Assembly (NCBI GenBank): GCA_021646415.1
Contig: SOEU01000003.1
Coordinates: forward strand, 124,001-188,000
Direction of reading: 5' to 3'
DNA length: 64,000 nt
From: Candidatus Brocadia sp.
GTDB taxonomy: Bacteria; Planctomycetota; Brocadiia; Brocadiales; Brocadiaceae
The notes beneath the pieces were generated by a model. The model was not told where the DNA came from. It worked only from the letters and a program-made list of their open reading frames with translations, and ran no database searches. Both the position numbers and the translations under genes were made by a program. Positions 1 through 64,000 of this stretch are shown here, one piece after another; position 1 is the stretch's first letter, and the number at the start of each line of letters is the position of its first letter.

Positions 1-337
1 GCCCAAGATGCACTTCCGAAGTAATTCCCGCAAACCCTTGCCCCTTCATCCCTGAGCGCATATCTCCTTGTGGACACGCACCAGGTGCTTCTCCCCCCTT
101 TCTATAATCAGGCGGAGCCACTGGCGTTGTATGGCACACAAGACAGCCTTGCTTCAAATATTCACAATTCTTATGTTCCTTTCTCAATTCCTCTGAAGTG
201 TGGCATGAAAGGCAATCGTCTTCCTTCGCACACGCTGCAAAAACAGACGAATCCACTTGTGGAAGACAAAACATCGCGAGCAATACAATAACCCCTGCCA
301 AACCATGACATATTTTAAATGTATTTGCCGCCCCCAT
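1..337 (-). CDS. Secreted multihaem c-type cytochrome (partial, runs off the left edge)
   Basis: The frame is open from the ATG at 337 to the window edge, so only the first 112 residues are visible. An AGGAGG Shine-Dalgarno lies 7 bases before the ATG, which fixes the start. Residues about 8-36 form a hydrophobic signal peptide ending near FAA, so the protein is exported and haem would be attached outside the cytoplasm. Two haem c motifs are visible, CLSCH and CLVCH, in a Cys-rich, Lys-rich stretch typical of multihaem cytochromes. The family cannot be decided because the C-terminal part is missing. It lies just downstream of the encapsulin remnant on the same strand; anammox encapsulin loci are known to carry cytochrome or HAO-type partners, but a link here is only inference. 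Confidence 0.75.
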   Translation of the reverse strand, partial: MGAANTFKICHGLAGVIVLLAMFCLPQVDSSVFAACAKEDDCLSCHTSEELRKEHKNCEYLKQGCLVCHTTPVAPPDYRKGGEAPGACPQGDMRSGMKGQGFAGITSEVHLG

Positions 338-644
338 AATCTTTCCTCCTTTTTAGAATTTTTATCCAGGATATTAGACAAGTTGTTATACTTCCAGATC
401 AGTTTTAATTTTATTAAATCGCAAACTTTATATTATTTAAGGTGTGTAACTGAATGATTTGCCACTAATTGCGACAATTTTTGATAATCAATTCATCGCT
501 TATTTGTATCCGCGTGAAGAATAACTCTTTACAAATCGCTTAAAAAGCAATAGAAATGCCAATGGATAGCACTAAAAATTAATATGAAATGAATGTCCTT
601 TGAATGAATTTAAAGTGTCAAAGTTTTTCTTAAATGAACATGAC
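338..644. other. Intergenic, AT-rich, no gene seen
   Basis: This spacer of about 300 bases separates the encapsulin fragment from the cytochrome gene. Apart from the Shine-Dalgarno of the cytochrome at 345-350 I see no convincing hairpin, promoter or short coding frame. Confidence 0.5.
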
Positions 645-1148
645 TTACTCCAGTGTGCATATAGCCTGAGGGCATTTGATCCTGAGCGCCGAGCTTCCTA
701 CCACCCTGAACCGGTGGTTCAGATCCCTGGGCCCCCAGTACTCTACCTTGAAATTAGTGTCCACTGCCAAATCCAGGTTTTGCCTGCCCATTGCTACAAT
801 AAGGGCAACATCCTTTTTGAACACAGGACTCTGGAACACGCCTCCCTTTACCAACTCTTTTACCCCGTCTATTTCTAATTTTCCTGTACGTTCATATACC
901 TTATGGAGAAGGGCATAGAATTTCGGACTTACCACCAGCGCATAAGGAGGGAAAAAACCTAAACTCCTTAATTTTTCTACGGTGACTACTACATCCTGAA
1001 AACCATTCCCTATCACCGCCCAGTCGCTGATCTTCAGGATATTCCTTCCACTAGCATTCAAAAGGCCTGACATCCCCATTTCTGACATACCATTAAAAAT
1101 AAGGTCATCCTCTCTGGCAGCGGCAGCTATTGCAGCGCTAATTACACT
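645..1148 (-). pseudogene. Encapsulin shell protein, C-terminal fragment
   Basis: The frame matches the second half of HK97-fold encapsulins (linocin M18 family). It has the segment REDDLIFNG followed by a Gly-rich GMSGLLNASG turn, then TGKLEIDGVKELVKGGVFQSP, a Leu-Asp-Leu-Ala-Val stretch, and ends with ICTLE after the final beta strands. Full encapsulins are about 265 residues; only about 165 are present, so the N-terminal arm and the first part of the P-domain are gone. The frame opens directly behind the TAG stop of the thioredoxin gene, in the same frame, with no room for the missing part. The first in-frame ATG is at 1088, inside the conserved region. Such a fragment should not form a shell. 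A gene fusion with a readthrough stop is the less likely alternative. Confidence 0.75.
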
Positions 1149-1673
1149 CTATTTTGATTTTAAAGTTGACTCTTTGAGGGGAGGCTTGGTACTTTCCAAA
1201 CAACTACGCAGATCCTCTTCGATATGCTCAGGATCGGTATAGCCTTCCTCTACATGTTCCAGTTCCCCATTTTTATAATAGTATATAATAGGGATTTTCC
1301 TGACATTGTAAACATAACTCATCTCTTCTTTATCCTTAGCCCGGAACATAGGAAAGGTAATCCCTTTTTTTTCAACAAAGTCTTTAACTTCTTTCACTTT
1401 ATCATCCAGAGATACCCCTATTATTTCTACCCCCTTCTCTTTATATTTTTCATAGAGGGTGCTGAGTTCAGGCAGATGTTCTTTACAGGCCTCGCACCAC
1501 GTTGCCCAGAATGTTACCGCTACTACCTTATCTTTTTTCGCCCGGATGATCTCCTTTAAATCTGTAGAGGTAACGTCTTTAACATCCACCGCATGAGAAG
1601 CACTGGGTAAAAACATGACTACAAACAAACCTAAAAATAGTAATACACTTCTCAAATGAAAAATGCGGGGCAT
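1149..1673 (-). CDS. TlpA/ResA-like periplasmic thioredoxin
   Basis: The 174-residue protein starts with a signal peptide or membrane anchor (LLFLGLFVVMFL) and continues as a TlpA/ResA-type thioredoxin fold. The redox site is WCEAC within FWATWCEACKEHLPEL, and the cis-proline motif is KIPIIYYY. Proteins of this family reduce disulfides outside the cytoplasm, often those of apocytochromes before haem attachment, which would suit the cytochrome-rich surroundings. The ATG at 1673 is chosen over the upstream GTG at 1694 because AAGGAGG lies 5 bases before it. The charged tail (PPLKESTLKSK) ends at a TAG that is directly followed, in frame, by the encapsulin fragment. Confidence 0.85.
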   Translation of the reverse strand: MPRIFHLRSVLLFLGLFVVMFLPSASHAVDVKDVTSTDLKEIIRAKKDKVVAVTFWATWCEACKEHLPELSTLYEKYKEKGVEIIGVSLDDKVKEVKDFVEKKGITFPMFRAKDKEEMSYVYNVRKIPIIYYYKNGELEHVEEGYTDPEHIEEDLRSCLESTKPPLKESTLKSK

Positions 1674-1721
1674 AATACCCTCCTTTCTTCTCACTGCATG
1701 AAAAAACTCAAATTTTTGTCC

Positions 1722-2605
1722 TCACGGACTAAAGGGACAACCTGAACCCTTACCATACTTAAAAATCTTTTCTTCTCCTTTTACGAATCTTTCGCCAATT
1801 CCTGAGGATACGCGAAATTCTAAAAGAAGCAGCCACCCCGAGTTTGGGAAAACCATAGAGAGTCCCTGCACACCTTCCGACCATTTAATAAACAGGACTG
1901 TTGCCAGGACCCCCGCCTCTTCTGCTGTAGCAGCAATCGCCGTAGTGGCAAGAATTTCCTTCCCGACAGGTCTTCCTTCCCCTGGATTAATCAGATGGAT
2001 ATAAGACTTATCCTGTATGGTGGGATACCTCGAATAATCAGCAACAAATGCAACCCCTTGATTAACCAGATGAAAAGAACCTATTACAGTATCTCCTTTT
2101 CCCGGGTGAGGAATGCCAACCTTCCAGGAATTTTTTTCAGAAGGAGGTTCTCGCATGCGTGTGACACTGCCATAGTTTATACAAACACTCGTTATCCCTG
2201 ATTGCTTAACAAGCTCCAGGGCCTTATCTATTGCATACCCTTTTACTACCAGCCCCAGGTCTACTTTTGTTTGTTTATGAGCAAAAGAAATTAAACTATC
2301 ATTGTCATTTATCTTTATATTTTTATAAGAGACCGCATGGAGAAGGGTCCTCAGCTTATCCTCCTTTACCTCCTTTAATTTACCCCGGTAAATTCCCCAT
2401 TGCTCTAATAACGGAGATACCGTTACGTCAAAAGCACCTCCCGTAAGTACTCCATATTGATAACATCGTTTCATTACCTCAAAATACCTCTTTGTCACAG
2501 GAAAAAACAGTTTTTCCAGCCTTCCTGTTCAACACCTGCAATTCTTTCCTGAAAAGCCTTTCAATACGCTCCATTTCATTGAACGCCTTATTTGCTATGG
2601 AAAAG
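1722..2605 (-). pseudogene. apbE: ApbE-like FAD:protein FMN transferase, broken
   Basis: ApbE enzymes attach FMN covalently to threonines of exported flavoproteins such as the Rnf and Nqr subunits. The main frame (2498-1722) has the conserved TGGAFDVTVSPLLEQWG block, VDLGLVVKGYAIDKAL and the HLINPGEGRPVG region with a following TTAIAATAEEAGVLAT stretch. The preceding part, AFNEMERIERLF...LNRKAGK, is found in another frame at about 2605-2485. The two join if one T is removed from the run at 2481-2484, so there is a one-base frameshift. The usual Ser-Thr-Tyr-Asp segment after ERLF is shortened, and the N-terminus (export signal, GTT motif) is missing because a MITE begins at 2606. NYGSVTRM replaces the usual Asn-Leu-Gly-Gly motif. 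The gene looks dead. Confidence 0.7.
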
Positions 2606-2895
2606 GTAACACTTTAGTTTTTTGAAAAACTATCAAGGCAAAGCCTTGTGCTGATTTCGCCCCGGAGGGGCAAATTGCTCATAGGCAGGCAATTTATTGC
2701 CTGTGTTAAGAGAAAGATAAAAATAAGCCCTGTAGGGGCGAATGAAGATTATGGATACGAAATCGTCTCAATCGTCCCTACGGGACTGTATTTCTATTTG
2801 ATAAAAATACAGGCAATAAATTGCCTGTCTATTGCCTCACGTCCCTATAGGGACTTAAAAAGCACAACTCATCTTTCAAAAAACTAAACTGTTTC
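2606..2895. mobile_element. MITE with IS66-type terminal inverted repeats
   Basis: The element is about 290 bases long and is bounded by 22-base inverted repeats (2606-2627 and 2874-2895) that agree at 20 of 22 positions around the core TTTAGTTTTTTGAAA. The left end agrees at 21 of 22 positions with the right end of the IS66-type element at 47599-47620, so it is probably a non-autonomous relative. The interior is made of small palindromes such as aggcaataaattgcctgt and ccctacgggac. No credible protein is encoded. It sits exactly at the broken 5' end of the apbE remnant. I could not find a clear 8-base target duplication. Confidence 0.65.
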
Positions 2896-2984
2896 AAAGA
2901 GGCATTTTTTTCTTTTAACCAGGAGGCTTATTTACCAGGCTTTTCTTAATGGTTTGCTGAGAGCAATAAGAGTTGTTTAAAACC

Positions 2985-3057
2985 TAAACGAATCCCCCCA
3001 GTCAACTTTATGAGAAGGAGTTTTGGGGGCGGTAAAGGGACCAAGGGAATTCGTTTA
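2985..3057. repeat. Short inverted repeat (TAAACGAAT arms)
   Basis: TAAACGAATCCCC at 2985-2997 is mirrored by GGGAATTCGTTTA at 3045-3057 with one mismatch, enclosing about 50 bases with a G-rich stretch. It lies between the MITE and the inositol-phosphate synthase remnant and could be a small palindromic repeat or a terminator-like structure. Confidence 0.4.
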
Positions 3058-3083
3058 TTTATTATCGTTTACTAAGACTAACT

Positions 3084-3990
3084 TCAAATCTCTAAGGCAA
3101 CGGATTTTTCCCTTAGTCGACTATTACTATGTTCCGGGATAGGCTCTTCAATGCATGCGTAATAATTTTTTAATAACATATATTGGTCAGAGAATCCCCT
3201 TGCTGATGTACCCAGCGGATGTTTGAAGTATATGGCAAGTTGTGATTGTATGCCGCATTCACCGCGTCTGAGGGCAAATTCCATTAGCCGCACCAAATCA
3301 ATAATTAAGGGGGCGGCCAGAATAGAATCCCTTCCCAGCCAGTTTATCTTTGCGCTCATGGGCATCCCCAGCCAACCCGAAAAATCTATACTTTCCCATG
3401 CCTCTTTATTGTCGCCTCTGGGAGGATAGTAATGGATATCCACGATATGGGTAAAATGGTTATAGCCCAGGACTGGCTCCAATACCCCTAATTTATCCTC
3501 CATCTTTGTTTGTCTGTGTTCCGGCATGGAAAGCACTAATCCGTCGTTGTTTCCGAGGATATTGGTGCTGTACCATCCATTGAGATTCAGGTTCCTGATC
3601 TTAAACATCTGACCCAAAACAGTCTTGATAAGGGTTTGGCCGGTATTTCCATCCCTTCCTGCTAACGGCACTTTCATTTCCTCAGCAAGTTGCAAGAGGG
3701 CAGGGACTTATTAATTCCAAATCTGAACGTAAATCTTCAATAAGCCACGGCTCTAATACCTTACTGAAACGAGCAGCCTGGTAAGCATCATGACTAGTAA
3801 CGTCCCATCCACCAAATACCAACTGGTCGAATTGCACAAGATCTAAATGTGAAAATATCCCGGTTTCGGTTAGCATACCATCACAATTGTGTATCAAGCC
3901 CTTCTTCAGGGCAAGTGACCCGGCCACCGTGGTATTGGCCGTAGCCCCATTTAATCCTACAAATAAAACACCTACTTTTCCCCTAATCAT
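3084..3990 (-). pseudogene. ino1: Myo-inositol-1-phosphate synthase, internally deleted
   Basis: Inositol-1-phosphate synthase converts glucose 6-phosphate to inositol 1-phosphate using NAD. The N-terminal part (3990-3682) has the Rossmann motif VGLNGATANT and FGGWDVTSHDAY. The C-terminal part (3701-3084) has PLAGRDGNTGQTLIKTVL, GWYSTNILGNNDG, and the NWLGRDSILAAPLIIDLVRL stretch. The two lie in different frames and meet near 3690-3700. Together they give about 306 residues, well short of the family, and the middle part with the usual ASTE and substrate-loop region is absent. The simplest reading is an internal deletion of a few hundred bases that also shifted the frame. The start at 3990 has GGAG 8 bases upstream. 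Confidence 0.8.
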
Positions 3991-4063
3991 AAAATGATCT
4001 CCTTTAAAAATGAGATACACTATTAAATTCTATTGACTGGTGCTACTATCGATCAGTTTTTCA

Positions 4064-4336
4064 TTAGCAATTTTTTACTGAGGCGATACGTTCTTCCGGC
4101 AAAACAGGGATATGCCGTAGCTGTGCTTCCTTTACTATTTGGTTGAGATACGGCAAATAATGGGCATCCTTGCCCAGTATCACAAAGTCAACAAACGGCA
4201 CAAGCGCTATTACTGATATGTCCAAATCATCGGTACTTTTTGCATAGCAGAGATGGATGTTTGTCACCCCATAAGTTTCCAGTTTTCGTGCCATACCAAT
4301 AAATCTATCAAGACTGCTGATTATCATCGCAGACAT
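4064..4336 (-). CDS. Small protein of unknown function
   Basis: The 90-residue protein is not recognised. Its start is well supported by AAAGGAG shortly before the ATG at 4336. It has no signal peptide and is not low-complexity. It contains alternating hydrophobic and charged segments (ISVIALVPFVDFVILG) that look like a small alpha/beta cytoplasmic domain, and one Cys near the C-terminus. It lies 73 bases before the inositol-phosphate synthase remnant on the same strand and may have been co-transcribed with it. It could also be the surviving part of a larger protein. Confidence 0.5.
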   Translation of the reverse strand: MSAMIISSLDRFIGMARKLETYGVTNIHLCYAKSTDDLDISVIALVPFVDFVILGKDAHYLPYLNQIVKEAQLRHIPVLPEERIASVKNC

Positions 4337-4389
4337 AGTTTGTCTCCTTTCGCCTCTTTCTCTGTGAATTTCATTACCAAATATTCCTA

Positions 4390-5367
4390 TTACTCAGCAC
4401 CACTGCCACTACCGCTGCCAGAGCCGCTTCCACTTCCACCCAGACATTCACCTGCTCCACTGATATCTGCCTCGTCGGGGTCTTCTCCATCGGGACCTTT
4501 CGCACCATTTGCTATCCACCGTTCGATCTTCTGAATCTCGTACTCCGTGAAATACGGCCCGCCAAAGGGCATGCGATGGTCGTCTTCTGGCGCTTCCCCA
4601 GTTTTCTGACCACGCAGACGTTTTAAGATCAGGCTGTTAGCAGGTGTTTCCAGATCGATAATTGCCTCGTGTATGATTCCCTCTGCACCGGAGATTATGC
4701 CTTCCCAGCTGGACAGATCAAGACATGCCTGTGATTCGGAACGCTCCCTGGAAGTCGCGCCGTTGTTATTATAGTGACAATGACTGCATGGAATGCTGCC
4801 ATTGACTGATTTTGTTAGCAAAGGGAGCACATCACGGTTAAAATCAGGAACGGGGGTATCGTCCTTTGCCCCCTCTTCAATCCACCTTCGAATGATGGCA
4901 ATTTCCTTTTTTGAAAAGAAAGGGCCTCCGTATGGCATACGGGATTCATCGCCCTCACCTTCCAGCACAATAAGGAGTTCGCTTTCATCGGGATTTTCGA
5001 TATCAACAATTTGCACCAGCCCGCCATCGGCGCCAGCCATGATGTCTCTGTACGAGCCCATGCCAAGTTGGTGCCACGCATTTTCCGGTATGCCGTCATT
5101 TTCCATAGAAAGACTTGAAAAATGACACTGGATGCAAGGAGTGGATTCCAGCTTACCCTTCTTTTTCGGCTTTACAAATAATGGTAAAACATCCTCCGTA
5201 AAACTGATGGATTTCTTCTTTTTTTGAGCTAATTTCATTTCCTCATTTTTCTCTTCCACCGTAAGCTGATTGTTTGCATTACCTGACCGGAGATGGATTG
5301 TTGTTGAAAAAAAAGATGCGATGATTCCGAGAGAGATAAGAAAATACTTCATTTTGTTTTTAGTCAT
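4390..5367 (-). CDS. Secreted dihaem planctomycete-type cytochrome with Gly-Ser tail
   Basis: The 325-residue protein has an N-terminal hydrophobic export signal (residues about 7-23). It then has two copies of a domain of about 115 residues, each starting FxxDVLPL(F/L), with a haem c motif (CIQCH at about 78, CSHCH at about 195) and ending in a block with RMP(Y/F)GGP(Y/F)F followed by EI..I.RWI..GAK. This duplicated pattern is that of planctomycete cytochrome C-like domains; the RMP segment supplies a possible Met ligand. The C-terminus is a low-complexity (GS)n run. The start at 5367 has GGGAG 5 bases upstream. The role is probably periplasmic or cell-surface electron transfer, with the tail a candidate glycosylation or anchoring segment. 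Confidence 0.8.
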   Translation of the reverse strand: MTKNKMKYFLISLGIIASFFSTTIHLRSGNANNQLTVEEKNEEMKLAQKKKKSISFTEDVLPLFVKPKKKGKLESTPCIQCHFSSLSMENDGIPENAWHQLGMGSYRDIMAGADGGLVQIVDIENPDESELLIVLEGEGDESRMPYGGPFFSKKEIAIIRRWIEEGAKDDTPVPDFNRDVLPLLTKSVNGSIPCSHCHYNNNGATSRERSESQACLDLSSWEGIISGAEGIIHEAIIDLETPANSLILKRLRGQKTGEAPEDDHRMPFGGPYFTEYEIQKIERWIANGAKGPDGEDPDEADISGAGECLGGSGSGSGSGSGSGAE

Positions 5368-5439
5368 GCTGTCTCCCTGCCTCCTTTATTTGTTTGTAAG
5401 GAACAGATTTCATAAGAATTTCCGTGGTTGTTTTGGCTT

Positions 5440-6891
5440 CTAAAGCAACGCATTTTCATAACTATCGAGACTGGTTGATATTGTTTGACTGGCGGTATCT
5501 GCATTTGCTTTATTAACCTCGTCACTGGCATCCCTCAATTCATGCAAGGCATCTTCTATCTCCCCGCTGTCATCGATACCAAGGAGCAACTCCAAATCCT
5601 CCAAAAATACCTCTGTATAGAGGAGCGCCTCTTCGGCAGTTATCATGGCATCACCGCGATTATTTGCATTGAGGGCAGAGGCGTTAGACTCTAATTCTCC
5701 CCTGACACGACCAATAAAGCCTTTACTCAGTTCGCTTACCATAGTATCGGCATTCACATCAGCTAAATCACCGGCAAGCTGGGATTTTATAATTTCGTTA
5801 CCTTCGGGGTTATCACGTGAGACAAATTCCTCAATGATCCTGTAATAAACCTCCCCCTCTTTTTGGTTCACAAGGGCTTTTTCCGGGTTGCTGTCCCTGT
5901 TGTTGAGAACACCTTCGACTTCCCTGAGGACTGCTATATAGAATGCCCTGATGAGGGAGAGTCTGATGACCTGACGCTGTATACCAAGAGTAATTTCGTC
6001 TTCGTCATGGTCTTTCCTGTCCAGCGCCTTCTGTCCACGGATAAAGGCAACCAATATCTGGTCTTCCAGATTGGGATTACTTCCCGTTTCGATAGATGTA
6101 CGGTCCTCGGTAAGCACCTTATTTTCCCTGTCGGCCGTACCTGTAATAGGCTGGTAAGCTGAGTATGCCTCATCCCATAAGAATTTAAGATCCGACTTTT
6201 TTGCATCATGAAAATTATCACGGGCAGCGGTAATACGCTCAAGAATCGCTAAGTAAAACACCCGTTGCAGTGTCTTATCAATAACCTGTGCGGCCAAATC
6301 GGGCTCATTATTGTTTTTGATGTCTTCAATGGCGGCTAAAATATCACTATCCAGGGTTAACGTATTTTCTGTATCCACCTCTTTTGTCAAATCCTGCAAT
6401 TCCCCCTCATAAGCAGACGCAATGGCATCTCCATCAACTGGAACCTGTCTTCTCAGCACACCAATTTCGTTGTAGGAAGCAACCGCGGCATCCATTGTCT
6501 TGGTGTCGGTGGTCTTTGTGTAGTTTGCAAATTTTAAGGTAACATCCCTTTCTGCCTCTTCACTGTTTTCGCTTATCTTCAAAATTTCAGTTCCTGTTTC
6601 ATAACCACCGGATTTAACGGTGAGTTTGTGTTTCCCTTTTTTTACATTATCGATTTCATAGCTACCTTCAGAATCTGTTAAAACTATTTTTTTCGATCTC
6701 TTTCCATTGGTATTCTTTTTTGATTTGATCGTAATAAGTGCGTCTTCTATGGGATCGCCATTTTCATCTGAAACGATGCCGATGATTGACGCCGCATGAA
6801 GAGCAGGTATATTCATATCCGGCAAATAGGTACCACTGAAAAAACCAACAATAATCCCTAATGGCATAAACAACTTGTTTAACGAAAACAT
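5440..6891 (-). CDS. Secreted protein: carboxypeptidase-regulatory-like domain plus duplicated helical domain
   Basis: The 483-residue protein begins with a signal peptide. Residues about 35-115 form a CarboxypepD-regulatory-like beta sandwich, with IIGIVSDENGDPIEDALI and YEIDNVKKGKHKLTV. The rest is Ala/Glu/Asp-rich and helical and contains two related halves, seen in the paired segments RVFYLAILERITAARDN and LIRAFYIAVLREVEGVL. That arrangement recalls FEA1-like iron-assimilation proteins, but I hold this only as a weak possibility. The ATG at 6891 is preferred to the upstream TTG at 6915 because AGAGG precedes it. A 13-base palindrome lies just upstream. The neighbours are a Gly-Ser-tailed cytochrome and a Gly-Ser-tailed protein with the same N-terminal domain type. 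Confidence 0.65.
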   Translation of the reverse strand: MFSLNKLFMPLGIIVGFFSGTYLPDMNIPALHAASIIGIVSDENGDPIEDALITIKSKKNTNGKRSKKIVLTDSEGSYEIDNVKKGKHKLTVKSGGYETGTEILKISENSEEAERDVTLKFANYTKTTDTKTMDAAVASYNEIGVLRRQVPVDGDAIASAYEGELQDLTKEVDTENTLTLDSDILAAIEDIKNNNEPDLAAQVIDKTLQRVFYLAILERITAARDNFHDAKKSDLKFLWDEAYSAYQPITGTADRENKVLTEDRTSIETGSNPNLEDQILVAFIRGQKALDRKDHDEDEITLGIQRQVIRLSLIRAFYIAVLREVEGVLNNRDSNPEKALVNQKEGEVYYRIIEEFVSRDNPEGNEIIKSQLAGDLADVNADTMVSELSKGFIGRVRGELESNASALNANNRGDAMITAEEALLYTEVFLEDLELLLGIDDSGEIEDALHELRDASDEVNKANADTASQTISTSLDSYENALL

Positions 6892-6917
6892 TGATTTCAA
6901 ACCTCTTTCTTTCAACA

Positions 6918-6930
6918 GAGACTCAGTCTC
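6918..6930. promoter_or_regulatory. Palindromic operator candidate (GAGACTCAGTCTC)
   Basis: A perfect 13-base palindrome, GAGACTCAGTCTC, lies 27-39 bases before the ATG at 6891. It resembles the TGAGACTCATTCTCA box placed at about the same distance upstream of the porin gene. A Fur-like regulator is possible; the match to a Fur box is incomplete. Confidence 0.35.
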
Positions 6931-7050
6931 GTCTATTAAAATAAAAAAAATGCAATAATCGTCAAAGGTTTTATATTTTCACAAATTAGACATCCGGCAA
7001 TATTTTTGTTCATAATCATAATGCTTTCTCTTTTCCTGGCAAAAATGGAC

Positions 7051-7088
7051 ATCATGCAGTGACAAGGCATGCCTTGTCACTGCATGAT
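7051..7088. terminator. 38-base perfect palindrome, likely terminator
   Basis: Positions 7051-7088 form a perfect palindrome without spacer; the left half is ATCATGCAGTGACAAGGCA. On the minus strand it is followed by GTCCATTTTTG, so it could end transcription from the gene at 7648-7187. A role as a bidirectional terminator or protein-binding site is equally possible. Confidence 0.5.
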
Positions 7089-7186
7089 TGATCTAAAATT
7101 TCAGAGAGTAAAAAAAGAAAACCGTGTACCAACAACTGTCACCACATTACGTACATATATCTGTTTGCGGGTTATCTTTTCCCCGT

Positions 7187-7648
7187 TTATGCACCACTAC
7201 CGCTTCCAGAACCACTCCCACTTCCAGAGCCGCCTCCACTACCACTTCCTGAGCCACTGCCACTTCCAGAACCACTGCCACTACCCGAGCCACTTCCACT
7301 GCCACCACCCGAACCTTGCGTTTTTAATTTTATATCAACAACCTTATTTTGCCCCTCTTTGAGTCTAACCTGCTTCTTCTTTTTTTTATAGCCAGACTTT
7401 TTTACTTTCAAAACATATCTACCGGCATTTAAATCAGAAAATTCATATTCACCACCGGCTCCCGTTATCCCGCTATCTTTAAATTTCTTCCTTTTCAATG
7501 TTACTTCGGCACCGCTCACCGGCACACCATCTTCATCGGTTACCGTACCGGATATATTTCCTGTAGTTTGTGCATTTGCACATGTATACAAAGATAAAGA
7601 ACCAATGGTCACTATAATACATAACGACAAAAATATATTTTTTAACAT
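7187..7648 (-). CDS. Secreted carboxypeptidase-regulatory-like domain protein with long Gly-Ser tail
   Basis: The 153-residue protein has a signal peptide ending near CANA, one CarboxypepD-regulatory-like beta sandwich (GNISGTVTDEDGVPVSGAEV to KVVDIKLK), and then a tail of about 43 residues made almost only of Gly and Ser. The ATG at 7648 is used because GGAGG lies 5 bases upstream; an in-frame ATG four codons earlier overlaps that ribosome site. The domain is shared with the gene at 5440-6891, and the tail with the dihaem cytochrome at 4390-5367. Ser-Gly runs can be O-glycosylated, so a cell-surface or matrix protein is likely, but no catalytic function is apparent. Confidence 0.7.
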   Translation of the reverse strand: MLKNIFLSLCIIVTIGSLSLYTCANAQTTGNISGTVTDEDGVPVSGAEVTLKRKKFKDSGITGAGGEYEFSDLNAGRYVLKVKKSGYKKKKKQVRLKEGQNKVVDIKLKTQGSGGGSGSGSGSGSGSGSGSGSGSGSGGGSGSGSGSGSGSGA

Positions 7649-7725
7649 CTTGGCCTCCATAAAAAATCTTTCCGTAATAATTTACAGACGTTTAGTAACT
7701 ATTTTCTGGCTCGTTTCAATCGACA

Positions 7726-7838
7726 AGTAAGCAGTTGACAGTAGGTAGTACACCAGTAAGCAGAAAGTGATAAATTTCATCGCCAACTGCCTGCCGCCTA
7801 CTGCTTACTCTTTCCTGTGTCTTCTTACTGGTAACTGC
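7726..7838. repeat. Imperfect inverted and direct repeats (AGTAAGCAG family)
   Basis: AGTAAGCAGTTGACAGTAGG (7726-7745) and CCAGTAAGCAG (7753-7763) are mirrored by CTGCCGCCTACTGCTTACT (7791-7809) and CTTACTGGTAACTGCC (7823-7838). The set folds into a long imperfect hairpin and belongs to the small intergenic repeats seen throughout this window. Confidence 0.55.
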
Positions 7839-7858
7839 CCCACTTTGGTAGTTTAAAA

Positions 7859-9412
7859 TCACCTCCACTCAAAACGATACAAAGCCAGCCAATTATAGTC
7901 GGCCACTCCATATCGATCCCTCTTGAATTCCACCAGCTTTTTCAGTCTGCCCTTATACTTATCCCGCTCAAAGAGCTTGGACGATATGAGGATATGCCCG
8001 GGTTTCTTCTTCAAGCGCTCCAGATCCTTGATGACCCCACTCATCCGCGACACGAAATACACGTGGCTGTTCTTCTTGTCACACCACTCAGGGGCATAAT
8101 ATTGAAACAAACGCCAGTCGTTCAAACAATAAAATTTCGTATCATTCTTATCATAGTTATTTGTTATATAGTTTATCGTAGAGACGGAAGGTGGTTCTTC
8201 ATTCCTGTTCATTGAAACGATCTTTAATGAATCAATCGTTTGAGAAACAACAAAGGCAAGCACTATTGCAAAAAATAACATGATGCCATATTTCCTGTTT
8301 TTTAAGTGGATAGTGAATATATGCCATAAACCCGCAGTCACCACAATAATCAAAAAAGGTATAAGCACCATGATCTGTCGAATGGCGTCTTGCACGAGGG
8401 CAATCCATAAAAAGTAAGGGATAAAAAACGCCATGAAGAACTTATTCCTGAGATTCCATTTTTCCTGAATAAAAAAATACACCATGGAAACCACAAGAAT
8501 AATCGTTGGAACAACCCTGAGAAGGGACGTGTCTGTCCACCAGGTGCCCAAACTGTGAGCGCTGAGATTGTAAAAAATGTCGAAAAAGCGTTCGCCATAA
8601 TCGTCGGTGGTGATGATGGAGTTTCCTTCCCGGTAAAAATGATAATCGGCGTGGCCTAGGAATTTCTTGTAAAACCTATATGGGGTAAAATGGATAATGA
8701 GATAACCCAACCATGCAGCTACGCCAAGTAGCAGACCAGACAATCCCCATACTATTACCTTTCTGCCGCAAACCATTTGTATCAGTTGATATCCCGTATA
8801 TGCCATTATGGGTAGTAAAGCGAGATAGGTAACCCTGACACCCAGCCCCAACCCTAATAGTACGCCACCCCATGCAAGGTATTTCAGTGAAGCCTGAGAT
8901 TGAGTATTTTCATGGGTGCGCTCCAATGCCATGTAAAAAAACAGGATAGCCGTAATAACAAAAAATAAACCAAAGGCATCCGATAGTGGTTTTTCTGCCT
9001 GCAACCAAACCTGTGGATTAACAATGTAAAAGACCGCAGTAAGAATAGCCACTTCCCGGGAAAACGTACGTCTTGCGAGTTCATACAGCGGAAATACGGC
9101 AAGACTGCTAAACAAGATACCAGAAAAGATCAATGATTGTATATCCGATCCAAGAATCTTGTACCAAATCCAGCTTACGAACATGTAAACCGGATAGCCA
9201 GGAAAGTGTGGTTGATCATGCAGGATGTCATAACCCTTTGATAAACCAAAAGCGAAATTTACACTGTCCCATTCGTCGATGTACTTGCCAAAATACAATA
9301 ATCGGGTGATCAGACAGATACCCACTGCCACTGTGGGAATTATGTAACCTTGCCAGGAGATCATTTTTGTCTGATACGGTATATTCAATTTATAATTAAT
9401 AGTTGTCTGCAT
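7859..9412 (-). CDS. GT-C family membrane glycosyltransferase (GT39/ArnT-like)
   Basis: The protein of about 517 residues has roughly ten hydrophobic membrane segments and the layout of GT-C enzymes, which transfer sugars from polyprenyl-phosphate donors outside the membrane. The first extramembrane loop has YIDEWDSVNFAFGLSKGYD, with the acidic DEWD pair expected near the catalytic Asp, followed by HFPGYPVY. The C-terminal 90 residues form a soluble domain. Several starts are possible (GTG 9454, ATG 9412, ATG 9364) and none has a good ribosome site; I use 9412. A protein or surface-polymer glycosylation role would fit the Gly-Ser-tailed secreted neighbours, as inference. Confidence 0.7.
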   Translation of the reverse strand: MQTTINYKLNIPYQTKMISWQGYIIPTVAVGICLITRLLYFGKYIDEWDSVNFAFGLSKGYDILHDQPHFPGYPVYMFVSWIWYKILGSDIQSLIFSGILFSSLAVFPLYELARRTFSREVAILTAVFYIVNPQVWLQAEKPLSDAFGLFFVITAILFFYMALERTHENTQSQASLKYLAWGGVLLGLGLGVRVTYLALLPIMAYTGYQLIQMVCGRKVIVWGLSGLLLGVAAWLGYLIIHFTPYRFYKKFLGHADYHFYREGNSIITTDDYGERFFDIFYNLSAHSLGTWWTDTSLLRVVPTIILVVSMVYFFIQEKWNLRNKFFMAFFIPYFLWIALVQDAIRQIMVLIPFLIIVVTAGLWHIFTIHLKNRKYGIMLFFAIVLAFVVSQTIDSLKIVSMNRNEEPPSVSTINYITNNYDKNDTKFYCLNDWRLFQYYAPEWCDKKNSHVYFVSRMSGVIKDLERLKKKPGHILISSKLFERDKYKGRLKKLVEFKRDRYGVADYNWLALYRFEWR

Positions 9413-9454
9413 AAAATTATGGTAACTGTTCACGTGGTATGTGTAATGATACAC

Positions 9455-9585
9455 AACAACCCCCTGATCCCCCTTTTTTAAGGGGGGACTTTCTCAATTC
9501 CCTTAAACTTCATCGTGAGCGCTCAGCCGAACGAAAAGAGAGACTTTTTGAATCCCCCTTAAAAAAGGGGGCAAGGGGGTTGTTT
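9455..9585. repeat. MITE-like palindromic intergenic repeat
   Basis: Arms containing CCCCTTTTTTAAGGGGG (about 9455-9488) and CCCCTTAAAAAAGGGGG (about 9551-9585), each next to an AACCCCC run, form an inverted repeat. Between them lies GTGAGCGCTCAGCCGAACG, a motif that recurs in degenerate form at about 49735-49780 and 56841-56876. It separates the glycosyltransferase from the flavoenzyme upstream. Confidence 0.6.
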
Positions 9586-9678
9586 TTCACGCTCATTTTC
9601 GAATATTGGCAGAACTGTAACAAATTAATGGAATAATTCGACCCGGATATTCACGTTTCCGTGTGCACTCTCGCCTTT

Positions 9679-11106
9679 TTAGGCAGTTACAGAAGTTACC
9701 TCAATCAATTCCTTTTCTGAACGCATCAATTGCACGTCCGTCTTCTTGCTTACATTATCCAGCATGAGATTCTGGGCTGCTGTTATCCCCATCTCCATGG
9801 CCGTGTCCATAAAGATGTACCGGAAGGTACCCTGCCTGCCGCACGTAATCAAGTTTTCGTACTGATCCAGAAAATCAAAGAGTTTCTGCCTGTGCATTGC
9901 ATAATCAAGGCTATAGACAGGATAGCCATGGGTTACGCTTGTTGTAAAATAGTCAATGACTTTGTCCTGAATATCAATCCCCAGTTCCTTTAAATCTGCA
10001 AGACAACGCTTCAGTAAGCTTTCCCCGGGACAATTCCAGATTTCGTCGTTCTCGTTGCAGGGAATTTCCAGCATAACGGACGTCTTTCCTTCCGGTGCGC
10101 TAAAGGGGCTCCGTCTCTTTGGCTCCTGGATACGTGTCATGATATATTTCCCTTCTGAGACATACATCCACGTATTATCACTTATATCAGGAAGGTCGAC
10201 CAGGATATTTAAAAATCTCACAGAACGAAACGTTAGAGGTAAGGTATGACAGATAACATCCTTTGTAAGATACTCCGGGAATGCCTTTATGAGATCTGGC
10301 AGAGGGATCGTGGAAATAACTGCATCACAATCAATACTTTTTGTAACGCCCCGCTGCATGTAACACACCCTTTCAACGTTACTATTGTTTACCTGTATAC
10401 CGGAAACCGTTGCATTCAGGATGATTTTTCCGCCCATTCTTGAGATTTCTTCGCTCATGATATCAAACATCTGCCCTATACCTTTCTTTGGGTAAAAATA
10501 ACCCTTGGCATAGGTTCGGGGGGTACCTTTCTTCAATTTAAGGAGCCGGAAAAGGACGTCTTTAAGGTTCAGCAACGAAATCCTCTGGGACGCCCAATCA
10601 TTTGAAATGAGTTTAGGGGATATGCCCCATAGTTTTTCAGTATAAGGACCAAAGAATAAATCATAAAGTGTTCGGCCGAAGCGGTTGACAATCCAATCCT
10701 CAAAAGAAATATCTTTTTTCCGGAAAACAACTCTGGAGACGGCAGCAATTAGATACGAGGTAAATGCCTTCAGATTTGTCCAGAGGTCCATCTTCAGAAA
10801 GATATCCCTGGCAGACAGGGGATAATCAAAGGTCTTCCCTTTTAACAAAATAACGCTCTTCCGATTAGAAGTTAAGAGCTCCTCGCCCATCATTTTACAA
10901 ACATTTTCAACAAGTTCCTGGTTTTTTGAGATAAAACGGTGTCCCCCAAGGTCAAAACGATAATCCTTGTATTCATTCGTGATACATAATCCGCCAACCC
11001 TGGATTCTTTTTCAATGACGGTGACATCATGTCCATACCTGGACAATTCCCAGGCGGCTGATAAACCACAAGGCCCGCCGCCAAGTACAAGTATCTTTTT
11101 CTTCAT
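9679..11106 (-). CDS. FAD-dependent amine-oxidase/UDP-galactopyranose mutase-like protein
   Basis: The 475-residue protein starts with a classical Rossmann FAD-binding motif (VLGGGPCGLSAAWELSRYG, then VIEKESRVGGLC) and has the DLGGHRFIS segment of protoporphyrinogen-oxidase and UDP-galactopyranose-mutase relatives. The middle part has FFGPYTEKLWGISPKLIS and a TYAKGYFYPKKGIGQ loop. The C-terminal NLITCGRQGTFRYIFMDTAMEMG completes the flavin fold. Members of this group often sit in surface polysaccharide clusters, and a membrane glycosyltransferase follows here. The substrate cannot be told from sequence. The ATG at 11106 follows AAAGGAG. Confidence 0.75.
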   Translation of the reverse strand: MKKKILVLGGGPCGLSAAWELSRYGHDVTVIEKESRVGGLCITNEYKDYRFDLGGHRFISKNQELVENVCKMMGEELLTSNRKSVILLKGKTFDYPLSARDIFLKMDLWTNLKAFTSYLIAAVSRVVFRKKDISFEDWIVNRFGRTLYDLFFGPYTEKLWGISPKLISNDWASQRISLLNLKDVLFRLLKLKKGTPRTYAKGYFYPKKGIGQMFDIMSEEISRMGGKIILNATVSGIQVNNSNVERVCYMQRGVTKSIDCDAVISTIPLPDLIKAFPEYLTKDVICHTLPLTFRSVRFLNILVDLPDISDNTWMYVSEGKYIMTRIQEPKRRSPFSAPEGKTSVMLEIPCNENDEIWNCPGESLLKRCLADLKELGIDIQDKVIDYFTTSVTHGYPVYSLDYAMHRQKLFDFLDQYENLITCGRQGTFRYIFMDTAMEMGITAAQNLMLDNVSKKTDVQLMRSEKELIEVTSVTA

Positions 11107-11225
11107 TTTCCGTACTCCTTTACATTGTCAGGACACAGATCCATCCAGATAAAACAAGTTATATTTATTTCAAAATCCCGATAATCCGTGTTTATCCGTA
11201 TCCCAAAAAATCCTATATAATTAAA

Positions 11226-12701
11226 CTAAAAATATGTTGCGACAGAAAACAAAAAGGCGTTATTGGCTGTATCAGGCATGTCTTTTTCTTCCATATTTAT
11301 TTGATAGTCCAACTTGAAGACCGTGTCTTCGGTGTAGCGATAGTTCAGACCTGGCGTGAGCCGGTTTCTTAACCAATGAACCCTTTGAAAATTATCATCC
11401 CTGCCGGCTGTTTGTACCTGACCCCACCGTAAAACGCCGGTAAAAGTCGAATTATCGGTAAAAATACCCGGGCTCCACGTTTTCAATATAGAGGGCATAA
11501 AGTGATACCTGGCTTCCAGATAGTATCCCCACATATCGTCGGTAATACCGGCATCCTCTGCAAAGCTATCCGTTTCTATAAAGGCATAAGCACCTTCCCC
11601 TACAAACTCGAAAGGGCCTCTTTGATAAATAAAATCCAGCGCCGAGATAGTCAGTTGATTGTCATTCTTTTCGTCATACCGGCTGGTATATGCAGAACCA
11701 CCAAACTCAAGACCTATAAATGGGCTAAAGGCCACGCGACCCACAACACCAGGACTCTTATTATAGTTATCATTGAAATACGCCCCTCCGGAACCCTTTG
11801 CACCCCTCAGCCCATTCACTTCGCCGATACGGGAGGTACCATCGACATCCAGGCCGTTAAATACACCGTTGATAACATAAATTTCATAATCAAGCTTACT
11901 TAGCTCTGATGGATAAAGGGTACCAAAGAAACCCATTCCTAAGTCTGTAAGGGTAGTCGGGATAATTAACTGGTCTACTAATGGACGGTCAGTAAAATCT
12001 TGCAAAGGAGAATCGTGCACTAAATTAAATTTTCCCAAAGGTGTAAGAAGATATCCACCCCTCCAATTGATCCAATCGGTCAACAAAAAATCCATGGTTG
12101 CAAATTCAAGGATCACCTCTCCATCTCTGCCCCCCCCCTCGCCGCCGAACTCAAATTCTATTTCTGCGGCAAGTTTTACACGGTCTGAAATATCGGAGTA
12201 GATAAAGGGGATAAATCGTTTCTGGGTAAAACCATGTGCGGCATCTTCATCTTCCGGGGCCCTGAATTCAAAGTCCATGTAACCGCCGAGGTAGGTATTT
12301 CTCCCAAATCTCCTCAGAAACGGTTTTGTATAGACCCCCCCAAAAGTCGGTGCAAGCTTTTTTTCAGCTAATTCAGCCCCCGGTCTGGCTAAATAAGGCA
12401 CCTCTTCCTGTTCCTCCCCTACTGCGGTTTCTCTCATAATTGCAGGCTGTGCTGGTGCTTCTTCTACGGCAATTTTTACTTCCTTTTTCTGCACTTCTTC
12501 CCTTAAGGATGCAATTTCCTTCTCTTTTTGGGAGTCCTTTTCAATTTGCTGCTTGAGCAGATCCTTTATTTCTTTCAATTCTTGTTCGAGCATTTCAACT
12601 TTATTCTTTAATGCCTCAGTTTCGGAAGACTGTCCGAAGGCATTGGCAATGAGAAAAGTTAACGCTAAAGGTACTACGATAAGAAGATGTAAGTAACGCA
12701 T
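11226..12701 (-). CDS. Outer-membrane porin with N-terminal coiled coil
   Basis: The 491-residue protein has a signal peptide ending at ANAFG, then a coiled coil (residues about 27-75, with leucine/isoleucine heptads), an Ala/Pro/Glu linker, and a long series of amphipathic beta strands ending in the C-terminal FSVATYF. The terminal Phe is the usual outer-membrane beta-barrel signal. The layout resembles OprP/OprO and other phosphate-selective-porin-like barrels with a periplasmic coiled coil. A Fur-like box lies 28-42 bases upstream, so iron or another metal may control it. The specificity is unknown. Confidence 0.75.
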   Translation of the reverse strand: MRYLHLLIVVPLALTFLIANAFGQSSETEALKNKVEMLEQELKEIKDLLKQQIEKDSQKEKEIASLREEVQKKEVKIAVEEAPAQPAIMRETAVGEEQEEVPYLARPGAELAEKKLAPTFGGVYTKPFLRRFGRNTYLGGYMDFEFRAPEDEDAAHGFTQKRFIPFIYSDISDRVKLAAEIEFEFGGEGGGRDGEVILEFATMDFLLTDWINWRGGYLLTPLGKFNLVHDSPLQDFTDRPLVDQLIIPTTLTDLGMGFFGTLYPSELSKLDYEIYVINGVFNGLDVDGTSRIGEVNGLRGAKGSGGAYFNDNYNKSPGVVGRVAFSPFIGLEFGGSAYTSRYDEKNDNQLTISALDFIYQRGPFEFVGEGAYAFIETDSFAEDAGITDDMWGYYLEARYHFMPSILKTWSPGIFTDNSTFTGVLRWGQVQTAGRDDNFQRVHWLRNRLTPGLNYRYTEDTVFKLDYQINMEEKDMPDTANNAFLFSVATYF

Positions 12702-12728
12702 AATCAGATCACCTCAAGAAAAATTAAC

Positions 12729-12743
12729 TGAGACTCATTCTCA
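12729..12743 (-). promoter_or_regulatory. Fur-like operator upstream of the porin gene
   Basis: TGAGACTCATTCTCA (minus strand TGAGAATGAGTCTCA) is a near-palindrome with the TGAGA...TCTCA half-sites of Fur boxes. It sits 28-42 bases before the porin ATG, where a repressor would block the promoter. The assignment to Fur rests on the motif only. Confidence 0.5.
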
Positions 12744-12871
12744 ATACATGGGAAAAATTATATAATCTATCTAAAAATTGTCAAGGATATTTTAAAATAT
12801 TTTTGACTCCGTGCCAGAACCGATATGGATATTTTTTCTTGCTGTTACGGCAATCATTGGATAAGGAAAAG

Positions 12872-12919
12872 TGTGCCATGTCACAATTCTGTGATGTCAC
12901 ACAAATGTGCCATGTCACA
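12872..12919. repeat. Three TGTGnCATGTCACA-like palindromes
   Basis: TGTGCCATGTCACA occurs at 12872-12885 and 12906-12919, with a shortened TGTGATGTCACA between them at 12890-12901. The outer copies are 34 bases apart, roughly three helical turns. The half-sites resemble those of CRP/FNR-family regulators but the spacing is shorter than for CRP. They lie between the divergent porin and SBBP genes. Confidence 0.45.
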
Positions 12920-13127
12920 CTTTTTCACTTCCTTTGACAAACCAGCCGCACACCATCACCGTATCATAACATCGATTTTATATGATCCTTACTACAAATA
13001 CACTGCAAAAAATATTTTTTAATGATTTATGGCATATTTTTTGATCATAATCTTCAATTACAAATATTATGCAGGCACTTTCATGGCATATACACATGCT
13101 TATTACAATACATTCGTATTTTTTAGT

Positions 13128-13155
13128 TTGAGTATGTATCAATTTTGTGGATAAT
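13128..13155 (+). promoter_or_regulatory. Sigma-70-type promoter before riboswitch 1
   Basis: TTGAGT at 13128-13133 and GATAAT at 13150-13155 are separated by 16 bases. Transcription would start about 30 bases before the riboswitch core, which is the expected distance. Confidence 0.45.
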
Positions 13156-13189
13156 GTTCAGTAACTGAGACGAGTAATACAACAGAAAA

Positions 13190-13290
13190 AGACACTCGAT
13201 AAAGGCAAACCCTGAGTGATCAGGGGACGCAAAGCAAAGGGTCTTAGCTAAAAAACGGTTTAAGCGGCTAAAAATAAGACAGCCTTACTG
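13190..13290 (+). promoter_or_regulatory. Cyclic di-GMP-I (GEMM) riboswitch
   Basis: The segment has the conserved GEMM core: GGCAAACC (13204-13211), a stem with a GTGA tetraloop (CCTGA-GTGA-TCAGG), GGACGCAAAGC (13225-13235), and a second helix GTCTTA/TAAGAC acting as receptor arm. AAGGC at 13202-13206 can pair with GCCTT at 13282-13286 to close the aptamer. GEMM-I RNAs bind the second messenger c-di-GMP. The next element is a terminator whose 5' arm overlaps the closing strand, so ligand binding would favour read-through into the gene at 13387. A second, related copy lies at 40622-40730 on the other strand. Confidence 0.85.
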
Positions 13291-13335
13291 CCGAAGATGT
13301 TTTGGTAAAAATCTTTGCAGTAAGGCTTTTTTTGT
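13281..13335 (+). terminator. Riboswitch-controlled intrinsic terminator
   Basis: AGCCTTACTGC at 13281-13291 pairs perfectly with GCAGTAAGGCT at 13317-13327, followed by a run of T. It lies between the aptamer and the start of the SBBP gene and shares the GCCTT segment with the closing helix of the aptamer. Confidence 0.85.
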
Positions 13336-13386
13336 TTTAACAAATTTCCTCTGAGGAAAAACGTGAAGGGAAAGGAGATGGGTCAA

Positions 13387-16300
13387 ATGGAGCGGAATAG
13401 GATTTTTGTAGTGCCGGTATGCCTGTTCTTGATTATGGTATGGACAAATACTCTTCTGGCAGAACAAGCAAACAAAGGTAAACTGCAGAAGGCAGATGTT
13501 ATTCAAAGGACGAAGAAACTCCAGATGCCTTTTATAACTAATGAAGGGCAAACCAATGAAAGGGTAATGTTCTATGCCAGCACCTTTGGGGGGACGGTAT
13601 TTGTCACAAAAGACGGGGAGATTGTCTATGCCCTGCCTCATCGAAAAAATGCAGGGGAATCTGATGATGTGCATCATTACTCCCCCCGGCCTGATTCTTC
13701 AGAACAGACAGACCCTCTGCACAAAAGGAAACAAGGCACTGCTGAAGCTAAACACGAAAAAGGGGGAAAAGGAGTAGTATTGAAAGAGGAAATCATAGGC
13801 GGAAGCATTGATACGATAAAAGGGGAAAAGAAAGACATTTCAACAGTGAACGACTTCAGGGGAAATGATCCTTCGAAGTGGAAGACCAATATCCCAACGT
13901 ATGAGATAGTAACCCTTGGAGAGGTATACAAGGGAATAGAATTAAAACTAAAGGCGTATGGAAATAATGTCGAAAAACTTTTTTATGTGAAGCCCGGTGC
14001 TGACCCCGGGGTGATAAGGCTGAAACTGAGCGGGGTACAGGCATTAAGGGTGAATGAGGAGGGGCAGCTTGAGGCAGAGACGGCGTTAGGAACGGTCAAA
14101 TTCACAAAACCCATAGTCTATCAGGAATCCAAAGTTCCTTCTCCTAGTACAAAAGAAAGCATTTCTTCCGCTCCCCTTGCGGGAAAGGATGAAGGAGGTC
14201 CCGGGCACAGGCAATACATTGAATCTACGTATGTTGTAATAGGGAATGAGTATAGTTTTAAACTGGGAGACTATGACAGGACACGGGGGGTTGTAATAGA
14301 TCCCCTCCTTACATCTACATGTCTTGGTGGTTCTGGGGGATTTGGTTATGATTTTGGTAATACTTTAAAAACAGACATAAACGGTTATATCTATATTGCC
14401 GGCAATACATGGTCATCAAATTTTCCTACATCTATCGGTGCTTATGATAATTTCATTAATTATTCTTCTTCAGAAGCCTTTGTATCAAAGTTCAGCGGAG
14501 ATTTAGCAACCCTCCTTGCTTCTACGTATTTAGGAGGATCTGATTGGGACAGCCTTAGTTCTTTAGCTATTGATGGTAATGGGAATATTTTCGTGGTAGG
14601 GGAAACCCGGTCTTTAGATTTTCCAACAACAAACGAAGCTTATGATTCTTCGTATAATGGTGGTGGGTATTATGATGATAAAGGTGAATACTATGAAGAA
14701 GGTGATGCCTTTGTATCAAAGCTCGATGGGAATTTAACAAGTCTCCTTGCGTCTACATATTTGGGAGGTTCTGCCAGTGACGGAGCCTTTTCTATAGGTA
14801 TCAACTCAGATGGCAATATCTATGTAGCCGGTTGGACTTCATCGTCAGATTTTCCAACAACTCCAGGTGCTTATGATACTTCTTTTGGTGGTTATTCTAA
14901 TGCCTTTTTATCAAAGCTCAATGGTGATTTAACCAGCCTCCTTGCCTCCACATATCTGGGATCTGGTTATGAGGAAGGCAATTCTATAGCGATAGATGCA
15001 GGAGGAAATATCTATGTGACGGGTCTGACTTTGTCATCAGACTTCCCAACAACCACCGGTGCTTATGATACTTCTTTTAATAGTAGTGGTAGTACCGATG
15101 CTTTTGTATCAAAGTTCAGTGCTGATTTAACAGACCTCCTTGCATCTACATATTTGGGTGGCCTTGGCGATGATTCTGGCAATTCCATAGCCATAGGCCC
15201 TGATGGCAATATTTATGTAGCTGGCACAACTAGATCATCAGATTTTCCGACGTCTTCAGGAGTATATGATACAAATTATAACGGTGGAAATTATGATGCA
15301 TTTGTATCAAAGTTCAGTGCTGATTTAACAGACCTCCCTGCATCTACATATTTGGGTGGCCTTGGCGATGATTCTGGCAATTCCATAGCCATAGGCCCTG
15401 ATGGCAATATTTATGTAGCTGGCACAACTGGATCATCAGATTTTCCGACGTCTTCAGGAGTATATGATACAAATTATAACGGTGGAAATTATGATGCATT
15501 TGTATCAAAGTTCAGCGCTGATTTAACAGACCTCCCTGCATCTACATATTTGGGTGGCCTTGGCGATGATTCTGGCAATTCCATAGCCATAGGCCCTGAT
15601 GGCAATATTTATGTAGCTGGCTATACTGAGTCATTAGATTTTCCAACGACTCCTAGCGCTTATGATAGTTCATATAATGGTGCTACAGATGTTTTTGTAT
15701 CAAGATTTAATAGTGATTTATCAAATATTTTATCCTCTACATATTTGGGAGGATCTACGGGTTATGATACAGGCAATTCTATTGCCATAGATAAAAGTGG
15801 ACACATTTATGTAACTGGCTGGACTACATCATCAGATTTTCCAACAACCACCGGCGCTTATGATGCTTCATATAATGGTGGCGGGTATGACTATGACGTT
15901 ATTATATCGAGGCTAAATACTGATTTAACAGACCTCCTTGCATCTACATATTTAGGTGGACTTGGCGATGATACTGGTAATTCAATAACCATAGACTCAG
16001 ATGGAAATATCTATGTGGCTGGTTACACAAATTCATCGGATTTCCCAACAACTCCGGGTGCATACGATACCTCATACAATAATGGTAGCGCTTTTGTATC
16101 AAAACTCAGCGGTGATTTAACAGACCTCCTTGCTTCGACATATTTGGGTGGGTCTTCAAGCTATAGTTCAGGTAATTCTATGGTTACGGATTCTAATGGT
16201 AATATTTATGTTGCTAATGTTTCTTCTATATTAAAGCTAGATGAAACACTAACAAATCTCCTTGCATCCACAACTTTAAATGGAGGAACTATCGGGGCTA

Positions 16301-17457
16301 TGGCCATAAGTCTAAGCGGAAATATTTATGTAACTGGTATTGCTGGTTCAAATTTCCAAACCACTCCTGGCGCTTATGATACTTCTTTTAATGGTAGTGG
16401 TAGTACCGATGCTTTTGTATCCAAGCTTAGTGCTGATTTAAAAGACCTCCTTGCTTCGACATATTTGGGTGGCCTTTCCAGCGATTCTGGAAATTCCATA
16501 GCCACAGGCTTCGATGGCAGTATTTATGTAACCGGAGAAACCTTTTCTTCAGATTTTCCAACAACTCCTGGCGCTTATGATGATTCCCTTAACTATTCTG
16601 ATGCTTTCATATCAAAGCTTAGTGAAGATTTAACAAGTCTCCTTGCATCTACATACTTAGGAGGTGCAGAAGGGTCTTCTTCCGGCAACTCTATAGCAAT
16701 AGACTCAGCTGGAGGTATATTTGTAACTGGTTGGACTCAATCATCAAACTTTCCAACAACTATTGATGCGTATGACACTTCTTATGGCGGAGGAGGTGTT
16801 AATGATGTTTTTGTATCAAAGCTAAACGGAGATTTAAAAAACCTCCTTGCATCCACATATTTAGGTGGATCTGGAGAAGAATTTGGTAATTCTATAGCCA
16901 TAAACTATAATGGAAATGTATATGTGGTAGGTACGACTTATTCACCAGATTTTCCGATATCCGCAGATGCTTACGATACTTTTAACAATGAGATCTATCA
17001 TGGTGATATCTTTATTTCGCAGTTTGACAGTAATCTTTCCGCTCAAGTAACGCCAACACCGACTCCAACACCAAGTCCGGTTGTGACACCCACTCCCAAT
17101 CCTGAAATTATCCCTGCAGAGGTAGATATAAAACCTGGAACAATCAACCTTAAAAGCAAGGGCTGCTTTAAAGCATTTATTAAGCTTCCTTCACCTTATG
17201 CTGTTAATAAAATAGTAACAGATACCATTGGATGTGAAGGGGCGGAAGCCATTAATGGAAAGGTTGGCAAGGATCGATTTATTGCGACATTTAAAAGGCA
17301 AGACTTAGATTCAGATTCTGATGAAGAACTTACCGTTAGCGGTGAATTAGAAGACGGTACAAAATTCGAAGGAAGCGACATTGTGAAGATGATAAAACAA
17401 ATCAGGATTTATCATGGTAAAAGCAAGACGTTGATGGGAAGAAGACCAAGAGAATAG
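13387..17457 (+). CDS. Giant secreted SBBP beta-propeller repeat protein
   Basis: The protein has about 1,356 residues. After a signal peptide (ending near LLAEQA) comes an N-terminal domain typical of SBBP proteins (FITNEGQTNERVMFYA, then PTYEIVTLGEVYKGIELKLKA). Then follow about thirteen repeats of 50-66 residues with the pattern LLASTYLGG...GNSIAIDxxGNIYVxGxTxSSDFPTTxGAYD. A Thr-Pro linker (VTPTPTPTPSP) leads to a C-terminal domain beginning AEVDIKPGTINLKSKG. The protein is probably a cell-surface or matrix component. The ATG at 13387 is chosen because GGAG lies 9 bases upstream; in-frame starts at 13363 and 13378 are weaker. A c-di-GMP riboswitch and terminator precede it, so it should respond to the sessile/motile signal. 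Confidence 0.85.
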   Translation: MERNRIFVVPVCLFLIMVWTNTLLAEQANKGKLQKADVIQRTKKLQMPFITNEGQTNERVMFYASTFGGTVFVTKDGEIVYALPHRKNAGESDDVHHYSPRPDSSEQTDPLHKRKQGTAEAKHEKGGKGVVLKEEIIGGSIDTIKGEKKDISTVNDFRGNDPSKWKTNIPTYEIVTLGEVYKGIELKLKAYGNNVEKLFYVKPGADPGVIRLKLSGVQALRVNEEGQLEAETALGTVKFTKPIVYQESKVPSPSTKESISSAPLAGKDEGGPGHRQYIESTYVVIGNEYSFKLGDYDRTRGVVIDPLLTSTCLGGSGGFGYDFGNTLKTDINGYIYIAGNTWSSNFPTSIGAYDNFINYSSSEAFVSKFSGDLATLLASTYLGGSDWDSLSSLAIDGNGNIFVVGETRSLDFPTTNEAYDSSYNGGGYYDDKGEYYEEGDAFVSKLDGNLTSLLASTYLGGSASDGAFSIGINSDGNIYVAGWTSSSDFPTTPGAYDTSFGGYSNAFLSKLNGDLTSLLASTYLGSGYEEGNSIAIDAGGNIYVTGLTLSSDFPTTTGAYDTSFNSSGSTDAFVSKFSADLTDLLASTYLGGLGDDSGNSIAIGPDGNIYVAGTTRSSDFPTSSGVYDTNYNGGNYDAFVSKFSADLTDLPASTYLGGLGDDSGNSIAIGPDGNIYVAGTTGSSDFPTSSGVYDTNYNGGNYDAFVSKFSADLTDLPASTYLGGLGDDSGNSIAIGPDGNIYVAGYTESLDFPTTPSAYDSSYNGATDVFVSRFNSDLSNILSSTYLGGSTGYDTGNSIAIDKSGHIYVTGWTTSSDFPTTTGAYDASYNGGGYDYDVIISRLNTDLTDLLASTYLGGLGDDTGNSITIDSDGNIYVAGYTNSSDFPTTPGAYDTSYNNGSAFVSKLSGDLTDLLASTYLGGSSSYSSGNSMVTDSNGNIYVANVSSILKLDETLTNLLASTTLNGGTIGAMAISLSGNIYVTGIAGSNFQTTPGAYDTSFNGSGSTDAFVSKLSADLKDLLASTYLGGLSSDSGNSIATGFDGSIYVTGETFSSDFPTTPGAYDDSLNYSDAFISKLSEDLTSLLASTYLGGAEGSSSGNSIAIDSAGGIFVTGWTQSSNFPTTIDAYDTSYGGGGVNDVFVSKLNGDLKNLLASTYLGGSGEEFGNSIAINYNGNVYVVGTTYSPDFPISADAYDTFNNEIYHGDIFISQFDSNLSAQVTPTPTPTPSPVVTPTPNPEIIPAEVDIKPGTINLKSKGCFKAFIKLPSPYAVNKIVTDTIGCEGAEAINGKVGKDRFIATFKRQDLDSDSDEELTVSGELEDGTKFEGSDIVKMIKQIRIYHGKSKTLMGRRPRE
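15115..15620 (+). repeat. 198-base near-identical tandem units in the SBBP gene
   Basis: The segment CTTGGCGATGATTCTGGC recurs at 15163, 15361 and 15559, giving a unit of exactly 198 bases (66 codons). These copies are nearly identical at DNA level whereas other repeats of the gene have drifted apart, which points to recent duplication. Confidence 0.8.
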
Positions 17458-17589
17458 TCTGCATATAATTTTGGTAACTCAACTGGCAGCTTGTATCATG
17501 TTGCAGGTACTCACAACATGCTTGCGGGAGAGAAGAAGTTGTAGGTAGACGGACAATTGGTCGATACAGAGACACATCCGCGGGAAACA

Positions 17590-17700
17590 CGATCGTGCCG
17601 CTTTGAAGATCAGCCAGGCCGGGGAAAATTCTATTACTATAAACTGGAGGACGTAAATGATAACGGGGTGACCAGCCACGAGTGCTGTGTACCGGCATGA
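17590..17700 (+). pseudogene. Remnant of a surface-protein C-terminal domain
   Basis: One frame reads GKFYYYKLEDVNDNGVTSHE and ends at the TGA at about 17698. This matches the TYYYKLEDVDxNG motif common at the C-terminus of large secreted bacterial proteins. Upstream the frame is interrupted, and no start or ribosome site is present. It is probably the decayed end of a larger gene or of an older version of the SBBP gene. Confidence 0.45.
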
Positions 17701-17853
17701 ATGGCTTCTTAATGGTTAGTTTTTTGGGTTATCTGGAATACGATTGTGCATTTTAAAAATATTTGCATAATATGAGACTGTCTGTTATCATTTTCGATGT
17801 TTTAAAATATATTTTTATCAAAAATTAATTGATATTTTTGAGGTACAAATCAT

Positions 17854-19095
17854 ATGGCGAAAAAAGCCATGGAAAGTAAAAAAAGCTGTTCCTTTTGCGG
17901 AAGAAGCTACAGTGCGGTAAACCGGTTGATTCAAGGGGACGTCGATGTTTTCATTTGCAATGAATGCGTGGAGGCTTGCTACATGCTCCTGAAAAAGGAC
18001 CAAAAGCACGCCCAGGCCAAACCCATCGGGAAGATACCCACTCCAGCGCAGATAAAAAGCCAGTTAGATGAATATATCATAGGCCAGGAAAAGGCGAAGA
18101 AAACCCTTGCAGTTGCAGTTTACAATCATTATAAGCGTTTGATTACAAGATCCAGTAATGATGGGGTTGAGATAGAAAAGAGTAATATATTACTAATTGG
18201 ACCTACCGGTTCCGGAAAGACCCTCCTGGCGCGTACCCTTGCCAGAATCCTTGACGTTCCCTTTACCATTGCGGATGCGACTACCCTCACTGAGGCGGGC
18301 TACGTGGGAGAAGATGTGGAAAATGTGCTCCTGGGCTTGTTAAGAAATGCAGATTTTAACCTCCAGAAGGCGCAGCAGGGAATTATTTACATTGATGAAA
18401 TTGATAAGATCGCCAGAAAAAATCCTAATCCATCTATCACAAGGGATGTTTCTGGTGAAGGCGTCCAGCAGGCATTATTGAAGATGCTGGAAGGCACCAT
18501 ATCCAATATACCTCCCCAGGGCGGCAGGAAACACCCCGAACAACAGTATATTCAAATGGACACAAAGGATATCCTTTTCATTTGTGGCGGTACCTTTGCG
18601 GGAATAGAGGAAATTATCCGGAGGAGAATTGGAAAAACCAATATCGGGTTTGATACACAAAAAGAGAACAAGCCAGATGAATCTTTCGGTGAAATCCTGA
18701 GTAGAATAGAGGTCGAAGACATTATTGATTTCGGAATGATTGTGGAATTTGTAGGGCGACTCCCCATACTTGCTCCGTTAATGCCGCTAACACAGGAAGA
18801 CTTGATCAGGGTCATGACGGAACCAAAGAATGCACTGGTCAAGCAATATCAAAAATTCTTTGAGATGGAAGAGACCAGGTTAGAATTCTCTCCCGATGCA
18901 TTAGTAGCAATCAGCAAAAAGGCATTTGAAAGGAAAACAGGCGCACGAGCGTTAAGGTCTATATTTGAGAGTTTTATGTTAGATGCCATGTATCATTTGC
19001 CTTCCAATAAAGGCGACTCAACATTCCTCGTTACACCTGCCGTTGTAAGTGGTGAAATGCCGTTATTGGCACAAAAATACAGGAAAACTGCGTAA
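17854..19095 (+). CDS. clpX: ATP-dependent Clp protease ATP-binding subunit ClpX
   Basis: ClpX is an AAA+ unfoldase that feeds substrates to ClpP. The 413-residue protein has the N-terminal C4 zinc finger (CSFC...CNEC), Walker A GPTGSGKT, the pore loop GYVGEDVEN, Walker [11 protein letters not shown], and a KTNIGFDTQ segment carrying the IGF loop used for ClpP docking, so it should work with ClpP. No clpP lies beside it in this window. GAGG is found 10 bases before the ATG. A strong terminator follows the gene, so it appears to be monocistronic. Confidence 0.95.
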
Positions 19096-19135
19096 TACGA
19101 TAAATAAGATTTGATTTCTTCAGCAGTTCTTAACA

Positions 19136-19172
19136 GGAAGGGGTGATTACAAACACACCCCTTCCCATTTTT
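19136..19172 (+). terminator. Intrinsic terminator of clpX
   Basis: GGAAGGGGTG (19136-19145) and CACCCCTTCC (19156-19165) form a perfect 10-base stem with a 10-base loop, followed by CATTTTT. Confidence 0.85.
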
Positions 19173-19327
19173 AACAAATATATCTGCACTGCCATTTCCG
19201 AATAGAGACACCGAAACACCCGTAATTCACACTCCTTTCCACCATTCATAAAATCAGAGACGCCGCCGCCCCCCTTTATCCGGGATCAATGTCGGTGCAA
19301 GGTATTCCCTATTCCGTTACGGAACCA

Positions 19328-20917
19328 TCATTTGCTCAGCAGCGCAAGCCTCCTGAGTTCTTTTGCGGCATCTTCTTTCCGGCCCAGTTTATCATACAAT
19401 TGTGCAAGATTTTTGTGGATGATGGGATGAAAGGGATTGATGTGATTAGCCTGCGATAAAATTTCTATGGCGGCGTCGTACTCGCCTTTCCGCTGGTAGA
19501 GTTCACCTAAAGAAATATATGTGGTAGTATATTCCGGATAATATTCCAGAGCCACCTTCAGGATTTCCTCTGCCTTTGCATATTGCGTGTCCATGATGTA
19601 GGACATTGCTAATTTATTCTGGATTTGCGGAGAAATGTGGCCCGCCTTCCTGAATGCCTTTTCGTATTCTATGATAGCCGCATTGTGCAGTCCCTCGTGG
19701 CGCAGGAGGTCACCAAGTATGGCATATTTTTTTGCATCCTTTACCTCTATTTCGGCAACACTTTCCATATCATCTACAATCGCTGATGATTCTTTGAGCT
19801 TTGTGGGAAGTATCTGAATGCCGTGAATCCTCCGGAATTTTTTCTGTTTCAGGTCCTGCAACCAATTCCTTTCAAAATCAACGAATGGAATGTCTGTTGC
19901 GGAAGATACCGCATCTTCTGTCGATTTCCCGTTTTTTATACCGTCCAGAATGGATACGAGCAAAGGATAACCGCCCTGGTTAAACAGGTAATCGATTACC
20001 GTAAAGACTTCAGCAAAGGCGAGGGCTGTGTCTTCTTTCTTTTTTAATTTTGCCAGGGAGGGGTGCATTTGCCCGAATGTAATAAAATAATCCTTTTCTA
20101 TTGCCTCGGCTACCAGACTCTCTAAAGAAACCGGAAGTTTTGGATGTGAGCTATCAAGCCAGCGTTTTTCTTCAAATTTTGCAATGCCTTCGTGGAGCCA
20201 GATGGGTACACGGTTGTAAGTCTTTTTCATGATTACATAGTGAACATACTCGTGAGTCAGGGTATCAAGCCACTGATATCCCCTCGGTAAGAGACGCGGA
20301 CTTGTAATGATTACACGATTAAATAAGCAGATCGCTACCGTACCAGAGGTTTCAATCTCATCTTTGGTAAGTGTTGAGATGGTACAAAAGCTTTCTGCAT
20401 CGGGGAATACTTCAACAAGGATAGGTTTTGCGGGAAAATAGTTGAGGTCATTCCCAATCGCGTCATAAGCCTTTTCAAGGGTATCTAAGGCATAATCGGC
20501 CAGTATCGCATCCTTCTCTTCCACATAGCGAAAAAGGAAGTGTTCGGTTTTGGCCTCTTTGAATTTACCCGCCGTTTGATAAATCTTATCTACAAAGTCA
20601 TAAAATTTTTGACCCTCTTGCGCGATGTCCGGTTCTTTTAGTGCCTCTTTTAAAAACGATAAGGATTCTTTATAATTTCCCTCATAGAAGCGTACTTCAC
20701 CAGCAAAAAAGCGTACATAGGGATTTTCCGGGGCAGTTAAAAGCAATTTGCCGGCGACGGCTGATGCCTCCTCAATTTGCCACGACTGTAAACATTCCTC
20801 TCCGTAAGTTATTTCGCCGATGACATCGAAAAATTTTTCTTCCTGGGCACTTGCCTTAAATCCAGGTAAAACGTGGATTGCAAATGCAACTATGAATATA
20901 ATAAAAGATTTTTTCAA
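19328..20917 (-). CDS. Exported peptidase-MA-like metalloprotease with TPR repeats
   Basis: The 529-residue protein has a signal peptide (ending KASAQ), an N-terminal TPR-like region, and a gluzincin-type peptidase domain with THEYVHYVI (HExxH) followed about 19 residues later by PIWLHEGIAKFEE, which supplies the second-zinc-ligand Glu. The C-terminal 130 residues form about three TPR units (NKLAMSYIMDTQYAKAEEIL, YISLGELYQRKGEYDAAIEIL, HKNLAQLYDKLGRKEDAAKEL). Peptidase-MA-like proteins of this build are common in planctomycetes, and their substrates are unknown. The protein probably acts in the periplasm. Confidence 0.8.
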   Translation of the reverse strand: MKKSFIIFIVAFAIHVLPGFKASAQEEKFFDVIGEITYGEECLQSWQIEEASAVAGKLLLTAPENPYVRFFAGEVRFYEGNYKESLSFLKEALKEPDIAQEGQKFYDFVDKIYQTAGKFKEAKTEHFLFRYVEEKDAILADYALDTLEKAYDAIGNDLNYFPAKPILVEVFPDAESFCTISTLTKDEIETSGTVAICLFNRVIITSPRLLPRGYQWLDTLTHEYVHYVIMKKTYNRVPIWLHEGIAKFEEKRWLDSSHPKLPVSLESLVAEAIEKDYFITFGQMHPSLAKLKKKEDTALAFAEVFTVIDYLFNQGGYPLLVSILDGIKNGKSTEDAVSSATDIPFVDFERNWLQDLKQKKFRRIHGIQILPTKLKESSAIVDDMESVAEIEVKDAKKYAILGDLLRHEGLHNAAIIEYEKAFRKAGHISPQIQNKLAMSYIMDTQYAKAEEILKVALEYYPEYTTTYISLGELYQRKGEYDAAIEILSQANHINPFHPIIHKNLAQLYDKLGRKEDAAKELRRLALLSK

Positions 20918-21153
20918 AAGTAATGCACCCTTTAAAAGCCAAAAATTAAATCAAACGTGTCGAAAAAGATACGCGGGACTATGCTTTAGCCTTGAGTACC
21001 TGCAAGTGAACGGGTAAACTTTAAATGTCGAAATATTTTTTGCGAGATACTGGCAAGGAAACCTCAAGCGTGTAAGAGACAAAAAGCTTAACCACAAAGT
21101 TCACGTTTGCATAAAAATTTTGCTAAAAATGTCAACGTATTTTTATTAAGTAC

Positions 21154-24100
21154 CTAATCCACCAATCTCTGATAGTAGTCCTTGTTCAAATCCTTATATT
21201 TCTCAGGCAGCCCTTCTTTTAGAGCGTTCAAAATGTCCTCCCTGAATTTCTTGGGTACCTTGTATGCCTCTTCGGAAGGTATTTCAACTTTTTCTGTGGA
21301 AGCGCCAAACTGGCCTTCGTCCATCCGGCCACGGAAAGGTCTTGGCATGGGCATGCCCTGACCCATCATCCCTTTCGCGATACGTTCCTTTGCCATTTCC
21401 ATGCCTTTTTTGGCTTCAGCGAGGCGGTACAACGATTCCCTCTCATCGATAACAGCGCCCTGTGCATCGTGTTTTTCCAGTTTCTCCCCGGCTCCTTCCA
21501 TGGATTTTGATGCCATATCAAGCTGGTTATCTGCGTTCTCATCCATAAATGGATTTTGCCGAGAAAGCCGGTCTGCCATCTCTTTGAGCTCATCCGCCTC
21601 TTTTTGCAGTTCTTTTTGCTTTTCGGCATATTGTTGTAAATCATCCTGGTCTTCCTGTGTCAAACTGGCAAGCTGCTGTTCTTCAAGTGTCTGGATCATA
21701 GACTCGAGGTCATTAATAATCTGCTGGTTTTGACGGGCGGCATCCTCAACTTTTTCTGGTACTTCACGGTCTTTCCTGGATACCTCCTCTTTTTTGGCGA
21801 GCCTTTTTTGCTCCAGGGTGTGTTGCATACGGCTATTCCACTGGTTTAAGTTATTTGACAATTCTCTCGCCAGGTTCAATGACTCTTTTACATCCCACCC
21901 GTTCAGCATCTCTTCCAGATGGGATAGCGTTTCTTCCGCCTGCGGCAGTTCCCGGGACATATTCAGAAAATCCCTTTGGAGGGGGTCTTTGTTGATTTCC
22001 CTGTTCAATGCCGCATTTTTCTTTGCTGTTTCCGCCACTTTATCAAATTCTTCCTGAGGCGGGATCATGCCTTCCTCACCGCCAAAAAATTCGCTAAACC
22101 GGCTTGACATCGTCTCTCTTTCTTCCGACATACGTTTTAATTCACGATTTACCTGCAAATATTCCTGTAACAATTCATTTTTCGCCAGGATTTCTTTCGC
22201 TTCGGTGACATCTGTTTTGATTGCCTCTAATCGTTCCCCCTGCTTTTCAAAAAATGATTTGAGGGTTTCTTTTGTTGATTCTGAGGTGCGCTTTTGAATA
22301 TCTCTCTTCAGTTTGTCAGTATTTTCAGTCAATTCTCTCTCTTTATTTTCCAGTTCTGATATTTTATCCAGTAATTGGTTCGTATCCTTAAACATGTCTG
22401 AATAGGATGAATCTGCAAGATTTTGTGCAGAGGATTGCATCTGATTCATCATTTCCTGGAGGGAAGCAAGCAGTTTCTGGGCGGCCTGCAGGGCTGCATT
22501 CAAATCCCCTTTGCTGAATGCCTCTTTCATGGCATCCAGTTCCTTCATAATATCATCCTGCTCGAGCTTTTTCAGGGCATCTGCATTTAAAAATTCATCC
22601 ATATGTTCCCCCTGTGCCATCTGCATAAGTTTTTCCACCATTTGCTGGATAGTTTCCTCGATGTGCTTGAGTTCAGAAAGCACCTTTTCATTGAGTTTAG
22701 CATCTTCTCCTTCCCGTAATTTATCAAGCAGTTTTTCGATATTGTTTTGGGATTGAATCAGGTTTTTCCCCGCATCGAGGACTTCTTCCAGCTTTTGCTT
22801 CTTTATTAAGTCGTTCAGAAAGAGGATAACACTTTCCACCTCAACCACCTCTTCGTCCTGGACTTTTTGTAACTCGTTCAACAACGGAATAGAAACAGTA
22901 TCTCCCGGTATGGTCAGTACAGACTGCCGAATGGCCATCCGTTTTTTATCTGTCACTTCGCGGAATTTGTTTTTCAGGTTTTCGAGGGAATAATACACGC
23001 TATAATTTGCCATAGTGTCATCTTGCATGCCTACCAAAATATCAGTAAAAAGGCCGACAATTCTTTCCACACGCTCCTGGATACCATCCTGTGTCATCAC
23101 TAAATAGTCTTTCGATGTGCACTTTTCGTCGTCAATCCTCTTTGTGAGGTCGTCAGACAACATATAGAGCGTTTCCTGCAAAAGCGCTTCTTGCAGTTGA
23201 ACCAATTCCTGATGCTTTTTTTTAGAACTGTATATCTCCAGATAATACGTCCTGGAGCTAGTGATCTTGGGGCCGGATATCGTATCATTATCCTTTACTT
23301 CTATGTGGTATGCAATTTTATCATCGGGCCGTAAACCCAATTCGCTCAATGACCATAAATACGCCCCGCTGTACTGAAGCTGTTTTTTGCTAAAGGTGCT
23401 AAGGATTCTGGCCTTTCTTTCGCTCTCTTGTTCAAATACAAGGGAAATTTCACCGATACCAAAGTCGTCTTTCGCCGTATACATAAGGTTGACCGAATCC
23501 TTTTCATTAACCGTAATATCTTTTGCCGGTACATTGATAAAGATTTCAGGAAATTGGTCAGCCTCCAGTTGAATTGTATGGGGTATCGCATCCTGAAAAA
23601 TCCCGCCCTGGGAGTCTGTGGTTTCAAAAATGTACGTCCCACTTTCGAGCAGCGAGAAAACGCCCTTTATCGTGTTACCGTTTTCTACAACAAAAGGTAT
23701 TTTGGTTGAATTGTTAAAAACGATCTCTGCGGATACCAGGGTTCTATCGCTGATTGCACTCATCTGTATTTCACTACCCTTTAATGCCCTGATATCACCG
23801 CTGGTATTGTACAGGGTCTTTGGTTGTAATCCTGAGTATAAAGGATACCGGTAACTTATCGTAATATCTCCGATGACAGGGCCGGGGTAAACAACCAGTT
23901 CCTTTTCACCAACAGCTTTTCCAGTCATTAAGTAGCTAAAAAGGGCTGGTATATTTTTGTGAAAGTATGAAGGTTTGGCTCCACAAACAATACCAAAAAT
24001 GAGCACGGAAGCAATCAGGATTGCAGAGCTTAATCGCAGGAATCTTTTATTCACTACCTGACTAATGTCTAACTGTCGAAGTCGATTGGCCGTATCGTCT

Positions 24101-24573
24101 ACCAGCATCGAGATCAATTGTTCTGAATATCCTACGGTCTTTTTGCCTGGTCTGGCAGCAGTCAGTTGTATTGAACTGATGAGGGAGTTATTTAAGGAGG
24201 GATATTTTTGCTCAATTAATAATGCAACTTTTTCCCTGTTCAATAAAGATAACAAAGGAACCAGCAACACCCTGAAAAAGACAACGCATAGTATGATAAG
24301 ACTGCTAATAGAGAAAATACCAAGACCAAACGGAAAACGTGAAAGGCCATAAATACTTGCAGCACCCACCATTAAGAGAAGCAGCGTTATGGATAATAAG
24401 AGCGCCATTCCTCCGTAAAACCGGTTTACAATAACATTCTTACAAACCGCCCGTAAAGATAACTTTATTATATCCCGGCTGTTTTGCGACCCGATATTCC
24501 TGAAGTTGAGAAGGATAAGAAAATCAATTAAATCCCTCACGGTTTGTATTGATTTAAAAAATAATCCCTTCAT
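21154..24573 (-). CDS. DUF4175-like membrane-anchored coiled-coil giant
   Basis: The protein has about 1,139 residues. Two or three membrane segments near the N-terminus (LLLSITLLLLMVGAASIYGL, LIILCVVFF) are followed by another at about residue 190. A beta-rich region comes next (PGPVIGDITISYRYPLYSGL and Ig-like strands), then some 600 residues of Glu/Lys/Gln-rich coiled coil. This order matches DUF4175-family proteins found in planctomycetes and other bacteria with unusual envelopes; their role is unknown. The start is uncertain: ATG codons exist at 24660, 24621 and 24573, none with a strong ribosome site. Confidence 0.65.
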   Translation of the reverse strand: MKGLFFKSIQTVRDLIDFLILLNFRNIGSQNSRDIIKLSLRAVCKNVIVNRFYGGMALLLSITLLLLMVGAASIYGLSRFPFGLGIFSISSLIILCVVFFRVLLVPLLSLLNREKVALLIEQKYPSLNNSLISSIQLTAARPGKKTVGYSEQLISMLVDDTANRLRQLDISQVVNKRFLRLSSAILIASVLIFGIVCGAKPSYFHKNIPALFSYLMTGKAVGEKELVVYPGPVIGDITISYRYPLYSGLQPKTLYNTSGDIRALKGSEIQMSAISDRTLVSAEIVFNNSTKIPFVVENGNTIKGVFSLLESGTYIFETTDSQGGIFQDAIPHTIQLEADQFPEIFINVPAKDITVNEKDSVNLMYTAKDDFGIGEISLVFEQESERKARILSTFSKKQLQYSGAYLWSLSELGLRPDDKIAYHIEVKDNDTISGPKITSSRTYYLEIYSSKKKHQELVQLQEALLQETLYMLSDDLTKRIDDEKCTSKDYLVMTQDGIQERVERIVGLFTDILVGMQDDTMANYSVYYSLENLKNKFREVTDKKRMAIRQSVLTIPGDTVSIPLLNELQKVQDEEVVEVESVILFLNDLIKKQKLEEVLDAGKNLIQSQNNIEKLLDKLREGEDAKLNEKVLSELKHIEETIQQMVEKLMQMAQGEHMDEFLNADALKKLEQDDIMKELDAMKEAFSKGDLNAALQAAQKLLASLQEMMNQMQSSAQNLADSSYSDMFKDTNQLLDKISELENKERELTENTDKLKRDIQKRTSESTKETLKSFFEKQGERLEAIKTDVTEAKEILAKNELLQEYLQVNRELKRMSEERETMSSRFSEFFGGEEGMIPPQEEFDKVAETAKKNAALNREINKDPLQRDFLNMSRELPQAEETLSHLEEMLNGWDVKESLNLARELSNNLNQWNSRMQHTLEQKRLAKKEEVSRKDREVPEKVEDAARQNQQIINDLESMIQTLEEQQLASLTQEDQDDLQQYAEKQKELQKEADELKEMADRLSRQNPFMDENADNQLDMASKSMEGAGEKLEKHDAQGAVIDERESLYRLAEAKKGMEMAKERIAKGMMGQGMPMPRPFRGRMDEGQFGASTEKVEIPSEEAYKVPKKFREDILNALKEGLPEKYKDLNKDYYQRLVD

Positions 24574-24764
24574 GAATTTGATTCCGCTCAAAGATATCGA
24601 TATTACGTAATCTCTTCTCATAATAAAATTAAGGTTATGTCTTGGGTACCCGTTTGTCAAACAAAATCTTATTTTAAGCTTTCTTGCTGCAATAAGTCAT
24701 TATTTTCATTCTTCAGCGGGATTCATAGAACCAATTTCAAGATTATCTTTGGAAGATACTACGC

Positions 24765-26435
24765 CTATTGTTTCCGTACGGTAACCTCACCGTCCTTTAC
24801 TGTCCAGCCGAGTTTTGCAACTGTCTCCCGATTGAGTTTCCCTGCCTTTGTTAGAATACCGTTGGATATGAGCAGATTCCTCATGGCATTGACCGTCAGC
24901 TCATCCGTTTTTTCATATGCCTTCTCAAAATCCCCGGAGGTCTTCATGTCTGCGGTGAAGTGAGTGTTTGGCTGTATGGGCTCATGCCCTTCAAACCCAG
25001 CCCTCTTTGCCGTAATGAAATAGTCGAACTCATAGGTGTTTGTCCCTCCCTTGAGCTCCCTCACTTCTATCTTTTCCTTTGTCACTCGAGCCGCCGCCAG
25101 ACCGAAGGTGTCCGCATACCTCGGGGTGAGCTGGACTGTGATGTCTTCATCCTTTCCCACGACGATCCGAAAGTGTTCAGGTGTCTCGATGGTTGCCATA
25201 CCGCTAACGAGCATTGCCTTGCCTCTGAGAAAGACCGCATGTTCGGGTCCCTCGAAAAGTGCGTAGACCACTTCTTTGGTTGGATCGGACGGATGGGGCT
25301 GCACAAAACTGCCCGACCCTTTCGTGAGATTGCCCGTGACGTTCACACTCCCGTTGAACGTCAGGCTATTTGCTGCAAAGTCGCCGTAGATCAGCGGGCT
25401 GGTCGTTGAAGAATTATCGATGTACAGCTTGTTTGAACCAGTCTCGTTGTAGCCTGCACGATAGCCAAGAAAGACATTGTAGCTCCCTGTGGTGTTGCTG
25501 TAACCGGCATAATTTCCGATGAAGCTGTTGTAGTACCCTGTGGTGTTGGCACGACCAGCCGAATTTCCGATGAAGGTGTTGTCGTGCCCTGTGCTGTTGG
25601 TGTAGCCGGCAAGATTTCCAAAGAAGTTGTTAGCGGACCCTGTGGTATTCTTGTAGCCGGTAACATATCCGAGGAAGCAGTTGTAGTTCCCTGTGGTGTT
25701 ATAGTAACCGGCATAATTTCCGATGAAGCTATTGTTGTGTCCTGTGGTGTTGCTGTAGCCGGCAACATATCCTACGAAGCTGTTGTTGAATCCTGTGGTG
25801 TTTCTGTAGCCGGCAGCGTAGCCGAGAAAGGTGTCGTTGTTGCCTGTGGTATTTTCAAAGCCGGCATAATTACCAAGGAAGCTGTTGAAATTCCCTGTAG
25901 TGTTTTTGTCACCTGCATTATAACCGATGAAACTGTTATTGTGTCCTGTGGTATTGTTGTATCCGGCAGCGGCTCCAAAGAAGTTGTTATTATATCCCGT
26001 GGTGTTACTCCAACCAGCCCAATTTCCGAGGAAGTTGTTGTTATACCCCGTAGTATTTTGCCCTCCGGCGATAAGCCCGATGAAGGTGTTGTCATGCCCT
26101 GTAGTATTGGCGGAACCGGCAGCATTCCCAAAGAAATTGTTGTTAGACCCTGTCGTGTTGCTTACGCCTGCATTCGAACCGAGAAAGCTGTTCCCTGACC
26201 CTTCGGTGTTATTTCGTCCGGCGCGATAGCCGATGAAGCTGTTGGCCCTCCCCGTACTGTTGCTAGCCCCGGCATCAAATCCGGCAAAAGTGGCTTCATC
26301 GTCATCACCAGCCGTGTTAGTGCCCGCATTTGTCCCGTAAAATGTGTTGCTATTCCCTTCAAATCCTGCGAATGCACTTCCGCCACGGATGAATACTGCA
26401 AGGATGAAAAAAGTAATGACGCTTAGTGTCTTCAT
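24765..26435 (-). CDS. YadA-head-like repeat adhesin
   Basis: The 556-residue protein has a signal peptide and about 20 tandem 16-residue repeats with the consensus NTTGxxNxFxGxxAGx. This pattern is typical of the left-handed beta-roll in heads of trimeric autotransporter adhesins and related bacterial and viral proteins. After the repeats come SNKLYIDNSSTTSPLIYGDF and a unique C-terminal domain of about 150 residues. No YadA-type outer-membrane anchor is visible, so secretion must differ from classical type Vc. The ATG at 26435 is chosen since AAGGAG lies 7 bases upstream and the signal peptide starts there. It is next to the c-di-GMP-controlled giants. Confidence 0.75.
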   Translation of the reverse strand: MKTLSVITFFILAVFIRGGSAFAGFEGNSNTFYGTNAGTNTAGDDDEATFAGFDAGASNSTGRANSFIGYRAGRNNTEGSGNSFLGSNAGVSNTTGSNNNFFGNAAGSANTTGHDNTFIGLIAGGQNTTGYNNNFLGNWAGWSNTTGYNNNFFGAAAGYNNTTGHNNSFIGYNAGDKNTTGNFNSFLGNYAGFENTTGNNDTFLGYAAGYRNTTGFNNSFVGYVAGYSNTTGHNNSFIGNYAGYYNTTGNYNCFLGYVTGYKNTTGSANNFFGNLAGYTNSTGHDNTFIGNSAGRANTTGYYNSFIGNYAGYSNTTGSYNVFLGYRAGYNETGSNKLYIDNSSTTSPLIYGDFAANSLTFNGSVNVTGNLTKGSGSFVQPHPSDPTKEVVYALFEGPEHAVFLRGKAMLVSGMATIETPEHFRIVVGKDEDITVQLTPRYADTFGLAAARVTKEKIEVRELKGGTNTYEFDYFITAKRAGFEGHEPIQPNTHFTADMKTSGDFEKAYEKTDELTVNAMRNLLISNGILTKAGKLNRETVAKLGWTVKDGEVTVRKQ

Positions 26436-26514
26436 CGCTTTTCTCCTTTCCCCGGCAAGGATTGTAGTTCCATGCCAGAATAATTGAATGGCTGTTTTAA
26501 AGCTTAGCAAGGAA

Positions 26515-26628
26515 TTTCAAACCGGTAGTTTCCCCTTTAGGGGATTAAGGGATGTGTAAGAGGTATGATTACACACCCCCGGACTATCTTTCTAGAGGGG
26601 AGCTTTAAAAGTTGCTGCCAAAGGCAGC
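26515..26628. repeat. Dispersed intergenic repeat, copy A, with terminator-like hairpin
   Basis: The block from TTTCAAACCGGTAGTTTCCCC to GCTTTAAAAGTTGCTGCC is closely similar to 49685-49862. Shared parts are AGTTTCCCCT, ATGATTRCACACACCC and CTTTAAAAGYTGCTGCCAAA. On the minus strand the end forms GCTGCC-TTT-GGCAGC directly behind the 1863-residue gene and may terminate that operon. Confidence 0.6.
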
Positions 26629-29600
26629 CTATTTTATTAGCGAAAATTCTATGAATGTTTCTTCCACATCGGTAAATCCAAATCTCTTTAGAATCGGGGT
26701 GTTTGGGCCGATGTCACGCTTGAATTCGAAGTCCAGGCGATAGATCCCGTTGTCTAACTCGCTGAATTCGTTATTCCCGCTCTTAATAAAAATGAATGCC
26801 CTTGTGCCGTCCTGATTTTTAATAATATTTGAATCAACTTCAGCCAGCCCGGCAGTTGAGAAGATCGGTCGGGTGTGTAATATTTCATTATCTGTATCTT
26901 TAATCCTTATGTAGGTTCCCGCGGCCTCGAATATGCCACTTTGGTGACCGGCATAAAGATTGACATGTTCGGTTTTGTCAGGAGAGGTCGGCTGAGGGCC
27001 GTTGTAAATTCTGATGCGTGTGCCAGCCAGGTAAAGGCTGTTTTCGGGAAAACGATAATATTCCTGGTACTCCTCCCCTTCACCGGCGGAGGTGGATAGA
27101 TATTCAACGATGAACCCCGAAAGATCGGTCGTTGCCATGACCAAAATATCAACCCACTGATTATTAGAATAGATACTAATTTCCTCAATGTTAGTTTTGC
27201 CTGGAACTGCAACATTTTCGACACCGCCGTCTATGATTTTCACCACGGTATCAGCTTCTTCTATGGTATCGACCCGGTTGGCAAATAAAACAGTTAACTC
27301 GGTTCTATCCCAATCCAGAGGTTCGGGACTTTCCAACAGCAAGCCGTAAGACTGATGCTTGTTGTTCATTAATGCGACTTCCATACGCTCCGGCAGTGAT
27401 CTAGGGTTCAGGTCGAAGATCGACATGAGCTGTTCGAATTTAACAGATTTTTCCTCTGAATTGGTCAATATCTGCCCCAGAGCGGTTGCGTCTATCTCGT
27501 AATCAGGGTTTTCGAGAAGGTTAAAATGATTCCAGACGGCGTCCTGAAACGAGTGGATATGATGGATGAAATTCGCGTACCTCGAAGTTAAGAAGGCAAA
27601 CTCATAAACCGGCATATCTCCGGCCATGACCAGCGCCCGGTATTGAATCTGAGGCTTTAATAACAAGTCACTTGAAGAGGCGAGTATCTCATTGTTTGTC
27701 TCGGTAGTAACACCTACCATAGTCACACACCCGCTGTCGTTAAGTATGTCCTCGTAACGCGTTTCTTCTCTGGTCAGTGAAAGTTCGGGGTTATCACCCC
27801 ACAGGTTAACGAATTCCAGCTCCTCACCAGCGGCATTCAAGACCGGAAGATTATTGTTATCCAATAGCCTGATCTTGATCGGCAGTCCAGCCATCTGGTA
27901 CATCTGATCGATATAGGAATCGTTGTAAACAACACCAATATCGTATGACCGGTAGATGTAAGGCTGTGCTTCATCCGCCGTAGCTCCTGCCGGGATGGTG
28001 TAATCTATGTATGCACTTATGTCCTTTAATGGTCCATCTAAATCATATCGGTTAGTGTCGTCAACTTCCGTTTGTGTTGACGCAGGTGGTCCGGGAGGAT
28101 TGCCTGTCTTAAAGAACATGTATTCCATGAAGGATGCCCCCGGGTTTTCCCATTCCCCTTCATTTTTTCTTCTACTGCTTTGGGTTTCGATGACGAGGCG
28201 GTAGTATTTATTGGGCTCCAAAATTTGGGCAGTATGCTTACCCCAGGTTTCTTCAAGACTGGTTTGCAAATGAGTGCTCAAACCGGAATTATACTCAAAT
28301 ATATCGCGTGCTTCCTTTGTTACGCCACAGACACGGATAATATCAAAACCACCGGCCACAAGAAAAGACCGGAATGCTTCTCCTGTATCCAGACTGAGGA
28401 TAACGGGTTGCATCTCTTCATCAGGTATCGTTGATGGGATATTGAATTCAATTTGTTTTAGCTCTCTGTTTTCCTTATCATATAAGTAAACTGTTCCCAG
28501 AGACTCTTTTGATAAATAAAGATCTGCCCTGACAATATCTTCAGGTGGCGTAACCAATATGGAAGGCATCTTTACGCTATGATGCTCTTCATAACAAATC
28601 TCGATGATGCGTATCCCCCGTCCGATCATGCCTATTTTCCGGATAATTGAGGAGGTTGATTCCAATTTATAAACCGCAGCTTCACCTGTATTTCCAAATA
28701 GTTTAGCCTCATCAACGATATTGCCATCTCCATCAAAGGCAGTGAAAAGCACCTCAGGTGCATCGCTAACAATACAGGTAATCCAGACTTTATATGGCAA
28801 GGCCGGAAAAGCGTTTTCAGGAAAATAGATGTAAGCCGGAATTGTATTGGGATCATCCAATAATGACCAGTTAATATATAGTTCAATGTTTTCGCCTGAG
28901 TATTTATTGGTGAATTGGATATATGAGTTATATCCTATCCCTGCTGTGATGATCACATCTTTGATAACTTTAGTATTAATTTGACCGGTCGGTTCCTGCG
29001 CTTTGATATTTAAACATTCGATGGTAAAATAACCATCTACATTGCTGAGCGCTTTTGTCGTCCCGATCCAGAGGGCCTGGTAGCCATGGACATTCATCGG
29101 GAAGGGTGACGTAAAGATAAATTCATTCTGAACTAATATAAAATAATAAGTGCCTGACTCGCGATCCTCGAAGTCTGTGCAAATAGTCTCTTCTGTGATT
29201 TCGGGCAGACAAGGGTAGTTAGGATCATACACGCTCAGGGTGTTGTACCACATATCGGAGTTGTCCAGAACTCTTGAAATTTCAAAAGGTGTTGTTGCAT
29301 TTAAAAACAGTTTCGTGTTGCCCTGATCAGCTCCCGGTATTATTTGCCAGAAACCGGATAAGCTATAATCACCTACTGCAGGAATATAACTTTTCCAGTC
29401 TCCACTTTCCATATCCGTTTCATCCCATGCATCACAATATTCCAATTTAACGCTGACTAGTTCATACTTAAATTCGTAGTCGCCGACTTTTTCATAATTA
29501 CTTGACAATGGGACAGGATTGGCACCTATATAACCGTTATCGATCACGGGTTTATCAAAATTGAGTACCAGGTATACATCGGGTGGTACCACGGGTACGG

Positions 29601-32220
29601 TAAGTCTGGATGGGAATGCATCAGAGCCATCTCCAACATAAAGTCCATCCGAATCAACTTGGTATGGACTATATTTCGGTATCTCCCAGTTCTTAGTAAC
29701 CTTCCGGTGCTCAATGCCGAGCAATGGTGAGAGTGGAACCGGAAAAGGCGGCACTCCCGTTTTTTCCCACTTCAGATTAATTTCAGCCTTCGGCTTGCCG
29801 AGAGGCGTCTTGAGTTGCACCTCTAAAGAAGCGGAGATAGATAAGGGTTTGGGGGCCTGAGCGGTGACATTGGCCTCTACCGAAATGCCCAGGCTGACAA
29901 TGCTCGCGCTGAGTTCTGCATTGCCATACAGGGTTATCGAACCTTTTGCTTGTAAAGGCATCGTGCTCAACCCCAGCTCACCGCTAATCCAGGCCTCGAG
30001 GACGACACGTAAGATGCCATATTTCTTATCCAGACCGTAACCGATCCATGCGCCCATCAGGAGACCTTTGTTGTCCACCATCAGGTAGGTCTGGGCTTGG
30101 AAAAAATTGAGGATATCAGCACGGATCCTTTTTGATTCCGGTTTGTCCTCACCCAGGTAGAGGTGCCAGCTACTGGGGTCGGCTGCACTAAAATATGCCT
30201 CGGCAGCACCGATAACATCCAGCAATTCACCGCTATCTTTGGGAAATTGATATGAGGCTGAGATGTTCATCAGGAATGTCCCGGCCGTAGGGTCGAGAAC
30301 GGCCAAAACCCGCATGAGATAATTCTCACCCAGGGAGAGCATACCGGCGTGTCCTTCGATCAAAAGAACCGGTCCCGGTATGAGGATGACAAATAAGACC
30401 TTCGCTTTCACCGTAAACTTTACATCAGGCAGGGTTCCCACCGTGACACCGGCGCCAAATGCCATGGCGTCCTTTTGTTTGATCCACTTGCCGGTAGGGC
30501 TGGCATCAGTTAAGTCGGGGCGATTGGCCACATCCTCATAGTCGATAAGCGCCTGGTAGTCGAGGGTCATATTCTGACCATATAAACCGGCCAAACCATA
30601 AAGACCGAGAATAGGAGGCCCTAATGGTATACCGACGGGCAAATCGAGACCGATAGCGATATAAAAATAATTGTAATCCGTTGTTTTGCCAGTGATGAAC
30701 TGAGCATCCACTACTAGGTTAATGGGGATGAGATTCAGGCTTACTCCGCCGCGGAATTCCTTGATGTATTCGGGTTCTTCTTCGTCGATGAAATAGACCG
30801 ATCCGTCAAAAGTGAGCACATTTTCGATTTCGAACTGCAGATAGACACCGCCAATCTTAAGCTTAAACTCCCCGTCTTCAGCCCACATGACCTTAAGTCC
30901 TTCCACACCCCCACGCAAGGGAAGCGCCTCAATAATCTGAATACCCCCGGAGAAACCGATCCATTTGAACAGCTTGCCCTCCAGCTCATCGCTACCGAAT
31001 CCTAGCTTTGCAATCTCTAGTTTGAATCCATGGAAGTCCAGAGCTTTCTGGTCGGGTAACTCAATCCACCCCCCTTCCACTCTAACCGTTCCATCCGAGC
31101 CGATGGTGAGTCCCTTCAGTTCAAACGAAGGCCAGGCAAGTCCCGCAAGTTCCGGCGTAACTTCGCCGGTCAACTTAAAAAACAATTCTTCGCCTTCCTT
31201 GACAAATTCCAGACTGCTGACCTCGATGGAGATGATGCCATCTTTTTCCAGTATGAATAAGCCATCAGGATCGTTTACTCTTATGGTAAAATCACCATCA
31301 TTGGTCAAGCCTACTTCTACCGCAACAGCTTCATCAAAGAAAGGCAACTGCAGGTAGCCCGCGATGCTTCCTGAAACCAGGGCGTTTTGTTTGAATTCAA
31401 TACCAATGCTCGTGGTCCTGAATTGAAATCCAAAGATGTCGCCGGACATCTCATCGAAGGGATTTTCCGGATCATCCGGGGTCCAATTACCGGTAACCTT
31501 ACCGCAAAAGCCGCCGGAGCCGATGAAAAAATCTTCGAGCGTAACGTCATCGGGCAAAATTCCGTTTAACCCTTCGGGGAGGTGGATGGTGGCCTGCTCA
31601 AGGTAGACGCCGCGCCAATCGTCCGGAATGGAATCGGGCAGTGTTTCAACTGCTTCCGCAGAAAGGATTAACTTAAGGGCAGTCACCTCAATGATGACAC
31701 CGGTATCACCTATCATGAACGGCTGAATCGCCAGTGCAGGCGCACCCTCCGCAAATGTGAAAGCAAAATCGCCGTCGGAATTGACGCTCAGATCCGCACC
31801 TTCCATGAGGATCTCTACCGGCTGCGGTTCTTCCGTCTCCGGGTCAGGCGGGGCTTCTACGAAGCCGTCTGCGGTGGCTTCCATCCTCTTCAGTAAACCC
31901 GTTTGAAAGCGTAGCGCTGCAGAGAGAGATTGGAGTGCAACAGCAAACCAGTCACCCAGGTATTCAATTTCAAAGCCGAATTCCGTGAAATCGCCGTTGT
32001 TGAGCACTGCCAGAGAGAGTCCGGGAATAAGCGGTAAATCGGCTTCGATGTCAACGAGGATTTGCAATGTGCCACTTGCGACCAGCGAGGAATGACCACT
32101 GGATGTCGCTTCGAAATCCGCCAGACCTATCTGGTCTATCTGAGGGGGGATTGCCAGAATATTAGTCGGCCATCCGGAGAGGATCAGCCGAATCGGTACG
32201 AATTGTGTCAAATCACTCAT
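26629..32220 (-). CDS. 1863-residue leaderless beta-rich giant (possible DUF6603-like), unknown function
   Basis: No signal peptide or membrane helix is visible at the N-terminus (MSDLTQFVPIRLILSGWP). The first 850 residues are an unusually regular series of amphipathic beta strands with short turns (for example KLKIGGVYLQFEIENVLTF), like an extended beta sheet or barrel. In style it resembles large uncharacterised proteins annotated DUF6603, a family call I could not verify. A hydrophobic stretch GIPLGPPILGLYGLAGLYG lies in the middle. The remaining 1,000 residues look like several Ig/fibronectin-type domains. It is the last gene of the riboswitch-controlled operon, 31 bases behind the second metallopeptidase, with AAGGTAAGG before its ATG. 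The function is unknown. Confidence 0.7.
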   Translation of the reverse strand: MSDLTQFVPIRLILSGWPTNILAIPPQIDQIGLADFEATSSGHSSLVASGTLQILVDIEADLPLIPGLSLAVLNNGDFTEFGFEIEYLGDWFAVALQSLSAALRFQTGLLKRMEATADGFVEAPPDPETEEPQPVEILMEGADLSVNSDGDFAFTFAEGAPALAIQPFMIGDTGVIIEVTALKLILSAEAVETLPDSIPDDWRGVYLEQATIHLPEGLNGILPDDVTLEDFFIGSGGFCGKVTGNWTPDDPENPFDEMSGDIFGFQFRTTSIGIEFKQNALVSGSIAGYLQLPFFDEAVAVEVGLTNDGDFTIRVNDPDGLFILEKDGIISIEVSSLEFVKEGEELFFKLTGEVTPELAGLAWPSFELKGLTIGSDGTVRVEGGWIELPDQKALDFHGFKLEIAKLGFGSDELEGKLFKWIGFSGGIQIIEALPLRGGVEGLKVMWAEDGEFKLKIGGVYLQFEIENVLTFDGSVYFIDEEEPEYIKEFRGGVSLNLIPINLVVDAQFITGKTTDYNYFYIAIGLDLPVGIPLGPPILGLYGLAGLYGQNMTLDYQALIDYEDVANRPDLTDASPTGKWIKQKDAMAFGAGVTVGTLPDVKFTVKAKVLFVILIPGPVLLIEGHAGMLSLGENYLMRVLAVLDPTAGTFLMNISASYQFPKDSGELLDVIGAAEAYFSAADPSSWHLYLGEDKPESKRIRADILNFFQAQTYLMVDNKGLLMGAWIGYGLDKKYGILRVVLEAWISGELGLSTMPLQAKGSITLYGNAELSASIVSLGISVEANVTAQAPKPLSISASLEVQLKTPLGKPKAEINLKWEKTGVPPFPVPLSPLLGIEHRKVTKNWEIPKYSPYQVDSDGLYVGDGSDAFPSRLTVPVVPPDVYLVLNFDKPVIDNGYIGANPVPLSSNYEKVGDYEFKYELVSVKLEYCDAWDETDMESGDWKSYIPAVGDYSLSGFWQIIPGADQGNTKLFLNATTPFEISRVLDNSDMWYNTLSVYDPNYPCLPEITEETICTDFEDRESGTYYFILVQNEFIFTSPFPMNVHGYQALWIGTTKALSNVDGYFTIECLNIKAQEPTGQINTKVIKDVIITAGIGYNSYIQFTNKYSGENIELYINWSLLDDPNTIPAYIYFPENAFPALPYKVWITCIVSDAPEVLFTAFDGDGNIVDEAKLFGNTGEAAVYKLESTSSIIRKIGMIGRGIRIIEICYEEHHSVKMPSILVTPPEDIVRADLYLSKESLGTVYLYDKENRELKQIEFNIPSTIPDEEMQPVILSLDTGEAFRSFLVAGGFDIIRVCGVTKEARDIFEYNSGLSTHLQTSLEETWGKHTAQILEPNKYYRLVIETQSSRRKNEGEWENPGASFMEYMFFKTGNPPGPPASTQTEVDDTNRYDLDGPLKDISAYIDYTIPAGATADEAQPYIYRSYDIGVVYNDSYIDQMYQMAGLPIKIRLLDNNNLPVLNAAGEELEFVNLWGDNPELSLTREETRYEDILNDSGCVTMVGVTTETNNEILASSSDLLLKPQIQYRALVMAGDMPVYEFAFLTSRYANFIHHIHSFQDAVWNHFNLLENPDYEIDATALGQILTNSEEKSVKFEQLMSIFDLNPRSLPERMEVALMNNKHQSYGLLLESPEPLDWDRTELTVLFANRVDTIEEADTVVKIIDGGVENVAVPGKTNIEEISIYSNNQWVDILVMATTDLSGFIVEYLSTSAGEGEEYQEYYRFPENSLYLAGTRIRIYNGPQPTSPDKTEHVNLYAGHQSGIFEAAGTYIRIKDTDNEILHTRPIFSTAGLAEVDSNIIKNQDGTRAFIFIKSGNNEFSELDNGIYRLDFEFKRDIGPNTPILKRFGFTDVEETFIEFSLIK

Positions 32221-32251
32221 GGTTTATCCTTACCTTTGTCGTTACATCGTG

Positions 32252-34201
32252 CTAGGGTAACACATCGTCCGCATGGCCATTGAACACCTCTGTTTGGTTG
32301 AGAGTGATAAACAGGCCGTTCCGCCCCACATACATCATATTGCTATAGAAGCCCCAGTCACCGCCAGGGCATCCATGTTTAAAATGAATGTGCGAACCAC
32401 TACATAGAGGTAGCCCCGCCTTACGGTTAGGGAAAAAGATGAACACGTCCGAAAACCAGTGCCCCAACTCGTGAACAAGTGTTTTAGCTAAAGCCGGAAC
32501 GTTTGTAACATAATTAGGGTGCTTTGTATCTATCATGATTGCAGCAATGTCTGCCTCTTCCCATGCATAGCACACGCCAAGGGTTTCCGCAGTTCCGGCT
32601 GTTTCCAGGTTCCAAACAAATACTACGTTTATATTTTTAAATTGGTTCAACAGAAAGAAGTCGATAATGACGGCTTCCAAACTCGTGATGGGATCGCCAA
32701 GAAGTCCGCCCACATGGTGGTCGTGCAGAATAACGCCGCTTTCCTCAACCGGATAAATGTATACGTTGGTCTGCCTGCCCAGAATCTCATTTGCGTATGC
32801 GACCACCTCTCGCAGCTTCGGTTCGTCCATATCCGTCTGGTAATTGGAGTACGACGTATCAATCAGCTTGTAGAACTTCACGGGAACGGCGTGGAAATCC
32901 AGGAATGTGAGATTGAGGTCGCAAATGGTTTCTCCCGTTTCTCCGGCAATAATATTGACTATGGTTTCTCCCGGTGAGTTCGGAGTGGCGCTGAACTGAA
33001 CGACCTGTTCCGTCGTTGAAGAAGGGACCAGAAAAACATTCACCGCTGCCGACTCGTGCACGATTTGAATCGTCAGACCCAGCGGATTGCTGACCTTCAG
33101 CTTCGTAACCCAATGATCAGGCCCTAACGATGGGACGAGGTAAGGTGGGATTGCACTGGTCGGTGCCTTTGGCACAATCAGACGATGCGGGTCTTCATCG
33201 GGATCAAGCGCGAGCGGATGATAGATTGTCTCGGTTTCAGTAGGATTACTTGCAAAATACATAAAATCCTCGATGAGTTTGTCCTTTATGTACTCAATGC
33301 TTCCGTCAGGATCAACTGACGAGGGTATTACGTCCACGGTTCCCGATTTCACCGAACGCCCTAATAGTCTGGCTATGAGGGGATGCCCACTCAGGCGTGA
33401 ACGCCTTTGATGATATTTGAAGAACGTTCTCACAGCGTCGTCATGCGCATCCCATTGCCCGCCAACCTTGAAGAACATCGAAACCCGCTGTTCCTGTGTC
33501 GTATCCGGGCTATCTCTTGTTGAGGCGATTTGTGCGCCTCCTTTGACGATTATGGGCCAATCCGAATATTCCTTGAACTTTTGAAGATATTCCGAAACCC
33601 AGTCACCAGTGCCTTGCCACTCTGTCCCTGTTTTTGTTTTGTATTGTGTTTTGAAGAAGTCCTCTGTAGCCGTTTTTTTGATAAGCTCCTCTAACGCATT
33701 ATCATCCAGCATCTGCACGCTCAAATATACGCATTCTTCCAGTAGAGGTTTACTACCCGGATGCGATGCCCTCCAGCTAATCTTTACCGCGTTTAATGGC
33801 TTCAGAATCAGAATCTCTTCACCCGGGTTCGGCTTGGCCCCGCCCAAAAGGTCTCCAAAAGATTTCTCGTTATGAAAATAGAACAGATGCCCGGTTGTTA
33901 GTGCATAGACCGGCTGCGACCCCGAACCGGCGTATGTCAACCAATATTCAATGAACGTCACGACACCGGACAGATCAGTCAAGTCACGCGTTGCATTATC
34001 GGGCGCAATCTCAAAGTCCATGTTGCTAAACTCCGCTTCATACCCGGCGATCAAACTTTCAAGACTTACCCCTTCTTGTGTCTCCACAAGGGGCATTGCA
34101 TCGTCAATAAAGCTCTCACCCGCTTCTGGGGCAGCGTAAGGATCAAACGGCTCCAAGCGCTTGCCACAACCAAACGGTTGTAATATAATTGGGAAACCCA
34201 T
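32252..34201 (-). CDS. Leaderless HExxH metallopeptidase, paralogue 2
   Basis: The 649-residue protein shares blocks with the gene at 34335-36383 over its whole length, including HPGSKPLLEECVYLSVQ, GGAQIAS, YHPLALDPDEDPHRLI, YLVPSLGPDHWVTKLKVSNP, and AYANEILGRQTNVYIYPVEE. Near the C-terminus KTLVHELGHWFSDV carries the zinc-binding HExxH motif. Further on NMMYVGRNG may be a Met-turn, which would suggest a metzincin-like fold, though the usual third histidine spacing is not obvious. There is no signal peptide. It starts 133 bases behind its paralogue; the gap holds a 12-codon vestige of another gene. The substrate is unknown. Confidence 0.7.
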   Translation of the reverse strand: MGFPIILQPFGCGKRLEPFDPYAAPEAGESFIDDAMPLVETQEGVSLESLIAGYEAEFSNMDFEIAPDNATRDLTDLSGVVTFIEYWLTYAGSGSQPVYALTTGHLFYFHNEKSFGDLLGGAKPNPGEEILILKPLNAVKISWRASHPGSKPLLEECVYLSVQMLDDNALEELIKKTATEDFFKTQYKTKTGTEWQGTGDWVSEYLQKFKEYSDWPIIVKGGAQIASTRDSPDTTQEQRVSMFFKVGGQWDAHDDAVRTFFKYHQRRSRLSGHPLIARLLGRSVKSGTVDVIPSSVDPDGSIEYIKDKLIEDFMYFASNPTETETIYHPLALDPDEDPHRLIVPKAPTSAIPPYLVPSLGPDHWVTKLKVSNPLGLTIQIVHESAAVNVFLVPSSTTEQVVQFSATPNSPGETIVNIIAGETGETICDLNLTFLDFHAVPVKFYKLIDTSYSNYQTDMDEPKLREVVAYANEILGRQTNVYIYPVEESGVILHDHHVGGLLGDPITSLEAVIIDFFLLNQFKNINVVFVWNLETAGTAETLGVCYAWEEADIAAIMIDTKHPNYVTNVPALAKTLVHELGHWFSDVFIFFPNRKAGLPLCSGSHIHFKHGCPGGDWGFYSNMMYVGRNGLFITLNQTEVFNGHADDVLP

Positions 34202-34238
34202 CTTTATCCCCTCGCATTGCGTCGTGTTTTTCAGGCGT

Positions 34239-34277
34239 TCAACAAATCACCGCAAAAAATTGGCTCAGGTCACTCAT
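34239..34277 (-). pseudogene. 12-codon vestige of a second 1863-type giant
   Basis: Behind the stop of the first metallopeptidase an ATG reads MSDLSQFFAVIC and then stops. The 1863-residue protein begins MSDLTQFVPIRL, and the DNA before both starts shares ACAA-GGTAA at similar spacing. The position behind a metallopeptidase gene is also the same. It is best read as the beginning of a deleted copy of the giant gene. Because it is very short, chance similarity cannot be fully excluded. Confidence 0.6.
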
Positions 34278-34334
34278 TACTTTTTACCTTGTTATTCCAT
34301 TGTAGCTTCCGACAGATTTAGTCGCATTTCTGGG

Positions 34335-36383
34335 CTAGGGCAATACCTGATGCGCATTTTCATTAAACACCTTTGCCTGTTCGAATGTGATAAGCAGGCC
34401 CCCTGCCGATGCCATCAGGTTGTTATTGAAACTCCAATCACCCCCCGGGCATCCTTCATATAAATCACCGGGGTGGTCGAAATAAATGAAGGAACCGGTG
34501 CATTCGGGCAGGCCATTCTCCAGATTTGGTACACGGCTAAAGATGTTTGAAAACCAGTGTCCAAGCTCATGAACAAGGGTTGTACCCCAACCCAAATAGG
34601 TTGAGCTCTGTTGCGGTCCCTCCGTGTCTACCAAGATTATCGCAAGGTTGGCATCGTCTGAGTACGTAGTTACTCCGCTATTATTTTCAGTTGCCTCTTG
34701 GTTCCAGGCAAATATCGCATGGATGTTGTAAGGTTGATTCATAAAAAAGAAATCGTCCGCAACCCTTCTAACATCAGCTTTACTTATGGGGTCACCGAGG
34801 TCTCCGAAGAACACGATCTCATGCAAAATAATGATGCTTCCATCAAAGTTTTGTTCAACCGGATAAACGTACACGTTGGTCTGCCTGCCTAAAATCTCGT
34901 TCGCGTAAGCGATTACCTCTCGCAGCTTCTGCTCGTCTATGTTTGCCTGATGAATTACTGTCTGATTATTAGGATCCGTATCGCTCAGCTTGTAGAACTT
35001 AACGGGTACGGCATGGAAATCCAGGAAAGTAAGAACGATTTCATGAACTAATGCACCGTCTGCTTTGACCTGAATTTTCCTTTCTGTGTTCCCCGGGAAC
35101 AGAGTTTCAGATGCTCTCACTTCAACTATCTGCTGAGTCGCAACGATGTTTTCAAACGGGTTGATACTCACCTCTGCCGCGTTGAATCCCTCGATCGTGA
35201 CCGTTAGCCCAAGTGGATTGTGGATTTTCAGCTTTGTAACCCAATGCTCCGGCCCTAACAATGGGACAAGGTAAGGTGGGACTTCCGTGGGTGGGATTGC
35301 AGTGCTTGGTGACTTCGGGATGATCAGGCGATGCGGGTGCTCATCAGGATCAAGTGCGAGCGGATGATAAGATGAACCGGTCGAGATTGTGCCCAGCTTG
35401 AAGTCACTAATGAATGATGACTTTGTCCGGCGCAGAGGATCGCTTAATTTGAAAGATAAAAAATTAATCGGTTCAGGTGGAATTACGTCAACAGTTCCCG
35501 ACCGTACCGATTCACCTATCAGCTTGGCTATAAGAGGATGGCCAACCAAACCGGACCCCCTGCGTCTATAATATTTGAAAAAAGTCTTCACCGCTTCGTC
35601 ATGTCCCATCCCCGTCCAGAGTTCTTGCTGTCCTTCCAAGGTAAACTTAAAGAATAGGGTAATTCGTTGTGTCGGATCCGTCTGGCTATTGTTTTTTATC
35701 GAGCCAATTTGTGCGCCCCCGCGTACGAGAACGGGCACATCCGGAAATTCTTTGAACAACTTAAGATATTCTGCATCCCAGTTATCGCCCTGGAATTCAG
35801 ACCCCCTTTTTAACTTGTAAATCTTTTTAAAGTATTCTTCAGTACTTGACCTTTGAATAAGCAATTTGAGATTTTCATCCGACACTAGGGACACATTCAA
35901 ATAAGCACATTCCTCAAGCAACGGTTTACGTCCCGGATGTGAATCTTTCCAGTAGACATCCAGGATTGATTTTAAGGGCTTCAGAATAAACACGTCTTCA
36001 TCCGGTATAGCCCCACTTAGCAGCCCGGAATCAGATTTCCCGGCGGGAAGATAATACAAATGGCCGCTGGTCAATGCATACACAGACGTCAGCGATGTGT
36101 CAGTGTGTGTGAATGAATATTCAGTGAACGTCACTGTGCCCAAGGTGCGGGTTGTGCCCTCAACAAGGTTGATAGCATTCGCTTGTTGTTCAAAGGCATC
36201 GAACGCATCTTCCAGAGAACCCTCAATACGCGGAATTAGGATAAGAGGCATCGCGTCCGCAATCCAAGAAAGATCCTTTGCTTCCTGCTTCCCAGCGAGC
36301 GGATCAGGCGGTTCGATGTCTTCCAACAGGCCTTTCTCCCCAGAACAAAGCGCTTGTAGCATAATTGGTATTGGTAGACTCAT
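34335..36383 (-). CDS. Leaderless HExxH metallopeptidase, paralogue 1
   Basis: The 682-residue protein starts MSLPIPIMLQAL without a signal peptide. Large shared blocks make it a paralogue of the gene at 32252-34201. Its active-site region is TTLVHELGHWFSNIF with HExxH, followed by FDHPGDLYEGCPGGDWSF and NLMASAGG. The N-terminal two thirds contain a possible enzyme or carrier domain (VYALTSGHLYYL, SIMI1/KNR4-like in style, not verified) and an Ig-like section before the peptidase domain. Its ATG overlaps the TGA of the 1380-residue gene (ATGA) and has AAGGAG upstream, so translation should be coupled. Confidence 0.7.
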   Translation of the reverse strand: MSLPIPIMLQALCSGEKGLLEDIEPPDPLAGKQEAKDLSWIADAMPLILIPRIEGSLEDAFDAFEQQANAINLVEGTTRTLGTVTFTEYSFTHTDTSLTSVYALTSGHLYYLPAGKSDSGLLSGAIPDEDVFILKPLKSILDVYWKDSHPGRKPLLEECAYLNVSLVSDENLKLLIQRSSTEEYFKKIYKLKRGSEFQGDNWDAEYLKLFKEFPDVPVLVRGGAQIGSIKNNSQTDPTQRITLFFKFTLEGQQELWTGMGHDEAVKTFFKYYRRRGSGLVGHPLIAKLIGESVRSGTVDVIPPEPINFLSFKLSDPLRRTKSSFISDFKLGTISTGSSYHPLALDPDEHPHRLIIPKSPSTAIPPTEVPPYLVPLLGPEHWVTKLKIHNPLGLTVTIEGFNAAEVSINPFENIVATQQIVEVRASETLFPGNTERKIQVKADGALVHEIVLTFLDFHAVPVKFYKLSDTDPNNQTVIHQANIDEQKLREVIAYANEILGRQTNVYVYPVEQNFDGSIIILHEIVFFGDLGDPISKADVRRVADDFFFMNQPYNIHAIFAWNQEATENNSGVTTYSDDANLAIILVDTEGPQQSSTYLGWGTTLVHELGHWFSNIFSRVPNLENGLPECTGSFIYFDHPGDLYEGCPGGDWSFNNNLMASAGGLLITFEQAKVFNENAHQVLP

Positions 36384-39300
36384 AGTCGTCTCCTTACATT
36401 TGGCCGTATTCTTACGGCGTTCGATGGGTCGGACGGTGGATCAATGACGATTGTGGTTTGACTTGTTGAGAGCAATTTCGCATGAGATTTGGACTTTCCA
36501 ACGTAAGTATAGCTTTCACTGACGCCCGCTAACCTGTCGAGATGGAATCTTCTTCCAGTAATGAATGACCCTCCTGACACCCAGTTGGCGATAACGGCAC
36601 TGAAGCTGCTCGACGCGCCAATTCTCGCAATGAGTACAGATTTGACACGGGCGTCTTCCATCCAAACGAGCCGAATGGCCGGCTGCGGATTAGACGCCTC
36701 TGTCAGGTCCGCACCCCATTCGTATACGGTACCGTTGTCGTCCACGTACACCCAGCCAGAATTCACTTCATCCCACTGCGGCGGCTCGGGTGGTGTCAAG
36801 TCATACGCCTGTCCACTCTTTGTCGAGGACATTCTCGATTTCAGCTGCTTGCCGTTGTCATCAAGCCCTACCGCTACCAGGCCGTAATAATACGGTTGCC
36901 TTGGAAGGACGGTGTTATCGATAAATTCAAACTCCTTCTGAGGCAAAGGTTCCGTAACTTCTACGGTATAAGTATCTGTATCATTAGCCTTAATGAACTC
37001 CATCCGGCGCCAGTCTTTGGCTTTTTTATTATCCTGAGTTCGATATAGCAAATACCCTGCGATCTCAGCCCCCGGATTCTTCGCCCACCTGATAGTGATT
37101 TGGTTTTCGCCGCCCGCCACCGCCGTAATGACCGGAGCGGGAGCTGGAGTAGTTTTGGGAACCTCCACAGGAGGTGTGGCTAAGCTCAATACACTCTGCA
37201 TGCCGTTGGTATCCACTGATCGTAGCGCATAAAAATAGCGGTTATTGCCCCTGCCGTCCAAGGTTTCGTCCACATACAGCAAGACATTAGCAGGATCAGG
37301 GGTGTAGGTCGCGCCTCTGACCGGGTCGGGTATTTCAGTAATTCTATCCTCATAAGCCGGATCACTTTCGTCAATCGGAGTACCGTTTAACTCGGTAAAG
37401 GCGTTCACATTATCGGGAAGACTGGCTAATATCTGCAATTGTCCCGGCGTAAGTCCTGCATAATTTTGCGCAACGAGCTTGGGATTCGATTCAAAGGAGA
37501 TCTCTTTTACCACGTCCACATCAGCCGGGTCAAATTCCGGATGATTGGCCTTGAAATCATCGTAAACAGAGGCGCTGCGGGTTTGCCTTATTTTGTTATC
37601 TACAACAAAAAGCGTATCGTCCAATACTCTGTAAACGTAATGCTTCACCGAGGTTTTTTCTTTTTGCCAGCGCAAGGCAAAGGACGACTTGCCGTGCACA
37701 TTGGCCGGTGTGGCTTTCAATGCTTGAATCGGTTCATCCGGTAGTGGTGCAAAAGCAATGGGAGCGGCGGGCGTTCCACGGTAAATCGCCATGATCGTCG
37801 ATGGGGGAGAAACGCTACCGAGCACATCGCCGATAAAGGAGTTGACGCCAATCTGGGCGTATCGTACCTTATTGATATCGGAAGCTTCAATGGCCGGATT
37901 CGGAAAAGCAGGATCTTCGATATACACCGTATAATCAGCCCTCAAATCTTTCGGCTCCTGATGGGTGATACGGTTGTCTGTCCAATGCTCAGGGTTTTTG
38001 TAGTCAATAAAAAATTTCTTCTCAGCCGTGACGGCAATACCGAAGCCTTTGTCTTTTAAAGGAATATCGTTCAGTTTCAATACCCAGAGGGAAGGTTGAC
38101 TTTCCCCATTGTTTTTCAGGATCAAAAAGCTGTGGTTTCCCTGGGTGAGCCAGCACAACCGGAAAGCATCTTCGGGGAGTATGGCTCTTTCTCCATCTCT
38201 TGTCATGAAAGGTATCGGTTCAGGCAAAGGGGGAGGATACACATCGAGCGAAATCTGGAATGTATAAACCGGGATATCTTCGGGAGTTTCCTCGAAGATA
38301 GCATACTTCTCAAGTTCTTTTTGCGTGAGGTTGAGGCTAGTCTTTGCCACCACCACTTCAATCGGCTCGGTCACAATGATGCCGGTATAGGTATTCAACC
38401 ACCCCTGCATGAAGTAAACGTTAAACCCTTCCACATCCGGGGCCTGCAACTGTAAATTTTCAGGCCATTTCCAACGGACGACAATCGCATTTTTCCGGTT
38501 CGCACGAAGCCAGTCTTTGTCAATATCGTTTATCATTGAATCAGCGAAAGAATCCTCCGAAGGATTGTATGTGCTACAGTCAAGGAATTGGGCTTTAACA
38601 TCGATAGGATGAGGAGGTTTAGGAGCGGTTAACTCATAGGTCTCAAATTCGGTGAACTCACTTTGCCTGCCAAAGAGGTCAATGGCGGCAATGCGGTAAT
38701 GGTTCACGGTTTCTCTTGTAATCGCTTCGGTATAATACTGCCGCTCTTTTGGCCACCCGATGGGAATGTTGCGCTCGCTCCTTTCAACGACCAAAGGCGT
38801 TACAAAGATCGGTGAGTCCTCTGTCAGTAACTCAACAGCGCCTCCTTCTAGTTTTCGCTCGATGTGATATAACACCGGTGCCAGAGAAATCAGCTCTTTT
38901 TCCGGGTCTTCGTTCACGTCCCATCGCAATCCGGCAAGGTAGGGTTTCTCGGTAACGTTTCCATCCTGGTCTGTAACTGTGCCTCCCGGAAGAAATGATG
39001 CCGCCAATCCGGTAGGTCGTGTCAACGGTAAGTGTGATTGTTGGGATACTCCGCAAATTATGTATTGTTGCAGGTCTACCGGATAGGGATCGAAATCATA
39101 ATGGATACGGCAAAGAATAGCATGGGATGTATGTATTTTGATGGAATCAATTTGCTCAGCCCGCAGGCGTAACATGCCCCGTTCCAGCAATAGATCTTCT
39201 CTATCCACCCAGGCCGAAAAAAGATGCTTGTATGCCTCAACTGTTATTTTGCTTCCCGGTGTAAAATCCGGGTTTACCAGTACAAGCTGCACCTCTGTAA

Positions 39301-40522
39301 CCGGTTTTAAGAAGTTAATAACGATGGGCAGGTTTTCTGCTGTAACGTCCAGTCCCAACTCAGTTCTGAAAAGCGGATAGGATGATTCCGCGATCTGCGG
39401 TGGTTTTGGAGCATAAAGAACAACATGATCGTCAAGCTGCTGTATCGGGAAGAATGATTCATGAAGCTGGTAATCATCGAACGTGATTTCATGATCCAGC
39501 CTCCGTTTATTCCACCCAGGCCACTCTGCGGTTACCTTATAATCGTAATAGGTATCATTGTCCGTATCCTTGTCCACAAAGTATAAGTCCAGTATCCTGG
39601 CAAAAAATACGTGTAAACTTTGAGCCAGAAGAAAATCGTATTTTGAGCACTCCATCGTTTCATCGGTAGCCGCTTCTTCATTATTGGGGAAAAGGGTCCA
39701 ACCGACGGGTACAAGAGACCCCTCGTCCACCATGCTCAGCAACATCGCTTTTAATTCCAGGAATTCTGCCGCTGTTATGGGGCTGTCCGCCACGTTTAAA
39801 TATCCCAGCCTGCACAGTGCCGTAGCCAGGTCTCTTCCGATGATGGGAGGATAGACATCATTCACATAAGGTGTTCCTTCCTGGTTCACGGGTAAGCCGC
39901 ATCCGCAAAGTTCGTTGATCCGCTTCCATTCTCCCTTGACCGTACAAATCCACCCGGCCAGTGCCGCAAGATTGATCTCCCTTCCCCGGAGGACGATCCC
40001 CATTGTGCCTGGAGCATCAAAGGAAATATTTTTGAAGCCTCCCGTGCCCCCGAAAACGGTGTGGGGATAATAATCGCCATCTTTGGTCTGAGCTATAATT
40101 TGAAATCTTGACTTACGGCTGACGAGAAACCCCAATTCTATTCTTGCAACCGGCTTGGAAAAGGAAATCCTAAGCTCGCCGTTGATGGGAATCATGTTTA
40201 TGGGAAGTCCACCTGCGGGAGTAACTTCCTCAACCGTAAGCGCCTCTACTTCATTGCCATTGATTTCTGCAGAGACCAATCGAATTTTGAGGTCTGTATT
40301 GTGCTCTATTTCCTGGGTATAGGGTAGATTTAAAGTTTGATTAGGGAGATCTTGAAGTTGGAACTCATACCTGTTTCCAATATCGCTCTTGCGCCGGTAA
40401 AGCTTAAAACAAGCCGGGAAACCGAGCTTATCATGAAAAGCCCATCTCAAATGGATGCCTTCTTCAATCCCGTCTGAACCGTTCGTGCCGTGACCGATCA
40501 TTTTTAGATATTCAACTTTCAT
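36380..40522 (-). CDS. 1380-residue leaderless multidomain protein with Ig/fibronectin-like modules
   Basis: The first gene of the operon starts at an ATG about 50 bases behind the riboswitch terminator. The N-terminus (MKVEYLKMIGHGTNGSDGIE, then GIHLRWAFHDKLGFP) has no signal peptide. Several fibronectin-type-III-like stretches are visible, such as RWDVNEDPE...HYRIAAIDLFGRQSEFTEF, IRWAKNPGAEIAGYLLYRT with YYYGLVAVGLDDNG, and others toward the C-terminus. The C-terminus is basic (RIRPNVRRRL). No catalytic motif is recognised. The build suggests a large scaffold or adhesive protein, but without a leader its export, if any, would need a dedicated route. It overlaps the next gene by 4 bases. Confidence 0.7.
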   Translation of the reverse strand: MKVEYLKMIGHGTNGSDGIEEGIHLRWAFHDKLGFPACFKLYRRKSDIGNRYEFQLQDLPNQTLNLPYTQEIEHNTDLKIRLVSAEINGNEVEALTVEEVTPAGGLPINMIPINGELRISFSKPVARIELGFLVSRKSRFQIIAQTKDGDYYPHTVFGGTGGFKNISFDAPGTMGIVLRGREINLAALAGWICTVKGEWKRINELCGCGLPVNQEGTPYVNDVYPPIIGRDLATALCRLGYLNVADSPITAAEFLELKAMLLSMVDEGSLVPVGWTLFPNNEEAATDETMECSKYDFLLAQSLHVFFARILDLYFVDKDTDNDTYYDYKVTAEWPGWNKRRLDHEITFDDYQLHESFFPIQQLDDHVVLYAPKPPQIAESSYPLFRTELGLDVTAENLPIVINFLKPVTEVQLVLVNPDFTPGSKITVEAYKHLFSAWVDREDLLLERGMLRLRAEQIDSIKIHTSHAILCRIHYDFDPYPVDLQQYIICGVSQQSHLPLTRPTGLAASFLPGGTVTDQDGNVTEKPYLAGLRWDVNEDPEKELISLAPVLYHIERKLEGGAVELLTEDSPIFVTPLVVERSERNIPIGWPKERQYYTEAITRETVNHYRIAAIDLFGRQSEFTEFETYELTAPKPPHPIDVKAQFLDCSTYNPSEDSFADSMINDIDKDWLRANRKNAIVVRWKWPENLQLQAPDVEGFNVYFMQGWLNTYTGIIVTEPIEVVVAKTSLNLTQKELEKYAIFEETPEDIPVYTFQISLDVYPPPLPEPIPFMTRDGERAILPEDAFRLCWLTQGNHSFLILKNNGESQPSLWVLKLNDIPLKDKGFGIAVTAEKKFFIDYKNPEHWTDNRITHQEPKDLRADYTVYIEDPAFPNPAIEASDINKVRYAQIGVNSFIGDVLGSVSPPSTIMAIYRGTPAAPIAFAPLPDEPIQALKATPANVHGKSSFALRWQKEKTSVKHYVYRVLDDTLFVVDNKIRQTRSASVYDDFKANHPEFDPADVDVVKEISFESNPKLVAQNYAGLTPGQLQILASLPDNVNAFTELNGTPIDESDPAYEDRITEIPDPVRGATYTPDPANVLLYVDETLDGRGNNRYFYALRSVDTNGMQSVLSLATPPVEVPKTTPAPAPVITAVAGGENQITIRWAKNPGAEIAGYLLYRTQDNKKAKDWRRMEFIKANDTDTYTVEVTEPLPQKEFEFIDNTVLPRQPYYYGLVAVGLDDNGKQLKSRMSSTKSGQAYDLTPPEPPQWDEVNSGWVYVDDNGTVYEWGADLTEASNPQPAIRLVWMEDARVKSVLIARIGASSSFSAVIANWVSGGSFITGRRFHLDRLAGVSESYTYVGKSKSHAKLLSTSQTTIVIDPPSDPSNAVRIRPNVRRRL

Positions 40523-40571
40523 GGGATACCACGATTCTCAGTTATAAGTCACAATCGTTCTCACTTCCTAA

Positions 40572-40629
40572 AAACAAAAAAGCCTTACTGGAGAGATATT
40601 CATCAAGAACATCTTCGGCAGTAAGGCTG
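40572..40629 (-). terminator. Riboswitch-controlled terminator of the giant operon
   Basis: On the minus strand AGCCTTACTGCC (from 40629) pairs with the CAGTAAGGCT arm ending at about 40581, followed by TTTTTTG. The stem has the same sequence as the terminator at 13281-13335, with a longer loop. Confidence 0.85.
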
Positions 40630-40730
40630 TCTTTTACCAGAGGTGTCTTTCAACTACTACCCTGTGAGTTTCAAGACCCTTTACTTTGCGTCCCCTGATT
40701 GCTCAGGGTTTGCCCTTATCGCGGTGCTTT
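40622..40730 (-). promoter_or_regulatory. Cyclic di-GMP-I (GEMM) riboswitch, second copy
   Basis: Read on the minus strand, GGGCAAACC is followed by the hairpin CCTGA-GCAA-TCAGG, GGACGCAAAGT, and a longer arm opened by GGGTCTT and closed by AAGAC, then GCCTT. The stems, the GNRA tetraloop and the conserved GGACGCAAAG match the GEMM-I consensus and the copy at 13190-13290; the receptor arm is longer and different. The terminator overlaps the closing strand, so c-di-GMP would be expected to switch the 14-kb operon on. Confidence 0.85.
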
Positions 40731-40762
40731 TTTATTTTTGATTGTCCATAAATTTCGGATTC

Positions 40763-40792
40763 ATCTTAAACAGGAGATATCCGTTATGTCAA
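40763..40792 (-). promoter_or_regulatory. Sigma-70-type promoter of the giant operon
   Basis: On the minus strand TTGACA (40792-40787) and TAAGAT (40768-40763) are 18 bases apart. Transcription would begin about 25-30 bases before the aptamer. Confidence 0.5.
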
Positions 40793-41129
40793 GAATAAAA
40801 AGACCAGATAATTAAAAAGTCCAATTTCTCAGTGATCTGATGTTTTGGTCCAACCCATAGAAATGATCATGAGTCTGGTTGTTAATTGTCCTGCACTTTC
40901 GTGAATAGCCAATATTATTCTAAGGCTTATAAAACTCCTTCAAACGTAATCTTCTTGTTGAAAAAGATAAATTTAAAGCTACAATAGGTAGTGAAATCTG
41001 ACCTCAAGCACATTTTCTCATTTTGAGAAGAGTCTTGTAAGTCTTTAATTTTCCTTTCCTGTATGAATAAGCGGCGCGCGTGCCTTTGGGATCAGGTTCT
41101 TAGAGAAACGCAGAGTAAAAACTAGCATT
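40793..41129. other. Intergenic, no gene seen
   Basis: This divergent spacer lies between the riboswitch promoter and plsC. The only oddity is just before it, on the plus strand at about 40785-40814: a nine-codon frame, MSRIKRPDN, behind a good AGGAG site. It may be chance or a gene remnant. I see no hairpin or RNA gene. Confidence 0.4.
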
Positions 41130-41870
41130 ATGCAGAAATTGTATCAGATACTGTTTACATTATATTCGTGGGTGTTATTTGTTTCACTCTGGATGCTTTC
41201 TACGTTGACTGCGGTAATTCTGAGCATTGATACAAAAGAAAAGGAGAATGTATTTAATACGATAGAAAGGTTCTTTAGCCGAATTGCATTTAAACTTCTC
41301 GGTATGAAGGTAGAAATTCAGGGTTTAGAGAATATACCCAGGAAAGAGCCGGTTATTTTCATCTCAAATCACCAAAGTATGATGGACATTAAACTCTCTC
41401 TCGCCTTTATCCCCGTAAACTTTAGCTTTATCTCAAAGGATACGGTCTTCTATGTCCCTGTTCTGGGGGCGTATATGACCGCATCGGGACATATCCCCAT
41501 CCAAAGGACGGAAGACAGAAAGGCATATGCTACCCTTTTAACGGCCGTTAATAAATTAACGGCAAAAAAGTCGCTTGTAGTATTTCCCGAAGGGACAAGA
41601 AGTGAGGATGGGACGTTGGGTGCATTCAAAAGGGGTATTTCACTGATAGTTTTGAAATCTGGAAGAAGGGTCGTGCCAATGGCCATTTGTGGCAGTAATC
41701 AATTCATGCCAAAACGCGGGTGGTTATCCCACCCGGAAAAGAGATCTGTGAGAATATCCTTCGGCAAACCTCTTTCTTTTGACAGTTCAAGGACAGATCG
41801 GGAATACACGATTTATGTAATAGACAAATTACAGCAAGAGGTGTCAAAGTTGATGGGCTATAAACAATAA
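41130..41870 (+). CDS. plsC: 1-acyl-sn-glycerol-3-phosphate acyltransferase (PlsC)
   Basis: PlsC adds the second acyl chain to lysophosphatidic acid in membrane phospholipid synthesis. The 246-residue protein has an N-terminal membrane segment (YSWVLFVSLWMLSTLTAVIL), the catalytic motif NHQSMMD (NHxxxxD), the GHIPIQRT block, FPEGTRSEDG for phosphate binding, and VPMAICG. Length and motif order are normal. No ribosome site stands out before the ATG. It is the first gene of a plus-strand run. Confidence 0.9.
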   Translation: MQKLYQILFTLYSWVLFVSLWMLSTLTAVILSIDTKEKENVFNTIERFFSRIAFKLLGMKVEIQGLENIPRKEPVIFISNHQSMMDIKLSLAFIPVNFSFISKDTVFYVPVLGAYMTASGHIPIQRTEDRKAYATLLTAVNKLTAKKSLVVFPEGTRSEDGTLGAFKRGISLIVLKSGRRVVPMAICGSNQFMPKRGWLSHPEKRSVRISFGKPLSFDSSRTDREYTIYVIDKLQQEVSKLMGYKQ

Positions 41871-41968
41871 AAAAGAGTTGTTTTTTTTATTCTAATGTAT
41901 AATAATGTCTAAAAATCGAAGCGGAAGCCTGAACAAGATTACTCTCAGGAAATAAGAAATTACCGGAT

Positions 41969-42460
41969 ATGTCTTCTAAAAAAAAGGTAATGAAAATATT
42001 TGAGCAGCTATCTCTACCTGAACTCCATGAGGCCAGGATTTGTATTGAAGACCTGATTACAAAACGGGAAGGAAGTGCCACTAAATCAAAAAAAGAAACA
42101 AACAAAGCAGAAGACAAATTGTCAGGCCTGCAGAGACGCGAACGATTTTACAATATCTTTCCCTGTAAAATTAAAAAGATCAATGAATTAAGAAAGTCGG
42201 CCTTTTTAGGGACAGTTGTTGACATTTCTCAAGGTGGGTTACGGCTGAAAACAAAGAAAAAAATAGCCACGGGTAATATACTGGTCATTTTCCCTGAGAA
42301 AAAAGAAGAAGCAGGAATTCTGGCACTTTCCCCTGACTATGACCGCATTGGGAACAAGATTTTTGTAGAAGTAATTCGTGTGAAAGAGTTAATGGGAATG
42401 TCTGAAATAGGTTGCAAATTTTTGCCTCGCGACAGCCTGCTCTTCAATATCATTGTATAA
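41969..42460 (+). CDS. PilZ-domain protein, candidate c-di-GMP receptor
   Basis: The 163-residue protein has a basic N-terminal helical part and from about residue 55 a PilZ-like domain. QRRERF stands for the RxxxR motif and VVDISQGGLRL for the D/NxSxxG motif that together bind c-di-GMP. The first motif is slightly irregular, so binding should be tested. PilZ proteins relay c-di-GMP levels to motility, secretion or polysaccharide machinery. Its nearness to a c-di-GMP riboswitch about 1.2 kb away is notable. There is no signal peptide. Confidence 0.65.
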   Translation: MSSKKKVMKIFEQLSLPELHEARICIEDLITKREGSATKSKKETNKAEDKLSGLQRRERFYNIFPCKIKKINELRKSAFLGTVVDISQGGLRLKTKKKIATGNILVIFPEKKEEAGILALSPDYDRIGNKIFVEVIRVKELMGMSEIGCKFLPRDSLLFNIIV

Positions 42461-42648
42461 TTTAACAAAACATACCGCAATTTTAATTATGTGCACTGAA
42501 AAACCATAAATTTTCCATGGGACTGAGGTTTTTTTGTTATTGACTTTGACATTGATTCAATATACATTAATACAAGGACTTAAGGACGTATCGATTGATT
42601 TATAACGCCTCGTTGTTAAAAAGGCAATACATATTTAATGAAAAATTA

Positions 42649-43935
42649 ATGAAAAAAACACTGACAGGTATTTGTCTCATCCTGAGTATTCTTGGCTGCA
42701 CCTCTTCGAATAAAAGATATAACCAGGCCGATCAATATCAATTAGCAATGCAGTTTAATAATCTCGGTGCAAAATACGTAAACAAAGATATGACCGATGA
42801 GGCGATCATGCAATTTAAGAGGGCGCTCTTAATGAAACCTGATTTTGCAGAAGCTCATAACAACCTTGGTGTTGCTTATTGCAGGCAACAGATGTTTGAT
42901 GATGCAATAGCTGAATTTAAACTGGCAATTAAGATTAATCCTGATTATTCCAAGGCACACGATAACCTCGGATTTGCATACAGAAACAAAAACATGTTTA
43001 ATGAGGCTATTGCAGAGCATAATCTGGCGCTGAAAATAAACCCTCAGGATTTAGAGGCAAAGAAGAACTTAGACTTAGCCAAAGAAGGGAAAAAGATATA
43101 TGAAAAAACCAGGGAATATCAAATAGCGAACAAGGATATAGCCCCTGGAAGCATCACCGGATACAACCAGTATTCAAGAGGTTTTTTCGATGAAGCTATC
43201 ATGTCATTTAAAAAGGTCCTGGAAGAAGACCCCACTGACATGATGGCATCTTGCTATCTGGGTCATACCTATGCTATGAAGGGGATGCTTGATGATGCCA
43301 TCCGTTTGTACAAAGAAATTCTTGCCAGAGATGCTTCGAACGTTCTCATACGATTGAGTCTTGGCGAGGCATATCTTGGGAAAGGACTTTGTGACGAGGC
43401 AATTCTGGAATATGAAACCATACTAAAGACCAATCCCAATAACACCCGTGCCTTTTATAAACTTGGTGAGGCTTATACAGAGAAAGGGTTATTGAAAAAA
43501 GCCGCTGTCTTTTATAATAAGGCAATTGTATCTAATCCAAATTTCTTAGCGGCATATGATAAGCTGGGGACCGTTTATTTTCAGGAAGGTTTATATGACG
43601 AAGCAATTTCTTCATGGAAAAAATTATTGGAAATAAATCCCGCTTCGGCAAAAGCCCACTACAATTTGGGAGTGGCTTATGCAGGCAAGAACATGTTAGA
43701 AGATGCTATAACCGAATTTAAGAAGACGATAAATACCAATCCCGCGAATGCAGACGCCCGTTATAATTTAGCATACGCTTATGAGGAAAAGGGAATGATA
43801 GATGAAGCGGTTGCAGAATATAAGAAGGCATTGGATATAAATTCAAGTGAGCCGGGTAAAAATAACAGGGAAACAGTGAATACACAGGAAGAATCTGAGA
43901 AGGTGATTGTTACATTTGATAAACATGACTCATGA
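42649..43935 (+). CDS. TPR-repeat lipoprotein
   Basis: The 428-residue protein starts at the second ATG because a lipoprotein signal begins there (MKKTLTGICLILSILGC, lipobox LxGC). About ten TPR units follow, each with the pattern AEAHNNLGVAY...MFDDAIAEFKLAIKINPDY. A break at residues about 160-185 separates two TPR blocks. Such proteins serve as scaffolds in the periplasm. A second protein of this type lies at 57014-58270. The start at 42595 is possible but would bury the lipobox. Confidence 0.8.
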   Translation: MKKTLTGICLILSILGCTSSNKRYNQADQYQLAMQFNNLGAKYVNKDMTDEAIMQFKRALLMKPDFAEAHNNLGVAYCRQQMFDDAIAEFKLAIKINPDYSKAHDNLGFAYRNKNMFNEAIAEHNLALKINPQDLEAKKNLDLAKEGKKIYEKTREYQIANKDIAPGSITGYNQYSRGFFDEAIMSFKKVLEEDPTDMMASCYLGHTYAMKGMLDDAIRLYKEILARDASNVLIRLSLGEAYLGKGLCDEAILEYETILKTNPNNTRAFYKLGEAYTEKGLLKKAAVFYNKAIVSNPNFLAAYDKLGTVYFQEGLYDEAISSWKKLLEINPASAKAHYNLGVAYAGKNMLEDAITEFKKTINTNPANADARYNLAYAYEEKGMIDEAVAEYKKALDINSSEPGKNNRETVNTQEESEKVIVTFDKHDS

Positions 43936-43953
43936 TATTGAAAGACAACAACT

Positions 43954-44184
43954 ATGAAGCAAAAACTAAAGACGGTCATAATACTAGCGATGGCAGTATT
44001 TATTTCGTTAATTGCTATCTACGCCTTTAAACGTGTTTCCACTACAATTGAACAGGCACGCGGGGCTGAATTATTATGGAAATGTTTCGCAATATGGATC
44101 AAGAGCATTATATTAACGCAGACGGTATTGGTATTGGGAGGATTATTTTTGTTTATGCTGAGAAAACCTAAAGGTACCGTATAA
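43954..44184 (+). CDS. Small protein with two membrane segments
   Basis: The 76-residue protein has two hydrophobic helices (VIILAMAVFISLIAIYAF and ILTQTVLVLGGLFLFML) and a basic C-terminus. It lies between the TPR lipoprotein and the next small membrane-anchored gene with only a few bases between them, so the three are probably co-transcribed. No family is recognised. Confidence 0.55.
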   Translation: MKQKLKTVIILAMAVFISLIAIYAFKRVSTTIEQARGAELLWKCFAIWIKSIILTQTVLVLGGLFLFMLRKPKGTV

Positions 44185-44187
44185 TTA

Positions 44188-44598
44188 ATGACGCGCTTCC
44201 TTGTATTTTTGATAGCTGCCTATGTCATCTATTATCTCTTTAAAAATAGTTTAAAAAGCAAGGCACCAGGGAACACTACCCAACATCCTCCAGATAAAAA
44301 AACAGATGTCGCTGCTTCACGGGTAAAAGAAATTGCCTACGTTTTTTATTCAGCGACCAAAGATGGCGATACCTGTGATGTATGCATGTCCTTAGATGGG
44401 AGGCATATGCTCCCCAATCACAAAATGCTCCATACCATAAAACCACCCCATGCGGACTGCAAAAGCACTCGGGGATGCCGTTGCACCCTTGTCTATGTAA
44501 CACGTGATGAAGAGGGGAGCAATGAAATTGAATCTCTTTTAAAAAAGCGTGGCGGTATGTGCGACAGGAAAACTCTTGATACAGAACGTATGGGGTAA
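44188..44598 (+). CDS. Membrane-anchored protein with a phage Mu gpF-like Cys motif
   Basis: The 136-residue protein has one N-terminal membrane helix (FLVFLIAAYVIYYLF), a linker, and a Cys/His-rich core, GDTCDVCMSLDGRH...KPPHADCKSTRGCRCTLVYV. This core resembles the C-terminal motif of phage Mu gpF / SPP1 gp7 minor head proteins (TCxxCxxLDG ... P.HxxCRC), probably a metal-binding site. Here it stands alone on a membrane anchor with no other phage gene nearby, so it may be a domesticated domain. It overlaps the upstream part of the cutA frame. Confidence 0.55.
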   Translation: MTRFLVFLIAAYVIYYLFKNSLKSKAPGNTTQHPPDKKTDVAASRVKEIAYVFYSATKDGDTCDVCMSLDGRHMLPNHKMLHTIKPPHADCKSTRGCRCTLVYVTRDEEGSNEIESLLKKRGGMCDRKTLDTERMG

Positions 44599-44608
44599 AG
44601 CAGATAGC

Positions 44609-44968
44609 ATGACTAAAGCGCTTGTAATTTTTGTGACGGCCAGTTCAATTGATGAAGCAAGAAAAATAGGTCAAACTTTGGTAAAAGAGGGTAAGGTCGC
44701 ATGTTGTAATATTGTCCAGTCGGTTGAGTCTATTTTTAAGTGGCAGGGTAAATTACAGGTTGAACGCGAAGTGTTGATGATATGTAAAACGAGAGAAGAA
44801 CTGTTCGATACAGTGGAAAAACGTGTCAAACAATTACACAGTTACCAGGTACCCGAGATTATTGCCGTACCAATCACGCAAGGTTCAAAGGATTACCTGG
44901 ATTGGGTAACAAAGGAGACCGAACTCTGCAGTAAACACATCGAATATTTGCCCTCCAATGGACCTTAA
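44609..44968 (+). CDS. cutA: CutA1-family divalent cation tolerance protein
   Basis: CutA1 proteins are small trimeric proteins linked to divalent metal tolerance. The 119-residue protein has the family pattern: VIFVTASSIDEARKIGQTLV, KVACCNIVQSVESIFKWQGK, and YQVPEIIAVPITQGSKDYLDWV near the end. The ATG at 44609 gives the usual length; the frame extends upstream to 44549 but that part overlaps the preceding gene and matches nothing. Confidence 0.85.
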   Translation: MTKALVIFVTASSIDEARKIGQTLVKEGKVACCNIVQSVESIFKWQGKLQVEREVLMICKTREELFDTVEKRVKQLHSYQVPEIIAVPITQGSKDYLDWVTKETELCSKHIEYLPSNGP

Positions 44969-45011
44969 ATAATCAATAATGGGCTCAATAGGTTTTCATT
45001 GACGAAAATCT

Positions 45012-45239
45012 TCACGCTGTAACCCCTGCTTCCTCATCAGAAAGAAGAGAAGCATATGATAAACATGCCCTGATGTCTTCCTCGATAATATTTGGATATG
45101 CTTTTTTGATGCCATCAAAATTCTCTCCCGCTGCAAGAAGATCGAGTATAATATGCACAGGGATTCTGGCTCCCTTAATACATGGTTTGCCACTGCATAT
45201 CTTCGGATCAGATACTATTCTTTCAATATTTGTATTCAT
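45012..45239 (-). CDS. DUF433-family antitoxin-like protein
   Basis: The 75-residue protein has the DUF433 hallmark: RIVSDPKICSGKPCIKGARI followed by ILDLLAAGENFDGIKKAYP, a small winged-helix-like domain. DUF433 genes usually precede a DUF5615 PIN-like toxin. No toxin follows here before cutA, which is convergent, so it is an orphan. Confidence 0.75.
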   Translation of the reverse strand: MNTNIERIVSDPKICSGKPCIKGARIPVHIILDLLAAGENFDGIKKAYPNIIEEDIRACLSYASLLSDEEAGVTA

Positions 45240-45350
45240 ACCTCTAACCGCCCTTTATGTTTTTACAATATCAATGCCAATATTTTTCTTTGATGCTGTT
45301 TTGCGGCAAGGGTTTAGTCAACGAAGGCAAAAGGAGGTTTAGATAGTTTC

Positions 45351-45563
45351 TTAGCTTGTATGAAGTGCAAGGTCTTCAAGGGTTACTTTTTTGAAAACAT
45401 TATTAGTACCAAACCTTTTTACAGCATCAAGGATTTCAATACCTGCAATTTTCCCTTCTAAATCATAATCAATAGCAATTCCTTCAGCACATGCTTTGTT
45501 GTTACGGTTGTCTCGATAAAACGTATATATAATGCATCCCCTCTGATCATAAGTTATTCTCAT
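45351..45563 (-). CDS. DUF2283-family small protein
   Basis: The 70-residue protein starts MRITYDQRGCIIYTFY and contains the DUF2283 core with GIAIDYDLEGKIAGIEILDA. The ATG at 45563 is preferred to the upstream ATG at 45575 because GAGG lies 6 bases before it. DUF2283 proteins are often found next to RelE or other toxin genes, as here, and their role is unknown. Confidence 0.75.
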   Translation of the reverse strand: MRITYDQRGCIIYTFYRDNRNNKACAEGIAIDYDLEGKIAGIEILDAVKRFGTNNVFKKVTLEDLALHTS

Positions 45564-45580
45564 CTCGTTCCTCAACTCTT

Positions 45581-45838
45581 TTAGTGCCTTTTGTAAATTT
45601 CTTTTCTATGACCGACACGAAGAACAACAATATCCTTACCTTCAATATCAAAAATAACTCTATAATCACCAATTTTAAAACGGTATGTTCCTATTTTCGG
45701 ATCTGTCAGTTTATCAGCGTGTTCTAAAGGATTATCCTGTAATTTCAAGATGGCTTTGCTTAACTGACGCTTTATGGAAGGGTCAAGTTTTTTAATATCC
45801 TTTTCTGCCCGGCGGGTGTAAACAAGGTTATAGCTCAT
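45581..45838 (-). CDS. RelE/ParE-family toxin
   Basis: The 85-residue protein has the RelE fold signature: YTRRAEKDIKKLDPSIKRQL, then GTYRFKIGDYRVIFDIEG and VVLRVGHRKEIYKR. RelE toxins cleave mRNA on the ribosome; the basic GDYRV and HRKEIY residues are the usual catalytic ones. Its start overlaps the end of the antitoxin gene by 4 bases (ATGA), typical of antitoxin-toxin operons. Confidence 0.85.
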   Translation of the reverse strand: MSYNLVYTRRAEKDIKKLDPSIKRQLSKAILKLQDNPLEHADKLTDPKIGTYRFKIGDYRVIFDIEGKDIVVLRVGHRKEIYKRH

Positions 45839-46032
45839 TTTCCAAAAATCTCTTTGTGTGATTTTATCCTGCCTGCTTTATACTCGGCTCTTGCCTCCTT
45901 GATACTCTGAAGATATTCGGGAGAGGTCATGGCGAGTAAATCTTCAATAAACGACTCTCTTTCATGTTTCTTCATCTTCTTTACAGCTTCGATAATATCG
46001 TAAGATGATATGGGTACTTTTACTTCTATCAT
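45835..46032 (-). CDS. Antitoxin partner of the RelE toxin
   Basis: The 65-residue protein begins MIEVKVPISSYDIIEAVKKM and ends with a charged tail. Its order and overlap with the RelE gene identify it as the antitoxin. The N-terminal half could be a short ribbon or helix-turn-helix segment for autoregulation, and the tail would wrap the toxin. AAGGAGGTG lies before the ATG. Confidence 0.75.
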   Translation of the reverse strand: MIEVKVPISSYDIIEAVKKMKKHERESFIEDLLAMTSPEYLQSIKEARAEYKAGRIKSHKEIFGK

Positions 46033-46056
46033 TTTTTCACCTCCTTAAATGTCATT

Positions 46057-46136
46057 TTAACATGTAATCTTTCTCTCAACAATCGCAATCTCCTCAGACG
46101 TGAGGTCGTAGAATTTGTAAACCATTTGATCAACCC
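46057..46136 (-). pseudogene. C-terminal remnant of a restriction-modification enzyme
   Basis: A 25-codon frame reads VDQMVYKFYDLTSEEIAIVE before its stop. This closely matches the IDxLVYKLYGLTEEEIxIVE end of class I DNA methyltransferases and Eco57I/PglX-like restriction enzymes. Upstream the frame is closed by a stop, so only the tail of the gene survives next to the IS66 element. Confidence 0.5.
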
Positions 46137-46226
46137 ATCAGATAGTAAACATTCGCGGGGTCAAAGTGTTTTTCTAAATCATGGACTTCGGGTTTCAAAG
46201 TTTTTCAAGAATCCGGATCTTTCGTA

Positions 46227-47596
46227 ATGGCCCTGTCCTCACGGAAGTGGGGAAAAGGGTGTATTTTTGAACATTTTCATTCAGATATAATTTGTCAATT
46301 TGAAAGATTTGATACCTTACCTTTCAATTACCTTTCAACGAGTCAGACTACCCCTTCCGGCATGACACCACCTTATCTCAAGCCCACAAGCAAAAGGAAA
46401 AGGCAGCCTTGTGGCAGGAAGCACGGACATAAGGGGATTTCCCGGAAACGGCCCGAAACCATAACTGCCTATCAGACACATACCCTGGAGAGTTACCCTG
46501 ACTGTCAGCAGCTGCTGCAAAAGCAGGTAAGAACGTATAAGCGATACATCGAGGATATTCCACGCCTTGACCCTGTCGTGACGGAACATACGGTTCATGG
46601 TTACTGGTGTTCTTGTTGCAAAAAGATAGTTCAACCCATGGTCACAGATGCCTTGCCAAACGCCAGACTCGGATTGCGCCTCGTTGTCTTTACCGCCTGG
46701 CTTCATTACTTAGTCGGTATGAGTGTAAACAATATCGTAAAGATGGTTTCCGTATTTTTCAACCTTCACATAAGCGCCGGTGGTTTAACCCAGGCATGGA
46801 AGTCTCTTGCCACACTCCTGGAATCACGGTATAACGATATTGGACGAGAAGTCTCTGCCAGCGCCGTCTTGCACGCAGATGAAACCGGGTGGAGGTTGAA
46901 TGGGAAAACCCATTGGTTATGGTGTTTTACCACCAAAACCCTCTGCTACTACCTCATAACACGGAATCGGGGGGCGCCTGTCATAAAAAAGTCTTAGGCA
47001 CGTTGTTCAAGGGTATCCTGATCTGTGACTTCTGGGGCGCTTATAACAAGATAAGCGCGCTGGCAAAGCAGCGGTGTTTCTATCATCTTTTCACAGAACT
47101 CGTGAAAGTAGGCACCTACAACCGTTCTACCTCATGGAAAGTTTTCAGGAAAAAACTTTCCCGGCTGCTCAGGGATGCCATCCGACTATCCGAGAAAAAG
47201 AACCAAGTGAGCCAGGCATGCTTTCTTAGACTCAAAAAAAGGTTGTATCGCAGGCTTAAACAGTTTCTGGCAACACCCTGTCAGGATAAAGACTCACAAA
47301 GATTGACCAAGCGTTTGAATCGCCATAAACAGGAACTCTTCACGTTCCTGGAACATGAGGGTGTGAGTCCCTATAATAACCACGCTGAGCAACAGATGCG
47401 AAAGCCAGTATTGACCCGAAAGGTTTCACAACAGAATCGTTCTAAACACGGGGCAAAAACTCAGGCAATCCTCATGACTTTGCTTCGCTCTGCGGAATTA
47501 CAGGGGACTAATCCAGTGGAAAGCCTTCTGGCAAGTGCAGAAAATGCTCTTACGGCTAAAACGCCTTCTGGGTTAACTCATAAAATCGCTAGTTAA
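46227..47596 (+). pseudogene. IS66-family transposase (TnpC), frameshifted
   Basis: Two frames join at A AAA AAG (about 46985-46991): the first ends at the TAG behind VIKKS, the second resumes as VIKKVLGTLFKG in the -1 frame. Together they give about 456 residues. The GRKHGHKG zinc-ribbon start, the DDE residues in LHADETGWRLNG and LICDFWGAYN, and the final Glu in PYNNHAEQQMRKP identify the IS66 TnpC transposase. No tnpA or tnpB is present, as in the ISBst12 branch. The N-terminal coiled coil is missing or truncated. The heptamer is a canonical -1 slippery site, so programmed frameshifting is possible; decay is the other explanation. Confidence 0.75.
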
Positions 47597-47598
47597 TT

Positions 47599-47620
47599 TT
47601 TCAAAGAACTAAAGTGTTAC
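47599..47620. repeat. Right terminal inverted repeat of the IS66 element
   Basis: The 22 bases that read GTAACACTTTAG... on the minus strand match the left end of the MITE at 2606-2627 at 21 of 22 positions. A matching left end upstream of 46227 was not found, so the IS is probably truncated there. Confidence 0.65.
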
Positions 47621-47673
47621 AAAACTTTTAACATATCCAGTATATCCTTTTCTACCGATTCAATTTTGAATAA

Positions 47674-49476
47674 TTACCCATGCCCTATCAACGCCTCCTT
47701 CATATACACCTTGTAAAGCTGGCTGTAAAGACCGCCCTGGCGCAGGAGTTCTTCGTGACTGCCCTCTTCCACCTTCTCTCCCTTGTTTAATACGATGATC
47801 TTGTCGCAGTGGAGGATGGTGGATAGCCGATGGGCAATGAAGATGGACGTCATGCCCCGTGTGACCTTTTGAATGGCATTCTGGATCAATACTTCAGAGA
47901 GGGGGTCCATGCTAGATGTTGCCTCGTCAAGGATTATCACCCGTGGATCATAAATGATAATCCTGGAGAGAGAGATAAATTGGCGTTCGCCTACCGAGAG
48001 ATTTGCACCACGCTCGGCAATTTCCATATCGAGTCCCCTGGGCATGCGGTCGATAAAGGGCATTAACCCCAATTCTCCGATGGTCCCTAATACCTGTGAA
48101 TCGGATACAGGATTAAACAGGGTAATGTTGTCCCGCAATGTGCCTGCAAACAAAAAGACATCCTGACTGACTAATCCAATGACGTATCGCAGCCCCACTT
48201 TTTCTATTTTCCCTATATCGATCTGATCAAGCAGTATAGTACCTTTCTGGATTTCATAGAGCCGTGTTAATACACTTGCGATCGACGTCTTCCCGCTGCC
48301 AGTTACCCCTACCAGTGCGACAGACTGTCCTGTTTCTATGTGAAAAGAAATATCTTTCAATACATAATCGCTGCCGTTGTATGCAAACCAGACATTCTGG
48401 AATTCTATCTCCCCTTTAAAATCTCTCTTGGGAACTTCTTTTGAGGGATGGGAAATGAAATAATCTACCTCAGATGGTCCTCTCATGAGACCAAATACAC
48501 GTTCGGACGACGCCATTGCACCTTGAAAGATATTATACTTTTCAACGATATCTCTGATGGGGTCAAATAAGTCATGAATGTACGCCAGGAATGCCACTAA
48601 GACCCCAAGGGTAAGGAACCCGTGCATGTACCTCACGGCGCCATACCAGAGTACCAGACCAACTGCCAGTGCACTCACCATATTAATCGCCGGCTGGAAT
48701 ACCGCAAAATAACGGATATATTTGACCTGTTCTTTCAAATAATCATCGTTGATCTCGTCAAATTTGTCATAATTCTTTTTTTCACGATTAAAGAGCTGAA
48801 TGACTTTCATCCCCGTAATGTTTTCATTGAGATAGGCATTGATACGTGCCAGCTTACGCCGTATCTCCCGAAATGAGTTCTTCATGCGGCTACCAAACCA
48901 GAGGGCAATTATCACAATAATTGGAAAGACGGAGAGGGTAATAACCGCAAGTTTCAAGTTTAGCATAAACATAGCTACGAATATGCCAATGATAATAAAG
49001 ATGTCACCGATTACTACAATAACGCCGGCTGAAAAGAGTTCTCCAATAGCCGCGATGTCATTGGTCAGGCGTGTAACGATCCGCCCGACAGGATTTTTAT
49101 CAAAAAAAGAAACGGGAAGTGATTGGATGTGATGAAAAAGCTCCATGCGCATATCGAGCATAACCTTCTGCCCAATGGCCTGAATATTATAACTTTGCAC
49201 CACCACCAATACCAGACGCAATGTTTCAATAGCCAGGATGGCCAATGCCGTCCTGTATATTAATGCTTTATCCCCTTTGTTAATACCATGATCAATTGCA
49301 TATCCAAAGAGGTACGGACCGAGTAAAAACAAAACGGTGGTGATGAGTACCATAAAGACGGAGAGCAAGCCTGATGCCTTATAGCGCAATACATACGAAA
49401 GCAGTTTTTTGATAACCGTCCTATCGTATAATTTGCCAGCTAAAATGTCTTCGGTGAAAAATTCTTCTTTATCCAT
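47674..49476 (-). CDS. MsbA-like ABC exporter (fused membrane and ATPase domains)
   Basis: The 600-residue half-transporter has six membrane helices (residues about 35-320) and a C-terminal ATPase with Walker A GVTGSGKT, the signature LSVGERQ (a variant of LSGGQ), Walker B VIILDEATSSMD, and the H-loop FIAHRLST. Such dimers export lipids, lipopolysaccharide core or drugs. The nearby lptB suggests outer-membrane lipid transport, but the substrate cannot be read from sequence. It lies 0.4 kb behind lptB across a repeat-filled spacer. Confidence 0.85.
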   Translation of the reverse strand: MDKEEFFTEDILAGKLYDRTVIKKLLSYVLRYKASGLLSVFMVLITTVLFLLGPYLFGYAIDHGINKGDKALIYRTALAILAIETLRLVLVVVQSYNIQAIGQKVMLDMRMELFHHIQSLPVSFFDKNPVGRIVTRLTNDIAAIGELFSAGVIVVIGDIFIIIGIFVAMFMLNLKLAVITLSVFPIIVIIALWFGSRMKNSFREIRRKLARINAYLNENITGMKVIQLFNREKKNYDKFDEINDDYLKEQVKYIRYFAVFQPAINMVSALAVGLVLWYGAVRYMHGFLTLGVLVAFLAYIHDLFDPIRDIVEKYNIFQGAMASSERVFGLMRGPSEVDYFISHPSKEVPKRDFKGEIEFQNVWFAYNGSDYVLKDISFHIETGQSVALVGVTGSGKTSIASVLTRLYEIQKGTILLDQIDIGKIEKVGLRYVIGLVSQDVFLFAGTLRDNITLFNPVSDSQVLGTIGELGLMPFIDRMPRGLDMEIAERGANLSVGERQFISLSRIIIYDPRVIILDEATSSMDPLSEVLIQNAIQKVTRGMTSIFIAHRLSTILHCDKIIVLNKGEKVEEGSHEELLRQGGLYSQLYKVYMKEALIGHG

Positions 49477-49598
49477 GGTATATTTCTAAGTCAATACCTC
49501 TTTCTAAATTCACTGCGTTCCTTGATGATTTTCCAATTTAATGTTTAATATCTTATAAAAAATATTTTGGCATTATTAGCAAAAATATTAATAAAACT

Positions 49599-49631
49599 AA
49601 CCCTGTCAGGGTTTAAAACCCTGACAGGGTT
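49599..49631. repeat. Near-perfect palindrome (CCCTGTCAGGGTT)
   Basis: AACCCTGTCAGGGTTT at 49599-49614 is mirrored by AAAACCCTGACAGGGTT up to 49631. It could act as a terminator or is a copy of a small palindromic repeat. Confidence 0.6.
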
Positions 49632-49684
49632 GACTCACAAATTTCGTACTTCGGTTTTTGTCTTTTTCGACGCGTTCGGGTTAG

Positions 49685-49862
49685 GATTTTCAAACCGACA
49701 GTTTCCCCTCTAACAAGAGAGGGCTTCGTCGTGAGCCATCGGCGTGAGCTCAGACGAACGCTCAGTCGAACGATCAAGGGGTGTGCGGGAGGCATGATTG
49801 CACACACCCTGCCCCCTCTTTTCAGAGGGGGGCTTTAAAAGCTGCTGCCAAAGGCAACATGG
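49685..49862. repeat. Dispersed intergenic repeat, copy B
   Basis: The block is homologous to 26515-26628, with shared AGTTTCCCCT, ATGATTRCACACACCC and CTTTAAAAGYTGCTGCCAAA. It carries an extra 50-base insert with GTGAGC...CTCAG..GAACG motifs like those at 9515-9535 and 56841-56876. Confidence 0.6.
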
Positions 49863-49910
49863 TTTTTTGGATATTTTTTATTTCTTAAAAATTCTCAGGC
49901 TGACAGGTAT

Positions 49911-50729
49911 TTACTTGATGATAGTATCTTTGCGAACAATGGGTTTTCGGTCGGCATCTATCGACTTTTTACTGTTGATGTCTTTGAAGTCCGTCAATCT
50001 ATGTTCACTGGTAGGAAAATTATCACCTAAATAGGATTGGCGTGCAATGGGGTTATTTAAGATTTCCTGGGTGGTACCTTTGGCAACAACCGTGCCTTCG
50101 CTTATGATATATGAGTGAGTCGTAATACTGAGGGCTTCACGTACATTGTGGTCGGTGATAAGGAGACCGATCCCCCTGTTCTTAAGTCTCAGGAGGATGT
50201 CTTGCACCTCATTAACAGCAATTGGGTCGACACCGGTAAATGGTTCGTCAAGGAGGATCATGGTGGGGGAACTGGCAAGTGCCCGTGCGATTTCGAGTCG
50301 TCTTCTTTCACCACCGGATAGGGTAAATGCCTTGTTTTTTGCCAGATGTTTTAAGTTGAATTCGGTAAGCAATTCGATCAGGCGTTTGTATTTCTCTTCG
50401 GAATTGTATCGATGTGTCTCCAGGATGGCGAGGATATTTTCTTCTACCGTCAGCCGCTGAAAAACGGATGGCTCCTGGCACAAGTACCCCATCCCTTTCC
50501 GTGCCCGCAGATAGATGGGGAAGTCAGTAATATCTTCATTTTGAAAAATCACACGGCCACTATCCGGCCGAACAACACCAATAATCATGTTGAAGGAAGT
50601 ACTTTTCCCCGCCCCGTTTTGACCGAGTAAACCCACGATCTCCCCGTCATTAACCTCAAAACTGACATGATTTACCACGGTGCGCTTACCGTATGATTTT
50701 GTTAACCCATCTGCCCTTAATAAATTCAT
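49911..50729 (-). CDS. lptB: LPS export ABC transporter ATP-binding protein
   Basis: LptB powers extraction of lipopolysaccharide from the inner membrane through LptFG. The 272-residue protein has Walker A GQNGAGKST, a Q-loop in LCQEPSVFQRLTVEENI, the signature LSGGERRR, Walker B ILLDEPFTGVDP, and the switch ITDHNVRE, all characteristic of LptB. The C-terminus has about 30 extra residues ending SKKSIDADRKPIVRKDTIIK. The ATG at 50729 is preferred since the preceding codons match nothing. It follows lepB on the same strand. Confidence 0.9.
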   Translation of the reverse strand: MNLLRADGLTKSYGKRTVVNHVSFEVNDGEIVGLLGQNGAGKSTSFNMIIGVVRPDSGRVIFQNEDITDFPIYLRARKGMGYLCQEPSVFQRLTVEENILAILETHRYNSEEKYKRLIELLTEFNLKHLAKNKAFTLSGGERRRLEIARALASSPTMILLDEPFTGVDPIAVNEVQDILLRLKNRGIGLLITDHNVREALSITTHSYIISEGTVVAKGTTQEILNNPIARQSYLGDNFPTSEHRLTDFKDINSKKSIDADRKPIVRKDTIIK

Positions 50730-50831
50730 AATGAAAACCTTTGACCACAAAGACACTAAGGACACAAAAAAAACTTTTAAAAACTTCTCTTTTTGTCTTG
50801 TGTTTCGTGGTATGTCTTTTCGTGTTTAAAA

Positions 50832-52337
50832 TTATCTTATAAACTTCATCGTATCCAGAGGCCAGAATACAAAGAATGCCTTCCCTACAAGATTCTCTTC
50901 CGGGACGAACTTCCATACGCGGCTATCGTTACTGTTTCTGCTATTATCCCCGAGCATAAAATAATCCTTCTCACCCAACTGGATCGCTTCGGTTGTACCC
51001 CAGGTACCAGCCGAGAGATTGGTATAATAAATATCATGGAAAATCCTGATATTTTCAAAAGTCCCATGTATGCGGGTACCACCAAAACGAATTTTACTGG
51101 TATCAAATGGGCGTGGATCAGGTACCATTCCGTCATCATAGTCAAATACGAAAACTTTTTCACTATCTACTGAGAAGGATACCACGTGGTCTACATTTGA
51201 AAACTCGATCTTGTGCGGGTGTCCGTTTTGCAGGCGGATACCTGTTTCCAAAACGACTTTACCATCCTTCATAAGACGACCTTTTGCATCCGTATCATCC
51301 GTTGGAATAATGGCAGTAAATACATTGTTGTTTTTTTCAAGGACAAGTTCCAGACATTCCGAACCTTTCAAAAGCGTCACATCAAAGCGAAGCTTTACGT
51401 CACCCATTTCCGTGCTGCCAGACCTGTTATTGTAACCATTTTGGTCATAAATGTTTCTCCCAAACGTTACAAGAGACGTATCATGGTTGTTTTGTGACAT
51501 ATTATCCAAAACAAATGACTTTTCATTAATTTCCCATGCACTACTGTCAGTTATCCACGTTGGTCCGTCAGTTTCCTTCGCCAAATAATGACTGTTGTAA
51601 ACCGGTAGCCACAGCGTATCCTGCACAGAATCAGGTTTTCTTTGTATCCTGCCATTGGTATAAATATCACCATTGATGATCTGAAGCTTTTCACCAGGTA
51701 AACCAACGAGACGTTTAATATAATTCTTCGTTTTCTTTGAGAATCTTGTTGAGCCACACCGGGGACAACGGAAACCCTCGTGCCATTCCGTATCAGGAAG
51801 TTGTGTGGCACAATTTTTACAGGTAAGGTCGTATAACGGGTAGACAAACACTACGACATCCCATCGTTGTGGATCTTTAAATTTATACCAGAATTTATTG
51901 ACCACGATCCTGTTTCCACCGTGAATTACCCGATTTGACAGGTCCGACCAGGCGACTGTGGTTTTACAGCGTGGACAAGATCCCTTTCTCCATAACCATG
52001 CCGGCCAATTATAGCGGATCCTGTTATTGCAAATATCGCAATAAGCCGAAAGATTTATCCCGAATTGGCAATTGGGACACGTAGCGCTTTCGCTTTGACG
52101 GTCGGCATAAAAAAACCAGCTGCAATTTGGACATTTCACATCCTTATGCTCACCCAATAAGGTCGGCGCCATCGAGCCAGTAGGGATTTTAAATGCCTCC
52201 ACCACAAAATAGCGGATAGCAAAGGCCAGCGCGACAGCAATGGCTATCGATTCAATATTTTCGCGTAATTTGCTCTTCCGTTTTTTTGTCTTATCGTTTA
52301 CCCTGGATTTTGTTTGTTGGTCTTTTATGTCAGCCAT
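50832..52337 (-). CDS. lepB: Signal peptidase I with zinc-ribbon and beta-sandwich insertions
   Basis: Signal peptidase I removes signal peptides from exported proteins. The 501-residue protein is about twice the usual length. One membrane helix (residues about 29-48) is followed by the catalytic Ser in IPTGSMAPTLL (S55) and the general-base Lys in NYIKRLVGLPGE (K208). Between them are about three zinc ribbons with CPNC, CPNC, CDIC, CPRC, CKNC and CPRC pairs. Behind the Lys a domain of about 130 residues resembling a concanavalin/LamG-type beta sandwich (LRFDVTLLKGSECLELVLEK) is inserted before the last conserved box GDNSRNSNDSR. The ATG at 52337 has GAGG 6 bases upstream and lies 8 bases behind lepA. 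Confidence 0.9.
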   Translation of the reverse strand: MADIKDQQTKSRVNDKTKKRKSKLRENIESIAIAVALAFAIRYFVVEAFKIPTGSMAPTLLGEHKDVKCPNCSWFFYADRQSESATCPNCQFGINLSAYCDICNNRIRYNWPAWLWRKGSCPRCKTTVAWSDLSNRVIHGGNRIVVNKFWYKFKDPQRWDVVVFVYPLYDLTCKNCATQLPDTEWHEGFRCPRCGSTRFSKKTKNYIKRLVGLPGEKLQIINGDIYTNGRIQRKPDSVQDTLWLPVYNSHYLAKETDGPTWITDSSAWEINEKSFVLDNMSQNNHDTSLVTFGRNIYDQNGYNNRSGSTEMGDVKLRFDVTLLKGSECLELVLEKNNNVFTAIIPTDDTDAKGRLMKDGKVVLETGIRLQNGHPHKIEFSNVDHVVSFSVDSEKVFVFDYDDGMVPDPRPFDTSKIRFGGTRIHGTFENIRIFHDIYYTNLSAGTWGTTEAIQLGEKDYFMLGDNSRNSNDSRVWKFVPEENLVGKAFFVFWPLDTMKFIR

Positions 52338-52345
52338 CCTGCACC

Positions 52346-54142
52346 TCATTCATCAACGGATAATACAGACAAGAACGCCTTCTGTGGAATTTCCACGTTC
52401 CCGATGGACTTCATTCGCTTTTTGCCTTCTTTCTGTTTTTCCAAAAGTTTTCGTTTTCGTGTAATATCGCCACCATAACACTTGGCTGTTACATTTTTCG
52501 CAATTGGACGGATCGTTTCCCTTGCAATAACCCTGCTTCCGATCGCTGCCTGTAAAACTACCTCGAAGAGGTGTCGTGAAATTTCGTTTTTGAGTTTTTT
52601 AACCAGTCTTCTACCTTTCATCTCAGCATCTTTCCTGTGGACGATGGTTGAAAGGGCATCTACGCGTTTACCTGACACAAGAATGTCCAATTTTACAAGG
52701 TCCGCCGGCTCATACCCGATAAAATCATAGTCGAGTGTCCCGTAACCTCGTGTGGCCGATTTCATCTTGTCAAAAAAATCAAAGATAATCTCAGCCAATG
52801 GTAGCTCATAGGTAAGTATCGCTCGCTTCTCGCTGAGATATTCGGTACCCTTATATCTTCCCCTGCGTCCTTCTGCGAATTGCATAATAGTCCCGACATA
52901 TTCTGTAGGCAAAACAAAGCTGGCACGCACTATTGGTTCTCTGAATTCCTCAATTTCATTCACCGGGGGAACCTTTTCCGGATTATCGACCTTAATTACC
53001 TCTTTATTGGTTTTCAATATCTCATAGGTCACATTGGGAGCGGTCTGCACAATATTGATGTTGCTTTCCCGTTCCAGTCGTTCCTGGACAATTTCCATGT
53101 GCAAGAGACCAAGAAATCCACACCGAAATCCGAATCCAAGTGCCTGTGAAGTCTCCGGCTCAAAGGTAAATGACGAATCGTTCAGGCTCAACCGTTCCAG
53201 TGCCTCACGCAACACATGAAAATCGGCATTATCTGCCGGATAGACACCGCAGTATACCATGGGCATGGGTGCCCGATACCCCGGCAACGCCTCTTCGGTA
53301 CGTTCCTTATTATGGGTAACCGTATCCCCTACCTTGACATCATGAATAGATTTGATGTTGGCAATACAGTAGCCTACCTCACCTGCCAAGAGGCAATCTT
53401 TCGCTACCATCTTTGGCTTGAATACTCCGACCTCTTCTACCTTGAAAGAACGGTTCGTCTTCATCATGTATATCTCATCACCCACCTTAACAGAGCCGTC
53501 GAAGATACGCAGATACACAATAACACCGCGATATTCGTCATAGACAGAATCAAAGATCAGGGATTTCAACGGCGCATTGGGATTGCCTTTTGGCGGTGGT
53601 ATCCGCTTGATGATGGCTCCAAAGATTTCACCGACGCCTTCCCCGGTTTTTGCGCTGACCATCAACGCATCTGCCGGGTCAATACCCAGGGTTTTTTCCA
53701 TTTCAGTAAGTACATCGTAAGGCCGGGATTGCGGCAGGTCGATCTTACTGATAACAGGAATGACGGCCAAATTGTGTTCCATGGCAAGATAGGCATTGGC
53801 AACTGTCTGTGCCTCGACACCTTGTGAGGCATCAACCAGCAACAATGCTCCTTCGCAGGCGCCCAGACTTCTGGAAACTTCGTAGCTGAAGTCCACATGA
53901 CCGGGTGTATCTATCAAATTGAGGTTGTACTCCTTGCCATCCCGCACCAGTTTCAGTGCAACTGCACTGGCCTTGATGGTGATACCACGTTCGCGCTCCA
54001 GATCCATATCATCCAGCATCTGGTTACGGAACTCTCTGGATGTGATGGTATTCGTCTTTTCCAACAACCGGTCTGCCAGCGTAGACTTCCCATGGTCAAT
54101 GTGCGCAATTATACAGAAATTTCTAATTCTGTCAGTAGACAT
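52346..54142 (-). CDS. lepA: Elongation factor 4 (LepA)
   Basis: LepA is a ribosome-associated GTPase that assists translation or ribosome assembly. The 598-residue protein has the G1 motif [10 protein letters not shown]3 [13 protein letters not shown]4 SKIDLP, and the C-terminal LepA-specific region with [17 protein letters not shown] and [25 protein letters not shown]. Length and motifs are normal. Its start overlaps the end of the glucokinase gene by 34 bases and it is followed 8 bases later by lepB, the classical lepA-lepB pair. Confidence 0.97.
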
Positions 54143-55068
54143 CCTGCCGCTCCTATAATCCCCGCATCGTTGCCAAGCTGCGAAAACACAATTTTCGTAT
54201 CTTTATATGATGCCTCGAAGGCCCCCCGCTGAGTGACCTGCCTTATGGGATTCATCAATAATTCCCCGGAACCAATCATACCGCCTGCCAATACAATCAT
54301 CTCCGGATTTAATACATGCATAATATTAATAAGGGCAATACCAAGGTAACGCCCCGTCTCTTCAATAATATCTAACGACACCCTGTCGCCCTGAAAAGCA
54401 GCATCGCTAATCATCTTTGCCGTAATTTCATCAGAAATTTGTAATGACGAAGATTTACCGCTCTTTAATACCTCTTTAAAACGCCGTACCATACCCGTAG
54501 CCGATGCATACACCTCGACACATCCACGATTGCCACAATTGCATTGCGGTCCGTCCATCTGAATCACCATGTGACCGATCTCAGCTGCAACATTATTAGC
54601 ACCCCTCCATAACTTATTATCGATAACAATACCACCCCCAATCCCTGTTCCCAGGGTAAGCATCACCATGGAATGAACTTCCTTCCCTGCCCCTACCCAC
54701 TTCTCGCCCCATGCGGCTGCGTTGGCATCGTTTTCCAATATACAGGGCCTTGAAAACCGTTCTGCTACTATGCGTTTGATAGGAATATTTCGCCAGCGAG
54801 GCAGATTGGGGGAAAAGAGAATCGTTTCACCTTTTTTATCGACAAGGCCCGGCGATCCCAGCCCAACACCTATCATATCAGATTCTTTTCTGTGAGCGCT
54901 CTGTATGATTTCAGTTATCAGCGAAAGGATTTGACTGGATATAGTCTCTGAATCGGCATGAGAATTGGTTTTTATGGAAAGGCGATGGAGAATTTTCCCA
55001 TCCGTATCTACGATACCTGCCTTTAGGTTTGTACCTCCCAGATCTATCCCGATTATATAGTTACCCAA
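54109..55068 (-). CDS. glk: ROK-family glucokinase
   Basis: ROK kinases phosphorylate glucose or related sugars with ATP. The 319-residue protein has the ATP motif [15 protein letters not shown], the sugar-binding [17 protein letters not shown] with catalytic Asp, GTGIGGGIV, and the ROK zinc motif [14 protein letters not shown] preceded by AAEIGHM. All catalytic parts are intact. Substrate choice between glucose and N-acetyl sugars is not certain. It overlaps lepA and so heads the glk-lepA-lepB operon. Confidence 0.85.
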
Positions 55069-55404
55069 ATCTTATGAATCCTTGTTTCAGAGAAGAGCAC
55101 GGTATGTATCCAGATAAAATCAGCAATACACAACAGTTAATCCTGTCAAAAATATTTGCCCCCAAACAAAGGCTACAATTCATTTACATAAACTCAAAAT
55201 ATTAACAAAAGTCTTATGCTAAGTCAACTTATATGCATAATATGCCAGGACTACGTCAAAGATAAACGTAAATATTTATTGTTAGGATGAAAAAAATTTT
55301 ACTGATTTTTAAACATTGTTTCTCATACAAACAATATAAGTTAAGAATAAGAAAAGAGAAAAGGCAAAAACCTGCTAGAGAAAGACTTCACGTTCAACTT
55401 CTTT
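55069..55404. other. Intergenic, AT-rich, no gene seen
   Basis: The 336-base spacer upstream of glk has no credible short frame, tRNA or strong hairpin. The glk promoter must lie here but no near-consensus site stood out. Confidence 0.4.
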
Positions 55405-55584
55405 TTAGTTGTTATTCCCTCTTTTCTCCTTTAAAAAGGCATCCATATCGGCCTTGATACGGGGTTCATCAACCTCTTTGGCCTTATTGTAGCAGAGGAT
55501 GCAGATGTCTCCTTTCGTGGTAGTCATCTTTTTCCATTCGTCTTTTTCTCCGAGATAGAGACCACACTTCCAGCAATTAGCCAT
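55405..55584 (-). CDS. 59-residue zinc-ribbon protein
   Basis: The short gene reads MANCWKCGLYLGEKDEWKKM and ends KEKRGNNN. Two CxxC pairs, CWKC and CILC, spaced about 24 residues apart should form one zinc ribbon; the C-terminal half is a charged helix. GAGGAG lies 8 bases before the ATG at 55584. The protein could bind nucleic acid or another protein; no family is recognised. Its start overlaps the stop of a 28-codon frame upstream. Confidence 0.7.
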   Translation of the reverse strand: MANCWKCGLYLGEKDEWKKMTTTKGDICILCYNKAKEVDEPRIKADMDAFLKEKRGNNN

Positions 55585-55663
55585 AGTAAATTCTCCTCAT
55601 AATTTCATTGTATAGAATTCCATCAGGTGAAAACTCGTAGAAACCCGCCAAGATATCCGCCAT
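55577..55663 (-). CDS. 28-codon frame translationally coupled to the zinc-ribbon gene
   Basis: The frame reads MADILAGFYEFSPDGILYNE and ends MRRIYYG, with GAGG 8 bases before its ATG. Its TAA overlaps the start region of the zinc-ribbon gene, and the latter's ribosome site lies inside it, so translation could be coupled. The composition looks protein-like and the frame stays open another 14 codons upstream, so it may also be the tail of a degraded gene. Confidence 0.35.
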   Translation of the reverse strand: MADILAGFYEFSPDGILYNEIMRRIYYG

Positions 55664-55904
55664 ATTGCGCACCTCATCAACACATTCATGAAGAGCTCTA
55701 ACTTACGTATACTTGTTACCTCCCACCAATAACACCTTTTGCCATTTATTCCACTTTTGCAAAATTGTAATATACCACAAGAGATACTATCAATTATCCA
55801 AAAAAAAGGAACACAAATATACACGAGAGAACTTTTTTTCGCAGAACTTTATGAAATACCTTCAAACTGTTGAAATTTCGGCTTTGAGGGAGGACAATAA
55901 ACAT

Positions 55905-55933
55905 TTGACATTAATTATTGACGGGGTTATACT
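55905..55933 (+). promoter_or_regulatory. Near-consensus sigma-70 promoter of mgtC
   Basis: TTGACA at 55905-55910 and TATACT at 55928-55933 are exactly 17 bases apart. Transcription would begin near 55940, giving a leader of about 70 bases before the mgtC ATG. Confidence 0.7.
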
Positions 55934-56010
55934 TTTTGATAACACCTAAATCATTTATTTAAAATGATTTATATATCGAAAACATTTTTTTACGGAATTA
56001 AGGAGCAGAT

Positions 56011-56712
56011 ATGTTTTGCCTTCAGAGTATTCTAGAAACCTTCGATAACTCTATCGGAAAACTTCTCATAGCAGCCGTTTTAGGCGGAATTATCGGGTGG
56101 GAGAGAGAAAGGCGGGGACGACCGGCCGGATTGCGGACTCATATCCTGGTATGCGTGGGTGTAACCCTGATGATGGTTGTATCTGAGCATATCTTCCACA
56201 AATATAAAACTTTTGCCGCTGACTCCATCATAAGGGTCGATCCTGCAAGGATTGCCGCTCAGGTGGTAACCGGGATCGGTTTCCTGGGTGCAGGCACAAT
56301 TATGAGATTTAAAACAACGGTGAGGGGGTTAACGACTGCGGCATCCTTATGGGTCGTGGCGGGTATCGGTTTGGCAATAGGAAGCAGCTGTTATACCCCT
56401 GCGATACTTACGACAGTTATCACCCTTTTTGCACTATTATTAGTGCCTCTCTTTGAGCGCGATATCAAGCGTGATACCTATAAAACACTGAAGATATGTG
56501 CCTCCGGTTCGGAACCCAATTTTACGTCTATTCTGGAAATATTAAAAAGAAACTCCATGGAACTACAGCATTACGAGTTTGAACGGGATCTTGTGAAAAA
56601 CGAAGTCCAGTACAACATCAATGTGAGGTTTAAAGACGAGTCTGCAGTCTCAAAAGTCTGCGATGAGGTTACCGGGTCAATCAAGGAGATTCGTAAACTT
56701 GGCTGGGAGTAA
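56011..56712 (+). CDS. mgtC: MgtC/SapB-family membrane protein
   Basis: MgtC-family proteins are inner-membrane proteins tied to growth at low Mg2+ and control of membrane ATP synthase. The 233-residue protein has four membrane segments and the family motifs GGIIGWERERRGRPAGLRTH and ARIAAQVVTGIGFLGAGTIM, then VRGLTTAASLWVVAGIGLA. The C-terminal 75 residues are a soluble ACT-like domain, also known from the family. AAGGAG lies 5 bases before the ATG, and a near-consensus promoter is found upstream. It is followed by its own spacer, so it is probably monocistronic. Confidence 0.9.
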   Translation: MFCLQSILETFDNSIGKLLIAAVLGGIIGWERERRGRPAGLRTHILVCVGVTLMMVVSEHIFHKYKTFAADSIIRVDPARIAAQVVTGIGFLGAGTIMRFKTTVRGLTTAASLWVVAGIGLAIGSSCYTPAILTTVITLFALLLVPLFERDIKRDTYKTLKICASGSEPNFTSILEILKRNSMELQHYEFERDLVKNEVQYNINVRFKDESAVSKVCDEVTGSIKEIRKLGWE

Positions 56713-56749
56713 GTGTTTTTGATTATCTAAATATCTATCAAATAAACAT

Positions 56750-56778
56750 TTGACAATATATAGCCCATTTGATATATT
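56750..56778 (+). promoter_or_regulatory. Near-consensus sigma-70 promoter for the TPR lipoprotein
   Basis: TTGACA (56750-56755) and TATATT (56773-56778) are 17 bases apart. The resulting leader of about 230 bases contains a small inverted repeat at 56841-56876 but no recognised RNA element. Confidence 0.6.
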
Positions 56779-56840
56779 CCCCCATAAAAGTATGGCTTAG
56801 CCTGTCCTGCCTCAAGTTAGGCATGAACAAACAAGTTTGG

Positions 56841-56876
56841 CGTTCGGCTGATCCTTCGGCAAGCTCAGGATGAACG
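56841..56876. repeat. Small inverted repeat (CGTTCGGCTGA...)
   Basis: CGTTC and CTGA at the left are mirrored by TCAG and GAACG at the right around CCTTCGG. The motif recurs in related form in the repeats at 9455-9585 and 49685-49862. Confidence 0.55.
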
Positions 56877-57013
56877 AGATTATTTCATCCGTACATGATA
56901 ATAAGCGTGTCGAACTATCATGACAAAGTCCATGCTACCGTTTCCTGAAAGATAAAATAAGTCCGTTATAGAAAATTCATGTATCGATAAAAGTTTTCAT
57001 GGGAGACCCGATA

Positions 57014-58270
57014 ATGGTAACGAATCTAGTATCGCCATTCAAAACACTAACGTTAATGGCAGTATTAGTTTCTGGAGGTATATACGGATGTTCCAAGGTC
57101 GATATGCCTGATGAGGTCATCACTGCATATCAAAAGGCCATTCGCATAAATCCCACTTTGGCGGCGGCACACTATGACCTGGGGATGGCATATAATAACC
57201 GGACGATGGTTGACGAAGCTATCGCGGAACTAAAAAAGGCTACAGAGATTGATCCGGATTATAAGGATGCACTTTTTCAGCTTGGTTTACTTTACATGGA
57301 AAAAGGTCTTTGGGAAGATGCTCTGACTGCACTTAAATCTGTGATACGATTAGATCCCAACCATGAGTTGGCACATAGTAAGCTGGCTGACGTTTATAAA
57401 TCCAGACAGATGTTTGACGATGCCATGCACGAATATAAAAAAGTAATGGAGATCAATCCCAAAGACGGCGTATCTCAGTATAATCTGGGAGTAGTTTACG
57501 CTGAGAAAAATGAGACAGATAAGGCAATTCAGGCATTCGGGAAGGCCATCGAAATCAATCCAAATTATACAGATGCCCATTTTGGTTTAGGCAAGATATA
57601 CCTGAATAAGAACCGGCTGGATGAGGCGGAAACTGAATTCAAAAAAGTTACTGATATCAATCCGCACCATGCCCAGGCGCATTACCATCTCGGTTTAACC
57701 TACTACGCTAAAGGCGAAAATGTCAAGGCTGCGGATGCTTACAGGAGATCAATAGAAATTGATCCCAAAAACCCAAAGGTACATTATAGCCTGGGTATCG
57801 TTTATGCTGATGAAAGGTTATTCGAAGAGGCGATTGAAGAATTTAGCACCGTCGTGAAGCTCGACCCGCGTGACGCAAACGCACATTACAGACTTGGTAA
57901 GGCCTACGCTGACAAGCGGGTGCTTGCTAATGCCATTACCACCGTTCGCAAGGCAGCAGCTGCCCATTACAACATACAGAATCCTTATTCGGACAAAAGG
58001 GCACTTGACGAAGCAATTGCATCATTACAAAAGGCTATTGAGGTAAATCCTTACAATCCGTCTGTATACTTTGACCTTGGGAGCTCATATTCAGAAAGCA
58101 GAATTTTGGATGAGGCGGCAATTGCACTTGAAGAGACCATCCGAATTGATCCCAATTTTGCAAAGGCGCATTACGGTCTAAGTATCATTTATGACCGAAA
58201 GGGTATGAAAGAAGAGGCGCAACGGGAGTATCAGGCATACATGAAATTAACGTGCGAAAGCAAGAAATAA
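57014..58270 (+). CDS. TPR-repeat lipoprotein, second copy
   Basis: The 418-residue protein has a lipoprotein signal (VLVSGGIYGC) and about ten TPR units with the pattern AHYDLGMAYNN...MVDEAIAELKKATEIDPDY. The repeat at about residues 295-330 is degenerate. The ATG at 57014 is chosen since GGGAG is 9 bases upstream; an ATG five codons earlier lacks a site. It resembles the protein at 42649-43935 in build and is probably a periplasmic scaffold anchored in a membrane. A near-consensus promoter lies 235 bases upstream. Confidence 0.8.
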   Translation: MVTNLVSPFKTLTLMAVLVSGGIYGCSKVDMPDEVITAYQKAIRINPTLAAAHYDLGMAYNNRTMVDEAIAELKKATEIDPDYKDALFQLGLLYMEKGLWEDALTALKSVIRLDPNHELAHSKLADVYKSRQMFDDAMHEYKKVMEINPKDGVSQYNLGVVYAEKNETDKAIQAFGKAIEINPNYTDAHFGLGKIYLNKNRLDEAETEFKKVTDINPHHAQAHYHLGLTYYAKGENVKAADAYRRSIEIDPKNPKVHYSLGIVYADERLFEEAIEEFSTVVKLDPRDANAHYRLGKAYADKRVLANAITTVRKAAAAHYNIQNPYSDKRALDEAIASLQKAIEVNPYNPSVYFDLGSSYSESRILDEAAIALEETIRIDPNFAKAHYGLSIIYDRKGMKEEAQREYQAYMKLTCESKK

Positions 58271-58395
58271 ATTTTTCCCGGGATAGTAGCCGGCGGCTTT
58301 CATTTCCTGCAGAATAGAACAAAATACGCCATTCCATGAAAGAGGAGTTTTTGCCCTCTTTTTTTATTTCAGGATCGTCAGGATTTCCCGGCACT

Positions 58396-60003
58396 ATGCG
58401 TGATAAGATCTATACCTATCTGAAGTCTCAGAAAACAGGTGCTACCAGCGGGGAACTGGTGGAACAGGTGTTGAAGATTAAAGGCGCCCCACCCAATATC
58501 AGTGAGACACTTATACGGACTGCTACAGCCGGGGACCGCAGGTTTGTTGTAGACGAAAATCATCTCTGGAAGATTATTGAAAGAGGGGGTACACCCCTTT
58601 CAGAGATAAGGTTTGTTTTCCTGAGCCTTCTGACATCAGATACCGTTGAAAGACCAAAAACAATCATCGAAATAAGTGCACAAAAACCAGGAAATGATAA
58701 AACAACAGACCGTCTCCATCTCTTCATAAAACCGGCATCACCAGCCCCATCGACTCTTTGCTTACCAGCAGATTTGACACAGGAAATGAAAGAAGGCGTT
58801 CCTGCAGAAAAGGCGATGTGCTCTCTCATTGATTTCTGCGGAGAAAGTGTTTTGGTTGGTTATGATATTCAGTCATCCATTCACCAGATCAATACAATAT
58901 CGAATACATTGGATAAACCAATGGAAAACTCATACTTGTGCTTAAAGTCTTTAACAAAGAGACTTATTCCAGACCTTCATCCGAAATCGCTGAATGATGT
59001 AGCCACCTTTTTTCAACTTCCCGTAATGGATATCCGGCGTACCGAAAAAGAGATTGGTACTATTGCCGATATCTTTTCCCGGTACACGGAACTCTTAAAA
59101 GAAAGGGGATTGAACACGGTAGAAGATGTCCTGGAATTCCAGCATCCCGATATCGAATATGTTGATTTTAGTAAATATGCCTTTGATAAGGGCTTTCTGT
59201 GGGCCATTCCTCAGAAGCCGGGCATCTATACGATGAAGGATAAACAGGGAAAGATAATTTACGTGGGCAAGGCAAAGAATCTGAGGACGCGGGTGAGTTC
59301 CTATTTCTGGAATACGTCAGACAGATTGCAAAAGATAACCGATTTGTTGCGTAACATTTACAGCATTGAATATGAGACAACCGGCTCTGAACTTTCAGCA
59401 ATGCTTCTGGAATACAGATTGATAAAACAACACCAGCCAAGATTGAACCAACAGCTCGAAGTGCATGAAAGGGCAGCCAGGTATGGAAACCTGAAAAATC
59501 TCATATTGATATTACCCTTTTCGCTGGAGGAAAGTTTGGAGTTGTTTTTCGTGAAAGATGGTCTGCCATTAGAACGGTACGAAGTTTTAAAAGATGCCGT
59601 GAACTTTTCGGGGGTTGAAAAAATCTTAGATAAGATGTATTATGAAACCGCAGGAACAAGCGCCTCACATGCAAAGGATAACGGAAATTTCCCCACCCCT
59701 TCCTCCCATCCCATAAGAAGAGAAAAAACGAAAGGAATAGCAATTTCCCCCTCCATGGATAGGAGGGGGAATGGGGAGGAAGAAAAGGTATTTTCCGATG
59801 AAAATATTCAAAATGATAATACCCTTACTGAAATTGAAACGGGAGAAATAGACATCGTGCTGAGTTGGTTAGAAACAAAGAAGGATCACGTAAATTATGT
59901 CAACATGGATACCGTTTGTACCAAAGAGGCATGCCTGAAACTGGTGAAGGATTATATTCGAGACGAAGAAACGCCTCATCAGAAACATTTCCGGTTAAAG
60001 TGA
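58396..60003 (+). CDS. GIY-YIG nuclease with degenerate DnaQ-like domain
   Basis: The protein of about 535 residues begins with a winged-helix-like segment, followed by a region with the pattern of a DEDD exonuclease (DnaQ) domain: SEIRFVFLSLLTSDT at the exo I place, LVGYDIQSSIHQI at exo II, and DVATFFQLPVMDIRRTEKEI at the end. The catalytic acids are not at the expected positions, so this domain should be inactive. A UvrC/Cho-type GIY-YIG domain comes next (KPGIYTMKDKQGKIIYVGKA, LRTRVSSYF, and Glu in GSELSAMLLEYRLIK). The C-terminal part carries a low-complexity insert coded by a palindromic repeat. Start 58336 is also possible. Confidence 0.75.
   Translation: MRDKIYTYLKSQKTGATSGELVEQVLKIKGAPPNISETLIRTATAGDRRFVVDENHLWKIIERGGTPLSEIRFVFLSLLTSDTVERPKTIIEISAQKPGNDKTTDRLHLFIKPASPAPSTLCLPADLTQEMKEGVPAEKAMCSLIDFCGESVLVGYDIQSSIHQINTISNTLDKPMENSYLCLKSLTKRLIPDLHPKSLNDVATFFQLPVMDIRRTEKEIGTIADIFSRYTELLKERGLNTVEDVLEFQHPDIEYVDFSKYAFDKGFLWAIPQKPGIYTMKDKQGKIIYVGKAKNLRTRVSSYFWNTSDRLQKITDLLRNIYSIEYETTGSELSAMLLEYRLIKQHQPRLNQQLEVHERAARYGNLKNLILILPFSLEESLELFFVKDGLPLERYEVLKDAVNFSGVEKILDKMYYETAGTSASHAKDNGNFPTPSSHPIRREKTKGIAISPSMDRRGNGEEEKVFSDENIQNDNTLTEIETGEIDIVLSWLETKKDHVNYVNMDTVCTKEACLKLVKDYIRDEETPHQKHFRLK
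59684..59783. repeat. Palindromic element inserted in frame in the GIY-YIG gene
   Basis: TTCCCCCTCC (59745-59754) and GGAGGGGGAA (59762-59771) form a perfect 10-base stem, with CCTTCCTCCCA (59698-59708) and TGGGGAGGAAG (59772-59782) as an outer pair. The 100 bases keep the frame and code for a Pro/Ser/Arg-rich stretch unlike the rest of the protein. Confidence 0.65.
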
Positions 60004-60029
60004 TGATTATACGAATCAAAAACGAAGCA

Positions 60030-60400
60030 TCGCCTTAAAAGGATTACGCATAAGCGGTAATTCACCAATTCGTGAAGGGCAAATTCTTACTGGTGCGCTG
60101 TTTAACGAACCCATTGCCATTCTCATGGTCGTTGGTTCGCATTGATTGGTGGTCTGCGGCTGCATTCAAGTGCAAGGTACGTGACCAATGGATGGATGGC
60201 CTTCTTTTCTCCAGTACAAACGTCTGTCTTTTCTTGCCAATAACAGCCGTTTCCTGATCTTACCCGATATCCGCATACCAAACCTTGCATCTCATGTCCT
60301 TGCTCTGAATCTCAAACGGTTATCCTGCGATTGGCAAACCTTCTACGGTCATCCCATTTATCTTGCAGAAACGTTTGTTGGCCCGCAGTACTTCAAACGA
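60030..60400 (+). pseudogene. DruA/DUF4338-like remnant
   Basis: Fragments in two frames read DWWSAAAFKCKVRDQWMD and NNSRFLILPDIRIPNLASHV, then LKRLSCDWQTFYGHPIYLAE. These match the DUF4338 domain found in DruA of the Druantia defence system and in front of some ISAs1-type transposases. The first part (about 60035-60110) reads SPIREGQILTGALFNEP, similar to the N-terminal LEGALFxEPMRV motif of SNF2-family helicases, which suggests a further fused remnant. Stops and frame changes show that it is dead. The last frame runs directly into the transposase fragment. Confidence 0.5.
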
Positions 60401-60978
60401 TTATCACAAATCCCTGACCCACGCACGCCACGAGGCAAGCGGCACAAAAAGCTTTCTGTACTAACAGTTGCCATTTGCGCACTTCTGTGTTCTGCCTCGA
60501 ACTATGCTGCAATTGCACAGTGGGCAAAGTCTTGTACGCAAAACATGCTCAAACGGCTGGGCTGCCGGTTCAATAGAAAGACCGGGCCGATACGAACCTC
60601 CCAGCGAACCCACCATCAGGCGGTCTTACAGGAAGTCAGCGCCGAAGCCGTTGATACCGCCGTGTACGGTTGGCTACAATCTCTTTCAGGGAAAGACCCC
60701 TATGCGGCGCCCACCAGCAAGACGGCCATAAAGTCCACCTCCTCTCTGCATTTCTCCAGCAAAAAGATGTGGTTATTGCCCAATGCGCCGTTGACCGCAA
60801 AACCAACGAAATCCAAGCCCTTCGCACCCTCCCTGACCCGTTAGATATCAAAGACCGTGCGGTGACCCTCGATGCCCTACATACCCAGAAAGATACTGCA
60901 CGGTATATCGTTGAAGAAAAAATGGCTGATTACCTTTTTGTCGTAAAAAAATCAATCTACCCTCAAACAGAACAATGA
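60391..60978 (+). mobile_element. ISAs1-family transposase remnant
   Basis: The first frame has RLSQIPDPRTPRGKRHKK and SVLTVAICALLCSASNYAAI, the N-terminus of ISAs1/H-repeat transposases. After a frame change near 60680 it continues as HLLSAFLQQKDVVIAQCAVD, RKTNEIQALRTLPDPLDIKD and VTLDALHTQKDTARYIVEEK, which holds the second catalytic Asp. The C-terminal third is missing: the fragment stops where the NUDIX gene ends on the other strand. Confidence 0.75.
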
Positions 60979-61370
60979 GTCTTGAGAAATTCCCTGTATA
61001 ACTGTATCACCGGCACGTCTGCTTCTGCCCAGTCGAGGGTATGAAGTTCCTGGGGATTTAACCATGCAAATGCGGCATGTTCATGAAGCGTGATTTCTCC
61101 GGCAATAATGGTACAGATGAACGGATGGAGTGTGACTGAAAATGTCTGGTAGCTGTGCGTTACAGGGGGAAGGGGATGGCCTATGGCAGCTTCTATGCCC
61201 AATTCTTCCTGCAATTCGCGCCGGAGACATTCTGTAAGGCTTTCCCCGTTCTTAATCTTGCCGCCAGGAAATTCCCATTTTAGCGGCAAACTCATATATC
61301 TGCTCCGCTGTGCAGAAAGAACTTTCCGTTCCTTCTCAATAATTGCACAAGCGACGTGAATATGTTTCAT
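60963..61370 (-). CDS. mutT: NUDIX hydrolase, MutT-like
   Basis: MutT-type enzymes remove 8-oxo-dGTP and related oxidised nucleotides. The 135-residue protein has the full NUDIX box GGKIKNGESLTECLRRELQE followed by ELGIE, the FPGGK entry, and the typical N-terminus HVACAIIEKERKVLSAQRS. WEFPGGK and the later FAWLNPQEL are typical of MutT proper. The gene is intact, though an ISAs1 fragment abuts and slightly overlaps its 3' end. Confidence 0.85.
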   Translation of the reverse strand: MKHIHVACAIIEKERKVLSAQRSRYMSLPLKWEFPGGKIKNGESLTECLRRELQEELGIEAAIGHPLPPVTHSYQTFSVTLHPFICTIIAGEITLHEHAAFAWLNPQELHTLDWAEADVPVIQLYREFLKTHCSV

Positions 61371-61469
61371 GAAAGAATACGTACCCGGTTATTGAGGGGA
61401 ATGAAAAAGGCAATAAACAAATGTATGCTCAATTGCCATGAGCATACTTGCATATTTCCTTAGTCAAAA

Positions 61470-62111
61470 TCATTTTAACTCAAACACTACGGTGACAGGG
61501 GCGTCTGCCTTAATCCCGACCTGCTGATCAGGTGCCTTGAACCGTTCATTCCACACCTTCAGAATGTACTCCCCTTCGGGCACATTCGTGATGGAAAATT
61601 TCCCTTCCTTATCGACCCTTGCAAAGTACGGATTTTGGAGGACAAGGACGTAGGCCAGCATATCGACGTGCACATTACACCGGATGGAGGCAACCCCTAA
61701 TTTGTTAAACGTGAACGGCCTTATTTCGCCCTTAAGCCATGTTCCCAAATTAAAATTATCTGCCACTGCATCAGGAGAATAGACATTGTGCTGAACCAGA
61801 TCGCTGTTAAGAAAATCGACGGTAGTCCCTTTTAGCAGGGGAAGCACATGGGGAATAAAGGTCATGTTTTTTTGATCTATGACGGCATGTTCCTGCGGGG
61901 GCTCAAAAACATCTGGTACATGCTCGATATAGACAATGGTATCCCTGAGATACTTGGCCTTTTTGGCCTTAACGGTACCATTGATGATACCCTGGCCTTT
62001 TTCTCCGGCAAATGCATGAAAAGTGGAATTTACTGTGAGAAAGGATACCGCTGCAAAAAAGACGGTGAGTGCCTTCGTATAAACCCATTTATTTTTCATC
62101 AGCATAGACAT
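61470..62111 (-). CDS. Exported cupredoxin-like protein with carboxypeptidase-regulatory-like domain
   Basis: The 213-residue protein has a signal peptide (ending FHAFA). The middle part has the type 1 copper pattern: FLNSDLVQHNVYSPDA with the first His, and SIRCNVHVDMLAYVLV with Cys, His and Met, as in plastocyanin-like proteins. The C-terminal 70 residues (GKFSITNVPEGEYILKVWNE) are CarboxypepD-regulatory-like. It may carry electrons in the periplasm or anammoxosome-type compartment; the partner is unknown. The ATG at 62111 is used because GAGGAG is 6 bases upstream. Confidence 0.7.
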   Translation of the reverse strand: MSMLMKNKWVYTKALTVFFAAVSFLTVNSTFHAFAGEKGQGIINGTVKAKKAKYLRDTIVYIEHVPDVFEPPQEHAVIDQKNMTFIPHVLPLLKGTTVDFLNSDLVQHNVYSPDAVADNFNLGTWLKGEIRPFTFNKLGVASIRCNVHVDMLAYVLVLQNPYFARVDKEGKFSITNVPEGEYILKVWNERFKAPDQQVGIKADAPVTVVFELK

Positions 62112-62135
62112 CAAAATCTCCTCTTTATAAAAACA

Positions 62136-63179
62136 TCATGGTTTCTTCTGTAACAACTCCAAAAGGAACAATAAGAAATATCCGACTAATAAAACGAACC
62201 ACCCAAAGGTCATGATAAAATCCATTGTGGTAGAAAGGGATATGGAAAAATTCTCAGCGATCATACTGTAAATATCTTCCAGTGTGTCAAGTGTCTTGTT
62301 AATATTTATCTTCCATGCCTCCAGGTGGAGTTTTTTTGCTATCAGGTTAAACAACCGGGCAGAATACCAGTCTCCAATGAGTTTAATATGGCGTTCGGTG
62401 GCTGCAAATTCCTGGATGGATTCTGTGCGAATCTGTATAATTTCACGCAAGGAATGCCTGATTTTGCGGGAATTGAGCCACGGTATTTTCTTTATTGTGG
62501 CCTTTTGTAACAGGTGTGCAGCCTTCTCTAATCGTTCCTCTATCTCATACTCCAAAAGCCTCAATTTCAATAACTGGAGATTGGCAATCTCCAAAAGTTC
62601 GATATTGCTGGCAAAATCACCGCGAGGATCGAATACAAATGCCCCATCCCATTCCACAATCGTTATATCGTCCTTTGAATATTTAATATTAAATTTGAGG
62701 GTCGCATTAATCTCTTCTTCGTCTAAAGGTATGCGTTCAGTTTTCAGGAGTCCTGTAATACTATCCTTATGTTTCGAAATAATGTCTTCCGGGTCCCCCT
62801 GGTAATCAGACACACAGTACACGCTGTACTCTTCATCAAAATAAGGATCACAATGATATTCCCACAGGATAGCCCTGCATTCAACAATGAGACTTCGTTT
62901 GATATCAAATACATGTTCACCTAAGATATCCTCCAGATCAACAGATGCCTCCACGATGACAATTCCTGGAGGACAGAACTTAACCAATAAATCGACCTCT
63001 CTGGATTCAACAATTCTTTTTTCAACCTTGGCCACCATCTGCGTTGGAATCACATCGGGATATGAAGGAGAACTCTTGGCCTTTTTGATATCGACAATTT
63101 CTACGGTATCGACATTGATCTCCGTAATCCCCACAAGAAATGAGACCAGGGTGCCTTTGACCTCTGGATTGGCAACCAT
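62136..63179 (-). CDS. C-terminally anchored membrane protein, unknown function
   Basis: The 347-residue protein is soluble for 310 residues and ends with one membrane helix (FIMTFGWFVLLVGYFLLFLLELL), a tail-anchor layout. The part FDPRGDFASNIELLEIANLQ followed by LRLLEYEIEERL recalls RMD1/DUF155-like proteins, but the similarity is too weak to name it. The helical second half would form a coiled bundle. It lies 25 bases upstream of the cupredoxin-like gene and may form an operon with it. Confidence 0.55.
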   Translation of the reverse strand: MVANPEVKGTLVSFLVGITEINVDTVEIVDIKKAKSSPSYPDVIPTQMVAKVEKRIVESREVDLLVKFCPPGIVIVEASVDLEDILGEHVFDIKRSLIVECRAILWEYHCDPYFDEEYSVYCVSDYQGDPEDIISKHKDSITGLLKTERIPLDEEEINATLKFNIKYSKDDITIVEWDGAFVFDPRGDFASNIELLEIANLQLLKLRLLEYEIEERLEKAAHLLQKATIKKIPWLNSRKIRHSLREIIQIRTESIQEFAATERHIKLIGDWYSARLFNLIAKKLHLEAWKININKTLDTLEDIYSMIAENFSISLSTTMDFIMTFGWFVLLVGYFLLFLLELLQKKP

Positions 63180-63245
63180 AGGCTAATCCTCAATGAATCG
63201 GTAATAATTCACTATGGATAAACTGGAATTCAGCTGAGTTAAAGA

Positions 63246-63306
63246 TGTAAGTTACAAGTTGTCAGTTAAAAGCTATCGCTTTGAATCGCAAACTTGTAAC
63301 TTACAA
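63246..63306. repeat. Inverted repeat (GTAAGTTACAAGTT arms)
   Basis: TGTAAGTTACAAGTT (63246-63260) is mirrored by AACTTGTAACTTACA (63291-63305), enclosing about 30 bases. It lies between the methionine adenosyltransferase and the membrane protein and may be a terminator or a small repeat. Confidence 0.6.
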
Positions 63307-63332
63307 CTTTCACTTTCTCAGCCAATCTCACA

Positions 63333-64000
63333 CTAAAACAGTGAATAGCGTCTTTCCAGAATTCCCGTCCACAATTGTGGTATTTGACCGAGATGCTTTT
63401 TTATAATACCCCTGCATTTTTCCTCCAGTATCTTTTGGGCAAGACTGGAGCGGATTTTTATATGGAGAATTTGAGGTTCCGTAATAGGCATCCCTATCTG
63501 GCTTACCAGATAGCATTCAACGCCGTCAATATCAGGGTCGTTAGCTACCTCTGCCGATATTTCACTGGCAACCAGATTATACAATTTCCCGGTGTGAGTA
63601 ATAGGATTTTTCCCCGCTGTGGCCTCAAGTGTCATTGGTCTATATGGTGTAATCAACCCATTTGCCCTGTTTCCCCTGCCCACCTGACCATCATCCCCGC
63701 ATTCTGCACTGGTTCCTGTCACCGTTAAATAAACAATATTTTTTTCATAATTATCTGCGGCATTGATTGCTACAGTAACCTCATGGGACGTCAACTTTTT
63801 CACAAATGCCCGGATATATTCGAGCAGTTCCGTTTTCATGTGAAAATACTCATCTTTTGAAGAAACAAATCTTGAAACAAAGGCCATGGCAATTGTAAGG
63901 TTTATCCGGTCGTTTATTCGTATACCCATGATTTTTATGTCCTCGCCAATCATGGGATAATTCCGTTTCACTTCCGCAGAATTGAGAAATTGTTCCGTGT
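63333..64000 (-). CDS. mat: Archaeal-type S-adenosylmethionine synthetase (partial, runs off the right edge)
   Basis: The enzyme makes S-adenosylmethionine from methionine and ATP. About 222 C-terminal residues are present; the frame stays open to the window edge, so the N-terminus lies beyond. The sequence NYPMIGEDIKIMGIR, the SAECGDDGQVGRGNRANGLI stretch, PMTLEATAGKNPITHTGKLY, and GVECYLVSQIGMPI match the archaeal-type methionine adenosyltransferase (about 400 residues), not the common bacterial MetK. This type is found in a few bacteria only. It is followed by a palindrome and then by the membrane-protein gene on the same strand. Confidence 0.9.
   Translation of the reverse strand, partial: TEQFLNSAEVKRNYPMIGEDIKIMGIRINDRINLTIAMAFVSRFVSSKDEYFHMKTELLEYIRAFVKKLTSHEVTVAINAADNYEKNIVYLTVTGTSAECGDDGQVGRGNRANGLITPYRPMTLEATAGKNPITHTGKLYNLVASEISAEVANDPDIDGVECYLVSQIGMPITEPQILHIKIRSSLAQKILEEKCRGIIKKHLGQIPQLWTGILERRYSLF

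What the first reader, a model, noticed from the sequence alone, without database searches (positions are those of the whole stretch)
26629..40522. Candidate undescribed system: four leaderless giant proteins with two metallopeptidases in one operon
The 1380-, 682-, 649- and 1863-residue proteins are encoded contiguously, with ATGA coupling between the first two and a 31-base gap before the last. None has a visible signal peptide, yet their Ig/fibronectin-like and beta-rich builds are typical of extracellular proteins. No phage-tail, eCIS sheath or secretion genes are near. A cytoplasmic or non-classically exported assembly with proteases, turned on by c-di-GMP, is not a system I know.
Basis: inference. 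Interest (0 to 1): 0.85.

Follow-up and report, generated by a model that had tools for sequence, protein, structure and literature searches.

The report
Giant-protein module with swappable hydrolases
In an anammox bacterium, a c-di-GMP-controlled operon encodes two giant proteins that occur side by side in at least six bacterial phyla with a third, exchangeable enzyme-like protein (here two metalloproteases, elsewhere a phospholipase-D-type protein); no name or function for this set was found, and it probably acts outside the cell.

Summary
The four ORFs, the ATGA overlap, the 31-base gap, the missing signal peptides and a c-di-GMP riboswitch are real. The riboswitch reads as an ON switch: the aptamer's 3' strand is also the terminator's 5' arm. 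The genome is an anammox planctomycete.

The four families do not travel together. The two metallopeptidases are 51% identical paralogues with no relative in 392 Planctomycetota genomes. The two giants do: A (P0004; RefSeq names its relatives DUF6603) and B (P0001) lie side by side in about 23 loci from six phyla, with a third protein C beside them in most. C is a metalloprotease pair here, PLD in Mycetohabitans, a myxobacterial MAG and a congener, degenerate PLD in actinobacteria and Nannocystis, and other proteins elsewhere. In one distant planctomycete A, B and C (an HELGH protein) each carry a Sec-like signal peptide, so the module probably works outside the cytoplasm.

'Plain adhesin' does not account for the trio. 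'eCIS cargo' is possible but not needed: the genome has an eCIS behind the same riboswitch class, yet 10 of 16 other module genomes lack the eCIS marker.

Best guess: an exported giant scaffold presenting or delivering a hydrolase. Export route, target and activity are unproven.

The parts
40763..40792 (-). sigma-70-like promoter (TTGACA, 18 nt, TAAGAT), 40 bases before the aptamer
   Evidence: consensus scan, 10 of 12 matches; 3 sites found against 1.6 expected in shuffles; weak evidence
40613..40723 (-). c-di-GMP-I-GGC riboswitch aptamer (RF03167)
   Evidence: 67.5 bits, cut-off 59, full-length model match
40570..40627 (-). expression platform: terminator GCCUUACUG (40627-40619) ... CAGUAAGGC (40590-40582) followed by UUUUUUGUUUUU; its 5' arm is the aptamer's closing 3' strand, so ligand binding should prevent termination (ON switch)
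   Evidence: sequence and alignment, folding; the direction of switching is inferred; the simple terminator scan did not list it because the hairpin loop is long
36380..40522 (-). B: giant Ig/FnIII-like protein, 1380 aa, leaderless, N-terminal GIHLRW...LGFP..F.LYRR motif
34335..36383 (-). C1: putative metallopeptidase, 682 aa, HELGHWFS at aa 605, downstream conserved H, GGDW and N-x-M
32252..34201 (-). C2: paralogue of C1, 649 aa, HELGHWFS at aa 577; weak Reprolysin_3 match E=0.059
26629..32220 (-). A: giant all-beta protein, 1863 aa, leaderless; relatives annotated DUF6603 in RefSeq
29776..31080 (-). conserved A core (aa 381-815) with PVGIPLG..GLGLYGLAGL; amphipathic antiparallel strands, barrel-like in the model
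   Evidence: profile matches in about 30 loci, model and fold search

Best explanation
This is an undescribed, horizontally moving three-part module. A is a giant amphipathic beta-sheet protein, B a giant Ig/FnIII-like protein, and C an exchangeable partner that is often a hydrolase (here two paralogous metalloproteases). In this anammox bacterium c-di-GMP binds the leader RNA, prevents termination and switches the operon on in the sessile, aggregate-forming state. A and B then form a large scaffold that presents or delivers the C enzymes outside the cytoplasm, by a route other than Sec here (in one relative by Sec), where they cut protein targets of neighbours or matrix. Shown: gene anatomy, riboswitch anatomy, conserved A-B pairing, variable C, signal peptides on all three proteins of one relative. 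Inferred: ON direction, complex formation, export in this organism, protease activity, target.
For: A-B adjacency with profile support in about 23 loci from Planctomycetota, Spirochaetota, Myxococcota, Alpha- and Betaproteobacteria and Actinomycetota. C varies: PLD with HKD motifs in Mycetohabitans, a Myxococcales MAG and congener G008; HELGH + VWA + HYR protein in G356; beta-helix-like protein in a Spirochaetales MAG; unassigned in Azospirillum and Sphingomonas. A core strands alternate hydrophobic and polar (lag-2 z about 4 in four homologues) and model as a long antiparallel sheet resembling LptD, ushers and porins, with ApoB among the hits. Own A groups with a spirochaete's A (100/98), is missing from nine of ten congeners, and the operon is 47-49% GC against 42% around it, so it was probably acquired. 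Riboswitch with overlapping terminator.
Against: No signal peptide or secretion gene accompanies the module in this genome or in almost all others. C is a degenerate PLD without HKD residues in actinobacteria, Nannocystis and rhizobia, so C need not be an enzyme. The third zinc ligand of C1/C2 is not identified and no database family matches them. The A model has mean pLDDT 67 and pTM 0.43; the fold matches have high rmsd. B of Azospirillum/Sphingomonas and of G008 is linked to the other Bs only weakly.
Confidence: 0.42

Rival explanations
1. The proteins are leaderless cargo or accessory parts of the organism's extracellular contractile injection system, co-induced with it by c-di-GMP and exported when the eCIS-bearing cell lyses.
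For: The genome has a complete eCIS (ATPase, Pvc16_N, sheath, tubes, LysM-like, spike, PAAR, gp25, J-like; the sheath and Pvc16_N by profile, the others by eye) at contig C14:12158-38726 with an RF03167 riboswitch 80 bases upstream. [quoted passage not shown] Leaderless proteins are typical eCIS cargo (own knowledge).
Against: 10 of 16 module genomes lack Pvc16_N and 4 of 9 congeners without the module have it. Module and eCIS are not adjacent in any genome checked. The riboswitch has 44 copies in the genome, so sharing it says little. A and B (1380-1863 aa) are large for an eCIS lumen (own knowledge). Module and eCIS proteins share no sequence similarity.
Confidence: 0.15
2. A cytoplasmic complex, for example a defence or stress assembly with an effector enzyme (PLD nuclease or protease), that never leaves the cell.
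For: Leaderless in all but one module. PLD-type C of Mycetohabitans weakly resembles the DISARM protein DrmC (E=3e-6). Patchy, mobile distribution, also on plasmids next to toxin-antitoxin genes.
Against: PADLOC has no match for A, B or the C proteases. G356 carries signal peptides, Cys-rich stretches and D-G-D-G repeats on module proteins. The amphipathic barrel-like A core suits a membrane or lipid setting.
Confidence: 0.2
3. A surface adhesin or matrix system with processing proteases, in the manner of the C. difficile c-di-GMP regulon (adhesins CD2831/CD3246 and protease PPEP-1).
For: c-di-GMP riboswitch control; Ig/FnIII-like B; metalloprotease in the operon. C. difficile controls both adhesins and PPEP-1 by c-di-GMP riboswitches (PMC8428550).
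Against: No signal peptide or anchor, while this genome's S-layer family is a separate gene family. The C slot is a PLD or pseudo-PLD elsewhere. PPEP-1 is switched off by c-di-GMP, whereas here protease and giants share one transcript.
Confidence: 0.18

Closest known systems
DUF6603 proteins (RefSeq label of the Mycetohabitans relatives)
   Same: A is their homologue over most of its length (29-30% identity)
   Different: the label is a domain of unknown function; a full-text search of 5.39 million open papers has no mention of it, and the partner genes are not part of the label
Extracellular contractile injection systems (eCIS)
   Same: leaderless proteins under the same riboswitch class as the genome's own eCIS
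   Different: no tail genes in the module; most module genomes lack the eCIS marker
Tripartite toxin complexes (Tc toxins, general comparison from own knowledge)
   Same: large carrier-type proteins plus a variable enzymatic partner
   Different: no Tc or RHS family match; homology not found; variable parts are separate genes, some catalytically dead
c-di-GMP riboswitch regulon of Clostridioides difficile (PMC8428550)
   Same: adhesin-like proteins and a zinc metalloprotease under c-di-GMP riboswitches
   Different: there protease and adhesin are switched in opposite directions and carry export signals (the latter own knowledge)

Membership tests
eCIS cargo | encoded in or next to an eCIS operon | tested here: not met
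   own eCIS is on contig C14, module on C3; not adjacent in other genomes
eCIS cargo | host genome has an eCIS | tested here: inconclusive
   own genome yes; Pvc16_N in 6 of 16 other module genomes
eCIS cargo | packaged in the particle | not testable with these tools
   needs purified particles
conserved A-B(-C) module (proposed) | A adjacent to B | tested here: met
   about 23 loci with profile support; no A with complete flanks lacking B was seen, but several contigs end near A
conserved A-B(-C) module (proposed) | third gene is a catalytic hydrolase | tested here: not met
   motifs present in several type-1 modules (HKD, HELGH), lost in the degenerate PLDs of type 2; so C is described as variable, not as always catalytic
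metzincin-type metalloprotease (C1, C2) | HExxHxxGxxH/D plus Met-turn | tested here: inconclusive
   HELGH and a downstream N-x-M are present, the canonical G and third ligand are not at their places; Reprolysin_3 E=0.059, below cut-off
known anti-phage defence systems | PADLOC family match | tested here: not met
   none for A, B or the C protease tested; weak DrmC match for the Mycetohabitans PLD only
outer-membrane beta-barrel (A core) | barrel fold | tested here: inconclusive
   Foldseek and VIA matches to LptD, ushers, porins, Z 11-14 but rmsd mostly 6-13 A on a model of pLDDT 67
outer-membrane beta-barrel (A core) | Sec signal peptide | tested here: not met
   absent in own A; present only in G356

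The most novel reading that the evidence does not exclude
A new class of mobile, multi-phylum effector complex: two giant beta-rich proteins form a carrier, with a membrane-active or lipid-binding barrel-like core, that delivers an interchangeable hydrolase (protease or phospholipase) to other cells without a known secretion system, here under c-di-GMP control in an anammox bacterium.
Probability: 0.27. Interest if true: 0.88.

Novelty: categorically new. Interest (0 to 1): 0.62.

Why it matters
A gene trio shared by anammox planctomycetes, predatory myxobacteria, fungal endosymbionts, actinobacteria and soil proteobacteria, with giant proteins that no curated family searched here covers and a partner that switches between protease and phospholipase types, has the pattern of an undescribed effector or enzyme-display system. 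It can be tested in cultivable hosts (Nannocystis, Azospirillum, Planotetraspora), and it raises the question of how proteins of 1400-2500 residues without leaders are exported, if they are. In anammox bacteria it adds a candidate mechanism by which c-di-GMP could shape the aggregates used in wastewater treatment.

Tried and rejected
AlphaFold of C2 with its paralogue: pLDDT 30, useless. Sequence search of the C2 C-terminal domain against PDB: nothing. Viral contigs with C1/C2: none. Idea that the third proteins share an N-terminal docking domain (C1/C2 against the spirochaete beta-helix protein): not supported, hhalign probability 0.1%. Idea that the module is a constant companion of eCIS: rejected as a rule. 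Idea that the four families co-occur: rejected. BFVD fold search: only weak tail-fibre-like and porin-like matches. Literature on DUF6603, on eCIS in anammox bacteria, and on PLD in Mycetohabitans: nothing relevant. Synteny of the flank in congeners was uninformative: the neighbouring 581-aa gene is itself found only in G008.

Full report
What is there. The minus strand of window 40522-26629 encodes B (1380 aa), C1 (682), C2 (649) and A (1863) in one direction. B and C1 overlap by ATGA, C2 and A are 31 bases apart, C1 and C2 133 bases apart with no strong terminator seen by eye. C1 and C2 are paralogues (51%) with HELGH and a conserved downstream H, GGDW and N-x-M. None of the four proteins matches a Pfam or NCBIfam family at a meaningful score; B, C2 and A have no PADLOC match; B, C2 and A have no PDB sequence match. 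The best hints are I-set (E=0.088) for B and Reprolysin_3 (E=0.059) for the C2 C-terminal domain.

Organism. The genome is 3.8 Mb in 42 contigs and carries a Kustd1514-family anammox S-layer gene far above cut-off (1856 bits against 1400), as do five of its seven congeners tested.

Control. An RF03167 c-di-GMP-I-GGC aptamer lies at 40613-40723. Its last paired strand, GCCUUACU, is also the 5' arm of a hairpin GCCUUACUG...CAGUAAGGC followed by UUUUUUGUUUUU. The two structures exclude each other, so ligand binding should stop termination. The genome has 44 such aptamers, so the riboswitch alone does not tie the operon to any one other system.

Distribution. C1/C2 have no relative in 392 Planctomycetota genomes, in viral contigs or in plasmids. 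A has: Mycetohabitans plasmids (29-30% over 66-83% of A), Azospirillum, Paracoccus, and by pattern scan a Spirochaetales MAG, a Myxococcales MAG, Sphingomonas, Nannocystis, rhizobia and several actinobacteria. A sampled survey gave 3 of 392 Planctomycetota and 9 of 379 genomes of the Nannocystis phylum (two of the nine at E about 6e-4). Next to A, wherever the contig allows, lies a B-type protein. The Bs form a chain of profile matches (own-Mycetohabitans P=2e-20, Mycetohabitans-G356 1e-9, G356-G416b 3e-8, G416b-actinobacterial 6e-13, actinobacterial-rhizobial 1e-8) against controls no better than 0.026; Azospirillum/Sphingomonas and G008 Bs are linked only weakly and by position and an N-terminal motif. 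Part of the adjacency count rests on B profiles built from the same clades, which is circular within clades; the chain between clades is what makes it one family.

Third gene. In most loci a third protein is encoded with A and B; it was not seen on the short Paracoccus record, and in some myxobacterial MAG loci it is small or absent. It is PLD with HKD motifs in Mycetohabitans, in a Myxococcales MAG and in congener G008 (where the PLD gene is split over two overlapping frames); a related but degenerate PLD (HxK replaced by DAT, TST or RTT) in actinobacteria, Nannocystis and rhizobia; an unrelated 786-830 aa protein in Azospirillum/Sphingomonas; a beta-helix-like protein in the spirochaete; and an HELGH + VWA + HYR protein in planctomycete G356. 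Within this one genus the slot holds proteases in G000 and PLD in G008. So C is variable and often, not always, catalytic by its motifs.

Location of action. In G356 all three genes start with Sec-like signal peptides; B starts about at the end of A, and C starts just after B. A heuristic scan of the module ORFs gave calls on all three of these; its other three calls (L006, L020, L132) look spurious, two being the conserved B motif itself. This is the best evidence that the module acts outside the cytoplasm. How the leaderless majority is exported, if at all, is open. The scan is a home-made rule, not SignalP.

Structure. A model of A 1-880 from 14 sequences (pLDDT 67, pTM 0.43) is a long antiparallel beta structure. 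Foldseek and VIA-align rank outer-membrane barrels (LptD, ushers, porins), with ApoB among them, but with poor superposition. Strand amphipathicity in the core is significant in four homologues. Barrel, lipid-binding sheet and other arrangements all remain possible. B and the C-terminal half of A were not modelled; C2 failed.

eCIS. The genome has a complete-looking eCIS at C14:12158-38726 with an RF03167 aptamer 80 bases before its first gene. This makes 'eCIS cargo' worth testing. Against it: 10 of 16 module genomes lack Pvc16_N, 4 of 9 module-free congeners have it, no adjacency, no shared sequence.

Origin. Own A pairs with the spirochaete A (100/98), away from the A of planctomycete G356; the core of congener G008's A was too divergent for the tree. 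The operon is missing from nine of ten congeners, and the tenth, G008, has only a divergent one. It is 47-49% GC in a 42% surrounding. Horizontal acquisition is likely.

Verdict. The defensible claim is a conserved, patchily distributed A-B pair with a variable partner C, not previously described as far as the tools show (no paper in the library names DUF6603). 'Categorically new' is chosen because no tested known kind fits; it refers to the gene module, and the mechanism is inference.

Noticed in passing
genome G000, e.g. C14:11976-12078, C18:4772-4881, C1:139993-140087; window 13195-13296 (+): 44 c-di-GMP-I-GGC riboswitches in one 3.8 Mb genome (22-58 in seven congeners); among the downstream genes are an eCIS operon, a NarG-like oxidoreductase, a glycosyltransferase-like gene, and in this window a 1364-aa SBBP/DUF7948 beta-propeller protein.
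   Followed up: partly
L077-L079 (G000:C14:12158-38726): Complete-looking eCIS operon of an anammox bacterium directly behind a c-di-GMP riboswitch, ending with an 815-aa protein that looks like a cargo protein.
   Followed up: partly
L113:3393-16735 (congener G008): A second, divergent B-C-A module in the same genus with a PLD in the C slot, split over two overlapping frames; a subtilase with P-domain lies upstream. No riboswitch there at the gathering threshold.
   Followed up: partly
L012, L016, L017, L019 third genes: Conserved PLD-like proteins that have lost the HKD residues, a family of pseudo-PLDs next to A and B.
   Followed up: yes
L008:420-2972: Third gene of the spirochaete module looks like a parallel beta-helix protein with no Pfam match above cut-off.
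   Followed up: no
window 46227-46997 and 60188-60844: Transposase remnants (IS66 type; DDE_Tnp_1-associated) beyond the operon's promoter side.
   Followed up: no
window 5440-6915 (-): 491-aa protein with a short stretch similar to the anammox S-layer family (E=5e-9, far below cut-off).
   Followed up: no
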